Assembly: GCF_023277745.1 (NCBI RefSeq)
Contig: NZ_CP086322.1
Span: 6,200,001 to 6,264,000 of the forward strand
DNA: 64,000 nucleotides
Reading direction: 5' to 3'
Origin: Streptomyces halobius
GTDB lineage: Bacteria; Actinomycetota; Actinomycetes; Streptomycetales; Streptomycetaceae
Shown: positions 1 through 64,000 of the stretch, one piece after another
Layout: every line of letters begins with the position of its first letter
How positions within the stretch are numbered: the first letter of the stretch is position 1
The notes under the pieces: model-generated
What the model was told of the DNA's origin: nothing
The model's database searches: none
What the model saw: the letters and a program-made list of their open reading frames with translations, nothing else
Position numbers and translations under genes: made by a program

Positions 1-1551
1 TACGGCATCGAACAGCGAACGGGCGTAAATCGGCGCGGAAAGCGCGGACATCACCATGCCGGCCACCCCGCCGGACCCCTCCGGCTCATGCGGCGAGACA
101 TTGTGCCGACGGTTCCAGATATACAGCCCGATCTGCAGTGCCGAGGCATTGCCGTACAGCATCATCCACACCGACGGATCGATCTGCACACCCGAGGCGC
201 CCAGACCCAGGAACAGCGCACAGCTGAGCGCCGCCAGAATCCAGTTCAGCGCCGACATCGGGTAGAAGATCACCATCATGGTGTAGTTGAAGAGCCGGCC
301 GGGGGGCAGCGTGAACGGCGCCTTCCAGAACTGCTTGAGGATCGTCTCGTACGTCCCGCGCGACCAGCGCAGTTGCTGGGTGAAGAAGTCCGTCCAGGCC
401 GTCGGCCCCTCGCCGACCGCGAGTACGTCCGGGGTGTAGACCGACTTCCATTTCTTCCCGGTCGCCGGATTGCGGTGCCGGTGCATTTCGAATCCGGTCG
501 CCATGTCCTCGGTGATCGAGTCGTACAGCCCGCCGATCTGCTTCAGTGCCGTGATGCGTACGGCATTGGACGTACCGACGAACATCGGTGCGCCATAGCG
601 GTTTCCGGCCCGCTGGATCAGCGCGTGGAAGAGGAACTGCTGGGACTCGGCGGCCTTGGTGACGAAGGTGTCGTAATTCCCGTACACCTGCGGGCCGATG
701 ACGAATCCGACATCCGGGTCGCGGAAGAAACCCAGCATTCGCTCCAGGTAATTGGGCAGCGGAACGTGGTCGGTGTCGACGGATGCGAAGTAGTCGTAGG
801 AGTCGCCGTGCGCCTGGAGCCAGGCGTTGTAGTTGCCGTGCTTGGTCCTGGCGCGGTGCGGGCCCTTGGGCCGGTTCCATTCCGGCACGCCCTTGCGGGT
901 GAAGTGGTGCACACCGAGTCGCCGGCAGACCTCCTTGACCTCGGGGTCGTCGCCCTCGTCCAGCAGCCAGACGTGCAACAGCCCCCGGTGGCGCACCTTG
1001 ACCGCCGCCTCCAGCGTCTTCGTCACCATCGCGAGCGGCTCCTTGCCGGGCACGAAGGAGGTGAGGAAGGCGACGCGGGTGCCGTGCTCCGGGACGACCG
1101 GGACGGGGTCGCGGGCGACGAGGGTGGCATGCGCGTTGGACAGAACGTTCATGCAGCGGAAGAACTCGATCAGACCGATCGAGACGAGCATGACGACGTC
1201 CAGCACCGGCAGGAAGTCGAAGTCGGGATAGTCGCGCCGGGTCCAGTGGGCGGGCTGCAGCAGCCAGGCGAGCAGGCCAAGCGAGACCAGCGGCGCGGCG
1301 CCGAGCAGCAGGGCCGCCCGGATGCGGTGCGGCTCGTCGGCCAGCAGGGAGCGGTAGCGGACCTTGTAGGGCCTGCTCGGGTCGGGCTGGGTGAGCGGCC
1401 CGGCGAGGCGGCTGTAGTGCTCGTAGTCGTAGCGCGGCAGCGGCTTTCGCCGGGTGTACCGCTGCCAGTGCTGGCGTGGCACGCGCAGGCGTGTCGTCGC
1501 GGACGGATCGTACGAATGCTGCTGGCGGGCGTCGTCAGGCGGCGACGTCAT
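1..1551 (-). CDS. cslA: Cellulose synthase-like family 2 glycosyltransferase (CslA type), 3' end outside window
   Basis: Membrane beta-glycan synthase; the C-terminus runs off the window at base 1. Visible in order are an N-terminal cytoplasmic segment, two membrane segments (AALLLGAAPLVSLGLLAWLL and one ending before EFFRCM), the GT-A core with a DEGDD stretch, the metal site SVDTDH, the TED catalytic base and the product-channel motif QQLRW, then further hydrophobic helices. This is the bacterial cellulose/beta-glucan synthase pattern. ATG at 1551 is chosen because GGGGGGA lies nine bases upstream; an in-frame ATG at 1560 abuts that G-run. In Streptomyces cslA is followed by the copper oxidase gene glxA and makes a hyphal-tip glucan; that neighbour would lie beyond the edge. 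Confidence 0.9.
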   Translation of the reverse strand, partial: MTSPPDDARQQHSYDPSATTRLRVPRQHWQRYTRRKPLPRYDYEHYSRLAGPLTQPDPSRPYKVRYRSLLADEPHRIRAALLLGAAPLVSLGLLAWLLQPAHWTRRDYPDFDFLPVLDVVMLVSIGLIEFFRCMNVLSNAHATLVARDPVPVVPEHGTRVAFLTSFVPGKEPLAMVTKTLEAAVKVRHRGLLHVWLLDEGDDPEVKEVCRRLGVHHFTRKGVPEWNRPKGPHRARTKHGNYNAWLQAHGDSYDYFASVDTDHVPLPNYLERMLGFFRDPDVGFVIGPQVYGNYDTFVTKAAESQQFLFHALIQRAGNRYGAPMFVGTSNAVRITALKQIGGLYDSITEDMATGFEMHRHRNPATGKKWKSVYTPDVLAVGEGPTAWTDFFTQQLRWSRGTYETILKQFWKAPFTLPPGRLFNYTMMVIFYPMSALNWILAALSCALFLGLGASGVQIDPSVWMMLYGNASALQIGLYIWNRRHNVSPHEPEGSGGVAGMVMSALSAPIYARSLFDAV

Positions 1552-1984
1552 TGAGTCCATCCCCCCGCACGCAACACCGGCTGCGTGCCCTCGCTGATGG
1601 CCGTACCTCGGTCCCCCTCGACCGACTCGGGCTCACTGATGTCGGCCGCCCGCGGTCCAAGACGCTGACGGCCATCTTCCGGTTTCATGATGAACGCTTG
1701 GCCGGCTTTCCGGAACGCCGGGCTCCGCGCTCAGGTCATGACGGCCGGGGTGTCCACGACTCCGGATCCCCAACAACTCGGCGACCACGGCCCGTTCGGC
1801 GATCCAACGATCCGTCCATCACGATCCGTCGATCCGTCCGACGTCCGGCACGACATCCGACTCATCATCCGGTTTGCCGAGGTCCCAGGTCAGGTTCCCG
1901 GACCGCCTTCATGATCGCAAGACTGAAACGCGATGTTTACGGACAAGAGTGTGCATTGCAGGACGGTTTATGGCGCAGGCCACA
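1552..1984. other. Intergenic region between cslA and the GntR gene
   Basis: No convincing gene. The plus-strand frames here have poor codon bias. The stretch should hold the cslA promoter on the reverse strand. It includes short runs of repeated 'gatccgtc' near 1800-1850 but no clear operator. Confidence 0.5.
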
Positions 1985-2683
1985 TCACTTCGTTCCGGAA
2001 CTGTGCAACCTCTGGCGGATGTTGTCGAAATGCTGTCGCACCGCCCACTCCGCACCCACCGCGTCACCGGCCCGCACCGCCACCACGATCTCCCGGTGCT
2101 GATGCCAGGTGGCCCGCGGATCCACCGTCGCCTCCGCCACCAGGTCCATCTGCACCCGGTGAAACGCCTCCCAGAACGCATCCAGCACCTCGCTCAACAA
2201 CGGAATCGCCAGCCCTCGGTAGAGCACGGCATGAAACGCCCGGTCCGTCTGCGCCGCCACCGCACCCGACGCGGCCTCCCGCGCCATCCGCGTCACCAGC
2301 CCGTCCAGCTCCGCGAGATCGGCAGCCGGCATCCGCCCGGCCAGCCGCGCGATCAACCCGGCCTCGACCGCCTCCCGCAGCGCCAGCAGCTGCCGCAGAC
2401 TGTCCTCACCCCGCAGATGCCCGGCCACCGTCCGGAACGCCAGGCCCTCGCTCATCGGCGCCATCGACATCGGCCCGACATACGTCCCGAACCCGTGCCG
2501 GATCTCCACGATGCCCATCGCCTGCAGCCCCTTGAGCGCCTCCCGCACGGAATTCCGGCTCACCCCGAGCAGCGCCATCAGCTCCGGCTCCGTCGGCAGC
2601 GCGGCACCGGACGGCAGCCGCCGCTCGATGATCAGCTTCTTGATCCGGTCCCCGATGTCGCGCGCCATGCGGTGACTCTGCAC
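1985..2683 (-). CDS. GntR-family regulator, FadR subfamily (FCD domain)
   Basis: DNA-binding transcriptional regulator of 232 aa. Residues 1-75 form the GntR winged helix, with LPTEPELMALLGVSRNSVRE as the recognition region and a GFGTYV wing. Residues about 85-225 form the all-helical FCD effector domain, with RAFHAVLY and a conserved HxxI-type histidine (HQHREIV). This class usually senses small carboxylates or sugar acids and represses nearby catabolic or transport genes. It stands alone between cslA and a tRNA, so its target is not evident; the importer/amidase island a few kb downstream is one possibility (inference). The ATG at 2683 gives the expected family length. Confidence 0.9.
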   Translation of the reverse strand: MQSHRMARDIGDRIKKLIIERRLPSGAALPTEPELMALLGVSRNSVREALKGLQAMGIVEIRHGFGTYVGPMSMAPMSEGLAFRTVAGHLRGEDSLRQLLALREAVEAGLIARLAGRMPAADLAELDGLVTRMAREAASGAVAAQTDRAFHAVLYRGLAIPLLSEVLDAFWEAFHRVQMDLVAEATVDPRATWHQHREIVVAVRAGDAVGAEWAVRQHFDNIRQRLHSSGTK

Positions 2684-3173
2684 CGGCGGCTCGCGTTTGA
2701 CCAGAGAAATGCCGGCATTTCGTCGCGCCGTACAAAAACGCGGGGAAAGGGGGCCCGCAGGGGCTCTCCACTGCTAAAGGATTGTCCCGCCGGGGGTAAA
2801 GCCTGCCGTCGGTCGACCGTCCGTCTGCTGTCCGTCCGTTGTCTGCCTGTCGTCCGTCTGTCGTCAGTCCGGCGTCAACGACACCTGCCTCGCCGTAAGT
2901 CGTCTCCATCGCAGTAAGTGCATCTGTCTCGCCGTAAGTCGCGTCCACGGAATGAAGGACATTGGGGCGGGCGGGCGATACGCATAGCGACACATGCGCC
3001 CGATACGCATAGCGACACATGCGTCACCGGGCGCACCGATATGGCGCTCGATTTGCGCCGGGATTTGCGCGAACGCGGGGATCGATAGGGGCAGTGACGG
3101 GCGCTGGAGCGACGCGAGAGGAATGCCCGACGCGGGCGGCGCCGCCGAGGCCGCTGCGGCATCGGCGCAACGA
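2684..3173. other. Intergenic region with short direct repeats
   Basis: No supported gene. It contains a perfect tandem pair of a 23-base sequence (2976-2998 and 3001-3023, period 25, beginning CGATACGCATAGCGACACAT). Two copies of CTCGCCGTAAGTCG lie near 2890 and 2930, and GTCCGTC/GTCGTC short repeats lie near 2816-2870. GC-rich frames across it have no recognisable protein. Confidence 0.6.
2976..3025. repeat. 25-bp tandem repeat, two copies
   Basis: CGATACGCATAGCGACACAT plus three further identical bases occurs at 2976 and again at 3001, separated by two bases. The copies are perfect over 23 bases, which suggests recent duplication. Confidence 0.9.
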
Positions 3174-3204
3174 CTGAGGCCCCTCGCATGGCGAGGGGCC
3201 TCAG
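3174..3204 (-). terminator. Terminator hairpin after tRNA-Lys copy 1
   Basis: CTGAGGCCCCTCGC (3174-3187) pairs perfectly with GCGAGGGGCCTCAG (3191-3204) around the bases ATG. It starts eight bases past the mature 3' end of the reverse-strand tRNA, so it probably ends that transcript. Confidence 0.85.
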
Positions 3205-3211
3205 TACTACG

Positions 3212-3285
3212 TGCGCCGCCAGGGACTCGAACCCCGGACCCGCTGATTAAGAGTCAGCTGCTCTAACCAACTGAGCTAGCGGCGC
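3212..3285 (-). tRNA. tRNA-Lys (anticodon CUU), copy 1
   Basis: On the reverse strand this 74-nt sequence folds as a complete cloverleaf. The acceptor GCGCCGC pairs with GCGGCGC, followed by discriminator A. The D-arm is GCTCAGTTGGTTAGAGC, the anticodon loop CTCTTAA reads CUU, and the T-arm contains GGTTCGAGTCC. CCA is not encoded. The sequence is identical to two other copies in this window. Confidence 0.97.
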
Positions 3286-4132
3286 GCGCTGACCTGAAGA
3301 ACTTTACACGAACTTCGGACGTGCTCCGTACCCACGACCTCCCCGCCCACACAGTCAATACCTGTGACCCCCGCCACTCCGTGCCTCGTCGCTGGCGACC
3401 ACTGCCGCCGCCCTTACCCCACGGGACCCGCTTTCCTCGCGGGCCGAAAGTCCCGTGATCTCGGGACCTTCGACTGGCCGGCCGCCCGAATTGGTCTGTG
3501 AAGATCGAGTTCGTGGCCGGAGATCAGCGTTCGTGACCACGGGGCGACAACCTCCGTAGCCGGAAGCGGCGACGCCCCTAGCCAGAAGCAGATCAAGACG
3601 GATCAAGACCCGCGGCCGCAAGAGCAAGAGGGCATGGCCCTGGATCACAGTTGCACCGGTGCCACCCGTTGCACCGGTGCCACCAGCTGCACCGTCAGCA
3701 CGCGGTGTCCATCACCCATCGACGGGCTGACGCGAGCACCAAGGCAGTCGGGGCAGCCAACGCAGTCGAGGCGAGAGAGCCCACCGACCCCGGAAGGAGC
3801 CGGAATGCCACCGCCGGGCGCGTCGCGTACGGCCGCGGGAGCGGTGGCACCCGTCCAGCGCGGACGTAGGGCCTGTCCGGTGGGGCATCGCCGGGCCCGG
3901 GGCGCAGCCTCTCCGGCGCCGGGCGCACCACCCCACGGCACTCCCCGGACGGCCTCCGCCCCGGCTGCGCCTCAGGCCGGCCGGGACCGCCCGCGCACCC
4001 CTTCCGGCCATGGCGTCCGTCACTCCTCCGTCGCCTCGGGGCAACCCCGCCCCTCGCGACAGCGTCTGCTAGGACGCGCGCCCCGGATTCGGTCCACCGG
4101 GACTCGCCCCTCCATCGGAAAGGTTGATCGTC
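3286..4132. other. Long leader/intergenic region upstream of the SsgA-like gene
   Basis: About 850 bp without a convincing gene. The open frames on either strand have irregular third-position G+C and Arg/Pro/Ala-rich translations. It holds an 18-bp tandem repeat (3651-3694) and presumably the promoter of the SsgA-like gene that starts near 4133. A GGAAAGG ribosome-binding site is at 4117-4123. Confidence 0.5.
3651..3694. repeat. 18-bp tandem repeat, about 2.5 copies
   Basis: TTGCACCGGTGCCACC occurs at 3651 and 3669, and a partial copy (CTGCACCG) follows at 3687. Each unit contains the palindrome TGCACCGGTGCC, so the array could bind a dimeric protein; this is inference from symmetry only. 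Confidence 0.8.
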
Positions 4133-4552
4133 GTGGTGTCGACAGCCCAGCGCACCCTTGAGATGTGGCTCCTCCTCGGGCCGGACGCAGTGGTTCCGGT
4201 GGCCGGCCGGTGCAGCTACCGCAGCGACCGCCCGTACGAGGTGGAGGTCGCCTTCATCAGCCGTGGCCGCACCATCGCCACCTGGCAGTTCGCCCGCGAT
4301 CTGCTGCTGGACGGACTGGACGGCGAAGCGGGGGAGGGGGACGTACGGGTGCGGCCCGTCCACGGGCCCTACGGGCAGCGCCATGTGCACATAGACCTGT
4401 CCACCGACGACACCGTCTGCGCGCTGTCCGTGCGCGCGACGGAACTCACCTCATGGCTGGAGCAGACCACGGCCATCGTGCCGCCCGGCCAGGAGTCTCG
4501 CCATGTCGACATGGACGTCCATCTGGCTCGGCTGCTCGCGGGGAAGTGCTGA
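4133..4552 (+). CDS. SsgA-like protein (SALP), sporulation/cell-division regulator family
   Basis: SsgA/SsgB-family protein of about 139 aa. The family signature is visible along the length: LLLGPDAVVPVAGRCSYRSD near the N-terminus, PYEVEVAF, the W in TIATWQFARDLLLDGL, GEGDVRV, and the C-terminal SLxxWLEQT-like helix with a VPPGQE tail. These small actinomycete proteins localise division septa or control peptidoglycan processing during sporulation. GTG at 4133 lies nine bases after GGAAAGG; an in-frame TTG at 4124 abuts it and is less likely. The stop overlaps the next gene (TGATG), so the two are translationally coupled. Which SALP this is cannot be told. Confidence 0.88.
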   Translation: MVSTAQRTLEMWLLLGPDAVVPVAGRCSYRSDRPYEVEVAFISRGRTIATWQFARDLLLDGLDGEAGEGDVRVRPVHGPYGQRHVHIDLSTDDTVCALSVRATELTSWLEQTTAIVPPGQESRHVDMDVHLARLLAGKC

Positions 4553-6135
4553 TGACGACGACTGCCACTACGGCTACCACCATGACCGATGCCGAACGCG
4601 GTGAGCAGAGCACGTCAGCCGCCAGAACCCGGCGTACCACGCCCCGCGCGGACGGCCGGCCGGCCCGTGAGGCGGGGGTGACCCGGCCCGACGCGGGCTT
4701 GGGCTCCCGCCGGGCCGGGAGCGCCTCGGAGGCCGGGCCTGCTTCCGTTGCCGGTTCTGCGTCTGCGGGCGGTTCTGCGCCTGTGGGCGGGTCTGTTTCC
4801 GTGGGCGGGGCGGCTCCCGAGCCGTCGCGTGCCCCGGAGGCGGGAGCCGCCTCCCAGGCTGGGCCCGCGTCCGCAGCCTGGACGGCTTCCGAGGCGGGGC
4901 CTGCAGCCGCGGCCATGCCTGGCTCCGAGGCCGGGGCGACCTGCGCAGATGGCTCCCCTTCCGTGGCCGGGGCCCACACCGCAGGGGCCGCCTCCGCGGG
5001 TGGATCCGTCCCCGCCGCTGGATCCGCTCCCGCCGCAGGACCGGTCCCCGACGCTGGATCCGTCCCCCCGGCCTGGGCCGCGCCGGCCTGTCCGGCGGCG
5101 CACGACCCGCGGGCGCACGGCTTTCTGCCGGAGCGGCCCCCCGTCCGCTCCATGATCGGAACCTGGACCCGGCTGGACGCCCTCGCCCGCGCGGCAGCGG
5201 TCGCCCCGTGCCGCGAGAACGCCATCGCCATCGTCGAACGCGCCCACCACGCCGATGAGTTGAGCGCCCTGCGGCAACGGGTCTCACGTCTGTCACCGCG
5301 CAACGCCGAGGCCGCCGCGATGCGGGTGGCGATGATCGCGGTGTCCTGCGGCTGGAGCGGACTCGACCCGCTCGCACCCGCCGCACGCCAGGTCGCCGAC
5401 GAGGCGTTCCTCGACCTGTGGGCAGCCATCGCCCACCGCATCGACCACGACCAGTTCATAGCGCTGCCCACCCTGGCGCTGCACAACTGGGCACCCGAGC
5501 GCAAACCGCGACGCCACATACCCATCGACCAACTGGCCCGTACGGAACAGCTCGTACCCATCGTCCGCTGGGCCCCGGAGGACCAGCCCCTCAGCCGCCT
5601 GGACCGCTTGATGCTGGCCGCCACCCGGCTCGAAGCACACGGAATCTGGCTCTTCCGCCTCGCGGAAACCCTCGCGGGCCGTTCACCCGACGACTCGTCC
5701 ACGCCGACGGCCCTGCGCCGCCTGGTCCGTGTCCAGCACGCCTTGCGCGCCCAACTCCACTCCGAGGCCGCGGAACTGGCGGCCGCCCCGGCGACTCCCC
5801 AACAGCGCGCCGTGCTGGCCGCACTTGCCGAACAGGGCGCCCTGGAACCGCCCGTACTGCAGGCCGCGGACGCGGTACTGGGCGTCGGCGGACGTCGCAT
5901 GGGCGAGGGCAGGCGGCAACTCGTCCGCCGCCACCTCCCGGCACAGCACCGCGCCTGGCTCAGCGCAATGGACCGTCACTGCGCCCCGGTCCGCACCCTC
6001 GCCCACCGAGGCGGCCCCGACGCCGCCGTCTACCGGGAGGCCCAGGAATCCCTCATCGCCCTCCGCCGCTCCTACACGGCCCTGGTACAAACCGCCGGCC
6101 AGCCGACAACCACCTCCCTCACAGCAGCGGCCTGA
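4552..6135 (+). CDS. Hypothetical protein with Ala/Gly/Ser/Pro repeat region, coupled to the SsgA-like gene
   Basis: Unrecognised 527-aa protein whose ATG overlaps the stop of the SsgA-like gene. Residues 1-50 are Thr/Arg-rich. Residues about 50-185 are low complexity, repeats of the type SEAGPAS, SASAGGSAP and VAGSASAGG. A helical domain of about 340 residues follows, with conserved-looking segments (SMIGTWTRLDALARAAA, ALHNWAPERKPRRHIP, RLDRLMLAATRLEAHGIWLF). No signal peptide, membrane segment or catalytic motif is seen. The C-terminal domain has normal Streptomyces codon bias and looks folded. Coupling suggests a partner or companion role to the SALP, but no function is assigned. Confidence 0.75.
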   Translation: MTTTATTATTMTDAERGEQSTSAARTRRTTPRADGRPAREAGVTRPDAGLGSRRAGSASEAGPASVAGSASAGGSAPVGGSVSVGGAAPEPSRAPEAGAASQAGPASAAWTASEAGPAAAAMPGSEAGATCADGSPSVAGAHTAGAASAGGSVPAAGSAPAAGPVPDAGSVPPAWAAPACPAAHDPRAHGFLPERPPVRSMIGTWTRLDALARAAAVAPCRENAIAIVERAHHADELSALRQRVSRLSPRNAEAAAMRVAMIAVSCGWSGLDPLAPAARQVADEAFLDLWAAIAHRIDHDQFIALPTLALHNWAPERKPRRHIPIDQLARTEQLVPIVRWAPEDQPLSRLDRLMLAATRLEAHGIWLFRLAETLAGRSPDDSSTPTALRRLVRVQHALRAQLHSEAAELAAAPATPQQRAVLAALAEQGALEPPVLQAADAVLGVGGRRMGEGRRQLVRRHLPAQHRAWLSAMDRHCAPVRTLAHRGGPDAAVYREAQESLIALRRSYTALVQTAGQPTTTSLTAAA

Positions 6136-6437
6136 CCACTCAAGCGCTCCTCCGTCTGGCCCTGCCCAGCGTTCCGGGGGGCTCGCCCCCACCCCCTCCC
6201 CTCTCCCCGCATTGCTCCCCGCGACTGCCTCCTCCCTGCTGTGTCCGCTCCTTCACCGCCCGTGATTGACGTTGCGAGCGGCGCACGCCGCAGGCGTCAG
6301 ACCACGGGTTGGTCATGAGGGGGCGGTAGTACTGGGGGTTGAGGGGAGTACTGGGGGGTTGACGGGCGCGTTTGAGGGCGGCGTCGATTCGATCACTTCC
6401 TCGCCCACCCGGGCGAGTATCTGCACACCCCGACAAC
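6136..6437. other. Intergenic region
   Basis: No gene seen. It contains a C-rich stretch (6180-6235) and a G-rich patch with two copies of AGTACTGGGGG near 6328 and 6348. Confidence 0.5.
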
Positions 6438-6475
6438 GAAGTGGGCGTCCCCGGAGAACCGAGAACGCCCACTTC
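6438..6475 (-). terminator. Terminator hairpin after tRNA-Lys copy 2
   Basis: GAAGTGGGCGT (6438-6448) pairs with ACGCCCACTTC (6465-6475). It sits just beyond the 3' end of the reverse-strand tRNA at 6481. Confidence 0.8.
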
Positions 6476-6480
6476 CTACG

Positions 6481-6554
6481 TGCGCCGCCAGGGACTCGAA
6501 CCCCGGACCCGCTGATTAAGAGTCAGCTGCTCTAACCAACTGAGCTAGCGGCGC
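6481..6554 (-). tRNA. tRNA-Lys (anticodon CUU), copy 2
   Basis: The same 74-nt sequence as the copy at 3212-3285, with identical acceptor stem, CTCTTAA anticodon loop and T-arm. Short flanks are also shared (TACGTGCGCCGCC on one side, GGCGCGCGCTGAC on the other), consistent with duplication of a segment slightly larger than the gene. Confidence 0.97.
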
Positions 6555-6812
6555 GCGCTGACGAAAGAAATACTACCTGGTCCGTAGGGGTGCCTGAGAC
6601 CACGCCCACCGGGCGCTCACCGCGGCGCCCACCGCCCCGACGGCACAGCCCACCGGACGGCCCTGCCAAACGACCTTGGCGCCCCGCCGCAAGCCCGAGT
6701 TCGCGGACGGGGCGGCACCCCGGACCGTACGGACCGGCCGACCTGAACCCGGCCGACCCGAACGGACCGTGCGCCCCCGGAGCCGGACCAGCGTCCGCCC
6801 GTCCCTCCCGCC

Positions 6813-7588
6813 TCAGATCGCCAGCGACAGCAGCACCGGCGCGGCCCCGCGGTTCAGGGCATCGGCGGCCTGGCGCAGACGGTGGGCGTGCTCCAGCGGC
6901 ATCGACAGGGCGAGGCAGCCGACCGTCGATCCGGCCGTGATCGGTACGGCGGCGCAGACCGTGCCGACGGCGTACTCCTGGAGATCCAGTACGGGCACCG
7001 TCGGCGGCTGGCTGTCGAGCTTGTGGAACAGCACCTTCTCGTTGGTGATCGTCCGGGACGTGAGCCGGTCCGGGACGTGAGCCGGGCGGTCTTGTGACGT
7101 GAGAGGTGGTCCATGCGGCCGTCGTGGTCCAGCTGGGCGAGCAGGCACTTGCCGACCGCGCTGGCGTGTGCCGTGCGGCGGAATTCGGCCCACTCGTTGA
7201 CCTTGGGCGCGGTCGGTCCGTCGGCGTAGTGGAGGATTTTCACCTCGCCGTCGATGTACCGGCTGACGTAGACCGCCGCGCCGACCGAGTCCCGCAGGTC
7301 GTCCAGGGTGAGCTGGAGCTTGTCCCGCAGCGCGCGGTCGCGGTCGCCGCCGGAACCCAGCAGGAGCAGCGATTCACCGACGACATACGCGCCGTCGGCG
7401 AGCTGTTCCACATAGGCCTCGCGCCGCAGCATCGACAGCATGTGGGCGAGGTGGCCCGTGGGCAGTCCGGTTTCCCGGGCGATCTGCACATCGGTCACGC
7501 CGTCGGCGCGCTTGGAGATGGTTTCGAGTACGCGAAGGGCGTACTGCACCGAATGGAACGGCGCGGTCGGCTCGGGCTTCAGCGCCAC
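6813..7588 (-). pseudogene. IclR-family regulator disrupted by a 17-bp tandem duplication
   Basis: The first ~165 codons from ATG 7588 encode an IclR winged helix (VQYALRVLETISKRADGVTD, then IARETGLPTGHLAHMLSMLR) and the start of the effector domain (ASAVGKCLLAQL). After HLSRHKTARLTSRT the frame is lost. The expected IclR C-terminus (ITNEKVLFHKL through ALNRGAAPVLLSLAI, stop at 6813) continues in another frame. The break coincides with a perfect 17-bp tandem duplication at 7051-7084. Deleting one unit on paper joins ...LTSRT directly to ITNEK... in frame. The copy is therefore inactive or makes a truncated protein. It lies at the end of the importer island and may have been its regulator. Confidence 0.88.
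7051..7084. repeat. 17-bp tandem duplication inside the IclR gene
   Basis: GTCCGGGACGTGAGCCG at 7051-7067 is repeated without spacer at 7068-7084. Seventeen is not a multiple of three, so one extra unit shifts the reading frame. Confidence 0.97.
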
Positions 7589-8046
7589 GGTGTCCCCCTA
7601 GCAGGTTGTTACCGCTTGCGTCGTGACCGTTGTTGGCGGACACGGTCGATCGGCGCAGCGCGCGACCGCTCCCGCACAACGGGCTCGTATCACGATAGCG
7701 GTGAACGGCCCTCGATGGAGGGGGTCTTGACTGAAAAGAGTTGCGTGCCCCTTTGCTGTACTGCGGCTTATGGCGTTGGCATATGTCGAGGTCACGGGGT
7801 GCGGGAGACCTTGGAAGGGTGCGGAACCGGCCGTGTGCGCGGCCGGTTCCGCGAGGGGGATGTCAGGTAGTCGGACAGACGTCAGGCAGACGGCAGGCGG
7901 GGCGTCAGGTAGACCTTTGAACAAAGGATCAGACAGGGCATCAGGCAGGACATTGATGGTAGCGGGGCAGGGTGTCGGAACTCGTCTCCTCTCAAAACAG
8001 ATTCCCTGAAAACAGATCGACGGACCCACCCCATTTTCTCGGCTTC
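7589..8046. other. Intergenic region between the IclR pseudogene and a gene remnant
   Basis: No convincing gene. It contains a strong hairpin (7821-7852) and, at about 7862-7955, several imperfect copies of TCAGGCAG/TCAGGTAG/TCAGACAG. The reverse-strand promoter of the IclR gene should lie just past 7588. Confidence 0.5.
7821..7852. terminator. Strong hairpin, probable terminator
   Basis: GCGGAACCGGCC (7821-7832) pairs perfectly with GGCCGGTTCCGC (7841-7852) across an 8-base loop. It lies downstream of the reverse-strand remnant that ends at 8047. Confidence 0.75.
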
Positions 8047-8283
8047 TCAGGACGTCATGAGTATCTTTTCGCCGCTGGTCGCCTTGACCTTGCCGCCCTT
8101 CCACGTGCTGACGTACCACAGGAAGCCGTGATTCTCCGCCATCTGGCGGTCGAAGTCGCGGATCTGCCGGCCGCCCTTGGCGTTGCCGTAACAGCGGTAA
8201 CCGTGTGGGCCGTTGGCGTTGACGACGCCGCGTACCTCGATACGCGGGCCGTCTTCGAGGGTGTCGTCGACCGTAGACGCTAG
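8047..8283 (-). pseudogene. 3' remnant of an unidentified gene
   Basis: About 78 codons ending at a TGA have clear Streptomyces coding bias (third positions mostly G or C). They read ...TVDDTLEDGPRIEVRGVV, GYRCYGNAKGGRQIRDFDRQ and ENHGFLWYVSTWKGGKV. No credible start or upstream coding bias exists beyond about 8283, so this looks like the 3' end of a lost gene. The longest open frame extends to 8448, but its first 50 residues are not protein-like. The family is not recognised. Confidence 0.45.
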
Positions 8284-8420
8284 ATCTGGTTTCGGCCATA
8301 GGCCATCGACTTGAGGAACAGGCGAGCAGGCATGGGGGTGACGGAACAGGGGCGCAGTGGCGCAGCAGAGCGGAATTCCGGAACCCGGACGTCGTGTTGT
8401 GGGTGCGGGGAAACGTGAAA

Positions 8421-8455
8421 GGGCGGTGCGCCCCGGGTGACGGGGCACACCACCC
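8421..8455 (-). terminator. Probable terminator of the ABC importer operon
   Basis: GGGCGGTGCGCCCC pairs with GGGGCACACCACCC with two mismatches around a short loop. It lies 24 bases past the stop of the ATPase gene on the reverse strand. Confidence 0.65.
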
Positions 8456-8478
8456 TGCGGTGGATCAGGACGGACCGC

Positions 8479-9291
8479 TCAGAGCACCGCGCTCAGGAAT
8501 TCCCGGGTCCGCTCGTGCTCCGGCTCGGTGAAGATCTTCTCCGGGGAGCCGGACTCGATGACCCGGCCCTGGTCGAACATCAGCACATCGTCGGAGATGT
8601 CCCTCGCGAAGTTCATCTCGTGCGTCACACAGAGCATGGTGATGTCCGTCGTGTGGGCGATGTCGCGCAGCACGTCCAGCACACCGGCCACCAGCTCCGG
8701 GTCGAGCGCCGAGGTGACCTCGTCCAGCAGCAGTACCTGCGGCCGCATCGCCAGCGCCCGCGCGATGGCGACCCGCTGCTGCTGGCCGCCGGAGAGCTGG
8801 GTCGGGTACTTGTCGAGGTGCTCGGTCAGGCCGACCAGATCGAGCAGCCCGCGGGCGCGCTCCTCGGCCTCGTCCTTGCTCAGGCCCAGGACGTGCACCG
8901 GTGCCTCGGTGATGTTCCGCAGCACCTTCATGTTGGGGAACAGGTTGAACTGCTGGAACACCATGCCGATGTTCTTGCGCACCTCGCGGATGTGCTTCTC
9001 GCCGGCCGGGACGAGCTTGCCGGCCTTCTCCTCGTGGGTGAGGTAGGAGCCGCCGACCTTGATGGTCCCCTCGTCCGGCTTCAGCAGCGTCATCAGCAGC
9101 CGCAGAATCGTCGTCTTGCCGGAGCCGGACGGGCCGATCAGGGTGACGTGTTTGCCGGAGGAGACCGTGAAGTCCAGCGAATCCAGGACCGTGTTGGTCC
9201 CGAAGCGCTTGGTGACGCGGTCGAAGCGGATCAGCTCACTGCCGTCCACCGCGGGGTTCGTTTCCTTGGAAAGGTTGCTGTCAGCGGACAA
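8479..9291 (-). CDS. ehuA: Amino-acid/ectoine-type ABC importer, ATP-binding subunit
   Basis: 270-aa polar-amino-acid (PAAT) family ATPase that powers the importer encoded with it. Visible are Walker A GPSGSGKT (53-60), the Q-loop in [11 protein letters not shown], signature LSGGQQQ (166-172), Walker [12 protein letters not shown] and the H-loop THEM. An 18-residue extension precedes the core. Last gene of a four-gene reverse-strand operon; its start overlaps the permease gene by 11 bases. The arrangement of binding protein, two permeases and ATPase is that of ehuBCDA ectoine/hydroxyectoine importers. The symbol rests on family resemblance; no ectoine-degrading doeA/eutD-type genes are nearby, so the substrate is open. 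Confidence 0.88.
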
Positions 9292-9934
9292 GGCGACGCT
9301 CCAGGACTCGCAGGAGGAGGGAAGTGGGGTACGAGATCACGACGAAGAGGACACCGACGATCGTGATCGGTTCCATGTAGTCGAAGGTGGTGGCGCCGAT
9401 GCTGTTCGCTTCGAAGAGCATGTCGGTCACCGTGATGGCCGACAGCATCGGGGTGTCCTTGAACATCGCGATCACATAATTGCCGAGCGCGGGGACCACC
9501 CGGCGGAACGCCTGCGGCAGGATCACCGCGGTCCAGGTGCGGCGGCGCGGCAGGCTCAGCGCGGTGGCCGCCTCCCACTGCCCGGCCGGCACCGCGTCGA
9601 TGCCGGCGCGGTAGACCTCGGCGGTGTACGTCGAGTAGTGCAGACCCAGTCCGATGACCCCCGTGGTCAGCGGTCCGAAGGTCACGCCCCAGCTCGGCAG
9701 CACGAAGAACAGGAAGAACAGCTGCACCAGCAGCGGGGTGTTGCGGATGAACTCGACGACGACGCTCACCGGCCAGGTCACCCAGCGGTTCCCCGAACGC
9801 AGCGCGAGCGCCCAGACGAGCCCGAGGGCGAAGGACACCAGCGAACCGTAGATCGTCGCCTGCACGGTGATCCACAGCCCGTGGAGGAGCTGCGGCATGA
9901 TCTCGCCGACGTAGTCCCAGGACCAGGTATTCAT
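9281..9934 (-). CDS. ehuD: Amino-acid/ectoine-type ABC importer, permease 2
   Basis: 217-aa inner-membrane permease of the His/Glu/Gln/Arg family. About five hydrophobic helices are visible (e.g. SVVVEFIRNTPLLVQLFFLF). The coupling EAA loop reads EAATALSLPRRRTWTAVILP and leads to QAFRRVVPALGNYVIAMFKDTPM. Together with the second permease it forms the transmembrane heterodimer that docks the ATPase. The ATG overlaps the preceding stop as ATGA, indicating tight coupling. Confidence 0.88.
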   Translation of the reverse strand: MNTWSWDYVGEIMPQLLHGLWITVQATIYGSLVSFALGLVWALALRSGNRWVTWPVSVVVEFIRNTPLLVQLFFLFFVLPSWGVTFGPLTTGVIGLGLHYSTYTAEVYRAGIDAVPAGQWEAATALSLPRRRTWTAVILPQAFRRVVPALGNYVIAMFKDTPMLSAITVTDMLFEANSIGATTFDYMEPITIVGVLFVVISYPTSLLLRVLERRLVR

Positions 9935-10659
9935 CGGTTACCCCCCGCTGCCGCGATCTGCGTCTCCAGTTCCTCGACCGGAAGCTTGCGGGAGAACCAG
10001 CCCGCCTTCTCCGGCTTCTGGCCGATGGACGCCTTGGCGCGGCGCTCCAGCAGGCGCATCACCCGTGTGACGACGAAGGCGATCACGAAGTACATCACCA
10101 GGATGATCCCGTAGACCTGCGCGCTCTCACCGGTGGAGAGCCGGGCGAGCTTGGCCTGGAAGGTGAGCTCGCCGATGGACAGCAGCGATGCCAGCGCGGT
10201 GCCCTTGAGCAGCTCGATCAGCAGGTTGTTGAACGGCGGCATCATCTCGGGGACGGCCTGCGGCAGGATCACCTTTCGCATCCGCTGCCACGGCGAGAAG
10301 CTCAGCGCGATGGCCGCCTCCCGCTGCGCCGGGGCCACCGACTGGATGGCCCCGCGGACGACTTCGGACCCGTACGCGCCGTAGGAGAGGCCCAGCGCGA
10401 GGGTGCCCGCCCACATGCCGGCCAGCTGCCAGCCGAGCAGCGGCAGCGCGAAGAACAGCCAGAACATCAGGACCAGGGCGGAGGTGCCGCGGAAGAACTC
10501 CACATAGACACCGGCCAGGAAACGGACGGGCTTGTGGCGGGAGGTGCGCGCCATGCCGATACCGAAGGCCACGGTGCCCGCGAGCAGGGCGCTGTAGATC
10601 ATCAACTGGACGGTGACCCAGACGCCTTCGAAGAAGAGTTGCCAGAGAGGACCGGTCAT
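9931..10659 (-). CDS. ehuC: Amino-acid/ectoine-type ABC importer, permease 1
   Basis: 242-aa permease with the family pattern YVEFFRGTSALVLMFWLFFA and the cytoplasmic EAA loop (REAAIALSFSPWQRMRKVIL, followed by PQAVPEMMPPFNNLLIELLKGTAL). Its ATG overlaps the binding-protein stop (ATGA), and its own stop overlaps the next permease start the same way. The C-terminus carries a short charged tail (RRAKASIGQKPEKAGWF) facing the cytoplasm. Confidence 0.88.
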   Translation of the reverse strand: MTGPLWQLFFEGVWVTVQLMIYSALLAGTVAFGIGMARTSRHKPVRFLAGVYVEFFRGTSALVLMFWLFFALPLLGWQLAGMWAGTLALGLSYGAYGSEVVRGAIQSVAPAQREAAIALSFSPWQRMRKVILPQAVPEMMPPFNNLLIELLKGTALASLLSIGELTFQAKLARLSTGESAQVYGIILVMYFVIAFVVTRVMRLLERRAKASIGQKPEKAGWFSRKLPVEELETQIAAAGGNR

Positions 10660-11585
10660 TTCTTGCAGAGCTCCTCTGCTGTCAGGTCCGTCATGAACTC
10701 CTCGGTGAATCCGAACGGTTTGGCGATCCGCAGGAGTTCGCCGCTCTTCTTCATCTTGTGCAGCTCGGTGTTGAACGCGTCCCGGATTTTGGTCTCCCCC
10801 AGCCGGAATCCGTAACCGCCGCCGTCCCGCTGCGGTTCGCCGTCGACCATGGGGGTGAACGGGTCGGTCATCCCCACCTTGGGGTGCTCACCGGTCTTCA
10901 GTGCCTCGATCATCGTCAGGGCGGTCCCCGCGAAGCAGTCGATGCGCCCGGCCTCCAGGGCTTCCATACCGGCGATCTGGTCGGGGTAGAGGGAGATCTG
11001 GCTCTTCTTGACGCCGTTGGCCTTGGCGTACTCGATCTCCGCGTATCCGACGCCGGTGCCCATGCGGAGGCCCTGCGCGGCGACGTCCTTGTACCTCTTG
11101 ATCTTCTTCGGGTTGCCCTTCGGGACGAGGAAGCCGTCCTTCGACTCATAGTCCGGGTCCGAGAAGAGGACCGCCGCACAGCGGGCCTTGTTGATGAACA
11201 TGCCCGCGACGATCACATCGAACTGCATCGAGTGCAGCCCGGGGACCAGTCCGCCGAACTCGACCGGCACCGGTTCGAAGTTCTCGACCCCCAGTCGCTG
11301 GAAGATGGTCTTGGCGACGGCGGGCGCCTCGCCGGTGAGCTCTCCGCGGCTGTTGATCGACGCGTACGGCGGCTCGCTGGCGATGCCCATCCGTACGGTG
11401 CCCTTGTCCCGCAGATCGTCGAGCAGATGTCCCCCGTCCTTCGCTCCCGAGATGTCCACTCGTGCGCATCCGGCGGTCGCACCGATCGCGCCGGCCGCAC
11501 CGAACGCCGCCGCACCGGCAAGTAGCGAGCGGCGGCTGATCCCTTTTTTGTTGATTCCTGAGGTGTTCCCCTGTGGTGGAGGCAT
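10656..11585 (-). CDS. ehuB: Extracellular solute-binding lipoprotein of the importer (Tat substrate)
   Basis: 309-aa family-3 solute-binding protein that captures the substrate outside the cell. The N-terminus has a twin-arginine motif (SRRSLLAG), a hydrophobic stretch and a lipobox ending ATAGC. It is therefore probably exported folded through Tat and lipid-anchored at that cysteine. The mature part has the SBP3 pattern: GTVRMGIASEPPYASINSRG, a TGEAPAVAKTIFQRLGV helix, DVIVAGMFINKARCAAVLFS, and a GTGVGYAE phosphate-loop-like turn. First gene of its operon, divergent from the DUF3830 gene 246 bases away. Confidence 0.9.
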   Translation of the reverse strand: MPPPQGNTSGINKKGISRRSLLAGAAAFGAAGAIGATAGCARVDISGAKDGGHLLDDLRDKGTVRMGIASEPPYASINSRGELTGEAPAVAKTIFQRLGVENFEPVPVEFGGLVPGLHSMQFDVIVAGMFINKARCAAVLFSDPDYESKDGFLVPKGNPKKIKRYKDVAAQGLRMGTGVGYAEIEYAKANGVKKSQISLYPDQIAGMEALEAGRIDCFAGTALTMIEALKTGEHPKVGMTDPFTPMVDGEPQRDGGGYGFRLGETKIRDAFNTELHKMKKSGELLRIAKPFGFTEEFMTDLTAEELCKK

Positions 11586-11831
11586 GGGCGCGCGACTACC
11601 CGACCCGGCTGAACATATGCCGATAGTTTCCAGCCCTTGATGTAAGCGGAAGGAGCATGTGTCGAAAGTCGGTATTGCGCCTGTATGGTTCCCGTGCGTG
11701 GCCCGGAATGCGGAATGTCGACGGCCGGTTGAGGGTCTCGCACAAAGTGCCTTTCCGGCTCTTCCGGGCCGAAAGCACTGAAGGGCTCACCAGTTCCCCT
11801 TTGTTCTGTGAAGGACCGGGTAGGAGGCCAC
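11586..11831. promoter_or_regulatory. Divergent promoter region between importer operon and DUF3830 gene
   Basis: Two divergently transcribed units start on either side, so promoters and any operator for the IclR or GntR regulators should lie here. No perfect palindrome longer than about 8 bp was found. The DUF3830 gene has an AGGAGG Shine-Dalgarno at 11822-11827. Confidence 0.5.
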
Positions 11832-12332
11832 ATGGCTGACCGCTTCATCGAAGTCTCCCTGGACAAGCGCGGCGTGACCTGTACCGCCAAACTCCTCGAC
11901 GACCGCGCGCCCCTCACCTGCAATGCCGTATGGGACGCGCTGCCGCTCGGTGGCGATGTCTACCACGCCAAATACGCCCGCAACGAGATCTACGCGCTCA
12001 TTCCGCCGTTCGCCCCGGAGGAACCGCCGCTGGAGAATCCGACGATCACCCCGATCCCCGGCGACCTGTGCTACTTCACCTTCAGCGGGACACAGTTGGC
12101 CACCAGGTCCTACGGCTACGACACCCAGGCCGCGCACCAGGGCCGCCCCACCGTCGTCGACCTCGCCCTCTTCTACGAGCGCAACAACCTGCTGATCAAC
12201 GGGGACGCGGGCTGGGTGCCGGGGATCGTCTGGGGCGCCGTGGTCGACGGCCTGGACCGGATGGCCGACGCCTGCCAGGACCTGTGGCGGGCCGGCGCCC
12301 TGGGAGAGACCCTCAACTTCCGCCGCGCGTAG
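11832..12332 (+). CDS. DUF3830 family protein (cyclophilin-like fold)
   Basis: 166-aa protein beginning MADRFIEVSLDKRGVTCTAKLLDD. The DUF3830 pattern is a beta-rich cyclophilin-like domain: APLTCNAVWDALPLGGDVYHAKYARNEIY, then ITPIPGDLCYFTFSG, then VDLALFYERNNLLINGDAGW. Members are small proteins found with amidases, Asp/Glu racemase-fold enzymes and amino-acid importers; their reaction is not established. ATG 11832 follows AGGAGG by four bases; an upstream in-frame start at 11808 lacks a site. Its 3' end overlaps the convergent amidase gene by 20 bases. Confidence 0.85.
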   Translation: MADRFIEVSLDKRGVTCTAKLLDDRAPLTCNAVWDALPLGGDVYHAKYARNEIYALIPPFAPEEPPLENPTITPIPGDLCYFTFSGTQLATRSYGYDTQAAHQGRPTVVDLALFYERNNLLINGDAGWVPGIVWGAVVDGLDRMADACQDLWRAGALGETLNFRRA

Positions 12333-13758
12333 GCGGATCGGCCGGCGCGGGCGGGGCCGGGATCTCCGCCGCCCCCGCCTCGTAGAGCGCGTGCGCGGCG
12401 CGCAGCACCAGCGCGTCCGCGTGCCGCGCCCCCACCAGCTGCACCCCGATCGGCAGCCCGTCGCCGTCCATCCCGCAGGGCACGGTCGCGGCGGGCTGCT
12501 GGGTGAGGTTGAACGGATAGGTGAACGGCGTCCAGCCCGTCCAGCGGGTGTGCCCCGAGCCGGCCGGGACCTCGGCGCCCACCTCGAACGCGGTGATCGG
12601 CTCGGTCGGCGTCACCAGCAGGTCGTACGCGCTGTGGAAGCGGCCCATCGCCTGGCCCAGCGCCATCCGCGTGTCCACCGCCGCCAGATAGTCCAGCGCG
12701 CTGTAGCGCGCGCCCTGCTCGCAGATCTCCCGCAGCCCCGGGTCGAGCACCTCCCGCTCCGCGTCCCCCAGGTGCTGGACGACCCGGGCCGCACCGCTGA
12801 ACCACAGCGTGTGGAACGCCTCCACCGGGTCCTCGATGCCCGGGTCGATCTCCTCGACGGACGCACCGAGCCCGGCGAGCGTGTCGACGGCCGCGCGGAC
12901 CGCCGCGGCGACGTCGGGCGCCACCGGCACCGCCCAGCCGAGCGACGGGCTGTACGCCACCCGCAGCCCGGACACCGGACCGTCCAGCGCCTCCCGGAAG
13001 GAGCCGGCCGCCGGCCCGAGCTGCGACCAGTCCCGCCAGTCCGGACCGGTGATCACATCCATCATCAGCGCCGCGTCCGCCGCGTCCCGGGTCATCGGCC
13101 CGACATGCGCCAGCGTCCCGAACGGGCTCGCCGGATAGAGCGGCACCCGCCCGTACGTCGCCTTCAGCCCGAAGATCCCGCAGAACGACGCCGGGATACG
13201 GACCGACCCGCCGCCGTCCGTGCCCAGACTCAGCGGCCCCGCACCCAGCGCCACCGCCGCCGCGCTGCCGCCGCTGGAGCCGCCCGCGGTACGGCCCGCG
13301 TCGTACGGATTGCCCGTGATCCCGTGCCGCGGACTGTCGGTGACACCCTTCCAGCCGAACTCCGGTGTGGTCGTCTTGCCCACGAACACCGCACCGGACT
13401 CCCGCAGCCGGGCGACCGACGGCGCGTCCTCGTCCCACGCCCCGCCCTGCGCCCGGACCGTCAGCGAACCGCGCAGCGTCGGCACGCCACGGGTCAGCAG
13501 GATGTCCTTGACGGTGACCGGTACTCCGTCCACCGGCCCGGCCGGTTCCCCGGCCCGCCAGCGCTCCGCCGACTCCTTGGCGGCGGACAGCGCCTCGTCC
13601 GCGTCGATCCGGATGAAGCAGTTCGTACGGGCCTGGGCGGCCTCGGCGCGCTCCAGCACCGCCCGGGTCGCCTCAACGGGGGAGAACTCGCCGGCGGTGT
13701 ATCCGGCCGTGAGCCGGGTGGCGGTGAGATCGGCGAGCGAGGTCGGTTCGGTCGTCAT
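12313..13758 (-). CDS. Amidase (amidase-signature family)
   Basis: 481-aa amidase-signature hydrolase. The Ser-cisSer-Lys triad is visible: Lys84 in VTVKDI, cis-Ser in GGSSGGSAAAV (161-165) and the nucleophile Ser185 in TDGGGSVRIPA. Family length and the C-terminal QLVGARHADALVLRAA strand are intact, so it should hydrolyse an amide or carbamoyl compound. ATG 13758 follows CCGGAGG by five bases; the frame stays open upstream to 14355, but that part is antisense to other sequence. Convergent with DUF3830 and followed upstream by the hydroxyacid dehydrogenase on the same strand. Likely part of a catabolic route fed by the importer (inference). Confidence 0.93.
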   Translation of the reverse strand: MTTEPTSLADLTATRLTAGYTAGEFSPVEATRAVLERAEAAQARTNCFIRIDADEALSAAKESAERWRAGEPAGPVDGVPVTVKDILLTRGVPTLRGSLTVRAQGGAWDEDAPSVARLRESGAVFVGKTTTPEFGWKGVTDSPRHGITGNPYDAGRTAGGSSGGSAAAVALGAGPLSLGTDGGGSVRIPASFCGIFGLKATYGRVPLYPASPFGTLAHVGPMTRDAADAALMMDVITGPDWRDWSQLGPAAGSFREALDGPVSGLRVAYSPSLGWAVPVAPDVAAAVRAAVDTLAGLGASVEEIDPGIEDPVEAFHTLWFSGAARVVQHLGDAEREVLDPGLREICEQGARYSALDYLAAVDTRMALGQAMGRFHSAYDLLVTPTEPITAFEVGAEVPAGSGHTRWTGWTPFTYPFNLTQQPAATVPCGMDGDGLPIGVQLVGARHADALVLRAAHALYEAGAAEIPAPPAPADPPTRGGS

Positions 13759-13973
13759 ACGTCCTCCGGGCGTTGGCCGCCCCGGGCGGGGCGGCGGCGG
13801 GAGTGCAGGGCAGGGGCGGGAGAGGAGGCGCGGGGACAGCGGGAGAGGAGAAGAGAAGGGGAGGAGAGGGGAGGAGAAGAGAATGAGGAGAAGAGAAGGG
13901 CGGGCGGGGATCGCCCGGCGGTGTACGGGGCGGGCGCCGGCGGCCGTGCCGCCGGCCGGCGCCGTCGCCCCCG
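13759..13973. other. Spacer with a polypurine tract between dehydrogenase and amidase genes
   Basis: No gene. The plus strand carries 43 uninterrupted purines (13841-13883), one T, then 16 more purines (13885-13900), built from repeated GAGGAGAAGAGAA-like units. Confidence 0.7.
13841..13900. repeat. 60-bp near-perfect polypurine tract
   Basis: Fifty-nine of sixty plus-strand bases are A or G, with GAGGAGAAGAGAA-type units repeated at 13846, 13871 and 13885. It is exceptionally biased for this genome and has partial mirror symmetry. Confidence 0.9.
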
Positions 13974-14945
13974 TCACCGCACCGGGACGTACCCGAGGCG
14001 CTTGTCGACGAGGTTGTTCAGCGGCTCGCCGGCCGACCACCGGTCGAAGTTGTCCTGGAACTGCTCGGCGAGGGCGTCCCGCCAGCCCAGCGTGTCGCCG
14101 CTCATATGGGGCGAGACGATCAGATGGGGGACGTCCCACAGCGGGCTGTCCGAGGTCAGCGGCTCCTGCTCGAAGACGTCCAGCGCGGCCGCGGCGATCC
14201 GCCAGCCGCGCAGCGCCGCCACCAGGTCCGCCTCGACGACCAGCGGCCCGCGCCCGATGTTGATGAACCGGGCCTGCGGCTTCATCCGGTCGAAGGCCGT
14301 CTTGTCGAAGAGGCCGCGGGTGGCGTCGGTCAGCGGCGCCGCGCAGACCACCCAATCGGCTGTCGGCAGCAGGTCGTTCAGCGCGTCACTCGCATGTACG
14401 AGGCCGAAGTCCGGATCCGGGCGCCCCCGGCGGCCGACAAGATCGACCTTGCTGCCGAGCGCCTGCAGGGTGCCGCCGATGGCCCGTCCGATCGGCCCGG
14501 AGCCCACCACGACCGCTCGGGTGCCGGCCACCCGCAGCGTCTCGCGGTGCTGCCACCGCCGCTGCCGCTGGAGCTCCCAACTTCCGTAGAAGTCCTTGGC
14601 CATGGCGATCACCAGCCCGGCGACGTACTCGGCGATCGGCTGCTCGAAGACCCCGCGCGCATTGGTCACCAGGGTCTCGTCGGCGATCAGCGCCGGGCAC
14701 AGCACCCGGTCCACGCCCGCGCTGGCGGTGTGCACCCACGTCGGTCTGGGCCCGCGTTCCGGCCATGCCTCGCGGATCGCATCAGAGGTGAAATCCCAGG
14801 CCAACAGCACGTCGGCGGAGGGGAGTAGGCCGGCCAGGGAGGTGTCGTCGGCGTAGATCACCCGGGCGCGGCCGGTGAGCCGGTCCAGCTTCGGCGGCGG
14901 GTCGGATCCGAGGACGAGGACCGTGGTTCCGGTGCTTTCGGACAT
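13974..14945 (-). CDS. D-2-hydroxyacid dehydrogenase
   Basis: 323-aa NAD(P)-dependent 2-hydroxyacid dehydrogenase interconverting a 2-oxoacid and a D-2-hydroxyacid. The Rossmann motif is GSGPIG in VVVGSGPIGRAIGGTL. The catalytic residues are Arg in INIGRGPL, Glu in ALDVFEQEPL and His in VSPHMSGDT. The N-terminal substrate domain has TASAGVD and the interdomain helix ARGVFEQPIAEYVAG. The ATG at 14945 is good though the ribosome-binding site is weak. It is on the same strand as the amidase with a 215-base spacer, and divergent from the racemase-fold genes. Confidence 0.92.
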   Translation of the reverse strand: MSESTGTTVLVLGSDPPPKLDRLTGRARVIYADDTSLAGLLPSADVLLAWDFTSDAIREAWPERGPRPTWVHTASAGVDRVLCPALIADETLVTNARGVFEQPIAEYVAGLVIAMAKDFYGSWELQRQRRWQHRETLRVAGTRAVVVGSGPIGRAIGGTLQALGSKVDLVGRRGRPDPDFGLVHASDALNDLLPTADWVVCAAPLTDATRGLFDKTAFDRMKPQARFINIGRGPLVVEADLVAALRGWRIAAAALDVFEQEPLTSDSPLWDVPHLIVSPHMSGDTLGWRDALAEQFQDNFDRWSAGEPLNNLVDKRLGYVPVR

Positions 14946-15152
14946 AGGCCAGAAACCGTTCTGAAATGTGTGCCCGTTATTACTAAGAGGGCGTCGGCGG
15001 GATGCCGGAGATGCGAGGATTGACCACGCTAAGAAGTCGTATCTACCGTGTCAACAACGGCTCTGTCCCGACGTCCCGGCAAGTACCGGCTGCACCACAT
15101 CCACGGCCACTGGCCTGGCCAGTCAAGCCCTTCGTTTCTTTTAGGGGCCTCC

Positions 15153-16067
15153 ATGGACGTCTCCTTCCTGGGGGGCCCACAGCCTCAGCTCGGCGTGGGC
15201 GTTGTCGCTCCCTTCGACTTCGCGCTCGACCGGGAACTGTGGCGCTGGGTTCCCGACGATGTGTCCCTCCACCTCACCCGGACTCCCTTCGTGCCCGTCG
15301 AGGTCAGCCTCGACCTGGCCCGTCTGGTCAGCGAGCACGAGACACTGGACGCTGCCGTCCAGGCGCTATGCGCGGTATCACCGCAGGTCATCACCTATGC
15401 ATGCACCTCCGGCAGCTTCGTCGGAGGGTTGGCGGGCGAGCGGGCCATGTGCGCTGCCATGGTCCAGGCGGGGGATGTTCCCTCGCTCACCACCTCGGGC
15501 GCGCTCGTAGAGGCGCTGCGCGAGATCGGCGCACGGCGCATCGCGGTCGTGACGCCCTATACGAAGTCGGTCACCGACTCCCTGGAGGACTACCTCGGCG
15601 AGGCGGGCATCACGGTCACCGGCCGCGCCTACCTCGGACTGACCCGGCACATCTGGAAGGTCCCCTACCGCGATGTCGTCGACATGGCCCGCGCCGCCGT
15701 GGTCGGTGCCGCCGACGCGCTCTTCATCAGCTGCACCAACCTGCCTACCTACGACGTCATCCCGCAGCTGGAGGCCGAGCTGCGGATGCCCGTCCTGTCC
15801 GCCAACCAGGTCACGATGTGGTCCGCGCTGCGTGCCATCGGCGTGGCCGCGGTAGGCCCGTACCAGGCGCTGCTCGATCCGGTGGCGCGGCGCGGACCCG
15901 CCGCGATGTCCGGATCGGAGCCCGGGGTGCCGGAGGCACGGCCGCGGGCCACCCCCGAGGCCGCCTTCGCCGGTCCCCCGGCACCGCCCGAAGGGGAAGC
16001 GGTCGTCGACGGCGCCGACGCGCCGCCCCTCCCGCCCGAGGAGCCGGGTCCCTTACCCCCGATCTGA
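15153..16067 (+). CDS. Asp/Glu racemase / maleate cis-trans isomerase family protein (EutA-like)
   Basis: Cofactor-independent two-cysteine enzyme of the Asp/Glu racemase superfamily. The paired active-site cysteines are Cys84 in YACTSGSFVGG and Cys194 in FISCTNLPTY. SANQVTMWSALRAIG is the typical C-terminal helix. From memory EutA-type and maleate isomerase proteins share this layout. The last ~60 residues are a Pro/Ala-rich tail. ATG 15153 follows AGGGGCC; an in-frame ATG at 15048 would add 35 unconserved residues. It is followed after 177 bases by a paralogue. Confidence 0.85.
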   Translation: MDVSFLGGPQPQLGVGVVAPFDFALDRELWRWVPDDVSLHLTRTPFVPVEVSLDLARLVSEHETLDAAVQALCAVSPQVITYACTSGSFVGGLAGERAMCAAMVQAGDVPSLTTSGALVEALREIGARRIAVVTPYTKSVTDSLEDYLGEAGITVTGRAYLGLTRHIWKVPYRDVVDMARAAVVGAADALFISCTNLPTYDVIPQLEAELRMPVLSANQVTMWSALRAIGVAAVGPYQALLDPVARRGPAAMSGSEPGVPEARPRATPEAAFAGPPAPPEGEAVVDGADAPPLPPEEPGPLPPI

Positions 16068-16244
16068 CGCCGTCCCGAACTGACGGACCTCCATAACCGC
16101 CGAGGTTTCCGCACCATCGGGCCATCTCCATATCCCAGGCAGACCCTCGCGCTGCCGGCGGCGTCCCCACCGCCGGCAGCGCCCCCGCACACGGGTCCCC
16201 GCACCCGCCACAACCCGCACCCCAGCCGTACATAAGGAGAGCAC

Positions 16245-16970
16245 ATGGCATCGGTCGGCTTCCTCTACCCCGGCCACTCCGCCGAGGACGACTACCCGCG
16301 CCTCGAAGCGCTGCTGGGCGGCTCGGTCCGCCTGCCGCTCGTGCACACCGATATCGGCGAGGACGCCCACCGGGTCGACGCACTGCTGGAGATGGGCTCC
16401 GCCGCGCGGCTCGGCGCCGGCGTCGCCGAGCTCACGGCGCGCGGTGCCGAGGCGGTCGTGTGGGCCTGCACCAGCGCCAGCTTCGTCTTCGGCTGGGAGG
16501 GCGCCCACGAACAGGTCAGGGAGCTGTCCGTCGCCGCCGCGCTGCCCGCCTCCAGTACGTCCTTCGCCTTCGCGCACGCCATCCGGGCGCTCGGTGCGCG
16601 GCGGGTCGCGATCGCCGCCACCTACCCGGCCGATGTCGCCGAACACTTTCAGGCGTTCCTCAAGTCCGCCGGTACGGAGGTCGTCTCGACCCGTGGCAGC
16701 GGCATCATCACCGCCGCCGAGGTCGGCACCTGGGGCCGCGCGGAGGTGCTGGCGCTCGCGCGGGCCGGCGATCATCCGGACGCCGAGGTGGTGCTGCTGC
16801 CCGACACCGCCCTGCACACCGCCGCGCATCTGCCCGCCCTGGAAGCGGAGCTCGGCAAGCCCATGCTCACCGCCAATCAGGTCACGGTATGGGAAGGGCT
16901 GCGCCTGCTCGACCGGGAGATCGCCTGCCCCGAGCTCGGCGCCCTGTTCACCCGTACGGCGCGGGGCTGA
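16245..16970 (+). CDS. Asp/Glu racemase-fold protein lacking the second active-site cysteine
   Basis: 241-aa paralogue of the preceding protein. The first cysteine is kept (Cys75 in VWACTSASFVFGW). The position of the second, CTNLPT in the neighbour, reads LLPDTALHT, giving Asp187-Thr188 and no cysteine. The fold is otherwise intact through LTANQVTVWEGLRLL. Single-cysteine members of this superfamily include decarboxylases, although the arylmalonate decarboxylase I recall keeps the other cysteine. It should therefore not catalyse the standard two-base racemisation/isomerisation. AAGGAGAG precedes the ATG. Followed 122 bases on by the luciferase-like oxidoreductase gene. Confidence 0.82.
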   Translation: MASVGFLYPGHSAEDDYPRLEALLGGSVRLPLVHTDIGEDAHRVDALLEMGSAARLGAGVAELTARGAEAVVWACTSASFVFGWEGAHEQVRELSVAAALPASSTSFAFAHAIRALGARRVAIAATYPADVAEHFQAFLKSAGTEVVSTRGSGIITAAEVGTWGRAEVLALARAGDHPDAEVVLLPDTALHTAAHLPALEAELGKPMLTANQVTVWEGLRLLDREIACPELGALFTRTARG

Positions 16971-17092
16971 TGACGCCCCGCCGGGAAGAGGAAGCGGCCG
17001 GGAACGGGAACCCGGCGCCCGCCCGGGAATAACCGGAGAGGTTCTCCGGTTGAACCTTCTCGCAGACCAGCGACGCGAGGAGGACCCGCACC

Positions 17093-18238
<1,146 letters not shown>

Positions 18239-18330
18239 GGGGCCGGACGGGGAGGCGGGGGCGATCGTCGCCAGGCCGTCGCGGCAATTCCGCTCCCGGC
18301 CCACCCCACGAATTCCGCTCCCGGCCCCCG

Positions 18331-18383
18331 CCGCGGGAAGACCGCCCCGGCCCGCCGCGTTGCGGCCTGCAAGGGGCACACGC
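18331..18383. repeat. Intergenic repeat, copy A
   Basis: Fifty-three bases including CGCGTTGCGGCCTGCAAGGG match 56872-56924 at 46 of 53 positions without gaps. In both loci this is preceded by CCGGCGGAATTCC-like units and followed by CCCCTA and CAGG(G)ACCC. Both copies lie outside genes. Confidence 0.85.
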
Positions 18384-18513
18384 GCCCCCAGGGGATCTGT
18401 TCGACTGTCCCCTACTAAGGGCCGACTCCCCCTCAGGACCCACCCGGCCGAACTCAGGACCCACCCAGCCGACCCAAGATCACCCCGGACCCTCAACCCC
18501 GTGTGTCGCCCCC

Positions 18514-20409
18514 TCAACCCCCCGTGTGCCGCCCCCCGTCAAGGAGCGCCTCCACGCGGTCGGGGGCGACCGGCCGGGAGTAGAGCCAGCCCTGGCCGGT
18601 GTCGCAGCCGATCCGGCGGAGGCGTTCGGCCTGCTCCGCGCTCTCCACGCACTCCGCGGTGACCGTGAGCCCGAGCCGGTGCGCGAGCGAGACCAGCGCC
18701 TCCACGATCATCTCGTCCGCCGGGTTGGGGTGCTCCTGGGAGCGGAAGCCGTGGACGAAGGAGCCGTCCAGCTTCAGTACGGACACCGGGAGCCGGCTGA
18801 GGTAGGCGAGGTTGGAGTAGCCGGTGCCGAAGTCGTCGATGGCGATACGGACACCCATGTCACTCAGGGCCTGCAGCGCCTGGAGCGGGCGGCCGGCCGA
18901 GCCCATCACCGCCGACTCGGTCAGCTCCAGCTGGAGCAGCCGCGGCGGCAGCCCCGTCTCGGCGAGGATGCCGGCCACATCCGCGACCAGGTCGGAGTCC
19001 CACACCTGACGTACGGCCACATTGACGCTGACGAACAGCGGATCGTCGCCGGGGTGCGCCAGCTGCCAGGCGCGCGTCTGATAGCAGGCCCGCTCCAGGA
19101 CCCAGCGGCCCAGCTCGACGATCGCGCCGTTCTCCTCCGCCAGGGCGATGAACCGATTCGGCGACAGCGTGCCGAACTGCGGGTGGCGCCAGCGCACCAG
19201 CGCCTCCACGCCCTGCGCGCGGCCGTCGTCCAGCCCGACCAGCGGCTGGTACTCCAGGGTGAACTCACCGCGTTCCACGGCCGGCCGCAGTGTGCTGGAC
19301 AGCGCCTGCCGGGTCATCCGGTGGGCGTTGCGCTCCGGGTCGAAGAGCGTCCAGCGGGCCTTGCCGTCCTCCTTGGCCCAGAACAGCGTGGTGTCCGCGG
19401 CCTGCATCAGACCGGTCGCGGTGGTGCCGTTGGCGGTCCGCTCGACGACGCCGATGCTGGCCGACACCGACAGCCGCTGCCCGGCCAGGTCGAACGGCCG
19501 CTGCAGCGCGTCCAGGACGCACTGGGCGAGCTCGGCCAGCTGGTCGGTGCCGGTGGAGTCCTCCACCAGGAGGGCGAACTCATCGCCGCCCAGGCGGGCC
19601 ACCAGATGTCTGCCCCGGCCGGGCCCGCGGTCCGCGGCGCTCTCGGCGCAGCGCGTCAGCCGTTGTGCCACGGCGCTCAGCAGCCGGTCGCCGACGCGGT
19701 GCCCGAGGGTGTCGTTCACCGCCTTGAAGCCGTCCAGGTCGAGATAGCACAGCCCGATCCGGCCGGTGCCGGCCGGATCGAAGGCGGCGGTCTCCAGGGT
19801 CGTGGCGAGGCGCTCGAAGAACAGGGCGCGATTGGGCAGCCGGGTCACCGGATCGTGCATCTGCAGATGCCGCAGCCGGGCCAGGAGGTCATGACGGTCG
19901 CTGATGTCCGCCACCGTCAGCAGGATCCGCTCCTCGCCCGTCAGCGGTTCGACGGTCACTTCCACCCAGACGGAGTGCCCCTCGGGGTGTTTGAGGCGGC
20001 GGGTGCAGCGCAGCCGGTCGCTGCGGCCGCAGAGCACTTCCCGGTAGGCGGTCCACACCCGCGGGTCGGCGCCGAGGTCGGTGAGGTCCGCGGCGGTGGC
20101 GGCGACCAGCTCGTCCGGGGCGGTGCCGACGAGTTCGCCGAAGGCGGGGTTGGCGGCGAGGACCAGCCCGTCGCGGTTGAGGACGGCCATGGCGACGCGG
20201 CCGGCGTAGAAGGCGGCGCGGTAATCGCCCAGCGAGGCGGCGGTGCCGTCGCACGACACGGCGGTGTCACAGGGGGGCACGCCGTCGCAGGGGACCGCCG
20301 GGGCGTGGTGGCCGCAGCGGGAGTCTCTGGTCGTACTGTCACGCTCCGTCACTGAGGAAAGCGTCGCTCCGGGCGTGCGGCCCGTGCCGTCGGGTTGTCC
20401 GCTCACTGC
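18514..20409 (-). CDS. cdgA: PAS-GGDEF-EAL protein, cyclic-di-GMP synthesis/degradation (CdgA-like)
   Basis: About 631-aa soluble signalling protein. A PAS domain (roughly 60-180: DYRAAFYAGRVAMAVLNRDG) precedes a GGDEF domain with intact GGDEF (ARLGGDEFALLVED) and an EAL domain with intact EALVRWRHP, ELTES, DDFGTGYS and KLDGSF. Both diguanylate cyclase and phosphodiesterase sites look complete, so it could make or degrade c-di-GMP, the second messenger that binds BldD in Streptomyces. GTG 20409 is chosen because GGGAG lies six bases upstream; ATG 20421 in frame is the alternative. The symbol rests on domain order and remembered synteny with SCO2817. Confidence 0.9.
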   Translation of the reverse strand, partial: AVSGQPDGTGRTPGATLSSVTERDSTTRDSRCGHHAPAVPCDGVPPCDTAVSCDGTAASLGDYRAAFYAGRVAMAVLNRDGLVLAANPAFGELVGTAPDELVAATAADLTDLGADPRVWTAYREVLCGRSDRLRCTRRLKHPEGHSVWVEVTVEPLTGEERILLTVADISDRHDLLARLRHLQMHDPVTRLPNRALFFERLATTLETAAFDPAGTGRIGLCYLDLDGFKAVNDTLGHRVGDRLLSAVAQRLTRCAESAADRGPGRGRHLVARLGGDEFALLVEDSTGTDQLAELAQCVLDALQRPFDLAGQRLSVSASIGVVERTANGTTATGLMQAADTTLFWAKEDGKARWTLFDPERNAHRMTRQALSSTLRPAVERGEFTLEYQPLVGLDDGRAQGVEALVRWRHPQFGTLSPNRFIALAEENGAIVELGRWVLERACYQTRAWQLAHPGDDPLFVSVNVAVRQVWDSDLVADVAGILAETGLPPRLLQLELTESAVMGSAGRPLQALQALSDMGVRIAIDDFGTGYSNLAYLSRLPVSVLKLDGSFVHGFRSQEHPNPADEMIVEALVSLAHRLGLTVTAECVESAEQAERLRRIGCDTGQGWLYSRPVAPDRVEALLDGGRHTGG

Positions 20410-20713
20410 TCGCTCCCGCATGGCGCTTGTCTCGTGTGGAGGGGGGACCTCGCGCTGGAAAGTGTGGCGATCATAGAGGCTGGCGCAACGGCCGAGCCAG
20501 CGACGCAGCCGTGATCATCGGCACGCATGACGGAACTTCAGCCATTTCTGTCCGACTGTGTTCGCGTGGATTGCCCCGATGGTCGTTTGTGACTTTCCGT
20601 TACGAACGGATGGTGGTGCGCCGGTCACTCGTCTGGGTCTTTGAAACAGGACGAACAGCATTCAATCGCCACAGGGTGGAGCAGGCGTCCCGAATCCGCC
20701 TCTGGAGGTCGAT

Positions 20714-21955
20714 GTGCTGCGCGCTCAGACACCCGACAGAGTGGACCGCGGCCATCTGCGGCGCCTCGGAGCCGTCGCCACGTCACTGAGCGCGCTGATC
20801 GCCACCTCCGTCGTCGCCGGACCCGCCACCGCCTCCGAAGCCGCCCTCTCCTGCGCGCTCGGACGCACCGGGGCCCACCACTCCGAAGGCGTCGACACCT
20901 GGAACACCGCCTATCCGCGCCCCGACCGCCCCCTCGACGCGGTGATGGTCTTCCTGTCCTTCCCGGACTCCGCGCCGGTCACCGACCCCGACGCGCTGTC
21001 CCGGGACTACTTCCCCGCCACCGCCCGCTTCTTCGACCGCGCCTCGTACGGCAGGTTCCAGCTGCGGCCGCACATCCACCGGCGCTGGGTCCGGATGCCG
21101 CGTCCCTCCGCCGCATACGGGATACAGCGCGACTGGGACTCCGGCCGTCGTGCCGCCTATCTGCGCGACGCGGTCGCCGCCGCCGACACCTCGGTGGACT
21201 TCAGCCGCTACGACATGGTCTATTTCGTCGCCGACCCGGACGCACCCGGCGTCGATTCGGACGCCACCAAAGTCGTCAATCTCGACCATCCGATGCGCGC
21301 GGACAACGCCGACCTGCGCCGCTTCGTCACCGTCTTCGAGCAGAGCCCACCGGACCGCAATGTTCTCGCCCACGAGACCGGGCATGTCTTCGACCTGCCG
21401 GACCTGTACCACCGGCCGGACGACGGCAAGGGGGACTGGGACACCTATGTGGGGGACTGGGACCTCATGGGCAGCCAGTTCGGGCTGGCCCCGGACCCCT
21501 TCGCCTGGCACAAGTGGAAGCTCGGCTGGCTCCGCGACAACCAGGTCGACTGCGCCGGGACGACCCGCTCCTCCCTGCACACCCTGCGCCCGCTGTCCGC
21601 CCCCAGGGGGCCGGGCGACGAGCACCGCCCGCGGCTGGTGGTGGTCCGTACGGGTCCGGACAGCGCGCTCGCCATCGAGGCCCGCGGCGCCGCCGGCAAC
21701 GACCGGTCGCTGTGCACGGAGGGCGTCCTGGTCTACCGCGTACACAGCGAGACGTCGTCGGGCTCCGGGCCGGTGCAGGTGCTGGACGGACACCCGCGCA
21801 CCGCGGCGTGCTGGGGCAGCTCCGTCTACCCGCCGCTCGCCGACGCGCCGCTGGGCGTGGGGGAGAGCCTCACGGACCCCGAGAACCGGGTCCGTGTCGA
21901 GGTCGCGGGGCGGTCGGCGGACGGCGACTGGACGGTCAAGGTGGGGCGCGGCTGA
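20714..21955 (+). CDS. Secreted M6-like zinc metalloprotease
   Basis: 413-aa secreted protein. An N-terminal signal (residues ~18-40: LGAVATSLSALIATSVVAG, then PATASEA) suggests Sec export. The catalytic zinc motif is HETGH (220-224) followed by VFDLPDLY, with a Met-turn-like WDLMGS (249-254), as in immune-inhibitor-A-type M6 proteases. AVMVFLSFPDS and FFDRASYGRFQLRP are also typical of that family. The GTG start follows CTGGAGG by five bases. Stands alone after the divergent c-di-GMP gene. A role in extracellular proteolysis during development is inference. Confidence 0.85.
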   Translation: MLRAQTPDRVDRGHLRRLGAVATSLSALIATSVVAGPATASEAALSCALGRTGAHHSEGVDTWNTAYPRPDRPLDAVMVFLSFPDSAPVTDPDALSRDYFPATARFFDRASYGRFQLRPHIHRRWVRMPRPSAAYGIQRDWDSGRRAAYLRDAVAAADTSVDFSRYDMVYFVADPDAPGVDSDATKVVNLDHPMRADNADLRRFVTVFEQSPPDRNVLAHETGHVFDLPDLYHRPDDGKGDWDTYVGDWDLMGSQFGLAPDPFAWHKWKLGWLRDNQVDCAGTTRSSLHTLRPLSAPRGPGDEHRPRLVVVRTGPDSALAIEARGAAGNDRSLCTEGVLVYRVHSETSSGSGPVQVLDGHPRTAACWGSSVYPPLADAPLGVGESLTDPENRVRVEVAGRSADGDWTVKVGRG

Positions 21956-22018
21956 CCGGCCGGGCGCGATCGCCCGGGCGTGTACGGGCCCGCGCGCATC
22001 CGGGGCCCGCGCGCATAC

Positions 22019-22052
22019 GACGAAGGCCCTCACCGAGGTGAAGGCCTTCGTC
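22019..22052 (-). terminator. Terminator hairpin after tRNA-Lys copy 3
   Basis: GACGAAGGCC (22019-22028) pairs with GGCCTTCGTC (22043-22052), six bases past the tRNA 3' end on the reverse strand. It may also serve the forward protease gene. Confidence 0.8.
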
Positions 22053-22058
22053 TGTCGG

Positions 22059-22132
22059 TGCGCCGCCAGGGACTCGAACCCCGGACCCGCTGATTAAGAG
22101 TCAGCTGCTCTAACCAACTGAGCTAGCGGCGC
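22059..22132 (-). tRNA. tRNA-Lys (anticodon CUU), copy 3
   Basis: Identical over 74 nt to the copies at 3212 and 6481; only the flanks differ. Confidence 0.97.
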
Positions 22133-22187
22133 CTGCTGACGTGGAAAACATTAGCATCCTGCCCGGGGACGGCGAAAATCGATAGTT

Positions 22188-22883
22188 TCAGCGGGCGGCA
22201 AGGGCCGGAACGGGCTGTTCAGGGGCGGTCCCGCCGTGGTTCGCGGCCGCTGCCCCGGCCGCCGCGCGGGCGGCACGGGCGACCGCCCACAGGAGGACGT
22301 CCGGACCGGGCAGCCAGGGACTGCGGACGTCCGGCGCGACCAGCCACCGGGAGGCGGACGGGGCGTCGGCAGGGTCCGCTCCCCCCGCAGGGTCCGCTGC
22401 CCCCGGGGTCTTCGTGGTGGCGTCGGCGTCCGGGGTCCGGGAGGGGCACAGCGGCGGGACGGTCACCGCGTCGCCGCTGCCGTGGCAGAGCAGCGGCGGG
22501 ACGGCGGTGGCCCACGCGCCGCCGGTGGACCTCGTCGGCGGCGCACCTATCCAGTCGAGCAGTGTGGGCAGTCGCTGGGCGGTCCCCAGGGCCGCGAACA
22601 GGAGGATCCGGCCGCGGTGCGTCGCCACCGGCCCCGAGCCCGGCCCGGCGGACCATAACCGGTCCACCACGCGGCGGCCGAAGAGCGCCGGGGCGTTGAT
22701 CACGTCGAAGGCGGTGCCGCACGGCAGCACGCTCGGCGCGTCCGGCCGGGCCGCCCACAGGGTGTGCATGGCCAGCGGATCAGGGCTGGCGGAGGCGAGC
22801 CAGTCGGCTCCGGCGCGGGTGACAGACGCCGTGGTCGGGAAGGGGGAGGGGAAGGGGTGGGGTGTTCCGGGCAGCCAGCTCAT
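22188..22883 (-). CDS. Hypothetical protein, possibly primase/polymerase-like N-domain
   Basis: 231-aa protein starting MSWLPGTPHPFPSPFPTTAS. Segments such as ADWLASASPDPLAMHTLWA, LPCGTAFDVINAPALFGRRV, and RGRILLFAALG recall streptomycete proteins annotated as bifunctional DNA primase/polymerase-like. No catalytic acidic triad can be confirmed, so the name is tentative. The middle is rich in Ala/Asp/Pro (TPGAADPAGGADPADAPS). ATG 22883 follows GAGGG; an in-frame start at 22928 adds an Arg-rich tail. No operon partner. Confidence 0.6.
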   Translation of the reverse strand: MSWLPGTPHPFPSPFPTTASVTRAGADWLASASPDPLAMHTLWAARPDAPSVLPCGTAFDVINAPALFGRRVVDRLWSAGPGSGPVATHRGRILLFAALGTAQRLPTLLDWIGAPPTRSTGGAWATAVPPLLCHGSGDAVTVPPLCPSRTPDADATTKTPGAADPAGGADPADAPSASRWLVAPDVRSPWLPGPDVLLWAVARAARAAAGAAAANHGGTAPEQPVPALAAR

Positions 22884-23062
22884 GCTGAGCCCTCGCTTCG
22901 CTCGGCCTCGCATTCGCGAGGCACGCACCTCTTGATTGTTCGCTCGCTCCGCTCACTCATGGAACCGGTCTACCGAGGCGACGTTGCGCGGTTGCGCCGA
23001 ATGACGGAAACCGGGACGTGGCGGGGCGGTGAGGAGTATCGTTCGCTCCTCGCATATGCCAG

Positions 23063-23089
23063 CGGCTCATGATCACCGATCATGAGCCG
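23063..23089. terminator. Near-perfect hairpin, probable terminator
   Basis: CGGCTCATGATC (23063-23074) pairs with GATCATGAGCCG (23078-23089) around three bases. It lies about 70 bases past the end of the reverse-strand gene that stops at 23162. Confidence 0.7.
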
Positions 23090-23161
23090 TCTGGGTGTGA
23101 GGGGCGGATGGTGCGTGCGGGGTCGGGCGGCCCCTTGCCGGCCGGTCCCTTCGCCGGCCGG

Positions 23162-23545
23162 TCAGTCCCCGTCGCTGATGCGCGTACCGCCGTCCCGCAT
23201 CAGCCCCTGACCGAACTCGATCATCTTCTTGGCGTAATCCTCGGTCCACTCCGCCCGCTCGGCGAGCACGGCCAGCGGCAGCCGGTCGAACCGCCGGGGG
23301 TCGGTGAGCTGGGCCGCGGCCATCGCCTGGAACTCCGTCGCACGGTCGGCCGCCGCGCGGAAGGCGAGCGCCAGCTCCGTGGCGCGGCTGAGCAGCTCGC
23401 GCGGGTCGTCCAGCGACTCCAGGTCGAAGAAGTGCTCGGGATCGGAGGCTGCCTCCGGCGGCTCGAAGAGCAGCGGCGCGGGCCTTCGGGGCCGGTGTGC
23501 GGGCGGCGCACCACGGGGGTCGGGAGCCGGCTGCGGCTCGGACAT
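23162..23545 (-). CDS. Small hypothetical protein bordering the mobile element
   Basis: 127-aa acidic protein: a Pro-rich N-terminus (PDPRGAPPAHRPRRPAPLLF) then a helical region (DLESLDDPRELLSRATEL, FQAMAAAQLTDP, YAKKMIEFGQGLM). No recognised family. The second ATG of GGAGGTATGTCCATG is chosen because it has normal spacing. Its upstream side faces the left junction of the integrated element. Confidence 0.65.
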   Translation of the reverse strand: MSEPQPAPDPRGAPPAHRPRRPAPLLFEPPEAASDPEHFFDLESLDDPRELLSRATELALAFRAAADRATEFQAMAAAQLTDPRRFDRLPLAVLAERAEWTEDYAKKMIEFGQGLMRDGGTRISDGD

Positions 23546-23753
23546 GGACATACCTCCTGGTTCGTGTGCCGCAATCCATTGTCGCGCTTCGCGCAAGTAG
23601 GCCTGTCATCTCAGCCTGTCCGGCGCCTGAGGACGACGCGGCCGCAGGCCCGTGTGCCCCACCGGCGACGCGCGGCAGCGGCGCTACCGACGCCAGACGA
23701 CGCGATGTTCGTTCAGGTGCGCCAACACGGAGTGATTCGCCTCCCAGCCCTGG

Positions 23754-23765
23754 GAAAACAAGATC
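23754..23765. other. Candidate attL half-site arm
   Basis: GAAAACAAGATC, the inward-facing arm nearest the integrase; exact inverse of the sequence at 34921-34932. A CCTCC lies just outside it here and a matching CCTCC (read inward) abuts the right arm. The two-base crossover core could not be fixed. Confidence 0.55.
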
Positions 23766-23808
23766 ACCAAAGTTGGAGGCCAGGGCAGATGTAACAGAAG
23801 GTGGGCCT

Positions 23809-25557
23809 ATGTCCAGTGCACGACTCTTGCCCGGTATGCGAGTCCTCAAAGTGCGGCGCATCAGCCGCGACACCGAGGACAGCTCTGCCCTTGCCCGCCA
23901 AGGTGAGGAGCTGGACGCCGCGACCGAGGAAGGCCGGTACCTCGTAGCAGGCGAGGTCGAAGACTCGACCGTCTCGGGTGCCGTGAACCTCGACGAGCGC
24001 CCGAAGCTGGGCCGCTGGATGAAGGACCCGCTCTGGCACGAGTGGGATGCCCTCATGGTCACCTCCCTGGACCGCATCACCAGGGATCAGCACCACTGGG
24101 ACCGGTTCGCGGAGCGGTGCCACAAGGGCGGCAAGGAGATCGTCTGCCTCGATGACCCTGCCCTGGACATCCACACTCCCACGGGCCGCATGATCGCCTA
24201 CATCAAGGCGACTCAGGCTCAGGAGTACCGGGAAGCGATCGTCAAGAAGAGGAAGAACCAGACTCAGTATTACCGGGACGAGAACCTGTGGGGCGGCGGC
24301 ACCTGGCCGTTCGGATACCGCCCCGTCCTGGCGGACCACAAGGGTAAGCAGCGCTACAAGCTCATCATCGACCCCGTGACGGGTCCCCTGATCAGGGAGG
24401 CGTACGAGCGAATAGCCGAACAGGGCTGGTCCATGGGTCAGGTCTGCAACGACTGGAACGCGCGTCCCCGGCACCTGCCCGAGTGCCACGCCATCGGTAA
24501 GGAAGCCACAGCCGTGTGTGTCTGCGCCCGTGGCGTCCTCACGTCCCAGGACCACCAGCGGAGCGTGAACGCCGAGGGCAACAAGCCCGGGGCGAAGACC
24601 CATATCAAGGGCACCAAGTGGACCACTTCCACACTCGGCAAGATGCTGAAGAAGCCGGTCCTCAAGGGCGTTGCCATGCACAAGGGGGAGCCCCTGCTGA
24701 AGGACGGCATGCCGGTCAGGTGGGCCGATCCGATCCTCACGGATGAAGAGTTCGCCAAACTCCAGGTGGCCGTGACGAATCTCGGGAAGTACCGCGCAGG
24801 GATCAAGCCCAACGCTTCGCCTATGACCGGGGTTCTGTACTGCCCGTGCGGACTGAAGATGTACGAGAACAGTTCCCCCGCGAAGCTGAACACGGGGGAA
24901 GTCAGGGAGCACAAGTACTTCCGCTGCTCCTCCTGGTCCAATGGGACGGCCTGCCGGTTCTCTGTGTCGTGGCCGCAGGAGGAGCTTTACGAGGCAGCCG
25001 AGGAGGCGTTTCTCTCCAAGCTGGGCGAGCAGGAAATCGTGGAGCGGACCTACGTCCCCGGCAAGGACAACCGGCAGCAGATCAAGGAACTTGAGGCTGC
25101 GATGGAGAACCTTTCGCAAGCCATCGCCCAGGCCACGTCGGCCGTCACAGTGACCGCACTCACGGGCACCATGGAGCGCCACGCGGCGAACCTGGAAGAA
25201 CTGAAGGCTGAGCCGTTCGTACCCGGTCGTTGGGAAGAACGGAGCATCGGCCAGAGCTACCGGCAGAAGTGGGCGGCCATGGTCACCTGGAAGGAGCGAG
25301 GGCCGTTTCTTCGTAAAGCTGGGTTCCGCATGTTTCCGGTCGGCAGCCCCAAGGGGCCTTCCGCAGTTGGGCTCATCACGCCGAAGGACTTGCCCGAGCG
25401 TGCTGATGGGGCCTTGCAAGGACTGTGGGACCCCAGTGAGGGCGAGGAGTACGAGAGCGGAGCATTCGCAGCCTTCCAGGCGTTGCTGTCTTCCCTCCTG
25501 GAGGAAGCGGAGGAACGCCGGGAGCTGAAGGAAGAGAAGTATCGGAGCGACTTCTAG
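23809..25557 (+). CDS. Large serine recombinase (integrase)
   Basis: 582-aa phage-type serine integrase. The N-terminal resolvase domain (1-150) has VRRISRDTEDSSALARQGEE with probable nucleophile Ser19, and SLDRITRDQHHWDRF. The recombinase domain follows (TWPFGYRPVLAD, ... GPLIREAYERIAEQGWSMG). A zinc-ribbon is seen (YCPCGLKMYE ... FRCSSWSNGTACRF). A coiled-coil (QQIKELEAAMENLSQAIAQA) and C-terminal region complete it. ATG 23809 follows AGAAGGTG; the frame is open further upstream without coding bias. It catalyses directional attP x attB integration; no recombination directionality factor was recognised. Followed by a strong terminator. Confidence 0.96.
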   Translation: MSSARLLPGMRVLKVRRISRDTEDSSALARQGEELDAATEEGRYLVAGEVEDSTVSGAVNLDERPKLGRWMKDPLWHEWDALMVTSLDRITRDQHHWDRFAERCHKGGKEIVCLDDPALDIHTPTGRMIAYIKATQAQEYREAIVKKRKNQTQYYRDENLWGGGTWPFGYRPVLADHKGKQRYKLIIDPVTGPLIREAYERIAEQGWSMGQVCNDWNARPRHLPECHAIGKEATAVCVCARGVLTSQDHQRSVNAEGNKPGAKTHIKGTKWTTSTLGKMLKKPVLKGVAMHKGEPLLKDGMPVRWADPILTDEEFAKLQVAVTNLGKYRAGIKPNASPMTGVLYCPCGLKMYENSSPAKLNTGEVREHKYFRCSSWSNGTACRFSVSWPQEELYEAAEEAFLSKLGEQEIVERTYVPGKDNRQQIKELEAAMENLSQAIAQATSAVTVTALTGTMERHAANLEELKAEPFVPGRWEERSIGQSYRQKWAAMVTWKERGPFLRKAGFRMFPVGSPKGPSAVGLITPKDLPERADGALQGLWDPSEGEEYESGAFAAFQALLSSLLEEAEERRELKEEKYRSDF

Positions 25558-25579
25558 AGCTCCGGCGGCAGCACCAGAC

Positions 25580-25609
25580 CGAGGCCCCTGGGAGTCGCCA
25601 GGGGCCTCG
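25580..25609 (+). terminator. Terminator after the integrase gene
   Basis: CGAGGCCCCTGG pairs exactly with CCAGGGGCCTCG across a six-base loop, 23 bases after the integrase stop. Confidence 0.8.
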
Positions 25610-25636
25610 ACGCATTCCAACCGAGAGGACACACCC

Positions 25637-26239
25637 ATGCCCCGTACTGCGCAGCCGCGCCGCTTGCTCAAGGCGACGTACGACGTGAAAGAGGAGTGGA
25701 GCCGCGCCCTGTTCGACGCGTTCGGGCCGGGCGGGCTCCTCGCCCGTGAGGCCCCGGAGTTCGGACGTGAACACCTGCTGTGGGCGCTGGCGCAGCTCCG
25801 GGCTGTGAACGGGCGGACCGGGGCGATGTTCACTGGGGACACGGAGATAGCTCAACGGCTCGGCTACAACACCAAGGACCATCCGGGGAAGGTATGCCGG
25901 GACGTGCTGACGCGGTTCGGGTTCTTCACCCAGCAGGGGAAGAAGGGGCGGGCGGCGAATCTGCACCTGTCTGCTCCGGCGGCGCTGTTGGATGACTACG
26001 AGACGTTGGCCGGGGCTGCACAGGGCGAGGTCGTTGCCGTCACCGACACCAAACCGCCCAAGCCGCGCAGCAAGGCCGGGGTGGTCGACGCTGCGTCACG
26101 GCCGGCTCACACCACTGAGAACGGGACCGCAGAAGTCTGCCCCGCGCATCCGGAAGGGGATTGCCCAGACCCGAACAACCCATTCGGCGGGGCCATTCCG
26201 TGGGGTACGGAGGTCTGCATGCACCTCCGTGCTGCATAA
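25637..26239 (+). CDS. Element-encoded winged-helix-like protein
   Basis: 200-aa protein of unknown function. Residues 1-115 look like a winged-helix DNA-binding or replication-organiser domain (LLWALAQLRAVNGRTGAMFT, DTEIAQRLGYNTKDHPGK, VCRDVLTRFGFFTQQGKKGR). The rest is flexible and ends in a Cys/His/Pro-rich tail (EVCPAHPEGDCPDPNNP, CMHLRAA). GAGAGG precedes the ATG. Placed directly after the integrase, it could be an element regulator or replication factor; this is inference. Confidence 0.7.
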   Translation: MPRTAQPRRLLKATYDVKEEWSRALFDAFGPGGLLAREAPEFGREHLLWALAQLRAVNGRTGAMFTGDTEIAQRLGYNTKDHPGKVCRDVLTRFGFFTQQGKKGRAANLHLSAPAALLDDYETLAGAAQGEVVAVTDTKPPKPRSKAGVVDAASRPAHTTENGTAEVCPAHPEGDCPDPNNPFGGAIPWGTEVCMHLRAA

Positions 26240-26282
26240 TCGGCCCATTTCCCCGCTGTACCGGGGACTTAGTTAGTAGTGA

Positions 26283-26322
26283 GTAGTTGGTAGTACGTAG
26301 CTCTTAGAGCGTAGTTGGTAGT
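26283..26322. repeat. GTAGTTGGTAGT direct repeats
   Basis: GTAGTTGGTAGT occurs at 26283 and 26311, with a degenerate copy just upstream. The centre-to-centre spacing of 28 bp is close to three helical turns, as for protein-binding repeats. Confidence 0.7.
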
Positions 26323-26326
26323 GAGA

Positions 26327-26352
26327 AGAGGGCCCCCTTGCCGGGGCCCTCT
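26327..26352 (+). terminator. Terminator hairpin
   Basis: AGAGGGCCCC (26327-26336) pairs with GGGGCCCTCT (26343-26352). It follows the winged-helix gene by about 90 bases. Confidence 0.8.
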
Positions 26353-26613
26353 CTCGTTCATGAACTCAGGTCCAGGACTTGAGGAGTCCTGAACCAGCCC
26401 AGGCCATCGAGTGAGGACCTGACGAGCGAACGACAGAAGGGCCCACGAGATACAGAAGCCCATCCGTCTCGGTTGTGATCTGCATCCCTTTTCGGGAGTT
26501 CACCGACAGCCTTAGTGAAAATCTCACCGACGCATAGGGTGTGAGAAAAGCTCTCCGGATGGTGTCCCCTCGCCTCTCGAAGGACACCGACGTTAATAGT
26601 GGAGAGAGTTCCG

Positions 26614-26656
26614 AGGCCCTGGCCCCTACATGGTGGCCGGGGCTTCTTCATTTTTG
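26614..26656 (+). terminator. Hairpin with T-run before the XRE gene, candidate attenuator or small-RNA terminator
   Basis: GAGGCCCTGGCC pairs imperfectly with GGCCGGGGCTTC, and the sequence then runs into CTTCATTTTT. It lies about 45 bases upstream of the XRE start and has no coding gene before it, so it may end a short leader or RNA transcript. Confidence 0.5.
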
Positions 26657-26699
26657 GCTTCCGATTCGCATGGGAGCCAGCAACCGCAAGGAGTTCCTT

Positions 26700-26954
26700 A
26701 TGTTCGATCGTCACGCTTTCGCTGCCCGTCGTATCACCCTTGGCCTGTCCGTTGAGGAACTGGCCGACGAAATGCTGGTTGCCCCGTCCACCATCTACCG
26801 GTGGGAGAACGGGGAGACCTGCCCGAGCCTGCGGATGCTGGTGCAGGCGTCCCGGCACCTGTGCACGCCGCTGCTGTCCCTCATGAGCGACGCCGACACC
26901 GAGCAGTACCGCAAGGCCACCGCAGTGGACGCCCTGCTTCGCGAGGGCGCCTGA
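26700..26954 (+). CDS. Small XRE-type helix-turn-helix protein
   Basis: 84-aa DNA-binding protein that is little more than one HTH_3 domain: FAARRITLGLSVEELADEML, APSTIYRWENGETCPSLRML. ATG 26700 follows AAGGAG by six bases; longer in-frame starts run through the upstream hairpin and are rejected. Its stop overlaps the next start (TGATG). Probably the regulator of the element's forward transcription unit. Confidence 0.85.
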   Translation: MFDRHAFAARRITLGLSVEELADEMLVAPSTIYRWENGETCPSLRMLVQASRHLCTPLLSLMSDADTEQYRKATAVDALLREGA

Positions 26955-27394
26955 TGCCCAACATCGAGAGTGAGGAGTTCGCGGAGGCTCAGGCCGTGGC
27001 CGCCGACTCCGAGAACGACGAAGCAATTGCCGATGGCGTGGAGAGGGCAGCGGAATCGGACCTCACTGAGAGGGAATCCGAGGATGCCATCAAGGCCAAG
27101 GAAAAGTACGTTGCCAAACTCATTGATGTGACCATGGATGACTTGATCGGGAAGCTGAAGCGTAAGCGACCCGATCCGGAGTTTCTTGGGTTCGTGGATT
27201 ACGGGCAGTTTCTCGGGACGGATGGCCTTCCCGATGAGAGCCGCATCAAGGAGTTCGTGACCAACCTTGAGAAGGACCCTCAGAAGGTTGAGGAAGAGGC
27301 GCAGTACGCCCAGGGCATAGGCGTGGGCCGTCACGGGCCGCCCCAGGCCGGGTATGCCCGCAAGACGCTTTCCCTTGACGCCCGTTACCGATAG
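26954..27394 (+). CDS. Phage scaffold-like protein
   Basis: 146-aa highly charged, helical protein (ESEEFAEAQAVAADSENDEA, KAKEKYVAKLIDVTMDDLIG, EFVTNLEKDPQKVEEEAQYA). It lies immediately before the capsid gene, the usual place for an assembly scaffold. The composition fits; no enzymatic motif is present. The start is coupled to the XRE gene. The call is by context rather than a diagnostic motif. Confidence 0.6.
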   Translation: MPNIESEEFAEAQAVAADSENDEAIADGVERAAESDLTERESEDAIKAKEKYVAKLIDVTMDDLIGKLKRKRPDPEFLGFVDYGQFLGTDGLPDESRIKEFVTNLEKDPQKVEEEAQYAQGIGVGRHGPPQAGYARKTLSLDARYR

Positions 27395-27409
27395 CCCGCA
27401 GGAGGACCT

Positions 27410-28330
27410 TTGACTACTCACGCATACCAGAACCCCGGCACCAAGACGTTCGTTCCCGAGGTGTGGGACTCCGAACTCCTCACGCAGTTTGACCCGTTGC
27501 TGGTGTGGGCGTCTCCGCTCGTCACCAACCGGAAGTACGAGGGGAACATCAGCAAGCAGGGCGACACGGTTCACGTGAACTCGCTCCTGCGGCCGACCGT
27601 GGGCGACTACACCCTTGCCGACGGCATGACCTCACAGCGTCCGGAGACGGTGGATCAGATCATCCACATCACGGAGGCGAAGTACCTTCAGGTACTCACC
27701 GAGGCCATCGAGCAGCTCCAGGCGGCCGGTTCGCTGTCGGAACCGATCAACCGGGAGATGATCCGGGGCCTTGCCCTAGAGGCCGACACGTTCATGGGCG
27801 CCATTGTGGCTGCCGGGGCCACCGCGGCCCCGAAGGTGACCACCACGGCAGGCCAGGAACCACAGGCCCTGTTCACGGCGATTCTGGACATGATGCTCGC
27901 CCTGGACGAGAACGACATTCCCAACGACGGCAGCCGCTATGTGGTCGTCTCCCCGAAGGCGAAGCGCCACCTGATCGAGCACCCGAGCATCGCCAACGCC
28001 GCCGCGTACGGGGCCGCTGGCGCCACCGCCAACGGACACGTGGCCACGCTGGCGAACTTCAAGGTCCTGTCCACCACGGCCATGCCCACCGGCGTGGACA
28101 TCGTGGCCGGTCACCCGGACTTCGCCACCTTCGCCTCTCAGTTCTCCGGCTTCCGTCAAGGCCAAAGCGAGAAGTACCGGGGTGACTACCTCGACAACGT
28201 CCACTTCTACGGCGGGAAGATCGTCCGCTTCCCGGCACTGGACACCAAGAAGGCGGACAAGACCTTTGACGAGACCAAGCCCACCAAGGGCATCGTGAAG
28301 GCGGCCGTGGAGTGGGCTACTCCGGCCTGA
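27410..28330 (+). CDS. Major capsid protein
   Basis: 306-aa phage coat protein resembling the P22-coat/HK97-fold group. The N-terminus reads FVPEVWDSELLTQFDPLLVW. A core has GDTVHVNSLLRPTVGDYTLA, DQIIHITEAKYLQVLTEAI, ALDENDIPNDGSRYVVVSPK and a C-terminal YRGDYLDNVHFYGGKIVRFP. The TTG start at 27410 follows GGAGG by four bases, 15 bases after the scaffold-like gene. Full length for this class, so the element can probably build its own head shell. Followed by a terminator with a T-rich tail. Confidence 0.85.
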   Translation: MTTHAYQNPGTKTFVPEVWDSELLTQFDPLLVWASPLVTNRKYEGNISKQGDTVHVNSLLRPTVGDYTLADGMTSQRPETVDQIIHITEAKYLQVLTEAIEQLQAAGSLSEPINREMIRGLALEADTFMGAIVAAGATAAPKVTTTAGQEPQALFTAILDMMLALDENDIPNDGSRYVVVSPKAKRHLIEHPSIANAAAYGAAGATANGHVATLANFKVLSTTAMPTGVDIVAGHPDFATFASQFSGFRQGQSEKYRGDYLDNVHFYGGKIVRFPALDTKKADKTFDETKPTKGIVKAAVEWATPA

Positions 28331-28344
28331 CGCCGCATCCCCTC

Positions 28345-28375
28345 CGGGGCCTCTGCCGAACTGGCAGGGGCCCCG
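28345..28375 (+). terminator. Terminator after the capsid gene
   Basis: CGGGGCCTCTGCC pairs with GGCAGGGGCCCCG with one wobble, and is followed by CTTCCTTTGTTCC. Confidence 0.75.
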
Positions 28376-28471
28376 CTTCCTTTGTTCCTTCGAGCTGGCC
28401 CCGGAGCGCCCTCCCGTTCGCGCTCCGGAAGGCTGGCCGTCACCCACCGCGACCATCCAGGAGGCTCCACC

Positions 28472-28819
28472 ATGCCCAAGCCACGAAACCCCCAGTCTCC
28501 GCACTCCCGATACCGGGAGGCGCAGAGGATTACCGTCCTGCCGCTCGACCACGGATTGCCCGTCCCGGATATGCCAGAGGGGCGGGAATGGTCGGAACAT
28601 GAACGGGTCTACTGGCGGGAATTGTGGGAGACGCCGCAAGCCTCACAGTGGGACGATTCCACGGCCGGAATCGTGTCTGCAGTTGTCGTTTATTGGTCCG
28701 CGATCCTGGCCGGTACAGCGTCGAACACCCAGCACATGGAGTACCGCCATCTGACGAAATCGCTCGGTCTCACTCCGGAGGGAATGCGGGCGCTCGGCTG
28801 GGTGACGGGAGATGAATAG
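28472..28819 (+). CDS. Small-terminase-like phage protein
   Basis: 115-aa protein with MPDGREW-type start features (LPVPDMPEGREWSEHERVYW), then RELWETPQASQWDDSTAGIV, and a C-terminal helix-turn near RHLTKSLGLTPEGMRAL. This pattern is common in actinophage proteins annotated as small terminase subunits, which recognise pac/cos DNA. No large terminase is present in the window, so packaging would have to use a helper's motor (inference). CCAGGAGG precedes the ATG. Confidence 0.6.
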   Translation: MPKPRNPQSPHSRYREAQRITVLPLDHGLPVPDMPEGREWSEHERVYWRELWETPQASQWDDSTAGIVSAVVVYWSAILAGTASNTQHMEYRHLTKSLGLTPEGMRALGWVTGDE

Positions 28820-29033
28820 CAAGCTCGCTCGACGGAGGGCTCAGCAGAACGTCAGCACGCCACCCGAGCCCACAGGGCAGCAGGAGCACAGGGCGGGGGT
28901 CGAGTGCCGTTACGCCTGCTCAGAATGCTGGCTGAGCTGGTGCCTGCACACGGCCTGGCTGGCCGCAGACGGGGCGGCGGAACCGTGGGGCGACGGACGC
29001 CGACATGCTCCGGAAGCGTGCTTCGAGTGCTGA
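28812..29033 (+). CDS. Small cysteine-rich protein
   Basis: 73-aa protein overlapping the preceding gene by eight bases, hence coupled. A basic N-terminus (KLARRRAQQ) precedes a Cys-rich part, CRYACSECWLSWCLHTAWLA and ending CFEC, with six cysteines that could bind zinc. Unknown function; possibly a small DNA- or terminase-associated factor. Confidence 0.55.
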   Translation: MNSKLARRRAQQNVSTPPEPTGQQEHRAGVECRYACSECWLSWCLHTAWLAADGAAEPWGDGRRHAPEACFEC

Positions 29034-29278
29034 AAATTGATTGGCAAACATTCGATGGAAGGAGGGCACCCCTGGTGGGTCCTACGGAGAATCAATAATC
29101 CATTACCCCCCGTATTCATGCAATTAGAGTTATGTGTTTGTGATCTTGTATTTATATGGGCGTGACCTTTGGTCGGCATTGTTGATCTCGTACCGCAGTG
29201 AATGCGGGGCCGTTGAGGAAACCTCCGGCCACTCACTGAGACTTCACCTGTCAGCCTGAATCAAAGGAATGCAGCGCC
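29034..29278. promoter_or_regulatory. A+T-rich intergenic region upstream of the Lsr2-type gene
   Basis: The most A+T-rich stretch in the window, especially 29085-29175 with ATTCATGCAATTAGAG and TTGTATTTATAT. In this GC-rich background such DNA is typical of Lsr2-type silencer targets, promoters or replication origins. It precedes the gene for a BRCT-Lsr2 fusion, so autoregulation is plausible. No iterons or perfect palindromes were identified. Confidence 0.6.
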
Positions 29279-30052
29279 ATGCGTAAGACCGTTCTTGTAC
29301 CTGTGCTCAAAGCGGTGTGCGATGCCCACCTGTCGAAGGACGGCAGCGAGGAAGAGGCGACGGAGACGCTGACTCTGGGGCACCGCACGTGGGACCTGTG
29401 CCTGGAGCACCGGGCCGTGTTCGCCAGGTACCTCGTGGATGCCCTGGGAGCCGGTCTGCCGGAGGCTGACGAATCACAGGATGAGCCCGAGCCTGCACCC
29501 GTCACGATGGTTGCCGAGCCTGAGCCCGTGCCTGTGGCTGAGCCGTCGCCCGTCGTGGCGGAGTGCGATGCGGAGGACGTGAGCGAGTCAGCGTCGGAGG
29601 CTGGGCCTGTGCCGTCCGTGATGATCAGCGGAGAGATCGACGGGTACGACTGGGAGTCGGCCCGTCAGGCCGTGCGAAACCTGGGCTACGAGGTAGTTGG
29701 CCGTGCGGACGAGTCCACAGTCCTACTGATCGTGGGTGAGGGTGGCGACCGCAACGGTACGAAGCTGCGAGACGCTGCGGAACGCGGACTGCCCGTGATG
29801 GACGTACGGACCCCGGGCCGGTTCCGGGACGCGATTCGGGCCGGTGAGTTGGTGGGCGGTGATCCGCTTCCGGAGCCTGCCAAGGTCGATCGGTCGGGCA
29901 TGAGTGAGCGTGAGCGCAACAAGGCCGTACGGCGATGGGCACGGGCCAACGGCTACACCGTGCCGGATCGCGGACGCATCCCGCTCCACGTCCGCCACGC
30001 ATGGGAGCTGACGCACAGGGACGCGCCGGAGGGAAAAGCGGCTGCGGCCTGA
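29279..30052 (+). CDS. Zinc-finger/BRCT/Lsr2 fusion DNA-binding protein
   Basis: 257-aa protein with three recognisable parts. Residues 1-65 hold a CxxH...CxxH pair (VCDAH, DLCLEH) typical of small actinomycete Lsr2-associated proteins. An acidic linker follows (EPEPAPV, EPEPVPVAEPSP). Residues ~110-190 look like a BRCT domain (ISGEIDGYDWESARQAVRNL, GYEVVGR, TKLRDAAERGLPVMD). The C-terminus is the Lsr2 DNA-binding domain (NKAVRRWARANGYTVPDRGR, IPLHVRHAWELTH). Lsr2 proteins silence A+T-rich foreign DNA; an element-borne version could control the element, its helper phage or host genes. AAAGGA lies ten bases before the ATG. Confidence 0.8.
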   Translation: MRKTVLVPVLKAVCDAHLSKDGSEEEATETLTLGHRTWDLCLEHRAVFARYLVDALGAGLPEADESQDEPEPAPVTMVAEPEPVPVAEPSPVVAECDAEDVSESASEAGPVPSVMISGEIDGYDWESARQAVRNLGYEVVGRADESTVLLIVGEGGDRNGTKLRDAAERGLPVMDVRTPGRFRDAIRAGELVGGDPLPEPAKVDRSGMSERERNKAVRRWARANGYTVPDRGRIPLHVRHAWELTHRDAPEGKAAAA

Positions 30053-30066
30053 ACGCCGCGCCCACC

Positions 30067-30093
30067 GTGCCGGGCGCCGAGTGCGCCCGGCAC
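30067..30093 (+). terminator. Strong hairpin between the Lsr2-type and DUF3987 genes
   Basis: GTGCCGGGCGC pairs exactly with GCGCCCGGCAC around CGAGT. It has no T-run and may attenuate rather than end transcription. Confidence 0.65.
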
Positions 30094-30140
30094 CCCCGGC
30101 CAGAGGCCACCCAACTAACCCTTCTTGAGATAGAGGCAGC

Positions 30141-31532
30141 ATGAGCACCCCCGTTCTGTACGGTCCCATCGGTCGCGCGGTCCGCAAGATCGCCCCGTTC
30201 CTCGAAGCGGACGCATTGGGGGTGTACGTGGCCGCCCTGTCGATGTGGTCGGCCGCCATCGGTGGAACGGTCAAGGTCTCTTCCCGTGGCAACGCCCGGC
30301 CCGTGCTTCTGTGGTCGGCTCTCGTGGCCGGAACGGGCAGGGGCAAGGGAACCGCGCTGCGGGCGGCGCTTCACGTCCTGGACAAGTCTCTGGGTCGGTT
30401 CCTGGCAACCCACACCACATCCGGGATCACGTCCGGAGCGAGTCTGGTCAACCACCTGTGGGAGCAGCAGGAAGCGACCACCGAAACTGAACGGGGCCGG
30501 GACGTCCGGGCCCTGGTGGTGGAGGAGGAATGGACGGAGGTATTGAAGCGGGTCAAGCGCGACCCATCGTTCACCACCAAACTCCGCGCTGCCTGGGACG
30601 GGGCAACTCTGCGCAACACCACCAAGGAGGAGGCGCAGGAAATCCGTGATCCCGCCATGGTCCTCCATTCCCACATCACTCCGTCCGACTGGGCCAGGTA
30701 CGTAGGCGAGTCCGAAGCGGCCGGAGGCTCGTACAACCGCATCCTGCCGTTCCTGCTGGGCTCAGTGCCGATGCTGGATGACGACCGGGTGAGCCTGCCC
30801 AAGGTGGACGGGGGAGACCTGTCCGACGCCTACGCATGGGCCACCGCCCGCCCCCGCGTGCTCGCACTCGGAGAAGACGCCCGGCCGCTGTGGCGGATCG
30901 TAAGGCGCTATGCCCGCATCCTGGGCGAGACGCTGCCGGAAGCACAGGCGGTGTACGTCGAACGGACCGCAGAGCAGACGCTCAGGGTCGCGGCCTGCCT
31001 GGCCGCCTCCGAGTGCTCCGAGACCATCACGGACGAGATCCTGACGGCCGCCTTCACGCTGGTACGCCGCTCAGTCCGGGACGCGGTGAGTGTCACCAGA
31101 GGTCAGACCGCGATTCGGGAAGTCCCGCAGCGTGGGAAGCGGCAGCCGCTCAGCATCGCGGACAAGGTACGCGCTCGGATCGAACTGCACGGCGGTGCTG
31201 CCACGTCGTCTCAGGTCCTCCCGTACGTCGGGGCGACCGCAGCGGAGGTCAAGGCACTGCCCGAAATCGCGGTGACTGTGGAACGGTCAGGGATGACCGG
31301 TCGACCGAAGACGGTGTTCACACTCCGCGATGCCACTCCCGATCACGCAGAGCAGCCGAACGAGGTCCCCAAGCCGCAGCCGGCCAGCGCGGAGCGTGAC
31401 GACGCGAACCGCGCCACGGTCGTGCAGATGGACGCTTACCGCCCGGCACCCAAGCAGGCCCCGGAGCCCGCGCCCAAACCGAAGCGGTCGAAACCGCTCA
31501 CCGACGTGAACCCCTTCCTGGCTCTGCTCTGA
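30141..31532 (+). CDS. DUF3987-type P-loop ATPase, probable element replication protein
   Basis: 463-aa protein. An N-terminal segment (LEADALGVYVAALSMWSAAI) leads to a Walker A-like loop AGTGRGKGTAL (about 64-73) and an acidic VVEEEW Walker B candidate. The pattern SGASLVNHLWEQQ ... FTTKLRAAWDG and a C-terminal winged-helix-like region (IADKVRARIELHGGAATSSQ) match DUF3987 proteins of phages and plasmids. These are thought to act as primase/helicase-like replication ATPases. The Pro/Lys-rich tail is flexible. GAG-rich RBS before the ATG; followed by a bidirectional terminator. Confidence 0.75.
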   Translation: MSTPVLYGPIGRAVRKIAPFLEADALGVYVAALSMWSAAIGGTVKVSSRGNARPVLLWSALVAGTGRGKGTALRAALHVLDKSLGRFLATHTTSGITSGASLVNHLWEQQEATTETERGRDVRALVVEEEWTEVLKRVKRDPSFTTKLRAAWDGATLRNTTKEEAQEIRDPAMVLHSHITPSDWARYVGESEAAGGSYNRILPFLLGSVPMLDDDRVSLPKVDGGDLSDAYAWATARPRVLALGEDARPLWRIVRRYARILGETLPEAQAVYVERTAEQTLRVAACLAASECSETITDEILTAAFTLVRRSVRDAVSVTRGQTAIREVPQRGKRQPLSIADKVRARIELHGGAATSSQVLPYVGATAAEVKALPEIAVTVERSGMTGRPKTVFTLRDATPDHAEQPNEVPKPQPASAERDDANRATVVQMDAYRPAPKQAPEPAPKPKRSKPLTDVNPFLALL

Positions 31533-31553
31533 ACCACTCGAACAAACCCAAGA

Positions 31554-31577
31554 ACGCCCCCGTCGAAACGGGGGCGT
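31554..31577. terminator. Bidirectional terminator between convergent operons
   Basis: ACGCCCCCGT pairs exactly with ACGGGGGCGT around CGAA, between the forward ATPase gene and the reverse cargo operon. Confidence 0.85.
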
Positions 31578-31592
31578 CTCTTTGCTTAGGGC

Positions 31593-32699
31593 CTACTGCT
31601 GGCCGACGACGTTATGCGGATCGTCCAGCCACACCCGCTGTCCGTCACGATCGACCGACAGGCCGAACCGGGACCGTTCCGGCTTCCCCAAGTCATGCCA
31701 ACTAAGGAACGCCTTCCGCACCTCATCCCACAATGCACGGGGCCCGTACTGCTCCACCTCGTACGTCTCCGCGTCCGGGGCGTATTCCACGGTCGCCCAC
31801 GACTTCCGATCGTCCGCGAAGAACCACAGAGTGGCTTCCCCACTGTCGTCGTCCGCGTCGCACCACCGGTACCACGTATCCGTGAGGCTCAGGCCGGTGA
31901 AGAACGCCGGATCGTCCTGGATGACGTTCTGCGGCGCGATGTCGGTACTGCCCTTCTCTCCCTCCTCCCCGTGGTAGATGTCCGGGATACGCCCCGCACC
32001 GCCTCGGTGGGTGCGGTCCCACATGAAAGCCGGGTGACCGGAGAACGACCCCTGAGCTTTCCCGTTCATCACGTCCAGCGTCGCGTACGAGCCGTTGAAG
32101 AAGCTGCTGCCCCATGGGGTGACGATCCGCCCGTTCGGGCACTGCTCCAACCACGCTGGCGGTACTTCGCGCATAGTGCAGGTGCAGATGATCCGGTCGT
32201 ACGGCGCGCCCCAGTGATGCCCGTCACGGCCGTTCCCGAGAATCGTCGTCGGGTGGAATCCCGCCCGTTTCAGGTTCTCCGCAGCGGTGGACAACACTGC
32301 CTCGTCAACCTCCACCGAGGTCACGTTGTTCTCGCCCAAGCGGTGAGACAACCAGGCGGCGTTGTAACCGGTGCCCGTACCGACCTCCAGCACCCGTTGC
32401 CCCTCCCGTACATCGAGCAGGCCCAGCATTTCGAGCATGATCGACGGCATGGAAGAGGACGAGGTGAAGAGCCGGAACGAGCCTTCCGGTGTGCTCTCCC
32501 CGTCGTTCACCTGGGTGACCACGGGCGCATCCGAGTAGACCGCCTGCAACCAGTTCTCGGGATCGGTGGAGAAGTCCCCTTCTTCGATGACCTCGGGAAT
32601 GAACAGCGCGCGATCCACAGAGGTCACGGCGTCTCGCCACTCAGGCGGCAACACGCCCTTGCTCTTGAGCGCCTCCACGAGCCGCTGTTGCGTCGTCAT
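31593..32699 (-). CDS. PCMT-like (protein-isoaspartate methyltransferase family) SAM methyltransferase, possible RiPP tailoring enzyme
   Basis: 368-aa methyltransferase. The N-terminal region (LVEALKSKGVLPPEWRDAVT, SVDRALFIPEVI) and motif I VLEVGTGTGYNAAWL (103-117) follow the protein-L-isoaspartate methyltransferase pattern. SSSSMPSIMLEMLGLL and DRIICTCTMREVPPAWLEQ are typical of the versions that accompany ATP-grasp peptide maturases. About 160 extra C-terminal residues (YRWCDADDDSGEATLWFFAD) exceed a plain PCMT. The gene starts six bases after the stop of a 36-aa peptide. No ATP-grasp gene is present. It may methylate the peptide, a host protein or a small molecule. Confidence 0.8.
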   Translation of the reverse strand: MTTQQRLVEALKSKGVLPPEWRDAVTSVDRALFIPEVIEEGDFSTDPENWLQAVYSDAPVVTQVNDGESTPEGSFRLFTSSSSMPSIMLEMLGLLDVREGQRVLEVGTGTGYNAAWLSHRLGENNVTSVEVDEAVLSTAAENLKRAGFHPTTILGNGRDGHHWGAPYDRIICTCTMREVPPAWLEQCPNGRIVTPWGSSFFNGSYATLDVMNGKAQGSFSGHPAFMWDRTHRGGAGRIPDIYHGEEGEKGSTDIAPQNVIQDDPAFFTGLSLTDTWYRWCDADDDSGEATLWFFADDRKSWATVEYAPDAETYEVEQYGPRALWDEVRKAFLSWHDLGKPERSRFGLSVDRDGQRVWLDDPHNVVGQQ

Positions 32700-32705
32700 G
32701 CGGCC

Positions 32706-32816
32706 TCACTTCTTCGGCGGCTCGTACGGCTTGGTCGGGCCCGGCGGCTTGTCGCGGTGGCCGTCGCTGTCGGACGTGTCGGGCCTGCCGGAGTGGTCTC
32801 CGCCCTTCTTGCCCAT
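32706..32816 (-). CDS. 36-aa peptide immediately upstream of the methyltransferase gene
   Basis: Small open frame on the reverse strand: starts MGKKGGDHSGRPD, centre TSDSDGHRDK, ends GPTKPYEPPKK. Six bases separate its stop from the methyltransferase start, and 39 bases lie between it and the preceding gene, so it sits inside a tight operon. It is hydrophilic, Asp/Ser/Lys/Pro-rich and lacks Cys and a signal sequence. A substrate peptide for the methyltransferase is a reasonable guess by position, since Asp residues are the targets of PCMT-type enzymes. Weak GAGACAGAG ribosome-binding site. Confidence 0.55.
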   Translation of the reverse strand: MGKKGGDHSGRPDTSDSDGHRDKPPGPTKPYEPPKK

Positions 32817-32855
32817 CTCTGTCTCACTTCCCGTTGCTGACAATGACATGACGGA

Positions 32856-33101
32856 TCAGAAGCCATACTGCATACGGGACTTCTCCCGCTCCCGCCGCTC
32901 CATACCAGGAAACGCACGGTGGTCGAGTGCTCGCGTGAGCTGCGCCTGAAGGACCGACGCGTCATCGACGCTCAGGAACACTTCCTCCGTCGCGATGTGC
33001 ACGGGGCCACGGAAGACCATGGCCGAGACCGCGACGTGGTCGCCGACCATACGTGCACCACCAGTGAGCTTCAGTCTGCGAGGGGCTTCGTCGTCCGCCA
33101 T
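32856..33101 (-). CDS. Small hypothetical protein of the cargo operon
   Basis: 81-aa protein: MADDEAPRRLKLTGGARMVG, VAVSAMVFRGPVHIATEEVF, LSVDDASVLQAQLTRALDHR. Probably a compact beta-rich domain followed by a helix and a basic tail. No family recognised. ATG 33101 is preferred over the longer frame from 33164 because coding bias begins there. The position between a regulator and the peptide gene is similar to small partner proteins seen with Scr1-type HTH genes. Confidence 0.6.
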   Translation of the reverse strand: MADDEAPRRLKLTGGARMVGDHVAVSAMVFRGPVHIATEEVFLSVDDASVLQAQLTRALDHRAFPGMERREREKSRMQYGF

Positions 33102-33164
33102 GCCAATGACGCTACGAAGGGCGGTAGTTGCCGGTCCACGAAGTTGCACGTTGTTGCAGAGCAA

Positions 33165-34013
33165 TCAGTCGAGAGCGTCAATCGCCCTGCTAATCAAGGT
33201 CCGGGCGCGCGGCCCGTACACGGCCATCTCGGCGAGGCGTGCAAAGGCCCGCTTGTACACGTCCACCTCCGTCGGTGTCGTCACGGTGACCTTCGCGGCC
33301 AGCAACTCAACGTGGACCCGCTTGTCATCGAACATCGTGAACGTCTCTGGCCCCCACATGACCCGGGACGCAGTGCGAGGAATGATGCCCAGTGAGACGG
33401 CGGGGTAGGCCATCGCCGTCAACAGGTAGCCGAGCTGGCCGGCCATCACGGAGTTACTGCCGATGCGGTGGGTGAGTACGTCTTCCTCGATGAGCAGAAC
33501 AACGCGGTGGAGGCCGTCGCGGATGATGTGGGACCGGTCCACCCGTGCGGCTGCGGCCTCGTTAACGTCGTTGGGAAGCCCCCGAAACTCCGCAATGAGG
33601 GACAGAAGGGCTCGCGCGTAGCCCTCGGTCTGGAGGAAGCCGGGCATGACCCGAGCGGAGTAGGCGCGAAACAGCGTCGTGCGTTCGTACAGTGGGACGC
33701 TGGCCTGTTGCAGCCTACGTAGGCCGGTGCGCTGCATTCGCCGCCACTCGACATACATCGAATCGGCGGATCGGGACGAGGCGATGAGGTCTGCTGCCTG
33801 TTCCTCGGCGTCACACGCAGTGCACCAAGCCCTGATATCGGAATCTGCCGGTGCGGTCTTCGCGGCCTCGATGCGAGACGTCTTGGCTTTGTTCCAGCCG
33901 CACTGATCAGCCAGCCCTTGCATCGTCAGATTCGCATCAAGCCGTAGGTCCTTGAGCCGTGCCGAGACGGACTCACGAGCGGCCTGGGCGCCGGAGAACG
34001 GAGACGATGGCAT
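33165..34013 (-). CDS. XRE-family regulator with DUF5753 (Scr1-type) domain
   Basis: 282-aa protein with an N-terminal HTH (LKDLRLDANLTMQGLADQCG, WNKAKTSRIEAAKTAPADSD) and a C-terminal DUF5753 domain. The latter has the diagnostic LLRAYSA-type patch (LFRAYSARVMPGFLQTEGYA) and EDVLTHRIGSNSVMAGQLGYL. Streptomycete Scr1-type regulators pair with small DUF397-like or DUF6879 proteins in orphan toxin-antitoxin-like or antibiotic-control modules. Here it follows the DUF6879 gene by 30 bases. Confidence 0.85.
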   Translation of the reverse strand: MPSSPFSGAQAARESVSARLKDLRLDANLTMQGLADQCGWNKAKTSRIEAAKTAPADSDIRAWCTACDAEEQAADLIASSRSADSMYVEWRRMQRTGLRRLQQASVPLYERTTLFRAYSARVMPGFLQTEGYARALLSLIAEFRGLPNDVNEAAAARVDRSHIIRDGLHRVVLLIEEDVLTHRIGSNSVMAGQLGYLLTAMAYPAVSLGIIPRTASRVMWGPETFTMFDDKRVHVELLAAKVTVTTPTEVDVYKRAFARLAEMAVYGPRARTLISRAIDALD

Positions 34014-34043
34014 GGGCTGGCTGACGGGATGCGAGGCGGATGA

Positions 34044-34562
34044 TCAGACCGTGTACTCCTCGTGAGGGATACCGCGTTCCCATACGGCCTCAAATGATGC
34101 AGCGAATAGCTTGAGGACTGCCGGTTCCGTACTGAACTCGTCAGCGACCAGAGAGCCGTCCCCGGCGAAGTGGTGAATCCTGGCCAATCGATCATCAAAC
34201 AACCAATAATCATTGCCAGGAAGGGCAAGATCCGACGCGAGGCGGCGGGGCAGCCATCGGACCTGTTCCCCAGCACTGACGTTGGCACGTGTGACGTAGT
34301 GCTCCCAGCGGATGTACTCCGAGACCGGCTCGCTCACGATGCGGGCTCGGCGGATCGACACGCCCCGCGCCGCTGCTTCGGCAATCTGGTCGTGGAATCC
34401 CCGCCACCACGTTGCCCGGTCGTCCCAGTTGATCCGCGCTCCGTGTCGCCACGCAGCGAACCGCTCGTTATCGCCGTAGGCGTCCCGCATCTCCAGGTGG
34501 ACCGCTGAGCGGTCTGTGTCCCTGATGACCTCAGCGAAGCTCGGCTGAGTGTTCTGCGGCAT
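34044..34562 (-). CDS. DUF6879-like protein
   Basis: 172-aa protein with the pattern FAEVIRDTDRSAVHLEMRDA, an RW-rich patch (ERFAAWRHG, WDDRATWWRGFHDQIAEAAARG), then EPVSEYIRWEHYVTRANVSAGEQVRWLPRR split over two motifs, and FDDRLARIHHFAGDGSLVAD. These match DUF6879 proteins that accompany XRE/DUF5753 genes in Streptomyces. Biochemical role unknown. ATG 34562 follows AGGAAGG. Its 5' end overlaps the upstream gene by 32 bases in another frame. Confidence 0.78.
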   Translation of the reverse strand: MPQNTQPSFAEVIRDTDRSAVHLEMRDAYGDNERFAAWRHGARINWDDRATWWRGFHDQIAEAAARGVSIRRARIVSEPVSEYIRWEHYVTRANVSAGEQVRWLPRRLASDLALPGNDYWLFDDRLARIHHFAGDGSLVADEFSTEPAVLKLFAASFEAVWERGIPHEEYTV

Positions 34563-34776
34563 CGCATGCCTTCCTAATCTGCGGCACCATTCGCGCCGGG
34601 ATACGAATGACAGCCTCGGTGTCAGGGATCGAACCGACCTCCAGGCACTTCTGCTGTGTCGCGTCGTCGGCCTTCCACCCTTGCAAGACGAGATCAGCGT
34701 TCTCGTCGTCAACCCAGACCGTCGGGCAGTGGTCGTCGTCCGTGTTGGGGTCCTTGCCGAAGAACAGTAGAGACAT
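34531..34776 (-). CDS. Small hypothetical protein, first gene of the cargo operon
   Basis: 81-aa protein: MSLLFFGKDPNTDDDHCPTV, WVDDENADLVLQGWKADDAT, then EAVIRIPARMVPQIRKACDAA. Short proteins of this type commonly precede DUF6879 genes. GAGAGG precedes ATG 34776; the longer frame from 34950 is not supported. It lies about 145 bases inside the right end, so the operon promoter should be at 34777-34920. Confidence 0.65.
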   Translation of the reverse strand: MSLLFFGKDPNTDDDHCPTVWVDDENADLVLQGWKADDATQQKCLEVGSIPDTEAVIRIPARMVPQIRKACDAAEHSAELR

Positions 34777-34920
34777 GGCTACCTCTCCCGCGTCGAGCAT
34801 GTTGCGACTTGTTGCATGACCCTCACCCTGCGGGGGCGGCTCGTCAAGGGTGAGTACGAGCCAGCGGCCCCATGAGAGAGGGGCGGTTAGGCCATGACCT
34901 TGTGGTCTATGCTGCTGTGC

Positions 34921-34932
34921 GATCTTGTTTTC
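34921..34932. other. Candidate attR half-site arm
   Basis: GATCTTGTTTTC, the exact inverse of 23754-23765. It ends 21 bases before the helicase stop codon on the reverse strand, so the element inserted just past that gene without truncating it. Confidence 0.55.
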
Positions 34933-34953
34933 GGAGGCATCCGAACCCATGAC

Positions 34954-36294
34954 TCACGGGCGCCAGCTCACGCGGTGCTCTTGCCAGTGATCCCATGTGG
35001 TGAACATTGCCTCCCAGCCGTCCGGGAACTTGACCGTGACACCCAGCTGCACCGGCTCCGTCGCCGGGTGTTCGTCCAGCAGCTCCGCGACGCCCGCCCG
35101 GCACACCACGATGCAGGCGTGCCGGTGCCGGGAGGCGAGTACGCACAGGCGGCCGGTCTCCAGATGGAAGGCGGTGGCGTCGGGGCGGCCGGAGAGCGGG
35201 TGCAGGACGACCGTGACATCGAACTCGCGGCCCTGGAGACGGTTGGCGGTGTCCACCGCGACGCCCGTCACCCCCAGGGCGGCGAGCGCGGCGCGGACCG
35301 CCGCCGCCTGATCGCGATGGGCGGTGCCGACCGCGATCCGGGCAGCCGACAGCGGTGCCGGACCGTGGGTGTGCTCGCTGGTCGTGGTGCCGCCGCGGTC
35401 GAGCAGCCGGCGCACCACCAGGGCCACCGCGCGCACCGCCTCCGGATCCGTGCGCGGCGTGTGGCGGGCGGGGAGTTCCAGCAGGCCCCAGCCGGATTCG
35501 GCGGCCTCGTCCAGGACCCGGTCCACGCCCGAGCCGTCGGAGGGCACATCGAAGGCGAGGTGCCGGTCGCCGTGATCCGTGCCGCTGCGGAACGGCGTGT
35601 ACGGATAGAACGCGTCGGATACGAGGGGCGCGGCGGAAGCGGGGAGGCGCCAGGAGACCGGCAGGCGGTGCTGCGGCAGGTCCGGGTTGTGGGCCAGCAG
35701 GGTGGACACCGCGCTCGACGACGGGTCGTACGCCAGCCCGGCCCACTGCTCGGCGCCGACCACGCTGAACGGATCCAGCTGCCCCGGATCGCCGACGAAC
35801 AGCGCCCGCTCGAAGAGCCCGGCGACGGTCAGCAGCGCATCGGAGCGCATCTGGTACGCCTCGTCCACGATGGCGTGCCGCCACGGCTCGTCGACCTTGG
35901 TGTACGCCCACTTCGCGGCCGTCGAGACGACGATGTCCAGCCCGGTCAGATCGGCCGCCTTCGCGGACGTACGGACCGCGGGCAGCTCCGCCAGCGCCGG
36001 GTCGAACGCGCCGGGCTCGCTGCTGTGCAGCCGGCCGACCGGCAGCTCCCGGTCCTTCTCGGCCAGCCGCAGGACGAGGTCGTCGACCTGGGCGTTGGTC
36101 TGCGCCACGATCATCAACGGGCGTCCCGCGGCGGCCAGTTCGCGGGCCGCACGGACCACGAGGGTGGACTTGCCGGCGCCGGGCGGGGAGTCCACGACCA
36201 CGCCGCGCCGGCCGCCGTGCAGCGTGTCGTGCAGGATCGCGGCGGTCGCGGCGGTGGCGGCGGCCGCGGGGTCGAAGGAGCCCGTGGGGTTCAA
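34954..36294 (-). CDS. SF1 (Dna2/UPF1-like) DNA helicase, third gene of the nuclease-X-helicase operon
   Basis: 446-aa superfamily-1 helicase. Motif I is DSPPGAGKST (35-44) and motif Ia MIVAQTNAQ. Motif II is VDEAYQM, III GDPGQLDPFS (168-177), and IV includes SWRLP. V reads DTANRLQGREFDVTVV and VI LCVLASRHRHACIVV. All motor motifs look complete; there is no N-terminal Fe-S or nuclease domain. The TTG start at 36294 overlaps the preceding stop (TTGA) with GGAGG seven bases upstream, so it is coupled. With the nuclease two genes upstream it resembles a split Dna2/AddAB-like machine; a repair or phage-defence role is inference. Confidence 0.9.
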   Translation of the reverse strand: MNPTGSFDPAAAATAATAAILHDTLHGGRRGVVVDSPPGAGKSTLVVRAARELAAAGRPLMIVAQTNAQVDDLVLRLAEKDRELPVGRLHSSEPGAFDPALAELPAVRTSAKAADLTGLDIVVSTAAKWAYTKVDEPWRHAIVDEAYQMRSDALLTVAGLFERALFVGDPGQLDPFSVVGAEQWAGLAYDPSSSAVSTLLAHNPDLPQHRLPVSWRLPASAAPLVSDAFYPYTPFRSGTDHGDRHLAFDVPSDGSGVDRVLDEAAESGWGLLELPARHTPRTDPEAVRAVALVVRRLLDRGGTTTSEHTHGPAPLSAARIAVGTAHRDQAAAVRAALAALGVTGVAVDTANRLQGREFDVTVVLHPLSGRPDATAFHLETGRLCVLASRHRHACIVVCRAGVAELLDEHPATEPVQLGVTVKFPDGWEAMFTTWDHWQEHRVSWRP

Positions 36295-37850
36295 AGGAAG
36301 TCCTCCGGGGTCATGAGGTCGGGGGCCTCTGCGGGTGCCCCCGCAGCGCACGGCGGCGGGCCGCCGTGCGTCCAGGGCGTGTCCTGGGGGTCCGGCAGCT
36401 CGGGGCCGCCGCGCGGGGCGTGCTCGAAGAGCGTCCAGCACACCGTGTCGTCCGGCTCCGGCACCGAACCGGGCTCCGGCGTCCGGCCCCGCCCCATTCC
36501 GCCCGTCAGCCGCACCACCAGCGCCCCCGGCTCCTCCAGGACGTACGACACGAACTCGGCGGTCTGCGTGCGGCCGTCCGCCAACGGGCGGTACAGCTTG
36601 GCGCGTTCGGACAGCTGCGGGCGGTCGGCCGTCCGCAGGGTGACCAGGGGGCGCGGCATCGGCCGCCTGCCCTCGGAGAACGCCGTCTCGACGGCCGTGA
36701 CGGTGCCCTGCAGCGCCTCGCCCGCCAGCCTGCGCCCGGCCATCACCAGCGGGTCGTCCAGGGCCTCCTGGGCGTCCAGCTGGGCCTGCGCGGTCTCCCG
36801 CGAGGCCAGCTTCTGCGCGGCGGTGACCGCGTCGTCCCGCTTGGGCTGCGGCGGCTCCCCGGCGCGCACCCGGTCGCGGTGCGCCGTGTACGACCAGCGG
36901 TCGCGTTTCCAGCGGTCGGCGACCCGCGCGCCCTCCGGGAGGGCGCGCAGCAGGTCGATGCCGCGCCAGACGGCGTCCCACGTCGGCCGCAGCTGCCCCT
37001 CGATGAGGCCGCGGACCTCCTCCTCGGCGCCCGGCAGCCCGGCGTCGAAGCGGGCCATCGCGGGAGCCAGCAGCCGGTTGTCGAACGCCGGGTCGGTGGC
37101 CGGGCCGGCAGGCGGGCACAGCAGCTGGCCGTCCGCGTCACGCGCCGACTCGGCGCGCTCGGCCGCCTCCCGGCCCGAAAGGCCCGAGGCGCCCGCCGGA
37201 GGGTCGATCCAGGCGAGGAGCGCGCCCAGGTGCTGGTCCTCCAGCGGGCTCTGGCCGGTCGCCCAATGGCGGGTGAGCAGCCCCGTCATGGACAGCAGCA
37301 GACACGCGCCCGGCACCCGGGCCCGCTCGCCGAAATGAGTGAACCAGCGGCCCAGGAGCGGGACATGCGGCGGCGCGGGATACGGCGTCTCCGGATCCTG
37401 CTCGGCCGTCCGCCGGAACCGCATCGACCGGCCCAGCAGCCGGACGAAGTCGACGCCCGCGGCGCTCGGCACGATCAACTGCGGGGCATCCGCGCACAGT
37501 TCGACCTGGACGGGGACCTTCTTGCCGGTCTCCGGGTCGGTCTCCTTGCGCTCCTGCCACTCGACGACCTCCGCGAAGCCGTCCACATACGGCAGCAGCA
37601 ACTCCGCCAGCTCGGCGAGGAACGCGAACCGCAGATCGCGGTTGCGCGGCTGCGGTACGGCCAGCAGCGCCGGCTTCTCGCGGTCCGTGCCGACCAGTGC
37701 GCCCAGCGGGGCGCCGGCCTCGCCGGAGGTCGTCAACGGGACGAAGACCAGGGGCTGTTCGGACAGATGGCGGTGCCGGACCGTGGCCAGCGGCCGGGCG
37801 CGGCCGGCCGCCACCGCCTCCATCCGGGCCAGCGTCTCGATCAGCGGCAT
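36291..37850 (-). CDS. Unknown protein between Fe-S nuclease and helicase genes
   Basis: 519-aa protein without a recognised domain. Segments include LSEQPLVFVPLTTSGEAGAP, LRFAFLAELAELLLPYVDGF, QLIVPSAAGVDFVRLLGRSM, VPLLGRWFTHFGERARVPGA, and a long Ala/Arg/Glu-rich region with TAAQKLASRETAQAQLDAQE. No signal peptide or membrane segment. ATG 37850 follows GGGAGG and overlaps the nuclease stop by 10 bases; its own stop overlaps the helicase start. The tight coupling on both sides suggests a structural or adaptor subunit of one complex. Confidence 0.8.
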   Translation of the reverse strand: MPLIETLARMEAVAAGRARPLATVRHRHLSEQPLVFVPLTTSGEAGAPLGALVGTDREKPALLAVPQPRNRDLRFAFLAELAELLLPYVDGFAEVVEWQERKETDPETGKKVPVQVELCADAPQLIVPSAAGVDFVRLLGRSMRFRRTAEQDPETPYPAPPHVPLLGRWFTHFGERARVPGACLLLSMTGLLTRHWATGQSPLEDQHLGALLAWIDPPAGASGLSGREAAERAESARDADGQLLCPPAGPATDPAFDNRLLAPAMARFDAGLPGAEEEVRGLIEGQLRPTWDAVWRGIDLLRALPEGARVADRWKRDRWSYTAHRDRVRAGEPPQPKRDDAVTAAQKLASRETAQAQLDAQEALDDPLVMAGRRLAGEALQGTVTAVETAFSEGRRPMPRPLVTLRTADRPQLSERAKLYRPLADGRTQTAEFVSYVLEEPGALVVRLTGGMGRGRTPEPGSVPEPDDTVCWTLFEHAPRGGPELPDPQDTPWTHGGPPPCAAGAPAEAPDLMTPEDFL

Positions 37851-39214
37851 ACCGGTTCCTCCCTGCGGCCGGCCGCCGCGCCGGCCAGGGCCTCGGCGCG
37901 GAGGGCGGCCGCCCGGCGGAGGGCCTCGACGGCGGGGTCGTCGGGGGTGGGGGCGTCGGGGGGAGTGGTTGCGGTGGGAGGTGTGTTGGCGGGGCCGGGG
38001 GCTGTGTCGTCGGGGGCCGGGGTGGCATCGCCGTGGAGCGTCGCTCCGCTGCCCGGTCGTTCCCGCGTCGTCCCGGTGGCCGCCGCGAGGACGTCCTCGA
38101 CGGTGCGCAGGCCGCCCAACTCGCCCCGTACACCGCGGCCCAGGGGCTCCACCGCGCCGTCCTCGCGGGACCGCCTGCGGCAGTGGAACGCCAGCTCGCA
38201 GGCGGCCAGGCACTCGGGGGCGTAGGCCGCGGCGACCGCGTCGACGGCCGCGGCCAGCTCCTCGGGCGGGCGGGTCGGCACGCCGTCGTCCGTCAACCGC
38301 AGATCGAAGGTGGTCCCCGGGGGGAGCGCGGCGGTGATCTCCTCGATGCGGGTGAGACGGGCCAGCTGCCGCCGGGTCGTCGCGAGCTGCTTGCGGATGT
38401 CGAGGGCCGCGGCGGTGGGGAGGTTGGAGAAGTCCTTCGGGCAGACCAGCAGTACCCGCTCCCCGACCCGGACCGCGCGGCCGGTCCGGGCGGCGACATG
38501 CCCGGCGACCGTCTCCAGAGCCAGGACGTACACCGCCGCCTGCCGGGCCGCGGCGCCGACCTTCGCGGCGTCCGCCGCGCCGTCGATCATCGGGAAGGAC
38601 TTGATCTCGACGACCGTCCAGCCGCCGTCCGGATGCACCACCACCGCGTCCGGCTCCACATAGGCCGGCGAGCCGGCCACCTCGACGGCCAGCATCGGAT
38701 GGTCCAGCAGGGCCCAGCCGCCGGCCGCGGTCGCCTCGCGCAGCGCCAGCGCCGTACGCGCCGCACGGCCCTCCGGGCCGGCCGCGGACAGATCGGGCAG
38801 GGCGACCGCCGCGCTCTCGGACGCCGCGCTGCCCGGCCGCAGCCGTTCGTGGAGCAGCCGCAGCAGATCCGCGCCGCCGTCGGACTTCACCCGGGACTCG
38901 AAGGAGTTGCCGCGGATGAGCGCGAACTGGGACTGGCCGTACGTCGCGGGCGAGCCGAGCGCCTGGGCGAGCGCGCTCTTGTCGATGCCCGCGCCGTCCA
39001 GCAGCGCGCGCCGCCGGCAGCCGGGGTTGGCGGCCAGCGCGGCGAGCGCGCGGGCATCCAGCGAGCGCGGCCGTACGCCGGGGCCGCGCAGCTCGGTCAG
39101 GCTCCGCCGCACGCCGGGACTCGGCGTCGGCTGCTCCGCCGGCGGTGCGGCCGACGCGGGTCGACTGTCGCGGTAGACGTTCACCCGCGGAAGTCTCGCA
39201 TCCGGCACCGACAC
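37841..39214 (-). CDS. Cas4/RecB-like PD-(D/E)XK nuclease with four-cysteine Fe-S motif
   Basis: 457-aa predicted nuclease. The catalytic core has Asp189 in VEPDAVVV, Glu203 and Lys205 in VVEIKSFP and the QxxxY motif (Gln225-Tyr229 in RQAAVYVLAL). One cysteine near the N-terminus (Cys66 in NPGCRRR) and three near the C-terminus (Cys335, Cys339, Cys345 in ECLAACELAFHC) match the one-plus-three layout of the iron-sulfur cluster in Cas4/AddB/Dna2 nucleases. A Pro/Thr-rich linker and an Ala/Arg helix end the protein. GTG 39214 is used; GTG 39184 is an alternative. First gene of the operon with the unknown protein and SF1 helicase. Confidence 0.82.
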   Translation of the reverse strand: MSVPDARLPRVNVYRDSRPASAAPPAEQPTPSPGVRRSLTELRGPGVRPRSLDARALAALAANPGCRRRALLDGAGIDKSALAQALGSPATYGQSQFALIRGNSFESRVKSDGGADLLRLLHERLRPGSAASESAAVALPDLSAAGPEGRAARTALALREATAAGGWALLDHPMLAVEVAGSPAYVEPDAVVVHPDGGWTVVEIKSFPMIDGAADAAKVGAAARQAAVYVLALETVAGHVAARTGRAVRVGERVLLVCPKDFSNLPTAAALDIRKQLATTRRQLARLTRIEEITAALPPGTTFDLRLTDDGVPTRPPEELAAAVDAVAAAYAPECLAACELAFHCRRRSREDGAVEPLGRGVRGELGGLRTVEDVLAAATGTTRERPGSGATLHGDATPAPDDTAPGPANTPPTATTPPDAPTPDDPAVEALRRAAALRAEALAGAAAGRREEPVCR

Positions 39215-39450
39215 GCGAGGCGGTCACCCGAGAAAGGGCCCGTTCGGGATGTGCGGAGGGCTGGATCGGGACGTGTCCGGCCGGTTCGTGACGGGGTGCG
39301 GCCCCCACCCGCGCTCCCGCCCCCGCCTCCGGGCAAAACCGACCGATGGGTCATGATGGGAGGTCCCGCGGTCCGCGTCGGCATCAGGCCCCGCGTGTAC
39401 CGTCCGCACCGAGCAACGAGCAGCCGAGGAATCGGCGAGAGGTTACGACC

Positions 39451-40044
39451 ATGGCAGCGCGCATATTCCTGGCCAGGCACGGGCACACGGAGTGGGCCCT
39501 TTCCGGCAGGCACACCGGGCGGACGGACATCCCGCTGCTGGACGAGGGCCGGCGGGGCGCCAAGCTGCTGGGCGAGCGGCTGCACCGCACCCCCTGGAAC
39601 GGCCTGCCCGGCGTCGAGGTCCGTACCAGCCCCCTGGTCCGCGCCAAGGAGACCTGCGAACTGGCCGGTTTCGGTGACCGGGCGCAGGAGTGGGACGCGC
39701 TGATGGAGGTCGACTACGGCGCGTACGAGGGCCTGACACCGGCCGAGATCACGGCGATACGGCCGGACTGGCTCCTGTGGCGCGACGGGGTGCCGGAAGG
39801 GGAGACGCTCGCCGAGGCCGCCGCGCGGGCCGACGAGGTCGTGGCCTGGGCCCGCTCGGCCGACCGCGACGTGCTGGTCTTCGCGCACGGCCACATCCTG
39901 CGCACCCTGGGCGCCCGCTGGCTGGGCCTGGACATCTCCTTCGGGGCCCGCATCCGCCTCGACCCGACGTCGCTGTCGGTGCTGGGCTGGGCCTACGGGG
40001 AACCGGCGATCGAGCGCTGGAACGACACCGGCCACCTGGGCTGA
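39451..40044 (+). CDS. Histidine phosphatase (phosphoglycerate-mutase-like) family protein
   Basis: 197-aa phosphatase. The RHG catalytic motif is [10 protein letters not shown] (His10 phosphorylated); the second histidine is in [18 protein letters not shown]. The acidic loop has [15 protein letters not shown], and [14 protein letters not shown] completes the site. Members range from phosphosugar to acid phosphatases, so the substrate cannot be stated. GAGAGG precedes ATG 39451. Divergent from the nuclease-helicase operon across about 235 bases. Confidence 0.92.
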
Positions 40045-40246
40045 CCGCAGGACCGGGGACCGGAGGACCGGTCGTCGGGCGGCCGGGCGACGGAACCGGA
40101 CGGCCACCTCGGACGACGACCGCCACGGCAACCGCATTCCCACGACACCGCCGGCCCCACGACGCCGGTCGCCTCGGCCGACCGGCCGGCCGACGACCGG
40201 ATCCACGCGCGGCCCGGCCGCGCCCCCGCCCCGGCCGCCCTCCGCC

Positions 40247-41695
40247 TCACCCCGTCTGACGCCCCGTAGTCTCCGCCCCGTCCCGCACCCCCGTCGACGT
40301 CGCGTGCCGGTCCAGGAATTCGGCGACCGTGCCGCGGGCGCGGTGCGGCCGCAGGGCGCGGGCGGTGCCGTCGAGCATGGTGCGGATCCGTGCCGAGTGG
40401 ACCTGTTCCAGCAGGGCCAGCGTCCGGACCCCGGCCGCGGCGGCCTCCTCGGGGACGCCGCTGACGGCGAGATTGGCCGCGAGTTCCGCGGTGAACAGGG
40501 CGATGTTGCGGGTGAAGTGGGGGTCTTGGAGAGCGACCGCGCGGCGTGCGTGTTCCACCGCGCGCCCCCGTTCGCCCAGGGCCGCCCAGCACTGTGCCTC
40601 CAGGCCCTCCAGCTCGGCCTCGCCGTAGAAGCTCATCCACTCCGGGTCGTTGTCGCACGGCCCGCCCGCGAACAGCCGTTGGGCCCGTGCCAGTGCCTGC
40701 TCGCAGCCCGTACGGTCGGCCAGGCCCGCCCAGCCGCCCGCCTCGCGCAGGGCCAGCAGCGACAGCAGCCGGGGCGAGGCCAGATGCTGGGCGGCCTGTT
40801 GTGCGGCCTGGGCGGCGCGTACCGCCTCGCGTGGCCGGCCGGCGTCGCGAGCGAGGAAGGCCGTGTTGCAGAAGGCGTGCGCCTCCAGGGCGGTGTCGCC
40901 GCAGACCCGGGCGGTGGCCAGCGCCTCGGCGTAGTGTGAGCGGGCGTCGCCGTGCCGGCCCGAGTCGTGCGCCAACCAGCCGACGGTGATGGCGAGTTCG
41001 CCCGCACCGGTGTGCAGCCGGTCGGCGATCGTACGGTGCTGGATGTGGGCGTCGAGCATGTCGTAGGCGGCCCGCAGCGGCTGCGTGGCACGGCGGTAGA
41101 TGCCTTCGGCGCCGTGCCGGTCGTCCAGCAGCCGGATCCGCCGGACGGCTTCCTCGACGGCGGTGGCTTCGGCCGCGCCGGCCCGGCCGCCGGACGGTGT
41201 GCGGGGGGCCGGGATGCTGACGTTGGCAGCGGCGGCGGGGTCCAGCGGATGCAGGGCGGTGAGGCCGAGGGCGGCTGCCGGGCCGCCGGTGATGAACGCG
41301 CGACGCAGCACGTCGCTCTCCTCGCAGTTCTGGATACGGGTATCGCGGTGGTCGGGGTCGGTTGCCAGGGGCGCGGCGCTGACCGCAGCCGTACGCGCCC
41401 CCCGTCCGCGTACCGTCTCGCGCGGTGCGAAGCCCATGTCCGGCAGCGTCAGGCCGGGGAACATATGCCGGAACACTCGCTCGTAGGCGTAGTTCGGGCA
41501 CCGGATCTCCCCGGCCTCGACGCGCCCCACATAGCGGGCGTCGCACGAGACCTGCTCGCCGATCTCACGGGCGGCCCGTCGGACCGCCGCCGCGAACTCG
41601 CCCGGGGACAGCCGGCCGCGCAGCTGTCGGAAGGCGGTGTTCGGGCGGGCGGGTACGGTGTGGGACGACGCTGATTCTGCTGGTGGCGACGCCAT
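40247..41695 (-). CDS. XRE-type regulator with TPR-like C-terminal domain
   Basis: 482-aa regulator. The N-terminus is an XRE-like HTH (FRQLRGRLSPGEFAAAVRRA, CDARYVGRVEAGEIRCPNYA). It is followed by a twin-Arg-like RRAFITGGPAAALGLTAL segment and a C-terminal array of tetratricopeptide-like helices (LHTGAGELAITVGWLAHDSG, ARSHYAEALATARVCGDTAL, and so on). This layout is that of streptomycete NsdA-type regulators of development and antibiotic production; whether it is NsdA itself cannot be said. GGAGAGGG precedes ATG 41695. Confidence 0.82.
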   Translation of the reverse strand: MASPPAESASSHTVPARPNTAFRQLRGRLSPGEFAAAVRRAAREIGEQVSCDARYVGRVEAGEIRCPNYAYERVFRHMFPGLTLPDMGFAPRETVRGRGARTAAVSAAPLATDPDHRDTRIQNCEESDVLRRAFITGGPAAALGLTALHPLDPAAAANVSIPAPRTPSGGRAGAAEATAVEEAVRRIRLLDDRHGAEGIYRRATQPLRAAYDMLDAHIQHRTIADRLHTGAGELAITVGWLAHDSGRHGDARSHYAEALATARVCGDTALEAHAFCNTAFLARDAGRPREAVRAAQAAQQAAQHLASPRLLSLLALREAGGWAGLADRTGCEQALARAQRLFAGGPCDNDPEWMSFYGEAELEGLEAQCWAALGERGRAVEHARRAVALQDPHFTRNIALFTAELAANLAVSGVPEEAAAAGVRTLALLEQVHSARIRTMLDGTARALRPHRARGTVAEFLDRHATSTGVRDGAETTGRQTG

Positions 41696-41943
41696 GGCGG
41701 ACCCTCTCCGTGCCCTCTCCGTGCCATCTTCGTGGCGATGCCGCGTCCTGGCGGTGCGGCGGGACGACCGTACCGGCCGGGGCTGTTGCGCCACTCGGAG
41801 TTTGGCCTACAAACCGGATATCTCACCCGCGATCTGCCATGAAGTGCCATCCTTTGCAGCGTTACGCCGCCGTAGCTGTTGACGTGCCGGGCCGTTAAAC
41901 CCGGTGTAAAGAGGTGCGACGCGTGCAGGAGGAGGGGTTTTCC

Positions 41944-42387
41944 GTGGGGGAGACCGGCGTGAGCAGGGGCGTCAACGGATCCGACCACGGCGTGCTGCCG
42001 GAACCGGCGCAGCCGTGTGACCTCGTCACGGTGCCCGCCCGGCAGGGCCTGGAGGCGGTCGACATCCTCCGCCTGCGGGACGGCGTCGGCCCCGTTCTGC
42101 ACGACGGAGCCTGCCTCACCCTCGGTTTCCTGGTGCCCCCGGGCACGGCCGCCGGATGGGACGTCCCGGGGAGCGCGTGCACCCAGACCCACGGACGCGG
42201 GATCGCGCTGGACACGGCGTACGACGGGGCGAACACCACCGGGGGCGCCGGGGAGCAGCCCGTGACGGGCACCGGCTGGCTGGTGCCCCCGGAGGGCGCG
42301 TACGCGGCCGCCACGGATCCGGTGGTGCTGCGGGCGGCGCTCGGCGAGGCGGCCCGCACGATCGAGGCCGTGGACCGCTGTCAGTAG
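41944..42387 (+). CDS. Hypothetical protein
   Basis: 147-aa protein: LPEPAQPCDLVTVPARQGLE, AVDILRLRDGVGPVLHDGAC, LTLGFLVPPGTAAGWDVPGS, a Gly/Thr-rich stretch and GWLVPPEGAYAAATDPVVLR. It looks like a small beta-rich domain and is commonly found beside XRE-TPR regulators. GTG 41944 has an excellent GGAGGAGGGG site seven bases upstream; upstream in-frame GTGs at 41914 and 41923 are weaker. Divergent from the regulator, so co-regulation is plausible. Confidence 0.7.
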   Translation: MGETGVSRGVNGSDHGVLPEPAQPCDLVTVPARQGLEAVDILRLRDGVGPVLHDGACLTLGFLVPPGTAAGWDVPGSACTQTHGRGIALDTAYDGANTTGGAGEQPVTGTGWLVPPEGAYAAATDPVVLRAALGEAARTIEAVDRCQ

Positions 42388-42520
42388 CCGTCAATGGCCG
42401 TCAATGGGGGCCGTGTAAGGGGAGTTGACGGGACGTGCGGTGGGAGGCGGTGCGTCCGGGGTGTGGTGGCGGGCCCGTCCGGCTGGTGCCGGCCGGGCCC
42501 TCGGTGTCCCGGTGCCCGTT

Positions 42521-43801
42521 TCAGCGGGCGGGTTCTCCGGACGGCGCGCTGGTGGCGGCCTGGGTGCCGGCGGTGGCCGGGCGGGGGACGGTGACGCCGC
42601 CGTGCCGGTTCTCCAGCCGGCTGCGTACGCCCAGCATCAGCCGGTGCGCGGTGAACGTCGCGCCGTAGACGAAGCGCATCGACGGGCCGAACGACGGCGC
42701 GGTCAGCAGTCCGGCGAAGAACAGGCCCGGCCAGGACGACTCGAAACCGGGGCTCAGTTCGGGTGCCCGGCTGCTGCCGACGGTCCGCAGGGTGCCGCGC
42801 AGCCGGGCGTCGAGCAGCCGCAGCCGGCCGAGATCGGGGCGGAAGCCGGTGGCGGCCACCACGTGGTGGGTGTCGAGAGCGGTGACGCGGCCATCCTTAT
42901 GGGTGAGTTCGAGTCGGACCCCGTCGTCATGGGGAAGCGCGGCCCTGATGCGGTGTTCGAAGAGGACCGGTACGGCGCGCTCGAAGCGGGGCCGCAGCCA
43001 CCAGGCACCGGCCGGGCCCAGCGCGGACTCGGCGATCCGCACCCGGGTGCGGGCGGGCAGTCCGTGCACCGCCCAGGGGAGCTCCGACCACACCCAGCTC
43101 GGCCAGCCGGTGCCCAGACCGCAGTGCGGGTCGCTCAGCGCGCGCAGCCGGCCACGCTCCAGCGGCTGCGGCGGGGCGTTCCAGCGCAGCCGGCCGGCGC
43201 GGGCCACGACGCGGGGCCGGGCGCCCTGTTCGGCCAGCAGTGTCGCGGTCTCCAGGGCGGCCTGCCCGGCGCCGATCACCGTGACGTCCTGGCCGGCGAA
43301 ACCGGACAGATCGCGGTGGTCGCTGCTGTGCGAGGTGAGCGGGGCGGGCAGCCCGCGCAGCGGTTCGGGGCGGTGGGCGAACGGCATGACGCCGACGGCG
43401 AGGACCACGGTCCGGGCCGCGATGCTCTCACCGGCGTCCGTCTCGACCCGGAACCCGCCGTTGTCCGGGCGTACGGCGGTCACGGTGACCTGCTCGACCT
43501 GGGGGATGGTCCGCTCGCCGAACCATCTGCCGTACGCGGTGAAGACGTCCAGGGGCAGCGGGACGCCGTGGCGTGCGGTGATGCCGCGGGCGGCGCAGTA
43601 GTCCGCGAGGGTGTGGTCGCCCGCGGGGTCGGACAGGTTGGAGGACCAGGGTTCGGACTTGAGGAACATGCCGGTGGGCATGTGGTCGCGCCATGAGGCC
43701 ATCGGGCGGCCCAGGACCCGCAGGCTCAGCCCGGCCGCGGACGCGTGCGCGGCGATCGAGAGTCCGTAGGGGCCGGCGCCCACCACCACGAGGTCGTACA
43801 T
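42521..43801 (-). CDS. FAD-dependent oxidoreductase (FMO/pyridine-nucleotide-disulfide fold)
   Basis: 426-aa flavoprotein with two dinucleotide-binding motifs: FAD GAGPYGLSIAAH (8-19) and NAD(P) VIGAGQAALETATLL. The C-terminal ATGF motif is VVAATGFRPDLGRL, followed by GLFFAGLLTAPSFGPSMRF. It resembles flavin-containing monooxygenase or L-lysine/ornithine-hydroxylase-like proteins encoded with ATP-grasp enzymes in streptomycete polysaccharide clusters. Intact. The ATG follows GGGAA. Directly upstream is a decayed ATP-grasp gene on the same strand. Confidence 0.88.
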   Translation of the reverse strand: MYDLVVVGAGPYGLSIAAHASAAGLSLRVLGRPMASWRDHMPTGMFLKSEPWSSNLSDPAGDHTLADYCAARGITARHGVPLPLDVFTAYGRWFGERTIPQVEQVTVTAVRPDNGGFRVETDAGESIAARTVVLAVGVMPFAHRPEPLRGLPAPLTSHSSDHRDLSGFAGQDVTVIGAGQAALETATLLAEQGARPRVVARAGRLRWNAPPQPLERGRLRALSDPHCGLGTGWPSWVWSELPWAVHGLPARTRVRIAESALGPAGAWWLRPRFERAVPVLFEHRIRAALPHDDGVRLELTHKDGRVTALDTHHVVAATGFRPDLGRLRLLDARLRGTLRTVGSSRAPELSPGFESSWPGLFFAGLLTAPSFGPSMRFVYGATFTAHRLMLGVRSRLENRHGGVTVPRPATAGTQAATSAPSGEPAR

Positions 43802-43866
43802 GGAAGTTCCCTGCTCTTTCTGATCGTGCGGGTGCGGCCACCGGGGAGCGTCCACGGCCGCGCTGG

Positions 43867-44399
43867 TCAAGGCTGTTGGGGCGGGCCCAGGGGGTGCGCG
43901 GGCACCGGGCGGGTCAGATGCGGCGCGCCGGTGCGCATCCGGTGCGCGCCCTTGCGGACGCCGCTGCACAGCCACGAGCCGGACATGGCCAGGGACGGCA
44001 GCGGGTCGTCGACGGCGAACCTCACCCGTTCCACGCCGTGGCGCCCGCCCGGTACCGCGTCCGGGGGGATGCCCGGGGTCGCCCGGTGAAGGCCGTGGCC
44101 ACCGTCGACACCAGGGCGTGGTTCTCGGCGCGGAAGAGCCGTCCGGGCGCCGCGTCGGCGGCCTGCTGCGCGCTGCCGGGGAGGGCGGTCGCCGGGTGCG
44201 GCAGCGCCGGCTCCCGGCACAACCGGGCGGGTTCGGCCTTGTCGGCGACACGTTCGCGCAGGCCGGCGGGCTGGCCGGGGAGCAGGAAGCGGCCCGGCTG
44301 TCGGCCGGTGAGGCGGGCCGCGGCGCTCGTGCCGTGGTGAAAGGGGTCGGGGTCGGGCCGGAGCAGAAGTACGGGCACATCGGTGTCGAACGATGGCAT
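43867..44399 (-). pseudogene. Decayed ATP-grasp enzyme gene
   Basis: From ATG 44399 the frame gives PVLLLRPDPDPFHHGTSAAA and then jumps to FLLPGQPAGLRERVADKAEP, ARLCREPALPHPATALP. These match the start and ADKAEL region of ATP-grasp carboxylate-ligase-like proteins, but the ~80 residues normally between them are missing. The frame is later lost near 44060, while a plausible C-terminus (RVRFAVDDPLPSLAMSGSWL) continues in another frame and ends at 43867. I read this as internal deletions plus a frameshift. The comparison family is recalled, not aligned. Confidence 0.5.
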
Positions 44400-44547
44400 G
44401 TGCGGAGTCCTTCACGTCGATGGACCGTGCGGGCGACGGAACTCGCCAATGGGCTATCAGAAGGCTTTCCGGCAGCCCATATGGGGATCCGCTGATTACC
44501 GTCAGGGATCAGCACGCCCTATTGCGGGCGTCCCCAAAGGAGTCACT

Positions 44548-45927
44548 ATGTCCCAGCGCAGCCGGAGGCTGGTGGGCGCCACTCTCGGGGCGGTCACCCT
44601 CTGCCTGCTTCTTTCCTGTGCTCCTGTCCCCGTGCCGGGCCGTGCCGCCGTGGCCGAGGACGGACGTCATCCCCGTGCGGGCAGCGGCCCTCCGGCATAT
44701 CCGGTGTCTCCGGTGCCCGAGATGCCGCTGCTGCCCCTGGGCGCTTTTCTCGGCTCCGACGAGGAAGGCGTACGGCGGCTGTCCGCCATGGAGCGCTGGC
44801 TCGGCGGTACGGATATCCGGGTCGGCCACACGTATGTGCCGGGTGACCGCTGGTCGGACATCGAGGGACGGCCGGAATTCCTCCGGCCGTGGGCGGACTG
44901 GCGCCTCGGGGACGACGACCGGATGTTCGTGCTGAACGTGCCGATGATGGAGCGCGACGAGGCGCACCTCCCGGACTCCGAGGTGCGCGGGCTGCTGCAG
45001 CGCGCCGCGGCCGGCGCGTTCGACGGGCATTTCCGTACGCTGGCCCGGCATCTGGTGGACCTGGACGTCCCGGACACCGTGATCACCCTCGGCTGGGAAA
45101 TGAACGGGACCACCTACACCCATCGCTGCGGGCCCGATCCGAGGGCCTGGAAGGCGTACTGGCGCCGTATCGTCACCGCGATGCGCTCGGTGCCGGGACA
45201 GGAATTCCGTTTTGATTTCGCACCGGCCCGCGGCGCGAATGCCATCGGCTGGACGAAGTGCTACCCGGGCGACGATGTCGTGGACATCATCGGAATGGAG
45301 ACCTACGACCGGCCGGCCGGCGAGACCTTCGACGCGATGGTCCATCAGCCGTACGGGCTCCAGGCGCAGGTCGATTTCGCGGACGCGCACGGAAAGGAGA
45401 TCTCGTACCCGGAATGGGGGCTGTTCGACAACGGCGACAACCCGGAATTCGTCACGCGCATGCTGGAGTGGATCGCCGAGCACAGACCGCTCTACCAGAG
45501 CATCACCGATTACTGCCCGCACGGCGTGTGGCGGTGCCAGGAGAATCCGCGGTCCACCAGAGCGTTCCGCGCCGCGCTCTACGGCCTGACGGAGGACACC
45601 CCGCCCCCGGAGCGGGACCGGTGGGACAGCTGCGGTCCGTCCGACTCCGGGAACGGCGTCATCCGCCGCGCCGGCCGCGTACCGGAGCTCCATCGTCACC
45701 TCGCGCCTCTCGCCTGCCAGGTGTTCAGCCGCGCCCGTACGCCGCGCAGCGACGTCAGCCGTTCCCGGGCCAGGCCGGCCGCCGGCGCGCGGCCGTGTGT
45801 CTGCGCCGCATACAGCCGGCACGCCGGGGCCGCGGCCCCGGTCCCGGCGCAGGAGCCGTCGAGCAGCACATCGCAGAAGTCCGGGACGCTGCCGCCGAGC
45901 GCCCTCAGTACCGGCAGCGGACGGTAG
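44548..45927 (+). CDS. GH26-like glycoside hydrolase lipoprotein with abnormal C-terminal extension
   Basis: 459-aa secreted protein. Signal with lipobox-like LCLLLSC (Cys24) suggests lipid anchoring. The TIM-barrel acid/base is Glu184 in LGWEMNG and the probable nucleophile Glu289 in SYPEWGLF; GHTYVPGDRW and DIIGMETYDRP are also family-like. Such proteins process or bind beta-glycans in extracellular polysaccharide loci. The barrel ends near residue 346 (FRAALYGL). The remaining ~110 residues are Arg/Ser/Pro-rich and read antisense through the acetyltransferase remnant, so the native stop was probably lost. AAAGGAG precedes ATG 44548. Confidence 0.82.
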   Translation: MSQRSRRLVGATLGAVTLCLLLSCAPVPVPGRAAVAEDGRHPRAGSGPPAYPVSPVPEMPLLPLGAFLGSDEEGVRRLSAMERWLGGTDIRVGHTYVPGDRWSDIEGRPEFLRPWADWRLGDDDRMFVLNVPMMERDEAHLPDSEVRGLLQRAAAGAFDGHFRTLARHLVDLDVPDTVITLGWEMNGTTYTHRCGPDPRAWKAYWRRIVTAMRSVPGQEFRFDFAPARGANAIGWTKCYPGDDVVDIIGMETYDRPAGETFDAMVHQPYGLQAQVDFADAHGKEISYPEWGLFDNGDNPEFVTRMLEWIAEHRPLYQSITDYCPHGVWRCQENPRSTRAFRAALYGLTEDTPPPERDRWDSCGPSDSGNGVIRRAGRVPELHRHLAPLACQVFSRARTPRSDVSRSRARPAAGARPCVCAAYSRHAGAAAPVPAQEPSSSTSQKSGTLPPSALSTGSGR

Positions 45928-46151
45928 GTCGGCATCAGCGGCGCCGCCCCGACCAGCCGGTCCGCGCGGCGCCAGGACGACCCGCAGCCGTCCCGGTGTG
46001 CCGTACGACAGCCACCAGGGGCACCGAGGCCGGGGAGGAGACCTGGCAGCGGCCACCAGCGGGGCAGCCGGCGCAGCCAGGTCCGCGGCCGGCCGGCCGA
46101 CGCGGTGGCCGCGGGCGCTTCCCGCACGGTCCCCTCCACGGCGCGGCTCAC
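45696..46151 (-). pseudogene. Decayed GNAT/CelD-like acetyltransferase gene
   Basis: The GTG at 46151 overlaps the glycosyltransferase stop (GTGA), the junction of an originally coupled gene. WWLSYGTPGRLRVVL (46017-45973) is in one frame. Its natural continuation RRADRLVGAAPLMPTYRPLP, VLRALGGSVPDFCDVLLDGS is in another, a shift at about 45970. The conserved C-terminal half of the acetyltransferase is absent. The remnant ends in low-complexity sequence. The pattern is that of the CelD/BioF2-like acetyltransferases of such loci. Confidence 0.5.
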
Positions 46152-47398
46152 CTCTTCGACAGCGAGGAGTCGGCGGCGGAGCGCGACCGGGCCGGGTCCG
46201 GCAGGGACACGTGCGAGGGGGCCGCCCCCGGCGTGGGCGCGCGCGACGGGAACAGCCGGGCGCCCGTCGTGACGACGAGGGCATGCTGGTAGACGGCCAT
46301 CAGGGACTCGGCGGTGTGGTCGATGTCGTAGTGCTCCACGAGGGGCGGGACCGGCAGCCGGGGCGGTCCGGTACGGCGCAGCGTGCGGATGGCGGTGGAC
46401 AGTTCGTAGGGGTCCGGGGCGCAGCGGCGGGCGCCCGGGGCCTGGCTCGCGGGGAGCTCGTCGACGGCAGGGCAGCCGCCGTGCAGGACGTGCAGCCCGG
46501 AAGCGAGTGCCTCGACGACGGCCAGGCCGAACGCCTCCTCCGGGGACGGTGAGACGAAGACGTCCATCGCCGACAGCAGACCGGGGATGCCGGGCTCCGC
46601 GTCCGGCACATCGCCGGTCGCGGGGCCGACCACCCCGCCACGGGTGCCCAGCAGATGGATCCGGGAGCCCGCGCCGAACTGCCGCGCGATCCTCTCCAGC
46701 GCCGTCCGCTCCGGCCCTTCGCCCGCCAACAGCAGGTGGACGCCGGAGAGATGGGTCACCGCCCGCACCAGGACGTCGAACCGCTTGCCGGGCACCAGCC
46801 GGCCGACACCGCCGACCACGAAGGCGTCGGTCGGCAGGCCCAGCAGCTGGCGGACGGCGGCGCGGAAGGCCGAGCGGTACATGAAGCGGTGCGCCTCGAT
46901 GCCGTTGGGCACCACATGGATCCGCTTCCCGGGCACGCCCCAGCGGCTCAGCCGGTCGGCGACGGTGTCCGAGACGGCGACGGTCGCGGACCCCAGCCGT
47001 TCGGTGGCCCGGTACAGTCCGCGGGCGCCCCGGCTGAGCCGCCGGCCCTCCATGACCGCTTCGCCCAGGGAGTGTTCGGTGGCGACCACCGTCCGTACGC
47101 CGGCCAGCCGGGCGGCGATCCGGCCGTAGACACAGGCCCGGTAGAGGTGGGTGTGCACCAGGTCGTAGCGGCCGCGACGGATGATCCGGGCCAGCCGGGG
47201 GATCGTGGTCAGGTCCTGGTTGCCGGCCATGCCGAGGTGGATGACGGGGGTGCCGTCGGCCTCGATGCCGTCGGCGACCGGGCCGGGGTTGGTCAGGGTG
47301 ACGACCTCGCAGTCGGCCGGCAGCCGGCGCAGCAGCAGCCGCAGCTGCTGCTCGGCGCCGCCGATGCCGAGGCCGGTGATGATGTGCAGAACTCTCAC
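46148..47398 (-). CDS. GT4 glycosyltransferase
   Basis: 416-aa retaining glycosyltransferase with two Rossmann domains. N-domain: HIITGLGIGGAEQQLRLLLR and YDLVHTHLYRACVYGR. C-domain: VPNGIEAHRF, GGVGRLVPGKRFDVLVRAV, LLLAGEGPERTALERIA, and the donor-site SPEEAFGLAVVEALASG (EX7E motif). It probably adds a sugar to a lipid-linked intermediate on the cytoplasmic face. The GTG start overlaps the deacetylase stop (GTGA), and its own stop overlaps the acetyltransferase remnant. Between GDVPDAEPG and the EX7E motif it looks normal, so it should be functional. Confidence 0.92.
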   Translation of the reverse strand: MRVLHIITGLGIGGAEQQLRLLLRRLPADCEVVTLTNPGPVADGIEADGTPVIHLGMAGNQDLTTIPRLARIIRRGRYDLVHTHLYRACVYGRIAARLAGVRTVVATEHSLGEAVMEGRRLSRGARGLYRATERLGSATVAVSDTVADRLSRWGVPGKRIHVVPNGIEAHRFMYRSAFRAAVRQLLGLPTDAFVVGGVGRLVPGKRFDVLVRAVTHLSGVHLLLAGEGPERTALERIARQFGAGSRIHLLGTRGGVVGPATGDVPDAEPGIPGLLSAMDVFVSPSPEEAFGLAVVEALASGLHVLHGGCPAVDELPASQAPGARRCAPDPYELSTAIRTLRRTGPPRLPVPPLVEHYDIDHTAESLMAVYQHALVVTTGARLFPSRAPTPGAAPSHVSLPDPARSRSAADSSLSKR

Positions 47399-48273
47399 AG
47401 GGTGCCTCCAGCGGCCGGGTCGGCAGTGCTCGTGGTGGGGGTGGACTCTTCGGGCAGCGGGCGGCGGCGCAGCGGATGCAGCAGCCGCTTGAGATGCAGC
47501 CGCCAGGAGGTGTCGGCGGCGCCGATGTGCACCCGGGGCAGGGCGAGCAGCCCGGTCAGCGGGCCGGGGTCGATGGCGCAGGCGTAGCCGTAACCGGCGC
47601 CGCGTACCGCCTCGACGGCCCGGGTGTCGACGGCGCCGTAGGGATAGCAGAAGCCTTCCGGGGCCCGCCCGGTCAGCTCGGTGAGCAGGGCGCGGCTGAC
47701 GGCGGTCTCCCGTACCAGGGTCACGCCGTCGGCGGTGGTGAGGTCCTGGTGCAGCAGTCCGTGGGAGCCGATCTCCATGCCGGCGTCGGCGACGGCGCGG
47801 ATGCCGTCCTCGGTCAGCAGCGGCTTGCGGGGCCCGAGCGGGTCCCAGGCGTTGTCGCCGCCCGCCCGGCCGGGCATCACGAACACCGTCGCGGTGCAGT
47901 CGTGGCGGCGCAGCAGCGGCAGCGCGTCGGAGAGGAAGTCGGCGTAGCCGTCGTCGAAGGTCAGCCCGACCAGCCCGGTGCCCCGGCCGGCGGCGCGGGA
48001 GCGCAGCAGCGCGTCGACGGAGACGCCGCGCAGTCCGCGGTCGCGCAGCCAGCGGAGCTGACGGTCCAGCCGGCCGGGGGAGACGGTGATGTGGTACGGG
48101 TCCTCGGCGACCGAGTGGTACAGCAGCACCCAGGGCGGGTTGCCGCGGGGGCGGCGCGCGGCGGGTACGGGCGCGGGTACCGGCGCGGCGACGGGCGGGG
48201 CGTCGACGAGCAGGTGGCCTGCGGGTTCGGGTGCGACGGACTTGGGCTCAACGGTCAGGGGTTCAACGGACAT
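47395..48273 (-). CDS. Polysaccharide deacetylase (NodB domain)
   Basis: 292-aa carbohydrate esterase 4 protein. The NodB motifs are GLTFDDGYADFL (catalytic Asp and metal Asp), the metal histidines in GSHGLLHQDLT, and CYPYGAVDTRA. The Pro/Val/Ala-rich first 45 residues lack a signal peptide, so it may act on a cytoplasmic or membrane-side glycan intermediate. Coupled to the downstream GT4 gene and 28 bases from the flippase remnant. Confidence 0.9.
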   Translation of the reverse strand: MSVEPLTVEPKSVAPEPAGHLLVDAPPVAAPVPAPVPAARRPRGNPPWVLLYHSVAEDPYHITVSPGRLDRQLRWLRDRGLRGVSVDALLRSRAAGRGTGLVGLTFDDGYADFLSDALPLLRRHDCTATVFVMPGRAGGDNAWDPLGPRKPLLTEDGIRAVADAGMEIGSHGLLHQDLTTADGVTLVRETAVSRALLTELTGRAPEGFCYPYGAVDTRAVEAVRGAGYGYACAIDPGPLTGLLALPRVHIGAADTSWRLHLKRLLHPLRRRPLPEESTPTTSTADPAAGGTL

Positions 48274-48300
48274 GGGCGAGCCTTCCTGTGACGGCGACGA

Positions 48301-49549
48301 TCAGCTGACGGAACTCGGGGGTCCGCAGGGTGGGGGCGGTCGCGGCGTAGACGGCGGCACCAGCAGCGCCCCCGCGGCCGCACCGAGCAGCGGAGGCGGG
48401 GACTGCGCGGCGAGCGGGTCGCCCATGGCCGCGGCCGTGGCGGCGGCCGGTGGCGGCCGGCCGAGTCCGGCGGCGACCCGGCGCACCTCGACGGTGACGA
48501 CCCGGGTGCCGAGGCCGCGCAGCATCAGCAGCGCGGTGGCGGTGATACCGGCGTCGTTGGCGGCGGCGATGCCGTGCGCGCCCCACCACCGGACCGTGCA
48601 CAGCCCGGCCACGACGGTGAGCAGCAGCCCGGCCGCCATCGCGGCGGCCGGGTACCAGGTGGGCCGGGCGGCGGCGGAGAACGGCCGGATGAGGGCGCCG
48701 GCCGGACCGTGGCCGAGCAGCCAGAGCGCGTGGACCCGCATCACCGACGCGGTGGCGGCGGTCGCGGCGGTGAACACGCCCCGCCGGAAGAGGACTTCGG
48801 CCTGGGGAGCGCAGGCGATCACATACGCGGTGCCCGGCAGCACCACCAGCTCGGCCGGCGTCGGATCGCGCTCCCTCCGGCGCCGGGCCCGGTCCGCCGC
48901 ACCGTCGGCAACCGCCCGCGCGACGACGGGAAAGGCGACGGTGCAGAGCATCAGCGACAGCACCATCGGCGACTGCGCCGCCTTCTGTGCGTAGTTCAGT
49001 TGCGAGATGGCACCGGCCGGCAGCGGTGAGGCGAGGAACCTGTGGACCAACGCCGTCGCGACGCCCCCGAGTGCGACCCCCGCCGCGGCGGCCCCCACCC
49101 CCCAGGCCGCGTGCGGCGCCGGCATCGTGCCGATGATGCAGAGGTTGTACGCGACATGGATCGCGGCCGGCGGGACAACGCTGCGGTGGGCGCGCAGCGC
49201 GGCGCTGAAGTAGCCGGTGACACCGAAGGCGAGGACGGTCAGCGCGGTCAGCCGGGAGCAGTGGACGGCCGGGCCCGGCCCGGCCGCCACGCACCGGCAG
49301 GCACGGCACGGTCGGGCCGAGCAGCGCCGGTACCGGCGCGGGGCCGTGCACGAGGAACGCCGTGCCGGTGGTGGCCGGACCGTTCGCGGCGATCAGCGGG
49401 ACGAGGGCGGTCCGGTGCTGTACGGCGCGGCCGGGGCGGGGCGGTGCGGCGGTGTCATGTCCGGGCCGGCGCGGCCGATGGACCGTGACCGCCGCCGGCC
49501 GGGGCAGGAACGGGGCGGCATGGGGCGCGTCCGCGCTCTCCGTCGTCAT
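48301..49549 (-). pseudogene. Decayed MurJ-like lipid-linked oligosaccharide flippase gene
   Basis: ATG 49549 overlaps the upstream GT4 stop (ATGA) and begins MTTESADAPHAAPFLPRPAA. That frame then degenerates. The C-terminal half is recognisable in a different frame from about 49290 to the stop at 48301: LPAGAISQLNYAQKAAQSPM, VLSLMLCTVAFPVVARAVAD, GTAYVIACAPQ, TWYPAAAMAAGLLLTV, GIAAANDAGITATALLMLRG. The first several transmembrane helices are missing or out of frame, so no functional exporter is expected. Family length is normally over 500 residues. Confidence 0.7.
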
Positions 49550-50760
49550 CGCCTGATCCGTTCCCTGCTCTCGGGGCACGGCAGGCCGAGCAGTTCGTGG
49601 TAGAGATCCAGGACCGCCGCCGTCGTTCGCCGTACGTCGAATGTCGTCCGCACGTGCTTCCGGGCCCGGCGGCCCAGCGTCACACGCAGCTGAGGTGCGG
49701 TCAGCAGACCGCACAGGGCCCGTGCCAGGGCGGCCGGGTCGTCCGGCGGCACCAGACAGCCGGCCTCGGCACCGGGCGGCAGGCTCTCCCGGGCCCCGCC
49801 CACATCGGTGACCACCACCGGGCGGGCACACGCCATCGCCTCCAGCGGGGCCAGCGCCATCCCCTCCCAGCGCGACGGCAGGACGACCAGATCCGCCGCG
49901 CGGTACCAGGGGACGATCTCGTCGGCCGCGCCGGCGAACAGCACGCCGGGCGGCGCGGCGTCCTGGAGCAGCCGCCGGTCCGGCCCGTCACCGACCAGCA
50001 CGAGACGGGCGTCCGGGACCGCCGCACGCACCTCGGGCCAGGCACGCAACAGCGTCAGCTGGCCCTTCTGCGGACACAGCCGCCCCACGCACACCACCAG
50101 GGGCGTATCGGCGGACAGCAGTTGCAGCAGGCCGAGCGAGGCGTGCAGCCACCGCCGCGCCGCGGCGTCGGCGGGCCCGGGAGAGAACCGCTCCGGGTCC
50201 ACACCGTTGTGGATCACCGCCCACCGGGCCGACACCCCCGCCGCCGCGCCCCGCAGCCGCTCCGCCTCGCTCACACACAGCACCCGGTCCGACCAGCGCA
50301 CCGCGAACCGCTCCCAGGCGAGCGCCAGTCGCCCGGTCGTCCCCCCGGCCGCCTCGAAGGACCAGGCGTGCGGCTGATGGACGGTGGGGATCCGGCCGCG
50401 TACGGCCAGCCGGGCGGCCAGTCCCGCCTTCGCGCTGTGCGCGTGGACGAGGTCGGGCCCCGTACGCCGGATCAGCCGGGCCAGCCGCCGGGTTTCGCCG
50501 GCCGGCCGCCGCCCGGGGGAGCGCTCCGCGAACCAGACCGCCACTTCGGCGCCCGCCATGGCGACGTCCCGGTGCAGCCCGCCACCGGGCGGCGCGGCCA
50601 CCACGACCCGCAGCCCGGCCGCCACTTGGGCCCGCACCAGGTCCGCCACGACCCGGGCGACCCCGCCGTCCACGGGCTGGGATACGTGGAAAACGCAGGG
50701 AACGCCGGGAACGTGGGGAACGGTGGGCCGCTCTTCGGACGGTACCTCTTGCGGCAGCAC
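49546..50760 (-). CDS. GT4 glycosyltransferase
   Basis: 404-aa glycosyltransferase. N-domain: FHVSQPVDGGVARVVADLVR and DLVHAHSAKAGLAARLAVRG, then HQPHAWSFEA. C-domain: VIHNGVDPERFSPG, VVCVGRLCPQKGQLTLLRAW, LVLVGDGPDRRLLQ, SRWEGMALAPLEAMACARPV (EX7E). Probably the first sugar-adding enzyme of the locus. GTG 50760 follows GGGAG by eight bases; the N-terminal PHVPGVPCVFHVS comes from short GGGAACG-type repeats in the DNA. The downstream partner is the broken flippase gene. Confidence 0.92.
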   Translation of the reverse strand: MLPQEVPSEERPTVPHVPGVPCVFHVSQPVDGGVARVVADLVRAQVAAGLRVVVAAPPGGGLHRDVAMAGAEVAVWFAERSPGRRPAGETRRLARLIRRTGPDLVHAHSAKAGLAARLAVRGRIPTVHQPHAWSFEAAGGTTGRLALAWERFAVRWSDRVLCVSEAERLRGAAAGVSARWAVIHNGVDPERFSPGPADAAARRWLHASLGLLQLLSADTPLVVCVGRLCPQKGQLTLLRAWPEVRAAVPDARLVLVGDGPDRRLLQDAAPPGVLFAGAADEIVPWYRAADLVVLPSRWEGMALAPLEAMACARPVVVTDVGGARESLPPGAEAGCLVPPDDPAALARALCGLLTAPQLRVTLGRRARKHVRTTFDVRRTTAAVLDLYHELLGLPCPESRERIRR

Positions 50761-50823
50761 GTGTACTGCTCCCTGATCGCCGGGCTGACAGAAATCTCCG
50801 GGGGAATTCCCGGTGCCCGCCGC

Positions 50824-51915
50824 TCAGCGTCCGACGTCGGCCTGGACGAAGAGCGCGCCGAGCAGATATCCCTCATTGCCGGCTCCGAACCGGAAAGTGA
50901 GACGGTCGCCGCCGGACTGGAGAGCGGGGGTGATGTCGAATACGTCGGAATCAATTCCGAGGGTGTTCCGATAGGCTGGCTGCCGGGCCGTCTCCCGGCC
51001 GAAATCGGTGATGCTCGAATTCATCACATCATTCGCCGGGTTGGCCGCATCGGTAAGGCCGCGGGGCGGGCTCTTCCCGGCCGCCACGGAGAGCGAGTCA
51101 TTTCCGGTGCCACGGTCCCCGTTGTATGCCACCACGCCCGCGCTGCCGCGTGCCCCGGCCGGGATCCGCATTCTCGGCAGTTTCACCGAAAGCGCCTTGC
51201 CGTTCGCCTTGACCGGCTGGAATCCGTCCCACAACGCCAGCCTCCGCAGCGGCATCCGGGCATTCTCATAGGCGACGACCAGCGTCCAGCCGCCCCAGGC
51301 GCCCGCCGTGGAACGGCCGTTCGCCACATTGACCTGGGCCACGGTGTACGCGCCGGAACCGCCGGCGCGCACCAGCTTGGTGACATCCGCGGACGCCTGG
51401 AAGCCATCGGTCCGGGAGGTTGTGCGATGCCCGGTGACGGTGTCCGCCAGTACCTCTTTGTACTGCCCGCCGGGCCGGGCCAGCAGCACCCGGCCGTTGT
51501 CCTTGTCCGGCTTCTGCTCGCCGGCCCGCAGATTGCCGCCCCAGTACAGCCGCGCGTAGCTGACCCGGGAACCGGCCGGCAGCCGCAGATCGGCGCTGCT
51601 GGAGTTATCGGTGTCGGGGTCGGAATCGATATCGGTATACGTCATCCGGTAGTGCCCGTTGGCTCCGCCGTAGCCCTGCTGGGCGTACCCGCACGACGTG
51701 CCCGCGCCGGCCGCCGTGGCATCGCAGGTGACCGAGGAGTTGGCCGCGCGCGTGATACCGCCGCGCTGGGTCACGTGATAGCGCTCATGGAAAGGAATTC
51801 GCGAGGATTCCTTGGGCGCCGGTGCGGCCACTGCCGAAGACGGGGTGGCCGACAAAACCAAGGTCACGAGTGCGCATACGGCGCCGTGCCCGGTGCGGTC
51901 CATCGACTTCCGCAT
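50824..51915 (-). CDS. Secreted DUF3344-like protein
   Basis: 363-aa exported protein. The signal peptide (VCALVTLVLSATPSSAVAA) is followed by a beta-rich extracellular domain: RYHVTQRGGITRAANSSVTC, ADLRLPAGSRVSYARLYWGG, GWTLVVAYENARMPLRRLAL and RLTFRFGAGNEGYLLGALFV. It resembles the extracellular domain found N-terminal to DUF11 repeats in actinomycete surface proteins. Two cysteines (VTCDATAAGAGTSCGY) may form a disulfide. First gene of the reverse-strand polysaccharide unit, divergent from the chaplin gene. Confidence 0.75.
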   Translation of the reverse strand: MRKSMDRTGHGAVCALVTLVLSATPSSAVAAPAPKESSRIPFHERYHVTQRGGITRAANSSVTCDATAAGAGTSCGYAQQGYGGANGHYRMTYTDIDSDPDTDNSSSADLRLPAGSRVSYARLYWGGNLRAGEQKPDKDNGRVLLARPGGQYKEVLADTVTGHRTTSRTDGFQASADVTKLVRAGGSGAYTVAQVNVANGRSTAGAWGGWTLVVAYENARMPLRRLALWDGFQPVKANGKALSVKLPRMRIPAGARGSAGVVAYNGDRGTGNDSLSVAAGKSPPRGLTDAANPANDVMNSSITDFGRETARQPAYRNTLGIDSDVFDITPALQSGGDRLTFRFGAGNEGYLLGALFVQADVGR

Positions 51916-52161
51916 GTCTCCCTCTCCGACTTCAATCAGTCAAACAGGAGAGCACTCTGACAGAAAGCATGTTGGGAATCGCAGCAGGCACGCCGTTGTG
52001 CCGGTCGGGGATTCCGATCAGCGGAATACCGGACTTCGTGCCGGTGACATCATGTCTTCCGGTTGGACCAACTTCTTAGCGCCAGGATGAACGACCGCAT
52101 CCCCATATGTTTTGGTTCGTTGAGTGCGGTGCCCCATTCGCGAACTGAAAGGAGAATGGTG

Positions 52162-52617
52162 ATGAAGCGGTTCGTCAAGACGGTCACGGTGGCCGCGGCC
52201 AGCTGTGCCATGGTGCTCGGTGGTGCGGGCATCGCCGGCGCCAACTGCTCTGGCAGCCACCATGGCCATGGCAAGGCCCATGCCAAGTCCCACGCCAAGG
52301 CTCATGCCAAGTCCCACGGCAAGTCTCACGGCAAGTCCCACGGCAAGTCCCACGGCAAGACCCGCGCCAAGGACCACGACAAGCGCGACCACGGCAAGGC
52401 CCGCCAGCACGGCGGCGACGGCTCTGTCGGGTACGGCGACGACGGGTACGGCTACGGCCACGCAGTCGCGAAGGGCCAGGTCGCGCACTCGCCGGGCATC
52501 GTCAGCGGCAACCTCATCCAGGTTCCGGTCAGCATCCCGATCAACGCATGCGGCAACAGCATCAACTTCATCGGTCTGCTGAACCCGGCGTTCGGGAGCA
52601 TCTGCATCAACAAGTGA
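52162..52617 (+). CDS. Chaplin with an internal Lys/His/Ser repeat
   Basis: 151-aa secreted protein. Signal peptide 1-27 (TVTVAAASCAMVLGGAGIAG). Residues ~37-70 are tetrapeptide repeats HAKS/HGKS (e.g. KSHGKSHGKSHGKSHGK), then Asp/His/Gly-rich sequence. Residues ~103-151 form a chaplin domain (SPGIVSGNLIQVPVSIPINA) with the two conserved cysteines Cys130 and Cys148 (NACGNSINFIGLLNPAFGSI). Short chaplins normally have the domain directly after the signal; the inserted basic repeat is unusual. ATG 52162 is seven bases after AAAGGAG. Probably coats aerial hyphae; the repeat may bind metal, glycan or DNA (inference). Confidence 0.9.
   Translation: MKRFVKTVTVAAASCAMVLGGAGIAGANCSGSHHGHGKAHAKSHAKAHAKSHGKSHGKSHGKSHGKTRAKDHDKRDHGKARQHGGDGSVGYGDDGYGYGHAVAKGQVAHSPGIVSGNLIQVPVSIPINACGNSINFIGLLNPAFGSICINK
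52261..52372. repeat. 12-bp coding repeats in the chaplin gene
   Basis: TCCCACGGCAAG and close variants (TCCCACGCCAAG, GCTCATGCCAAG) occur about nine times in tandem, encoding HGKS/HAKS. The last three units are identical, suggesting recent slippage expansion. Confidence 0.9.
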
Positions 52618-52670
52618 TCTGACCTCCGGTCCGGAGGGGCATCGGGCCGGCCCGGGTCGCGCTCTGCGGT

Positions 52671-52708
52671 GGCGGGTCACCCGTGACATCGGTCACGGGT
52701 GACCCGCC
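52671..52708 (+). terminator. Terminator after the chaplin gene
   Basis: A 17-bp perfect stem, GGCGGGTCACCCGTGAC against GTCACGGGTGACCCGCC, with a four-base ATCG loop, 53 bases after the stop. Confidence 0.85.
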
Positions 52709-52781
52709 GCTCTGCCCAAGGCGCCGGGTGACCGGTCCGACCAGCGGCGGAGGCCCGGCGTACGCGCGTCATACTGACCGC

Positions 52782-53672
52782 ATGGGGAAGAGCAGACGCG
52801 GGCGCGGCGGCCCCGAGTCCGTCGTGGAGACGGTGCACGGCGGGGTCGCCGAGCTGCGGCCCGACCGGGACCGGCCGCGCGGCTGGACGCTGCTGATCGA
52901 CGGCGCCCCGCAGTCGTATGTGGACCTGGCCGACCCGACCCATCTGGACTTCGCCTACCAGCGGCGGCTCGGACATATCGCCGACCTGGCCGCACCGCCC
53001 GGCAGGCCGCTGCGGGTCCTGCACCTCGGCGGCGGCGCGTTGACCCTGGCGCGCTATATCGCCGCGACCCGGCCGCGCTCCACCCAGCAGGTGGTGGAGA
53101 TCGACGGCCCGCTCGTCCAACTCGTCCGCCGCGAGCTGCCGTTGGAGAGCGGCTGGCGGATCAGGGTGCGCGGCGGGGACGCCCGCGAGGGACTCGCGAA
53201 GATCCCGGACGGCTGGGCTGACCTGATCATCGCGGATGTCTTCGCCGGTGCCCGTACGCCCGCGCACCTGACCAGCGCCGAATGCGTCGCGGACGTCCGG
53301 CGGGCGCTGCGGCCCGGCGGCTGCTATGCGGCGAATCTGACGGACGGGCCCGCGAGCGCCAGGGCGGCATGCGGGGAGGCGCCGCTGCGCTTCCTGCGCG
53401 GCCAGATCGCCACCGTCCGTACGGTCTTCCCCGAGTTGTGTCTGACCACCGACCCCGCCGTGCTTCGGGGCAAGCGGTTCGGCAACGCCGTGCTGCTGGC
53501 GGCCGACCGGGAACTGCCGATTGCCGAACTGACCCGGCGGGCGGCGACCGATCCGGAGACCGGACGGGTCGAGCACGGGCGGGCGCTGCTGGACTTCACC
53601 GGCGGCGCGACGCCGGTCACCGACGCCACCGCGGTCGCCTCACCGTCCCCGCCGCCACAGGTCTTCGCCTGA
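52782..53672 (+). CDS. Spermidine-synthase-like (PAPT-fold) protein
   Basis: 296-aa protein with the spermidine synthase/methyltransferase Rossmann core: LLIDGAPQSYVDLADPTHLD, VLHLGGGALTLARYIAA (nucleotide loop), VVEIDGPLVQLVRRELP, RGGDAREGLAKIPDGWADLI, and DVFAGARTPAHLT. Such standalone members are often fused-type MFS or polyamine enzymes; the substrate is not evident. ATG 52782 gives MGKSRRGRGG; the longer frame from 52683 lies in the terminator region. Monocistronic. Confidence 0.82.
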   Translation: MGKSRRGRGGPESVVETVHGGVAELRPDRDRPRGWTLLIDGAPQSYVDLADPTHLDFAYQRRLGHIADLAAPPGRPLRVLHLGGGALTLARYIAATRPRSTQQVVEIDGPLVQLVRRELPLESGWRIRVRGGDAREGLAKIPDGWADLIIADVFAGARTPAHLTSAECVADVRRALRPGGCYAANLTDGPASARAACGEAPLRFLRGQIATVRTVFPELCLTTDPAVLRGKRFGNAVLLAADRELPIAELTRRAATDPETGRVEHGRALLDFTGGATPVTDATAVASPSPPPQVFA

Positions 53673-53808
53673 CGCGGGGCGCGGAACGGGCCGCCAACGG
53701 TCACGTCCGCCCTCCCCAACACCCCCGCGACATAGGCGTCTTCCGCTACACCTGCGACATCCATGACATCCCCTAGATCCCCTGAATCTCCTAAATCCCG
53801 TGCATTTC
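53673..53808. repeat. Spacer with degenerate 9-bp repeats
   Basis: Between about 53755 and 53800 the sequence is built of GAT(C/T)CCCT/AATCTCCT-like units (CCCTAGATCCCCTGAATCTC). No gene. Confidence 0.5.
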
Positions 53809-54372
53809 CTACGTCGCGTGATTGTTGACATCCACCATCGGCGGATGACCGTTCCAGGCGCAGATCACGGACGTATGGCCGCTCTTGCCGGTGAAGTCGA
53901 CCCGGAGCCACTTGTCCTGTGTCCAGACCTGCATCTCCCAGTCCGCGTTCGGCGTCGCGCTCACCAGCTCGGCGGAGTCGCGGCGCAGGTCCAGGACGAC
54001 CCGGCCGCCCACCGTGGAGTAGCTCTTGACCTCGCCACCGGAAGCCGATCCCGTCGACGGGGCGGCGGCGGGACCGCCCGTACGTCTGCCGCCGGAGCCG
54101 GACGGCGTGGACGGTTTCTCGCTGGGAGAGGGGCTGCGACCGGCCGTGCCGGACGGCTTGGGGCGGTGCGTGGAGGAGGCGCGCGGTGCGATATCGCCGT
54201 CCGCCTGGCCCCCCGACGAGGGCACCTGCTCGGACAGCGGCAGCGCGCGCGGCGCGTCGTACGCCGTGCCGGCCAGCACGGTGTGCACACCGAACCACGA
54301 CAGCGTGACCGCGGCGCCGGTCGCCAGCGTCCAGGCCGCCACATGAATCAGACCTCGTTGCATTCGGCTCAT
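53809..54372 (-). CDS. Hypothetical single-pass membrane or secreted protein
   Basis: 187-aa protein. An N-terminal hydrophobic segment (HVAAWTLATGAAVTLSWFGV) acts as signal or anchor. A disordered Pro/Ser/Thr/Gly linker follows (PKPSGTAGRSPSPSEKPSTP). A compact C-terminal domain is Trp-rich (GGRVVLDLRRDSAELVSATP, DWEMQVWTQDKWLRVDFTGK, VICAWNGHPPMVDVN). Unrecognised family. Divergent from the two-component genes, so it may be under their control. Confidence 0.72.
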   Translation of the reverse strand: MSRMQRGLIHVAAWTLATGAAVTLSWFGVHTVLAGTAYDAPRALPLSEQVPSSGGQADGDIAPRASSTHRPKPSGTAGRSPSPSEKPSTPSGSGGRRTGGPAAAPSTGSASGGEVKSYSTVGGRVVLDLRRDSAELVSATPNADWEMQVWTQDKWLRVDFTGKSGHTSVICAWNGHPPMVDVNNHAT

Positions 54373-54504
54373 ACTGCACCACTGGCCCGCCCAGTTGCAG
54401 CCCGTCCCAGGCGGCGGACAGACCTCACTGGGCCACCTCCCAGCACCGGCCGGGGATGTCAACCCCGGTAAGGAAAACCGCCCGAATGGCGTACGGTGCC
54501 GCCC

Positions 54505-55197
54505 ATGGCACGTGTGCTCGTCGTCGAGGACGATCAGTTCGTCCGCTCGGCCCTCATCCGGCATCTGACCGAGGCTTCCCACGCGGTACGCAGCGTCGGC
54601 ACCGCTCTGGAGGCGCTGCGCGAGGTGGCGCAGGTCGGCTTCGATGTGGTCATCCTGGACCTCGGCCTGCCCGACCTGGACGGCTCCGAGGCACTGAAGA
54701 TGCTGCGCGGGATCACCGACGTTCCCGTGATCATCGCCACGGCCCGGGACGACGAGGCCGACATCGTACGGCTGCTGAACGACGGCGCCGACGACTACCT
54801 CACCAAGCCGTTCTCCGTCGAACACCTCTCGGCCCGGATGGCGGCCGTGCTGCGCCGCGCCCGCGCCACCGCACCCGGTGCGGAGCCACCCTCCCGACTG
54901 ATCCAGGTCGGCGGCCTGTCCATCGACCCGCTGCGCCGGCAGGCGACTCTTGACGGCGCCGCACTCGACCTCACCCGCAGGGAATTCGACCTGCTGGCCT
55001 TCCTCGCCGAGCGCCCCGGCGTCGTCGTCCCCCGCAAGGAACTGCTCGCCGAGGTCTGGCAGCAGTCCTACGGCGACGACCAGACCATTGACGTCCATCT
55101 CTCCTGGCTCCGCCGCAAACTGGGCGAAACCGCGGCGAAGCCCCGGTATCTGCACACCCTGCGGGGCGTCGGCGTGAAACTGGAGCCACCACAGTGA
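54505..55197 (+). CDS. OmpR-family response regulator
   Basis: 230-aa regulator. The receiver domain (1-120) has acidic pocket VVEDD, phospho-acceptor Asp52 in VVILDLGLPD, Thr/Ala switch IIATARDDE and Lys101 in YLTKPFS. The C-terminal winged helix includes LTRREFDLLAFLAERPGVVV and TIDVHLSWLRRKLGE. ATG 54505 is used; GTG 54496 is possible. The partner histidine kinase begins 145 bases downstream, separated by a palindromic repeat element that breaks the usual tight spacing. Confidence 0.93.
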   Translation: MARVLVVEDDQFVRSALIRHLTEASHAVRSVGTALEALREVAQVGFDVVILDLGLPDLDGSEALKMLRGITDVPVIIATARDDEADIVRLLNDGADDYLTKPFSVEHLSARMAAVLRRARATAPGAEPPSRLIQVGGLSIDPLRRQATLDGAALDLTRREFDLLAFLAERPGVVVPRKELLAEVWQQSYGDDQTIDVHLSWLRRKLGETAAKPRYLHTLRGVGVKLEPPQ

Positions 55198-55199
55198 GC

Positions 55200-55244
55200 T
55201 GGGGGCACGTCCTGGGTGCACCACCCGGACGAAGTCCGGGGGAG
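55200..55244. repeat. Palindromic repeat element (TGGGGGCAC...GGGGGAG family), second copy
   Basis: Begins TGGGGGCACGTCCTGGGT and ends GAAGTCCGGGGGAG, the same ends as the element inside the oxidoreductase gene (17531-17567). Inserted between the response regulator stop and kinase start. Confidence 0.65.
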
Positions 55245-55342
55245 GCGGCTGGAGGAGCGCGCGAGGCCGCCGGGCCGCAGACTACGGAGAAACCCGCACC
55301 TCTGGGCCTCCTCGCGGGCGGAGCAGCGAAAGTTGAGACCCC

Positions 55343-56740
55343 GTGAGATGGGCCCTGGTCAAGGTGGCGCTGGCGGTGACCGCGATGGTGGTGGTCGCGT
55401 TCGCCGTGCCCCTCGGGCTCGTCGTCAAGGAGATGGCCCGCGACCGCGCGTTCTCCAACGCCGAGCGGCAGGCCGCCACCATCGGCCCGGTCCTCGCCAT
55501 CACCACCGACCGCACCCAACTGGAACGGGCGGTGGCCAGCGCCGAGACCGGCCGCGGCGGGCGGATCGGCGTCCATGTCCCCGCGAGCGGCAGGGGCGGC
55601 AGCCCCACCGAGATCGGCACCCGGCGGGCCGCCCCCGAGGACGTCGCGGCCGCCGTCAAGCTCGGCCGGGCCTCCATGTCCCCGGTCCGCGGCGGCTCCT
55701 CGCTGCTCCAGCCCACCGCCGTCGCGTCCGGCATCGCGGTCGTCGAGGTCTTCGTCCCCGACGACGAGCTCACCAACGGCGTCACCACCTCATGGGTGGT
55801 GCTGGCCGTCGTCGGCCTCGCGCTCGTCGTCGGCTCGGTCGCGGTCGCCGACCGGCTCGGCACCCGCATGGTGCGCCCGGCCGAGCGGCTCGCGGGCGCC
55901 GCACACGACCTGGGCAAGGGCAAGCTCGGCGTCCGCGTCCCGGAGGACGGCCCCAAGGAACTGCGCTCCGCGGCCGCGGCCTTCAACGCCATGGCCGACC
56001 AGGTCGTCCAACTGCTCGCCAACGAACGCGAACTGGCCGCCGACCTCTCGCACCGGCTGCGTACCCCGCTGACCGTGCTGCGGCTGAACGCCGCCTCGCT
56101 CGGCGACGGGCCCGCCGCCGACCAGACCCGGTCCGCCGTCGAGCAGCTGGAGCGCGAGGTCGACCAGATCATCCGCACCGCCCGCGGGCAGAAGGCCTAC
56201 ACCCAGCAGGCCGTCGCCGGGGCCGGCTGCGACGCCGCCGAGGTGATCCGCGAGCGGATGGCCTTCTGGTCGGCGCTCGCCGAGGACGAGGGGCGCACCG
56301 TCCGGGTCGCCGGCGCGGACCGCCCCGTCCGTATCCCGGTCGCCCGCCCCGAACTCGCCGCCGCCCTCGACGCGATGCTCGGCAATGTCTTCCGGCACAC
56401 TCCGGAGGGCACCGCCTTCGCGGTGGATGTCCACAACGCCGAAGAGGCGGTGATCGTGCTGGTCTCGGACGCCGGGCCGGGCATCGCCGACCCGGACGCG
56501 GCACTGCGCCGCGGTCACGGGGGCGGCGGGGCCGGCTCCACCGGCCTCGGCCTGGACATCGTGCGGCGCCTCGCCGAATCGACCGGCGGCGATGTACGCA
56601 TCGGCCGCTCCGTACTGGGCGGCACCGAGGTACGCGTCTGGCTCGCCCTCACCGAAGGCCGCCCCCGCCCCGGCATCCGCCGCGGTCACCGCCTACGCCG
56701 CAAACTCCGCACTCGCGGCCGCCGAGCCGCACGAGCGTAG
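55343..56740 (+). CDS. Sensor histidine kinase
   Basis: 465-aa membrane kinase. TM1 is at 5-28 (VKVALAVTAMVVVAFAVPLG), an extracellular sensor at ~30-148, TM2 at ~150-170, then HAMP (RLGTRMVRPAERLAGAAHDL). The dimerisation helix carries His237 in DLSHRLRTPL. The ATPase domain has an N-box NVFRHTPEG, G1 SDAGPGIAD and G2 STGLGLDIVRRL. A basic Arg-rich tail ends the protein. GTG 55343 is chosen from the MRWALVKV start. Pairs with the preceding OmpR-type regulator; the stimulus is unknown. Confidence 0.92.
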   Translation: MRWALVKVALAVTAMVVVAFAVPLGLVVKEMARDRAFSNAERQAATIGPVLAITTDRTQLERAVASAETGRGGRIGVHVPASGRGGSPTEIGTRRAAPEDVAAAVKLGRASMSPVRGGSSLLQPTAVASGIAVVEVFVPDDELTNGVTTSWVVLAVVGLALVVGSVAVADRLGTRMVRPAERLAGAAHDLGKGKLGVRVPEDGPKELRSAAAAFNAMADQVVQLLANERELAADLSHRLRTPLTVLRLNAASLGDGPAADQTRSAVEQLEREVDQIIRTARGQKAYTQQAVAGAGCDAAEVIRERMAFWSALAEDEGRTVRVAGADRPVRIPVARPELAAALDAMLGNVFRHTPEGTAFAVDVHNAEEAVIVLVSDAGPGIADPDAALRRGHGGGGAGSTGLGLDIVRRLAESTGGDVRIGRSVLGGTEVRVWLALTEGRPRPGIRRGHRLRRKLRTRGRRAARA

Positions 56741-57146
56741 CCCCGTTCCCGGCGGGAGTTCCCCGTCCCGGCGGGACTTCCTCCGTCCCGGCGGATTTCC
56801 CCCGCCCCGCGGGACTTTCCTCCGCTCCGTCCCCGCGGGAATCCCCCCGCTCCAGCGGCACTTCCCCTACCCCGCCGGAATACCGCCCCACCCCACCGCG
56901 TTGTGGCCTGCAAGGGGCACACCCAACCCTTAAGGGTTTTGGTCGCACGCCCCCTAGGGGACAACCCTGACCCCCGTCAGGGACCCCGCCAGGCCCCTGA
57001 CCACCCCTCTTAACCGCCCCCTTCCCCACCCTTAAGGCGGCCATAATTCCGCCAACTGCCTTACCGAACCGGCCTTTTGTCCTTTTCGGAGTCGCTAGCG
57101 TGCGGGACACGTCCCAGCCCCCCACGTGACGACAGGCAGGTACCAG
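56741..57146. other. Intergenic region with repeated CCGGCGGGA units upstream of the chitinase
   Basis: No gene. From 56752 to 56880 there are six or seven degenerate copies of CCCGGCGGGAYTTCC-type units, each with a small CCCGGCGGG palindrome. These lead into repeat copy B (56872-56924). The chitinase promoter should lie at about 57040-57110; no DasR/dre-like ACTGGTCTAGACCAGT was seen. Confidence 0.6.
56872..56924. repeat. Intergenic repeat, copy B
   Basis: Aligns without gaps to 18331-18383 with seven differences in 53 bases, including CGCGTTGTGGCCTGCAAGGG. Both copies are flanked by CCGGCGGAATTCC-like repeats on one side and CCCCTA...CAGGACCC-like sequence on the other. Confidence 0.85.
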
Positions 57147-58193
57147 ATGACTTCCGCACACCGTCGGCGCATCAACCGTACGGCCAGGCTCACCGTGACG
57201 GCGGTGGCCGTCGCGGTCGCGGCCGGCGGCGCGTTCGCCATCGCCGGCTCGGCCATGGCCACCAAGGCGCCACAGCGGGAGACCGCCCCCACGAAGGCGG
57301 CCGCCGGCTTCGCCCCGTATGTCGACACCTCGCTCACTCCCGCCTACGACCTGGCCGATACCGCCGCCAAGACCGGCGTGAAGAACTTCAACCTCGCGTT
57401 CGTCACCTCCGGCGGCGGTTGCACGCCCAAGTGGGGCGGCTCCGTCGAGCTGGGCGACGACCCGGTGGCCCGGCAGATACCCGCGCTGCGCAAGGCCGGC
57501 GGCGACGTACGGGTCTCCTTCGGCGGCGCCAACGGCTCCGAACTCGGCCTGGCCTGCGGCTCCGCCGGCGAACTGGCCGCCGCCTACGGCAAGGTCGTCG
57601 ACCAATTCGAGCTCACCAAGGTCGACTTCGACATCGAGGGCGGCGCGCTCCCCAACACCGAGGCCAACACCCGCCGCGCCCAGGCCATCGTCCAGCTCCA
57701 GAAGAAGCACCCGGACCTGGACGTCTCCTTCACCCTCCCCGTCATGCCGGAAGGGCTGACCCAGGACGGTGTGAACCTGGTCGCCGACGCCAAGAAGAAC
57801 GGCGTCGAGATCTCCGCCGTCAACATCATGGCGATGGACTACGGCCCCTCCTACAACGGTGACATGGGCACCTACGCCACCCAGGCCGCCACCGCCACCC
57901 AGGGCCAACTCAAGAAGGCCCTCGGGCTGAGCGACGCGGACGCCTGGAAGACCGTCGCCGTGACGCCCATGATCGGCGTCAACGACGTCCAGAACGAGGT
58001 CTTCAAGGTCGAGGACGCCACCCAGCTGGTGAAGTTCGCCCAGGACAAGCACCTGGGCTGGCTGTCGATGTGGTCCTCGACCCGCGACAAGGCCTGCGCG
58101 GACGACGGCTCCAACTCCGCGCAGCCCACCTGCAGTTCGATCGAGCAGCGGCCGCTGGACTTCACCAAGGCGTTCGCCGCGTACACCGGCTGA
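57147..58193 (+). CDS. Secreted GH18 chitinase
   Basis: 348-aa exported family-18 glycoside hydrolase. The signal segment (RLTVTAVAVAVAAGGAFAIA) ends near residue 40. The barrel motif is KVDFDIEGG, with catalytic Glu as the last acid of DxDxE, preceded by VRVSFGGANGSELGLACGS. Further on are IMAMDYGPSYNG and LSMWSSTRDKACADDG. No separate chitin-binding domain is present. Likely hydrolyses chitin oligomers or cell-wall glycans. ATG 57147 is used; GTG 57126 in frame is possible. Followed by repeats, then a convergent AraC gene. Confidence 0.9.
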   Translation: MTSAHRRRINRTARLTVTAVAVAVAAGGAFAIAGSAMATKAPQRETAPTKAAAGFAPYVDTSLTPAYDLADTAAKTGVKNFNLAFVTSGGGCTPKWGGSVELGDDPVARQIPALRKAGGDVRVSFGGANGSELGLACGSAGELAAAYGKVVDQFELTKVDFDIEGGALPNTEANTRRAQAIVQLQKKHPDLDVSFTLPVMPEGLTQDGVNLVADAKKNGVEISAVNIMAMDYGPSYNGDMGTYATQAATATQGQLKKALGLSDADAWKTVAVTPMIGVNDVQNEVFKVEDATQLVKFAQDKHLGWLSMWSSTRDKACADDGSNSAQPTCSSIEQRPLDFTKAFAAYTG

Positions 58194-58280
58194 CCTGACC
58201 GGCGGTCCGGTCCCGTCCCCCCACCCGGACCGCCCCCGATGCGGGGCGCAGCGGCTTTCACCCCCACCCGCTGCGCCCCG

Positions 58281-58444
58281 CCCTACGTATCCGGACCTTC
58301 TCCGGCGACCGTCCCGCGCTGCCTTGTGTGTCCGGACCTCCCTCGGCGACCGCCCCGCCTTACGTATCCGGACCTCCCTCGGCGGCCGCCCCGCCCCGCC
58401 CCGCCTTACGTATCCGGACCTCCCTCGGCGGCCGCCCCGCCCCG
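58281..58444. repeat. Four tandem copies of the AraC-gene 3' end
   Basis: Units at 58281, 58322, 58358 and 58404 (36-46 bp each) share TACGTATCCGGACCTCCCTC or a close variant plus GGCGRCCGCCCCG. The last unit is the actual 3' end and stop of the AraC-family gene, so the others are duplicated tails lying downstream of its stop. Confidence 0.85.
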
Positions 58445-59353
58445 TACGGCCGCGCGGAACGCGATCGGGGTGGTCCCCGCCCGCCGCTGGAAGAACTTGC
58501 TGAAATTGGTGGCGTCGGCGAAGCCCAGCCGGTCCGCGATCCGGGCCGCCGACTGGTCGCCGTGCGCCAGCAGCCGCTTGGCCTCCAGCACCACCCGGCG
58601 GTCGATGAACTCCTTCGCCCCGATCCCGGCGGCGGCCTCGGTGGCCCGGGAGAGGGTGCGGGGCGCATAGCCCAGCGACCGGGCGTAGTCCGCGACCTGC
58701 CGGCTATGGGTGAACTCCCGCTCCACCGCGTCCCGGAACCGCAGATAGGTCTCTCCGGCCTCGCAGGTGCCCTCCCTCTCGCCCCCACCGTCCGCCGCCC
58801 CGGTCTGATGCGCGGCCCGCAGCACCAGTACGGCCAGCAGATGCCGCAGTACCGCACGGTGCACCTCCAGCGGCAGCCCGCCCAGCGCGTCGAACTCGCG
58901 GTGCAGCTGCCGCAGCGCGTCGTCCACCGCCCGCGCCGCCGCCCCTTCGGGGTGCCGTACGGCCGGCCCGTACCAGTCCTCGACACGGGCGGCGGCCGCG
59001 GTGGCCGGGTCCAGGAAGCCGGACTCGAAGAGCACCAGCCGCCCCTCGGCCCCGGTCAGGTCGCCGAAGTGCTGGACCTGGCCGGGCCGTGACCACAACA
59101 GGTCGCCCGGGGTGAGGACGTGTTCCCGGAAATCGACGCTGTGCACCAGCCGGCCATGGTCCAGCCGCAGCAGATGGTGAAAGCCGGGCCGGTGCGGTGT
59201 GGACAGCCGACAGGCGGCCGCCCGGTCGCGCAGTTCGGCCAGCGTCATCACCTCCACCCCCGCGGGCCGCCCGGCGGGCGCGGAGAACGCCACCTCCCGG
59301 ATCTCCGGGACCGGCTCGCTGCCAGGGCTCGCGTCCTGTCGCGTTTTCACCAT
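58406..59353 (-). CDS. AraC-family transcriptional regulator
   Basis: 315-aa regulator. The N-terminal cupin-like sensing part (~30-120: GFHHLLRLDHGRLVHSVDFR, LTPGDLLWSRPGQVQHFGDL) precedes a C-terminal double HTH (QVADYARSLGYAPRTLSRAT, ... AARIADRLGFADATNFSKFF, then QRRAGTTPIAFR). Effector unknown. Divergent from the NAD(P)-binding reductase gene, with three 14-bp repeats between them, so the reductase is its probable target. Its C-terminal GGAAAEGGPDT is encoded by one unit of a tandem repeat. Confidence 0.9.
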   Translation of the reverse strand: MVKTRQDASPGSEPVPEIREVAFSAPAGRPAGVEVMTLAELRDRAAACRLSTPHRPGFHHLLRLDHGRLVHSVDFREHVLTPGDLLWSRPGQVQHFGDLTGAEGRLVLFESGFLDPATAAAARVEDWYGPAVRHPEGAAARAVDDALRQLHREFDALGGLPLEVHRAVLRHLLAVLVLRAAHQTGAADGGGEREGTCEAGETYLRFRDAVEREFTHSRQVADYARSLGYAPRTLSRATEAAAGIGAKEFIDRRVVLEAKRLLAHGDQSAARIADRLGFADATNFSKFFQRRAGTTPIAFRAAVRGGAAAEGGPDT

Positions 59354-59468
59354 GACCCGTCCCCTCGCTACCCCGAAATTCCCCGCTCATGCCCCTAGCG
59401 TAGAAGACGTCAGCGCGACTGCTGACGGAAAGCGGAAGTCCTGAAGACGTCAAGATCCTCAGGGGCAC

Positions 59469-59510
59469 AGTCGCAGAAGTCCAGTCGCAGAAGTCCAGTC
59501 GCAGAAGTCC
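59469..59510. promoter_or_regulatory. Three perfect 14-bp direct repeats in the AraC/reductase intergenic region
   Basis: AGTCGCAGAAGTCC occurs three times head to tail (59469, 59483, 59497), ending 33 bases before the reductase start. A partial copy, GGAAGTCC, lies near 59433. Direct repeats next to a divergent AraC gene are typical operator geometry, though the 14-bp period is longer than one helical turn. Confidence 0.7.
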
Positions 59511-59543
59511 TCACGGACACAGAGACCAACCGGGAGACCCACC

Positions 59544-60194
59544 ATGTCCACCATCGCTCTTTTCGGGGCCAACGGCACCATCGGCAGCCGCATCCTCAAC
59601 GAGGCCCTGCAGCGCGGCCACCAGGTCACCGCGGTCGTCCGCGACCCCGCCAAGATCACCACCAGCCATCCGAACCTGACCGTGACCACCGGTGACGTGC
59701 TCGACCCGGCCTCGGTCGCGGCGGTGGCCAAGGGTCAGGACGTGCTGGTGAGCGCGGTCGGCGGCGGCGACGGACCGGGGCACATCGCCACCATCAAGCC
59801 CGCCGCCGAGTCCCTCGTCGCCGGTCTGCGCACCCTCGGCGACGCGGCCCCGCGCCTGATCACCGTCGGCGGCGCAGGCTCACTGCGCACCCCCGACGGC
59901 ACGCAGGTCTGGGACGCGGACGGCCTCCCCGAGTTCCTGCTGCAGATCATGCACGCGCACGGCGACGCCCTGGACTTCTACCGCACCGTCTCCGACGTCC
60001 GCTGGACCAACCTCAGCCCGGCCGCCACCATCGCGCCCGGCGAGCGCACCGGCACCTACCGCACCGGCCTCGACGACCTGGTCACCGCGGCCGACGGCAG
60101 CAGCCGGATCTCCGCCGAGGACTACGCGGTGGCTCTTGTCGACGAGATCGAGCGGCCCGCCCACATCGGCGAGCGCTTCACCGTCGGCTACTGA
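59544..60194 (+). CDS. NAD(P)-binding Rossmann (NmrA/SDR-like) reductase
   Basis: 216-aa atypical short-chain dehydrogenase. The nucleotide loop is IALFGANGTIGSRILNEAL (GxxGxxG), with VVRDPAKI deciding NADP(H) preference, then GDVLDPASVAAVAKGQDVLV, RLITVGGAGSL and WTNLSPAATIAPGERTG. No catalytic YxxxK is seen, as in NmrA/HSCARG- or BLVR-like proteins that sense or reduce quinones. GGGAGACC precedes the ATG. It probably belongs to the AraC regulator's regulon. Confidence 0.9.
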   Translation: MSTIALFGANGTIGSRILNEALQRGHQVTAVVRDPAKITTSHPNLTVTTGDVLDPASVAAVAKGQDVLVSAVGGGDGPGHIATIKPAAESLVAGLRTLGDAAPRLITVGGAGSLRTPDGTQVWDADGLPEFLLQIMHAHGDALDFYRTVSDVRWTNLSPAATIAPGERTGTYRTGLDDLVTAADGSSRISAEDYAVALVDEIERPAHIGERFTVGY

Positions 60195-60466
60195 CGGCGG
60201 CGGATGAAAAGGCAGCCGCCGGACAGGGCGAGCGCGCCGGCCATCATCACGGCGCCGACGAGGGTCGCCGGACCGGGCGGGTCCTCGCGATAGGCGGTGC
60301 TCTCGTATGTGACGGCCACCCTCGGATGCGGTGGTTGCCACCGTTGCGGCTGATACGGGGGCGGCGTGTCGCGCCACACCAGCGTCGTCCCGACGGCCGC
60401 CAGCACCAGCGCCGCGAGCACAACAACCAGCCTGGCGCGCCAAGGACGGCGTAATCGCATCATCAT
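60188..60466 (-). CDS. Small two-TM membrane protein
   Basis: 92-aa protein: basic start (MMMRLRRPWRAR), TM1 LVVVLAALVLAAVGTTLVW, an external Pro/Tyr-rich loop (PPPYQPQRWQPPHPRVAV) and TM2 ATLVGAVMMAGALALSGGCL, ending IRRRQ. No family recognised. Its 3' end overlaps the reductase gene by seven bases. Confidence 0.65.
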   Translation of the reverse strand: MMMRLRRPWRARLVVVLAALVLAAVGTTLVWRDTPPPYQPQRWQPPHPRVAVTYESTAYREDPPGPATLVGAVMMAGALALSGGCLFIRRRQ

Positions 60467-60555
60467 GCGCCGACCCTATGCCGGGTCTACGAGAACCCTC
60501 TGCCCGGCGTACGAGGCGCACGGGCACAGGAAAAGGGCACACAAGGCAGAAAGAA

Positions 60556-60587
60556 CGGCCCCGGACCGCTTTCACGGTCCGGGGCCG
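60556..60587 (-). terminator. Terminator after tRNA-His
   Basis: CGGCCCCGGACCG pairs with CGGTCCGGGGCCG over 13 bp around CTTTCA, about ten bases beyond the tRNA 3' end. Confidence 0.85.
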
Positions 60588-60596
60588 ATCCCTTGG

Positions 60597-60670
60597 GGTG
60601 AGTAACGGGACTCGAACCCGCGACATCCTGGACCACAACCAGGTGCTCTACCAGCTGAGCTATACCCACC
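60597..60670 (-). tRNA. tRNA-His (anticodon GUG)
   Basis: Reverse-strand cloverleaf. The acceptor GTGGGTA pairs with TACTCAC (one G-U) and an extra 5' G faces a C discriminator, the histidine identity pair. The D-arm is GCTCAGCTGGTAGAGC, the anticodon loop TTGTGGT and the T-arm GGGTTCGAGTCCC. Confidence 0.95.
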
Positions 60671-60774
60671 ACGACCGGGGCTTTTGTGGTGTCTTCCGCA
60701 CCGGCCGAGAAAAAGTGTACAGGGTCCGGAGGGGTGCTCGCTCCCAGGTTTTGCGGGCCCGGGAGCGAGCTGCG

Positions 60775-61395
60775 TCACTGCGGTGCGGACTGCGCTTCGT
60801 CAGGGAGAACGTACTTCGCCGCGATGGCCTTCGCGGTGTCCGAGTCGGGTCCGGGCTGCGGCACGAAGACCGCCTCCCGGTAGTAGCGCAATTCCGCGAT
60901 GGATTCACGGATATCGGCCAGCGCCCGGTGGTTGCCGTTCTTGTCCGGACTGTTGAAGTAGGCCCGCGGGAACCAGCGCCGGGCGAGTTCCTTCACGGAC
61001 GAGACATCGACGATCCGGTAGTGAAGATAGCTCTCCAGCATCGGCATGTCGCGCAGCAGGAAGCCGCGGTCCGTGCCGACGGAATTGCCGCACAGCGGTG
61101 CCCTGCCCGGCTCCGGCACATGCCGCCTGATGTACGCGAGCACCTGCGCCTCGGCGTCCTCCAGCGTCGTACCGTTGTCCAGCTCGTCGAGCAGGCCGGA
61201 AGCGGTGTGCATCTGGCGCACCACCTCCGGCATGGTGGTCAGTGCGTCGGCCGGGGGGCGGATCACCACATCCACCCCGTCGCCCAGCACATTCAGCTCG
61301 GAGTCGGTGACCAGCGCGGCCACCTCGATGAGTGCGTCATTCGCCAGCGAGAGTCCGGTCATCTCGCAGTCGATCCACACCATGCGATCGTTCAT
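60775..61395 (-). CDS. orn: Oligoribonuclease
   Basis: 206-aa DEDDh 3'-5' exoribonuclease that degrades 2-5-mer RNAs and pGpG, the end product of c-di-GMP breakdown. Catalytic acids are in [10 protein letters not shown] (Asp9, Glu11), the third in [14 protein letters not shown] and the last pair in [15 protein letters not shown] 61395 follows GGTGAG; an ATG at 61404 is possible. It lies five bases downstream of adpA on the same strand, the conserved streptomycete order, and may be co-transcribed with it. Confidence 0.96.
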
Positions 61396-61400
61396 ACGTC

Positions 61401-62693
61401 TCACCCTACGGGGCGCTCACGCTGACCGGGGAGCACGGGCCGTCCCGCACCACGGCCGACCGGGGCTTCCGGCAGCCGCGCGGCGAAGGCGTCCGCATGT
61501 GGTTTGCCCGCTTCGCCCGGATCGGCGGCCGCCAGGGCGGTCGCCGGACCATGGCCCACCACGGTCGCGGAGAACCGGTCCGGTCCGCCGGCGACCGGTG
61601 CCGGCCGGTCCCCGCGCTCCGGCCGCTCGGCCCGCTCCGGCCGCAGCGCCGGCTCGGGTGCACCGCCCTGCGGCCGGCGCGCGCGGTACGCCGCGCGGTA
61701 GGCCGCCGGCGAGGCGCCCAGCTGCCGCCGGAAGTGCCCCCGCAGCGCGACCGGCGAGCGGAATCCGCAGCGCCCCGCGACCTCGTCCACCGAATAGTCG
61801 GAAGTCTCCAGCAGCCGCTGGGCCTGCAGCACCCGCTGGGTGATCAGCCACTGCAGGGGAGCGCTCCCGGTCAGGGAACGGAACCGCCGGTCGAAGGTGC
61901 GACGGCTCATATAGGCGCGCGCCGCCAGCGTCTCCACGTCGAACTGCTCGTGGAGGTGCTCCAGCGCCCAGGCGACGACCTCGGCGAGCGGGTCGGCGCC
62001 GATCTCCTCTGGTAAAGACCTGTCCAGGTAGCGCTGGTGCCCCAGCTCGGAGGCGGTACGGCGCGGTGGTACGACCAGCCGGCGGGCCAGCGCGTTCGCG
62101 GCGTCGGCGCCGTGGTCGGTCCGCACGATGTGCAGACACAGATCGATACCGGCCGCGGTCCCCGCGGAGGTGAGCACATCGCCGTCGTCGACGAAGAGCT
62201 CGCGGGGGTCGACATGGACGGACGGATAACGCTTGGCGAGCGTCGGCGCGTACATCCAGTGGGTCGTGGCCGGCCGGCCGTCGAGCAGTCCGGCCGCGGC
62301 GAGGACGAACGCCCCCGTGCACAGCCCGACGATTCTGGCCCCTTCTTCATGCGCGCGGCGCAGCGCGTCGAGCGCGGCGGGCGGCGGGGCCTGGGTGATG
62401 GATCGCCAGGCCGGTACGACGACCGTCCCGGCGCGGGCGATCGCCTCCAGCCCGTAGGGGGCCGAAAGTTCGAGCCCCCCGGTCGTGCGCAAAGGCGCAT
62501 CTTCGCCAGCGCAAACAAGTAGCCGGTACCTCGGAACGCCGGCGTCCTGTCGGTCGATGCCGAAGACCGAGAGCGGAATGGAGCTCTCGAAAATGGGGCC
62601 GCCACTGAAGAGGAGCACCGCGACTATTTCGCGGCGTCGTCGGGCGGCGAGCTTGCGTGCGGCATCTGGTACGGCAGCGGAGTCCTGGCTCAT
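61401..62693 (-). CDS. adpA: AdpA, central developmental regulator (AraC family), with TTA codon
   Basis: 430-aa global regulator of morphological differentiation and antibiotic production. The N-terminal ThiJ/PfpI-like dimerisation domain (~20-190) reads [51 protein letters not shown] and [20 protein letters not shown]. The AraC HTH pair (~235-330) reads [20 protein letters not shown] and [20 protein letters not shown]. Leu227 in RSLPEEIG is encoded by TTA (62013-62015), so translation depends on the bldA tRNA. A Pro/Arg/Glu-rich tail of about 85 residues follows the HTH. ATG 62693 gives the conserved MSQDSAAV start. Confidence 0.97.
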
Positions 62694-63042
62694 GGCACTT
62701 AAGCCCCCCTCGGTCGTCTCGCCCTCTTGGTCCTGCACAGTTCCCCCGCCATAACTACCAAGATCGAATCTACTGTGTCCCGTGAGGATGGAGTGCCAAG
62801 TTCACCACTCACTGGTATGTCGATATGGCAACGTGGCGCGAAGCATTCGATCACGAAGCGTTCCACTCGTCGGGCCTACATGGGAAGTACGCGTCTCGGC
62901 TCTGCCCGTTCGCAGTAGGACACAACCATGCCCAGCGGTCCTTTCCGCCCTGCTCACACCAGGGTTGGGGGGTGGTTCGGGCAAGGTGGGCAACCGGGCG
63001 GGAAGTTGGCTGAAAACGGTCGCGCGCAGACTTGTGGGCGCT
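62694..63042. promoter_or_regulatory. adpA upstream region
   Basis: About 350 bp with no supported gene on the adpA side. Long leaders are typical of adpA and hold the promoter and sites for AdpA autoregulation, BldD and gamma-butyrolactone receptors in other species. I did not find an unambiguous site. TGGCAACGTGGCGCG near 62826 resembles AdpA-type TGGCSNGWWY only loosely. Confidence 0.5.
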
Positions 63043-63348
63043 TTATTCGCCCGGCGTACGCCCTTCGTAGTACCGACCGCCCCCATGCGCTCCGGTCCGG
63101 ATACGTCCCCTTCTGTTCCGGTGCCTGCCGGGGTTCTCGGCCAGCAGCCGGGCGGCGGTCCGTTCGGATCGCCGACACAGTGCGCGGCACGCACAGGTCA
63201 CCGCCGTCAGACCGGCGGCGGTGCCGGCCGCGCCGGCCAGGGAGGCACCGCTCACGAGGAGCACGACGGGCACCAGGGCGCAGCTGAACGCGCCCCAGCG
63301 CACGACATCGCTCACTGGGTCGGGTGATCTATCGGACCGTACGGGCAC
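63043..63348 (-). CDS. Small hypothetical membrane protein
   Basis: 101-aa protein with one or two membrane helices (WGAFSCALVPVVLLVSGASL, AGAAGTAAGLTAVTCACRAL) and a basic Arg-rich tail. GTG 63348 follows GGGAG by six bases. Unknown function; on the same strand as adpA and upstream of it. Confidence 0.6.
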   Translation of the reverse strand: MPVRSDRSPDPVSDVVRWGAFSCALVPVVLLVSGASLAGAAGTAAGLTAVTCACRALCRRSERTAARLLAENPGRHRNRRGRIRTGAHGGGRYYEGRTPGE

Positions 63349-63712
63349 CGAGCGCTCCCTTCGGACGGGCAGCTACTACAACGCCGCCGGCGATCATGAG
63401 TCACCGTGATGGGTACGTACGGGGCAGGGCGGGGCATTGCCATCCGCGCCACGCTCCGGCATGCTCCGGGGAACGTTCGAGGCCCCGGCCCCCTCGCGCG
63501 GCGTCCCGCGTCCGCGGCGGGTTCTGGGCAGCGGAGGAGTGGCGCCGTACTCTGGGGGTATCGGCTTGGGAAGATGATTCCCGGTCGTATCGTTCCTCTT
63601 TGAACTATGGCTCCCGCTCCTCGTCGAGCCAGCTCAGTCAACTGCCGGATCAAGTCAATCGCCGTTCCCCGCCCGCCCCTCCGCAAGAGGATCTCCTCGC
63701 CGAGACAATCCC
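63349..63712. other. Intergenic region upstream of the universal stress protein gene
   Basis: No supported gene. The forward promoter of the stress-protein gene should lie here; TTGAACTATGGCTCCCG near 63600 is a candidate -35/-10 neighbourhood, not verified. Confidence 0.45.
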
Positions 63713-64000
63713 ATGGCCGGTCACAAGAACCCCGAACCCGCGGACCGCAAGCAGGTCGCCGATCCGATGGCGGACCTGGAAGCGGCGGAAGAGACACGCC
63801 ACTCCTGCGACCCGGCTTTCCGGCACGGCGTCGTGGTCGGCTTCGACGGCTCCACTTCGAGCGAACGAGCATTGGCGTATGCAATCGGTATGGCCCGGCG
63901 CTTCAGCTCCGGGTTGATCATCGTCCATGTGGCCAACCGGCTGCCGACGACCGTCTGGGCGGGTTGTGAACCCCCGGTCTTCGTGGACGTACCGGATCAC
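63713..64000 (+). CDS. Universal stress protein, 5' part only
   Basis: The first 96 residues are in the window; the rest is cut off by its end. After a charged 40-residue lead the UspA fold begins with GVVVGFDGSTSSERALAYAI and FSSGLIIVHVANRLP, the beta1-alpha1-beta2 unit that contains the first nucleotide-binding contact. ATG 63713 is the first good start; an in-frame ATG at 63767 is possible. Divergent from the small membrane protein. Confidence 0.8.
   Translation, partial: MAGHKNPEPADRKQVADPMADLEAAEETRHSCDPAFRHGVVVGFDGSTSSERALAYAIGMARRFSSGLIIVHVANRLPTTVWAGCEPPVFVDVPDH

Follow-up and report, generated by a model that had tools for sequence, protein, structure and literature searches.

A capsid-encoding 11-kb element of Streptomyces halobius belongs to a family of probable cos-type phage satellites

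The locus described here raises the question of what kind of mobile element codes for a phage-like shell in a genome of about 11 kb and how such a shell might be filled and transmitted. The window analysed, a stretch of 64,000 nucleotides from the Streptomyces halobius chromosome, contains an element of 11.27 kb (23739-35019) bounded by an 11-bp direct core, GCCTCCCAGCC, with its attL copy at 23739-23749 and its attR copy at 35009-35019, the latter lying within a host helicase gene at its 3' end (34954-36294, minus strand). An earlier note on this DNA had placed the ends at 23754 and 34932, but these positions belong to an inner pair of 12-bp inverted repeats, and the true ends are the direct cores. 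The present 3' end of the helicase gene is supplied by the element side, while the displaced native-type 3' end is found to the left of attL, and the element in genome G101 shows a similar arrangement. The site is uninterrupted in relatives: the two flanking genes adjoin in 21 of the 30 helicase loci examined, the remaining nine being the window, G101, one locus at a contig end and six in which the neighbouring gene was not seen. The att cores and the uninterrupted sites establish site-specific integration of the kind displayed by phage satellites. The leftmost gene encodes a serine integrase (23809-25557, plus strand; Resolvase, E-value 1.3e-19; phrog_95, 2.2e-80) from a cluster shared with element L040 at the same site, which agrees with the prior description of a compact serine-integrase element of about 11 kb.

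Downstream of the integrase lie a gene for a 200-aa early protein (25637-26239, plus), which has no family match but has relatives in L037, L039 and L040, and an XRE-type HTH regulator (26700-26954, plus; HTH_3, 2.2e-12) with relatives in L013, L039 and L127. The silencer and replication ATPase proposed earlier were recovered as an Lsr2 DNA-binding protein with a BRCT-like domain (29279-30052, plus; Lsr2_DNA-bd, 7.5e-13; BRCT, 0.0012, below the cut-off) and a DUF3987 protein (30141-31532, plus; Pfam, 5.8e-15), the latter 34-37% identical to proteins of phages Ponzi, Ibantik and Success. The minus strand carries a cargo methyltransferase of the ATP-grasp peptide-system type (31593-32699; TIGR04188, 313.5 bits, short of the cut-off of 380), two small cargo ORFs of 47 and 64 aa (32706-33050) proposed by the gene caller, an XRE/DUF5753 regulator (33165-34013; DUF5753, 3.7e-32) and a DUF6879 protein with an 89-aa partner (34044-34800; DUF6879, 2e-53), a pair found near the right end of many elements of the family. 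ORFs overlapping the two small cargo ORFs gave no family match, and a PADLOC search with 10 cargo proteins returned generic methyltransferase and HTH-type matches only. Terminator-like hairpins occur 3' of the capsid gene (28345-28375, plus) and between the convergent modules (31553-31578, both strands); promoter and terminator scans did not rise above chance, and these hairpins are only suggestive because 5 terminator-like sites were found against 5.9 expected from shuffling.

The head module begins with a gene (26954-27394, plus) that we label a scaffold because it lies directly 5' of the capsid gene and its product falls in a BLAST cluster common to satellite and phage scaffolds. The window protein itself matches no Pfam, PHROG or NCBIfam model; the scaffold of one other family member matches phrog_4708 'head scaffolding' (E-value 2e-6). 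The adjacent gene (27410-28330, plus) encodes a major capsid protein of the HK97 type (phrog_267, 5.7e-42), and a profile built solely from satellite capsids matches the solved capsid 8e16 (E-value 1.5e-25). The case for the capsid is one of sequence homology to this solved structure, as AlphaFold, given an alignment of 20 sequences, produced a model too poor (pLDDT 54) for a fold search. A model of c31 (pLDDT 78, long helices) found no PDB match at E <= 0.001. These results uphold the proposal that the element has its own capsid and scaffold-like proteins. The phage capsids nearest to it are those of phiSASD1-type phages (31% identity; profile E-value 5e-47). Family capsids form one clade with 100/100 support on a stem of 1.74 changes per site, far from phage capsids, in a tree for which the program warned of long branches. 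Their median dN/dS of 0.118 is the lowest among the 8 genes tested. The capsid of L043, whose gene has an in-frame TGA, is included in neither the tree nor this estimate.

A search of related genomes for the conserved gene set, as the earlier note had advised, delineated a family of 17 capsid-bearing elements and one remnant, and the gene order of the window element recurs in all 16 others as far as contigs extend. The 11 elements with both ends measured, L043 among them, span 10,614-11,625 bp (mean 11,189, SD 282); they occupy three target sites and use either integrase class. Outside this set are L040 (about 10,979 bp, by eye), L041 (about 11,206 bp, with a 75% repeat) and L042 (about 11,129 bp), and the sizes of G190, L018 and L127 are not measurable because their contigs end. 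In a class-wide search of 394 genomes, matches of family strength were confined to the window's genome, with three other genomes matching at 2.5e-41 to 5.2e-43; protein clusters at 48-53% were seen in Nonomuraea and relatives (among the matches listed, 120 of 151). Viral contigs yielded two capsid loci, one a distant relative, and four DUF3987 loci, two of them in satellites (L018 and L127), and none was recognisable as a free particle genome.

No Pfam match to a portal, large terminase, protease, tail, lysis or FtsK/Tra protein was found in the called genes of the element, just as the note had it; the PHROGs search covered the genes of the forward strand together with one cargo ORF. Searches with two portals across 40 genomes, 15 of which have elements or capsid-less kin, detected no portal within any element, and BLAST clustering (which would overlook very diverged forms) and best-hit comparison assigned no gene of the 17 capsid-bearing elements to a TerL or portal cluster. 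Thus, the lack of a full virion gene set is a conserved state and not a single deletion. The supposition that the locus is a decayed prophage that retained its head genes by chance could draw on a related capsid remnant among transposase-like genes elsewhere in the window's genome and on capsid-less kin that are plainly degraded (L108, L110 and L111). However, the occurrence of 17 capsid-bearing elements at several sites, the uniform size of those measured, the low capsid dN/dS and the single capsid clade make it very improbable; the closest relatives are not prophages of 35-60 kb, and empty sites exist. Still harder to credit is an integrative plasmid housing an encapsulin-like compartment with no transmitted particle: while a replication ATPase and an integrase accompanied by no virion genes other than those of the head would suit it, the scaffold, the TerS-like protein and the cos-like site described below would have no role in a compartment. 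The FtsK/Tra translocase of actinomycete integrative conjugative plasmids also has no Pfam match among the called genes, and the distinction already drawn from such plasmids is retained.

The small-terminase-like protein noticed previously (28472-28819, plus) shows 28% identity to the 'terminase small subunit' encoded by gene 1 of mycobacteriophages, and a Terminase_7 match below the Pfam cut-off (E-value 4e-5; 24 bits against 27). A profile of the family TerS, which about half of the members possess, matches phiSASD1 gp21, encoded directly 5' of TerL (E-value 2e-12), and does not match the TerS of Success or Ibantik. Adjoining it is a small ORF (28812-29033, plus) with weak matches in L013 and L018. 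There follows a conserved block (29037-29082, plus; 13-sequence alignment), separated from the Lsr2 gene by a conserved AT-rich non-coding leader (29083-29278, plus). This block matches the deposited genome ends of the Streptomyces phages Success and Ibantik, which fall within it, the equivalent step in the window being at about 29066/29067. A profile from TerS-less members detects the end junctions of Success and Ibantik with E-values of 8e-13 and 3e-12, and one from TerS-bearing members with 4e-7 and 5.5e-10. Matches to the cos profile were also noted in prophages of G282 (7e-15) and G035 (7e-9). We propose, as a new feature arising from this analysis, that the block is a cos packaging site.

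The inner segment of the predicted site, which in the window is TTGATTGGCAAAC, of the TerS-bearing type, splits exactly with the presence of TerS: all ten TerS-bearing elements have one type and all nine TerS-less elements the other. L113, which is cut by a contig end and has the CCCGTACAC type, was left out of these counts. It should be noted that the link could reflect cassette inheritance, given that the sequences are related and the DNA segments are neighbours. No block was detected at E <= 1e-3 in L107, L108, L109, L110, L111, L114 or the remnant L008. A search of 384 genomes with an exact phage-type pattern gave 12 sites, spread over 10 genomes, against 0 for the backward control; 5 of the sites are in satellites, 5 lie no more than about 10 kb from a DUF3987 gene, in loci that are full prophages or resemble them, and 2 are unassigned. 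The genomes searched contain 8 TerS-less satellites, of which this strict pattern recovers 5 (G125, G326 and G210 are missed), and it also misses the G035:C3 prophage site found by the profile; the window's own genome has no phage-type match.

The same-sized relatives, the empty sites and the cos-like site common to the element and full-size phages together support the satellite interpretation advanced in the note, and the shared site adds to the case for a helper phage. Very probably, the element is a cos-type phage satellite that makes a head for itself and takes motor, portal and tail from a helper. Success/Ibantik-type phages and related prophages share with it DUF3987, the cos-like end sequence and a distantly related scaffold and capsid, but unlike the element they are complete phages of 56-57 kb with portal, terminases and tail. 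The affinities of the capsid and TerS might instead point to a phiSASD1-type or unsampled helper, with the block serving another role, such as a replication origin shared via the DUF3987 gene, directly upstream of whose module it lies. We consider this improbable since the deposited ends of Success and Ibantik fall inside the block, the profile search that found them reported no match in phiSASD1, and two sister elements carry, in place of the capsid module, a 56-aa protein that copies the scaffold tail of Success/Ibantik-type phages (56% over 25 aa to Success). This replacement of both capsid and scaffold suggests that the slot concerns capsid control, and it lends some credence to a satellite whose capsid protein mixes into the helper shell to shrink or poison it. 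There is a published precedent in Ccm of SaPIbov5, which forms pentamers in a shell whose remaining subunits are the helper capsid protein (PMC8569155). Against such mixing, which we regard as unlikely, though less so than the phiSASD1-type alternative, the window capsid is just 24% identical to the helper-type prophage capsids of G035 and G025, and the element codes for a scaffold of its own, from which the C-terminal segment of the helper type is missing and whose end is an SLDxRxR-like sequence.

Comparison with known systems places the element apart from each. SaPIbov5-type cos SaPIs are similar in being small integrated elements with a capsid homologue and cos-type packaging by the helper (PMC8569155); the window element differs in bearing both capsid and scaffold, far diverged from those of the proposed helper, and in residing in another phylum. 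MulchRoom and MiniFlayer are likewise Streptomyces satellites with their own capsid and scaffold, and MulchRoom shares an integrase and an Lsr2-like gene, but both encode TerL and portal, which the element lacks. In profile and hhalign comparisons against them the only match was of the Lsr2 type, with no relative detected for the capsid, scaffold or TerS, and the TerS-TerL-portal-scaffold-capsid module of that lineage is not present. The cf-PICIs also have their own capsid; as described in PMC10690885, their genes include those for a portal, a protease, connectors and TerS as well as TerL. Of these, only a TerS-like gene was found in the element besides its capsid and scaffold, which places it outside that group.

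In the satellite cycle that we envisage, a Success/Ibantik-type phage would enter or be induced, whereupon the element would excise and its DNA be replicated by its own DUF3987 ATPase. Its capsid and scaffold could then assemble a shell around the helper's portal, with the element TerS, or in TerS-less members the helper's TerS, bringing the helper's TerL to the element cos; TerL would pump a single 11-kb genome into the small head, to which a helper tail would be added. Compatibility with the portal and TerL of the helper is hypothetical, as the capsid and TerS resemble those of phiSASD1 more closely than those of the proposed helpers. Satellite genomes show no clear excess of helper-type portals (5 of 15 versus 4 of 25 others; another portal, 5 of 15 versus 3 of 25). 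The host of element L012, S. mashuensis JCM 4059 (G035), nevertheless carries two full-prophage-type loci alongside its satellite. With somewhat less assurance than for satellite status itself, we lean towards a fuller scheme in which cos satellites of Success/Ibantik-type phages form hybrid particles of satellite shell with helper portal, motor and tail, a single chassis exchanges its own capsid and scaffold for a minimal decoy of the helper scaffold tail, and packaging proceeds via either the element's TerS and a matching cos segment or the helper's TerS and a helper-type segment.

If correct, these elements would add a satellite family to antibiotic-producing bacteria, with an own shell and a borrowed motor, lying between the known types. 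The cos match makes isolated phages of a laboratory host the candidate helpers and the system directly testable, and the exchange of own capsid for scaffold decoy, along with the pairing of TerS and cos, would allow natural comparisons of the ways in which satellites select their heads and their DNA.

The element occupies positions 23739-35019 of the window (6,200,001-6,264,000 of a single-contig genome of 9.24 Mb), and its boundaries are clear from the sequence: the core GCCTCCCAGCC, which lies 3'-terminally in a host AAA/helicase gene, is present at both the left and the right end. Empty sites, at which the next host gene adjoins the helicase gene within the fetched flank, were found in 21 of 30 helicase loci, a set that takes in the window's own locus and an occupied one in the Streptomyces genome G101. 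The displaced native-type end of the helicase gene was found left of the element, the current end being element-derived. The element in G101 (L040) is a related one with a serine integrase; it occupies the identical place, its attL sequence is the same and it gives the gene a similar end. In G025, a further Streptomyces, we also noted a small serine-integrase element beside this helicase gene (L120:14609-18979); it has two small genes in common with these probable satellites. The window also contains, inside a 19-kb stretch, three genes for tRNA-Lys(CTT) (3211, 6480 and 22057), along with a transporter-type gene cluster of lower GC (about 8479-11459).

The forward module of the element encodes, in order, a serine integrase, a 200-aa early protein, an HTH regulator, a scaffold, a capsid, a TerS-like protein, a small ORF, an Lsr2/BRCT protein and a DUF3987 ATPase, and is followed by a convergent module of a methyltransferase, small ORFs, XRE/DUF5753, DUF6879 and an 89-aa partner. 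The window scaffold had no match of its own in HMM searches and was grouped with phage scaffolds via its family cluster. The capsid is of the HK97 type, as judged from homology to the solved capsid 8e16, which we take to have the HK97 fold. Four 14-bp imperfect tandem repeats lie 5' of the HTH gene (26267-26336), and the methyltransferase, which resembles those of ATP-grasp peptide systems, adjoins a 47-aa peptide (31593-32849), an ATP-grasp enzyme being absent among the element's called genes.

The capsid profile at a threshold of 1e-40 recovered matches in 15 of 392 Streptomyces genomes, 13 of which were better than 1e-160 and constitute the family, the other two being full prophages. With another two loci from RefSeq (L013, L014) and a pair of contigs from IMG/VR (L018, L127) counted in, seventeen capsid-bearing elements were seen in context. 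A single remnant occurs elsewhere in the genome that contains the window (L008:9171-10336), where another capsid gene of the family, 70% identical, lies with a scaffold fragment amid transposase-like genes. The earlier note had proposed a search for the same gene set in related genomes, and a core order of integrase, HTH/xis genes, scaffold, capsid, optional TerS, Lsr2, DUF3987 and inverted cargo indeed recurs across the family, with XRE/DUF6879 genes close to the right end in many elements. The scaffold was overlooked by the gene caller in L013, L038 and L043, but in L043 a tblastn match to it exists. The 11 elements with both ends found span 10,614-11,625 bp (mean 11,189, SD 282), and six capsid-less kin (L107, L108, L110, L111, L112, L123) range from 5.4 to 13.1 kb. 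Measured repeats place the serine integrase elements at the helicase 3' end and those with tyrosine integrases at an acyl-CoA dehydrogenase 3' end or tRNA-Leu(GAG); for a fourth target site (L041, L042) the repeats are tentative only.

In the capsid tree all 17 sequences of the family, one from the remnant and 16 from elements other than L043, formed a single clade with 100/100 support on a long stem; the program issued a long-branch warning. Integrase class is discordant with this tree, as the serine-integrase element L040 clusters among the tRNA-Leu elements. The capsid is under selection, its median dN/dS of 0.118 being the lowest among eight genes (pairs with dS < 1.2).

The TerS-like protein had been labeled small-terminase-like from the sequence alone, and this label held: it matches 286 phage records, the 20 listed each at 28% and several of these being gene 1 'terminase small subunit', and the family profile matches gp21 of phage phiSASD1, the gene preceding the large terminase. 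We noted that gp21 (NC_014229 188-565) is an unannotated gene immediately 5' of TerL and a TerS homologue. The family is named 'minor tail' in PHROG and 'minor tail protein' in some RefSeq records, an identity against which gene position speaks. The satellite TerS profile gave no match to the TerS of Success or Ibantik, the Streptomyces phages whose type we propose as helpers.

The elements would excise and replicate, and would probably build their own shell and combine it with the helper's portal, motor and tail. The chief rival is a mixed shell in place of an own shell, as with Ccm (PMC8569155). The family profiles recognise the scaffolds and capsids of Success and Ibantik, which encode DUF3987 too (34-37%). 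Two sister elements in G349 and G396 (L123:5833-6729, L112:12387-13277), otherwise of the same chassis as the capsid-bearing elements, have a 56-aa protein (c70) and a helical protein of about 235 aa (c31) in place of capsid and scaffold. The end of c70 matches a phage scaffold C-terminus (phrog_2592, 1e-5), with 56% identity to that of Success over 25 aa, and the scaffold of own-capsid elements lacks the C-terminal tail matched by c70; c70 looks like a decoy that may bind the helper capsid protein. Our literature search, with most subscription papers outside its scope and an earlier description therefore possible, found no published account of the satellite family; nearest are PMC10690885 and a remark in PMC10023795, which mentions small prophage elements of actinobacteria as possible satellites.

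Homology at a cos-like site, a candidate packaging site, connects the family with Success and Ibantik. A conserved non-coding block lies 5' of the Lsr2 gene, and the profile of its version from TerS-less elements matches the junctions of the deposited ends of Success (8e-13) and Ibantik (3e-12), as well as prophages in G282 (7e-15) and G035 (7e-9) and one IMG/VR contig (2e-12). If record ends are taken as physical, both phages end at an identical step, 3' of GGAAGG and 5' of a C-run. The window block is of the TerS+ version, whose profile matches the same junctions more weakly (Ibantik 5.5e-10, Success 4e-7). No match of the cos-block profile was reported in phiSASD1, MiniFlayer, MulchRoom or the searched phiSASD1-type prophages. 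That phiSASD1-type genes come closer to the capsid and TerS than the proposed helper's genes do reduced our confidence slightly. The exact phage-type site pattern occurred 12 times in 10 of 384 genomes (backward control, 0): five sites are in satellites, five belong to full prophages or to loci resembling them, at about 10 kb or less from a DUF3987 gene, and two are without placement. Many satellites also have a hairpin-like CCGTTAGAGCAACGCTCCGG motif in the leader 5' of the Lsr2 gene, of which the window copy (29205-29260) is diverged.

Directly 5' of the step, TerS+ elements have TTGATTGRC (in L037, TTCATTGGC) and TerS-less elements have CCCGTACAC, which, or a close variant of which, is also the phages' segment. 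Segment and TerS status were concordant in all of eight TerS+ and eight TerS-less elements (Fisher 1.6e-4, a test weakened by shared ancestry and short distance), and with L112, G190 and L043 added the concordance was 10/10 and 9/9. The plain reading of these sequences is that an element would have one of two options: to retain the recognition segment of the helper and rely on the helper TerS, or to bring its own TerS together with its own segment.
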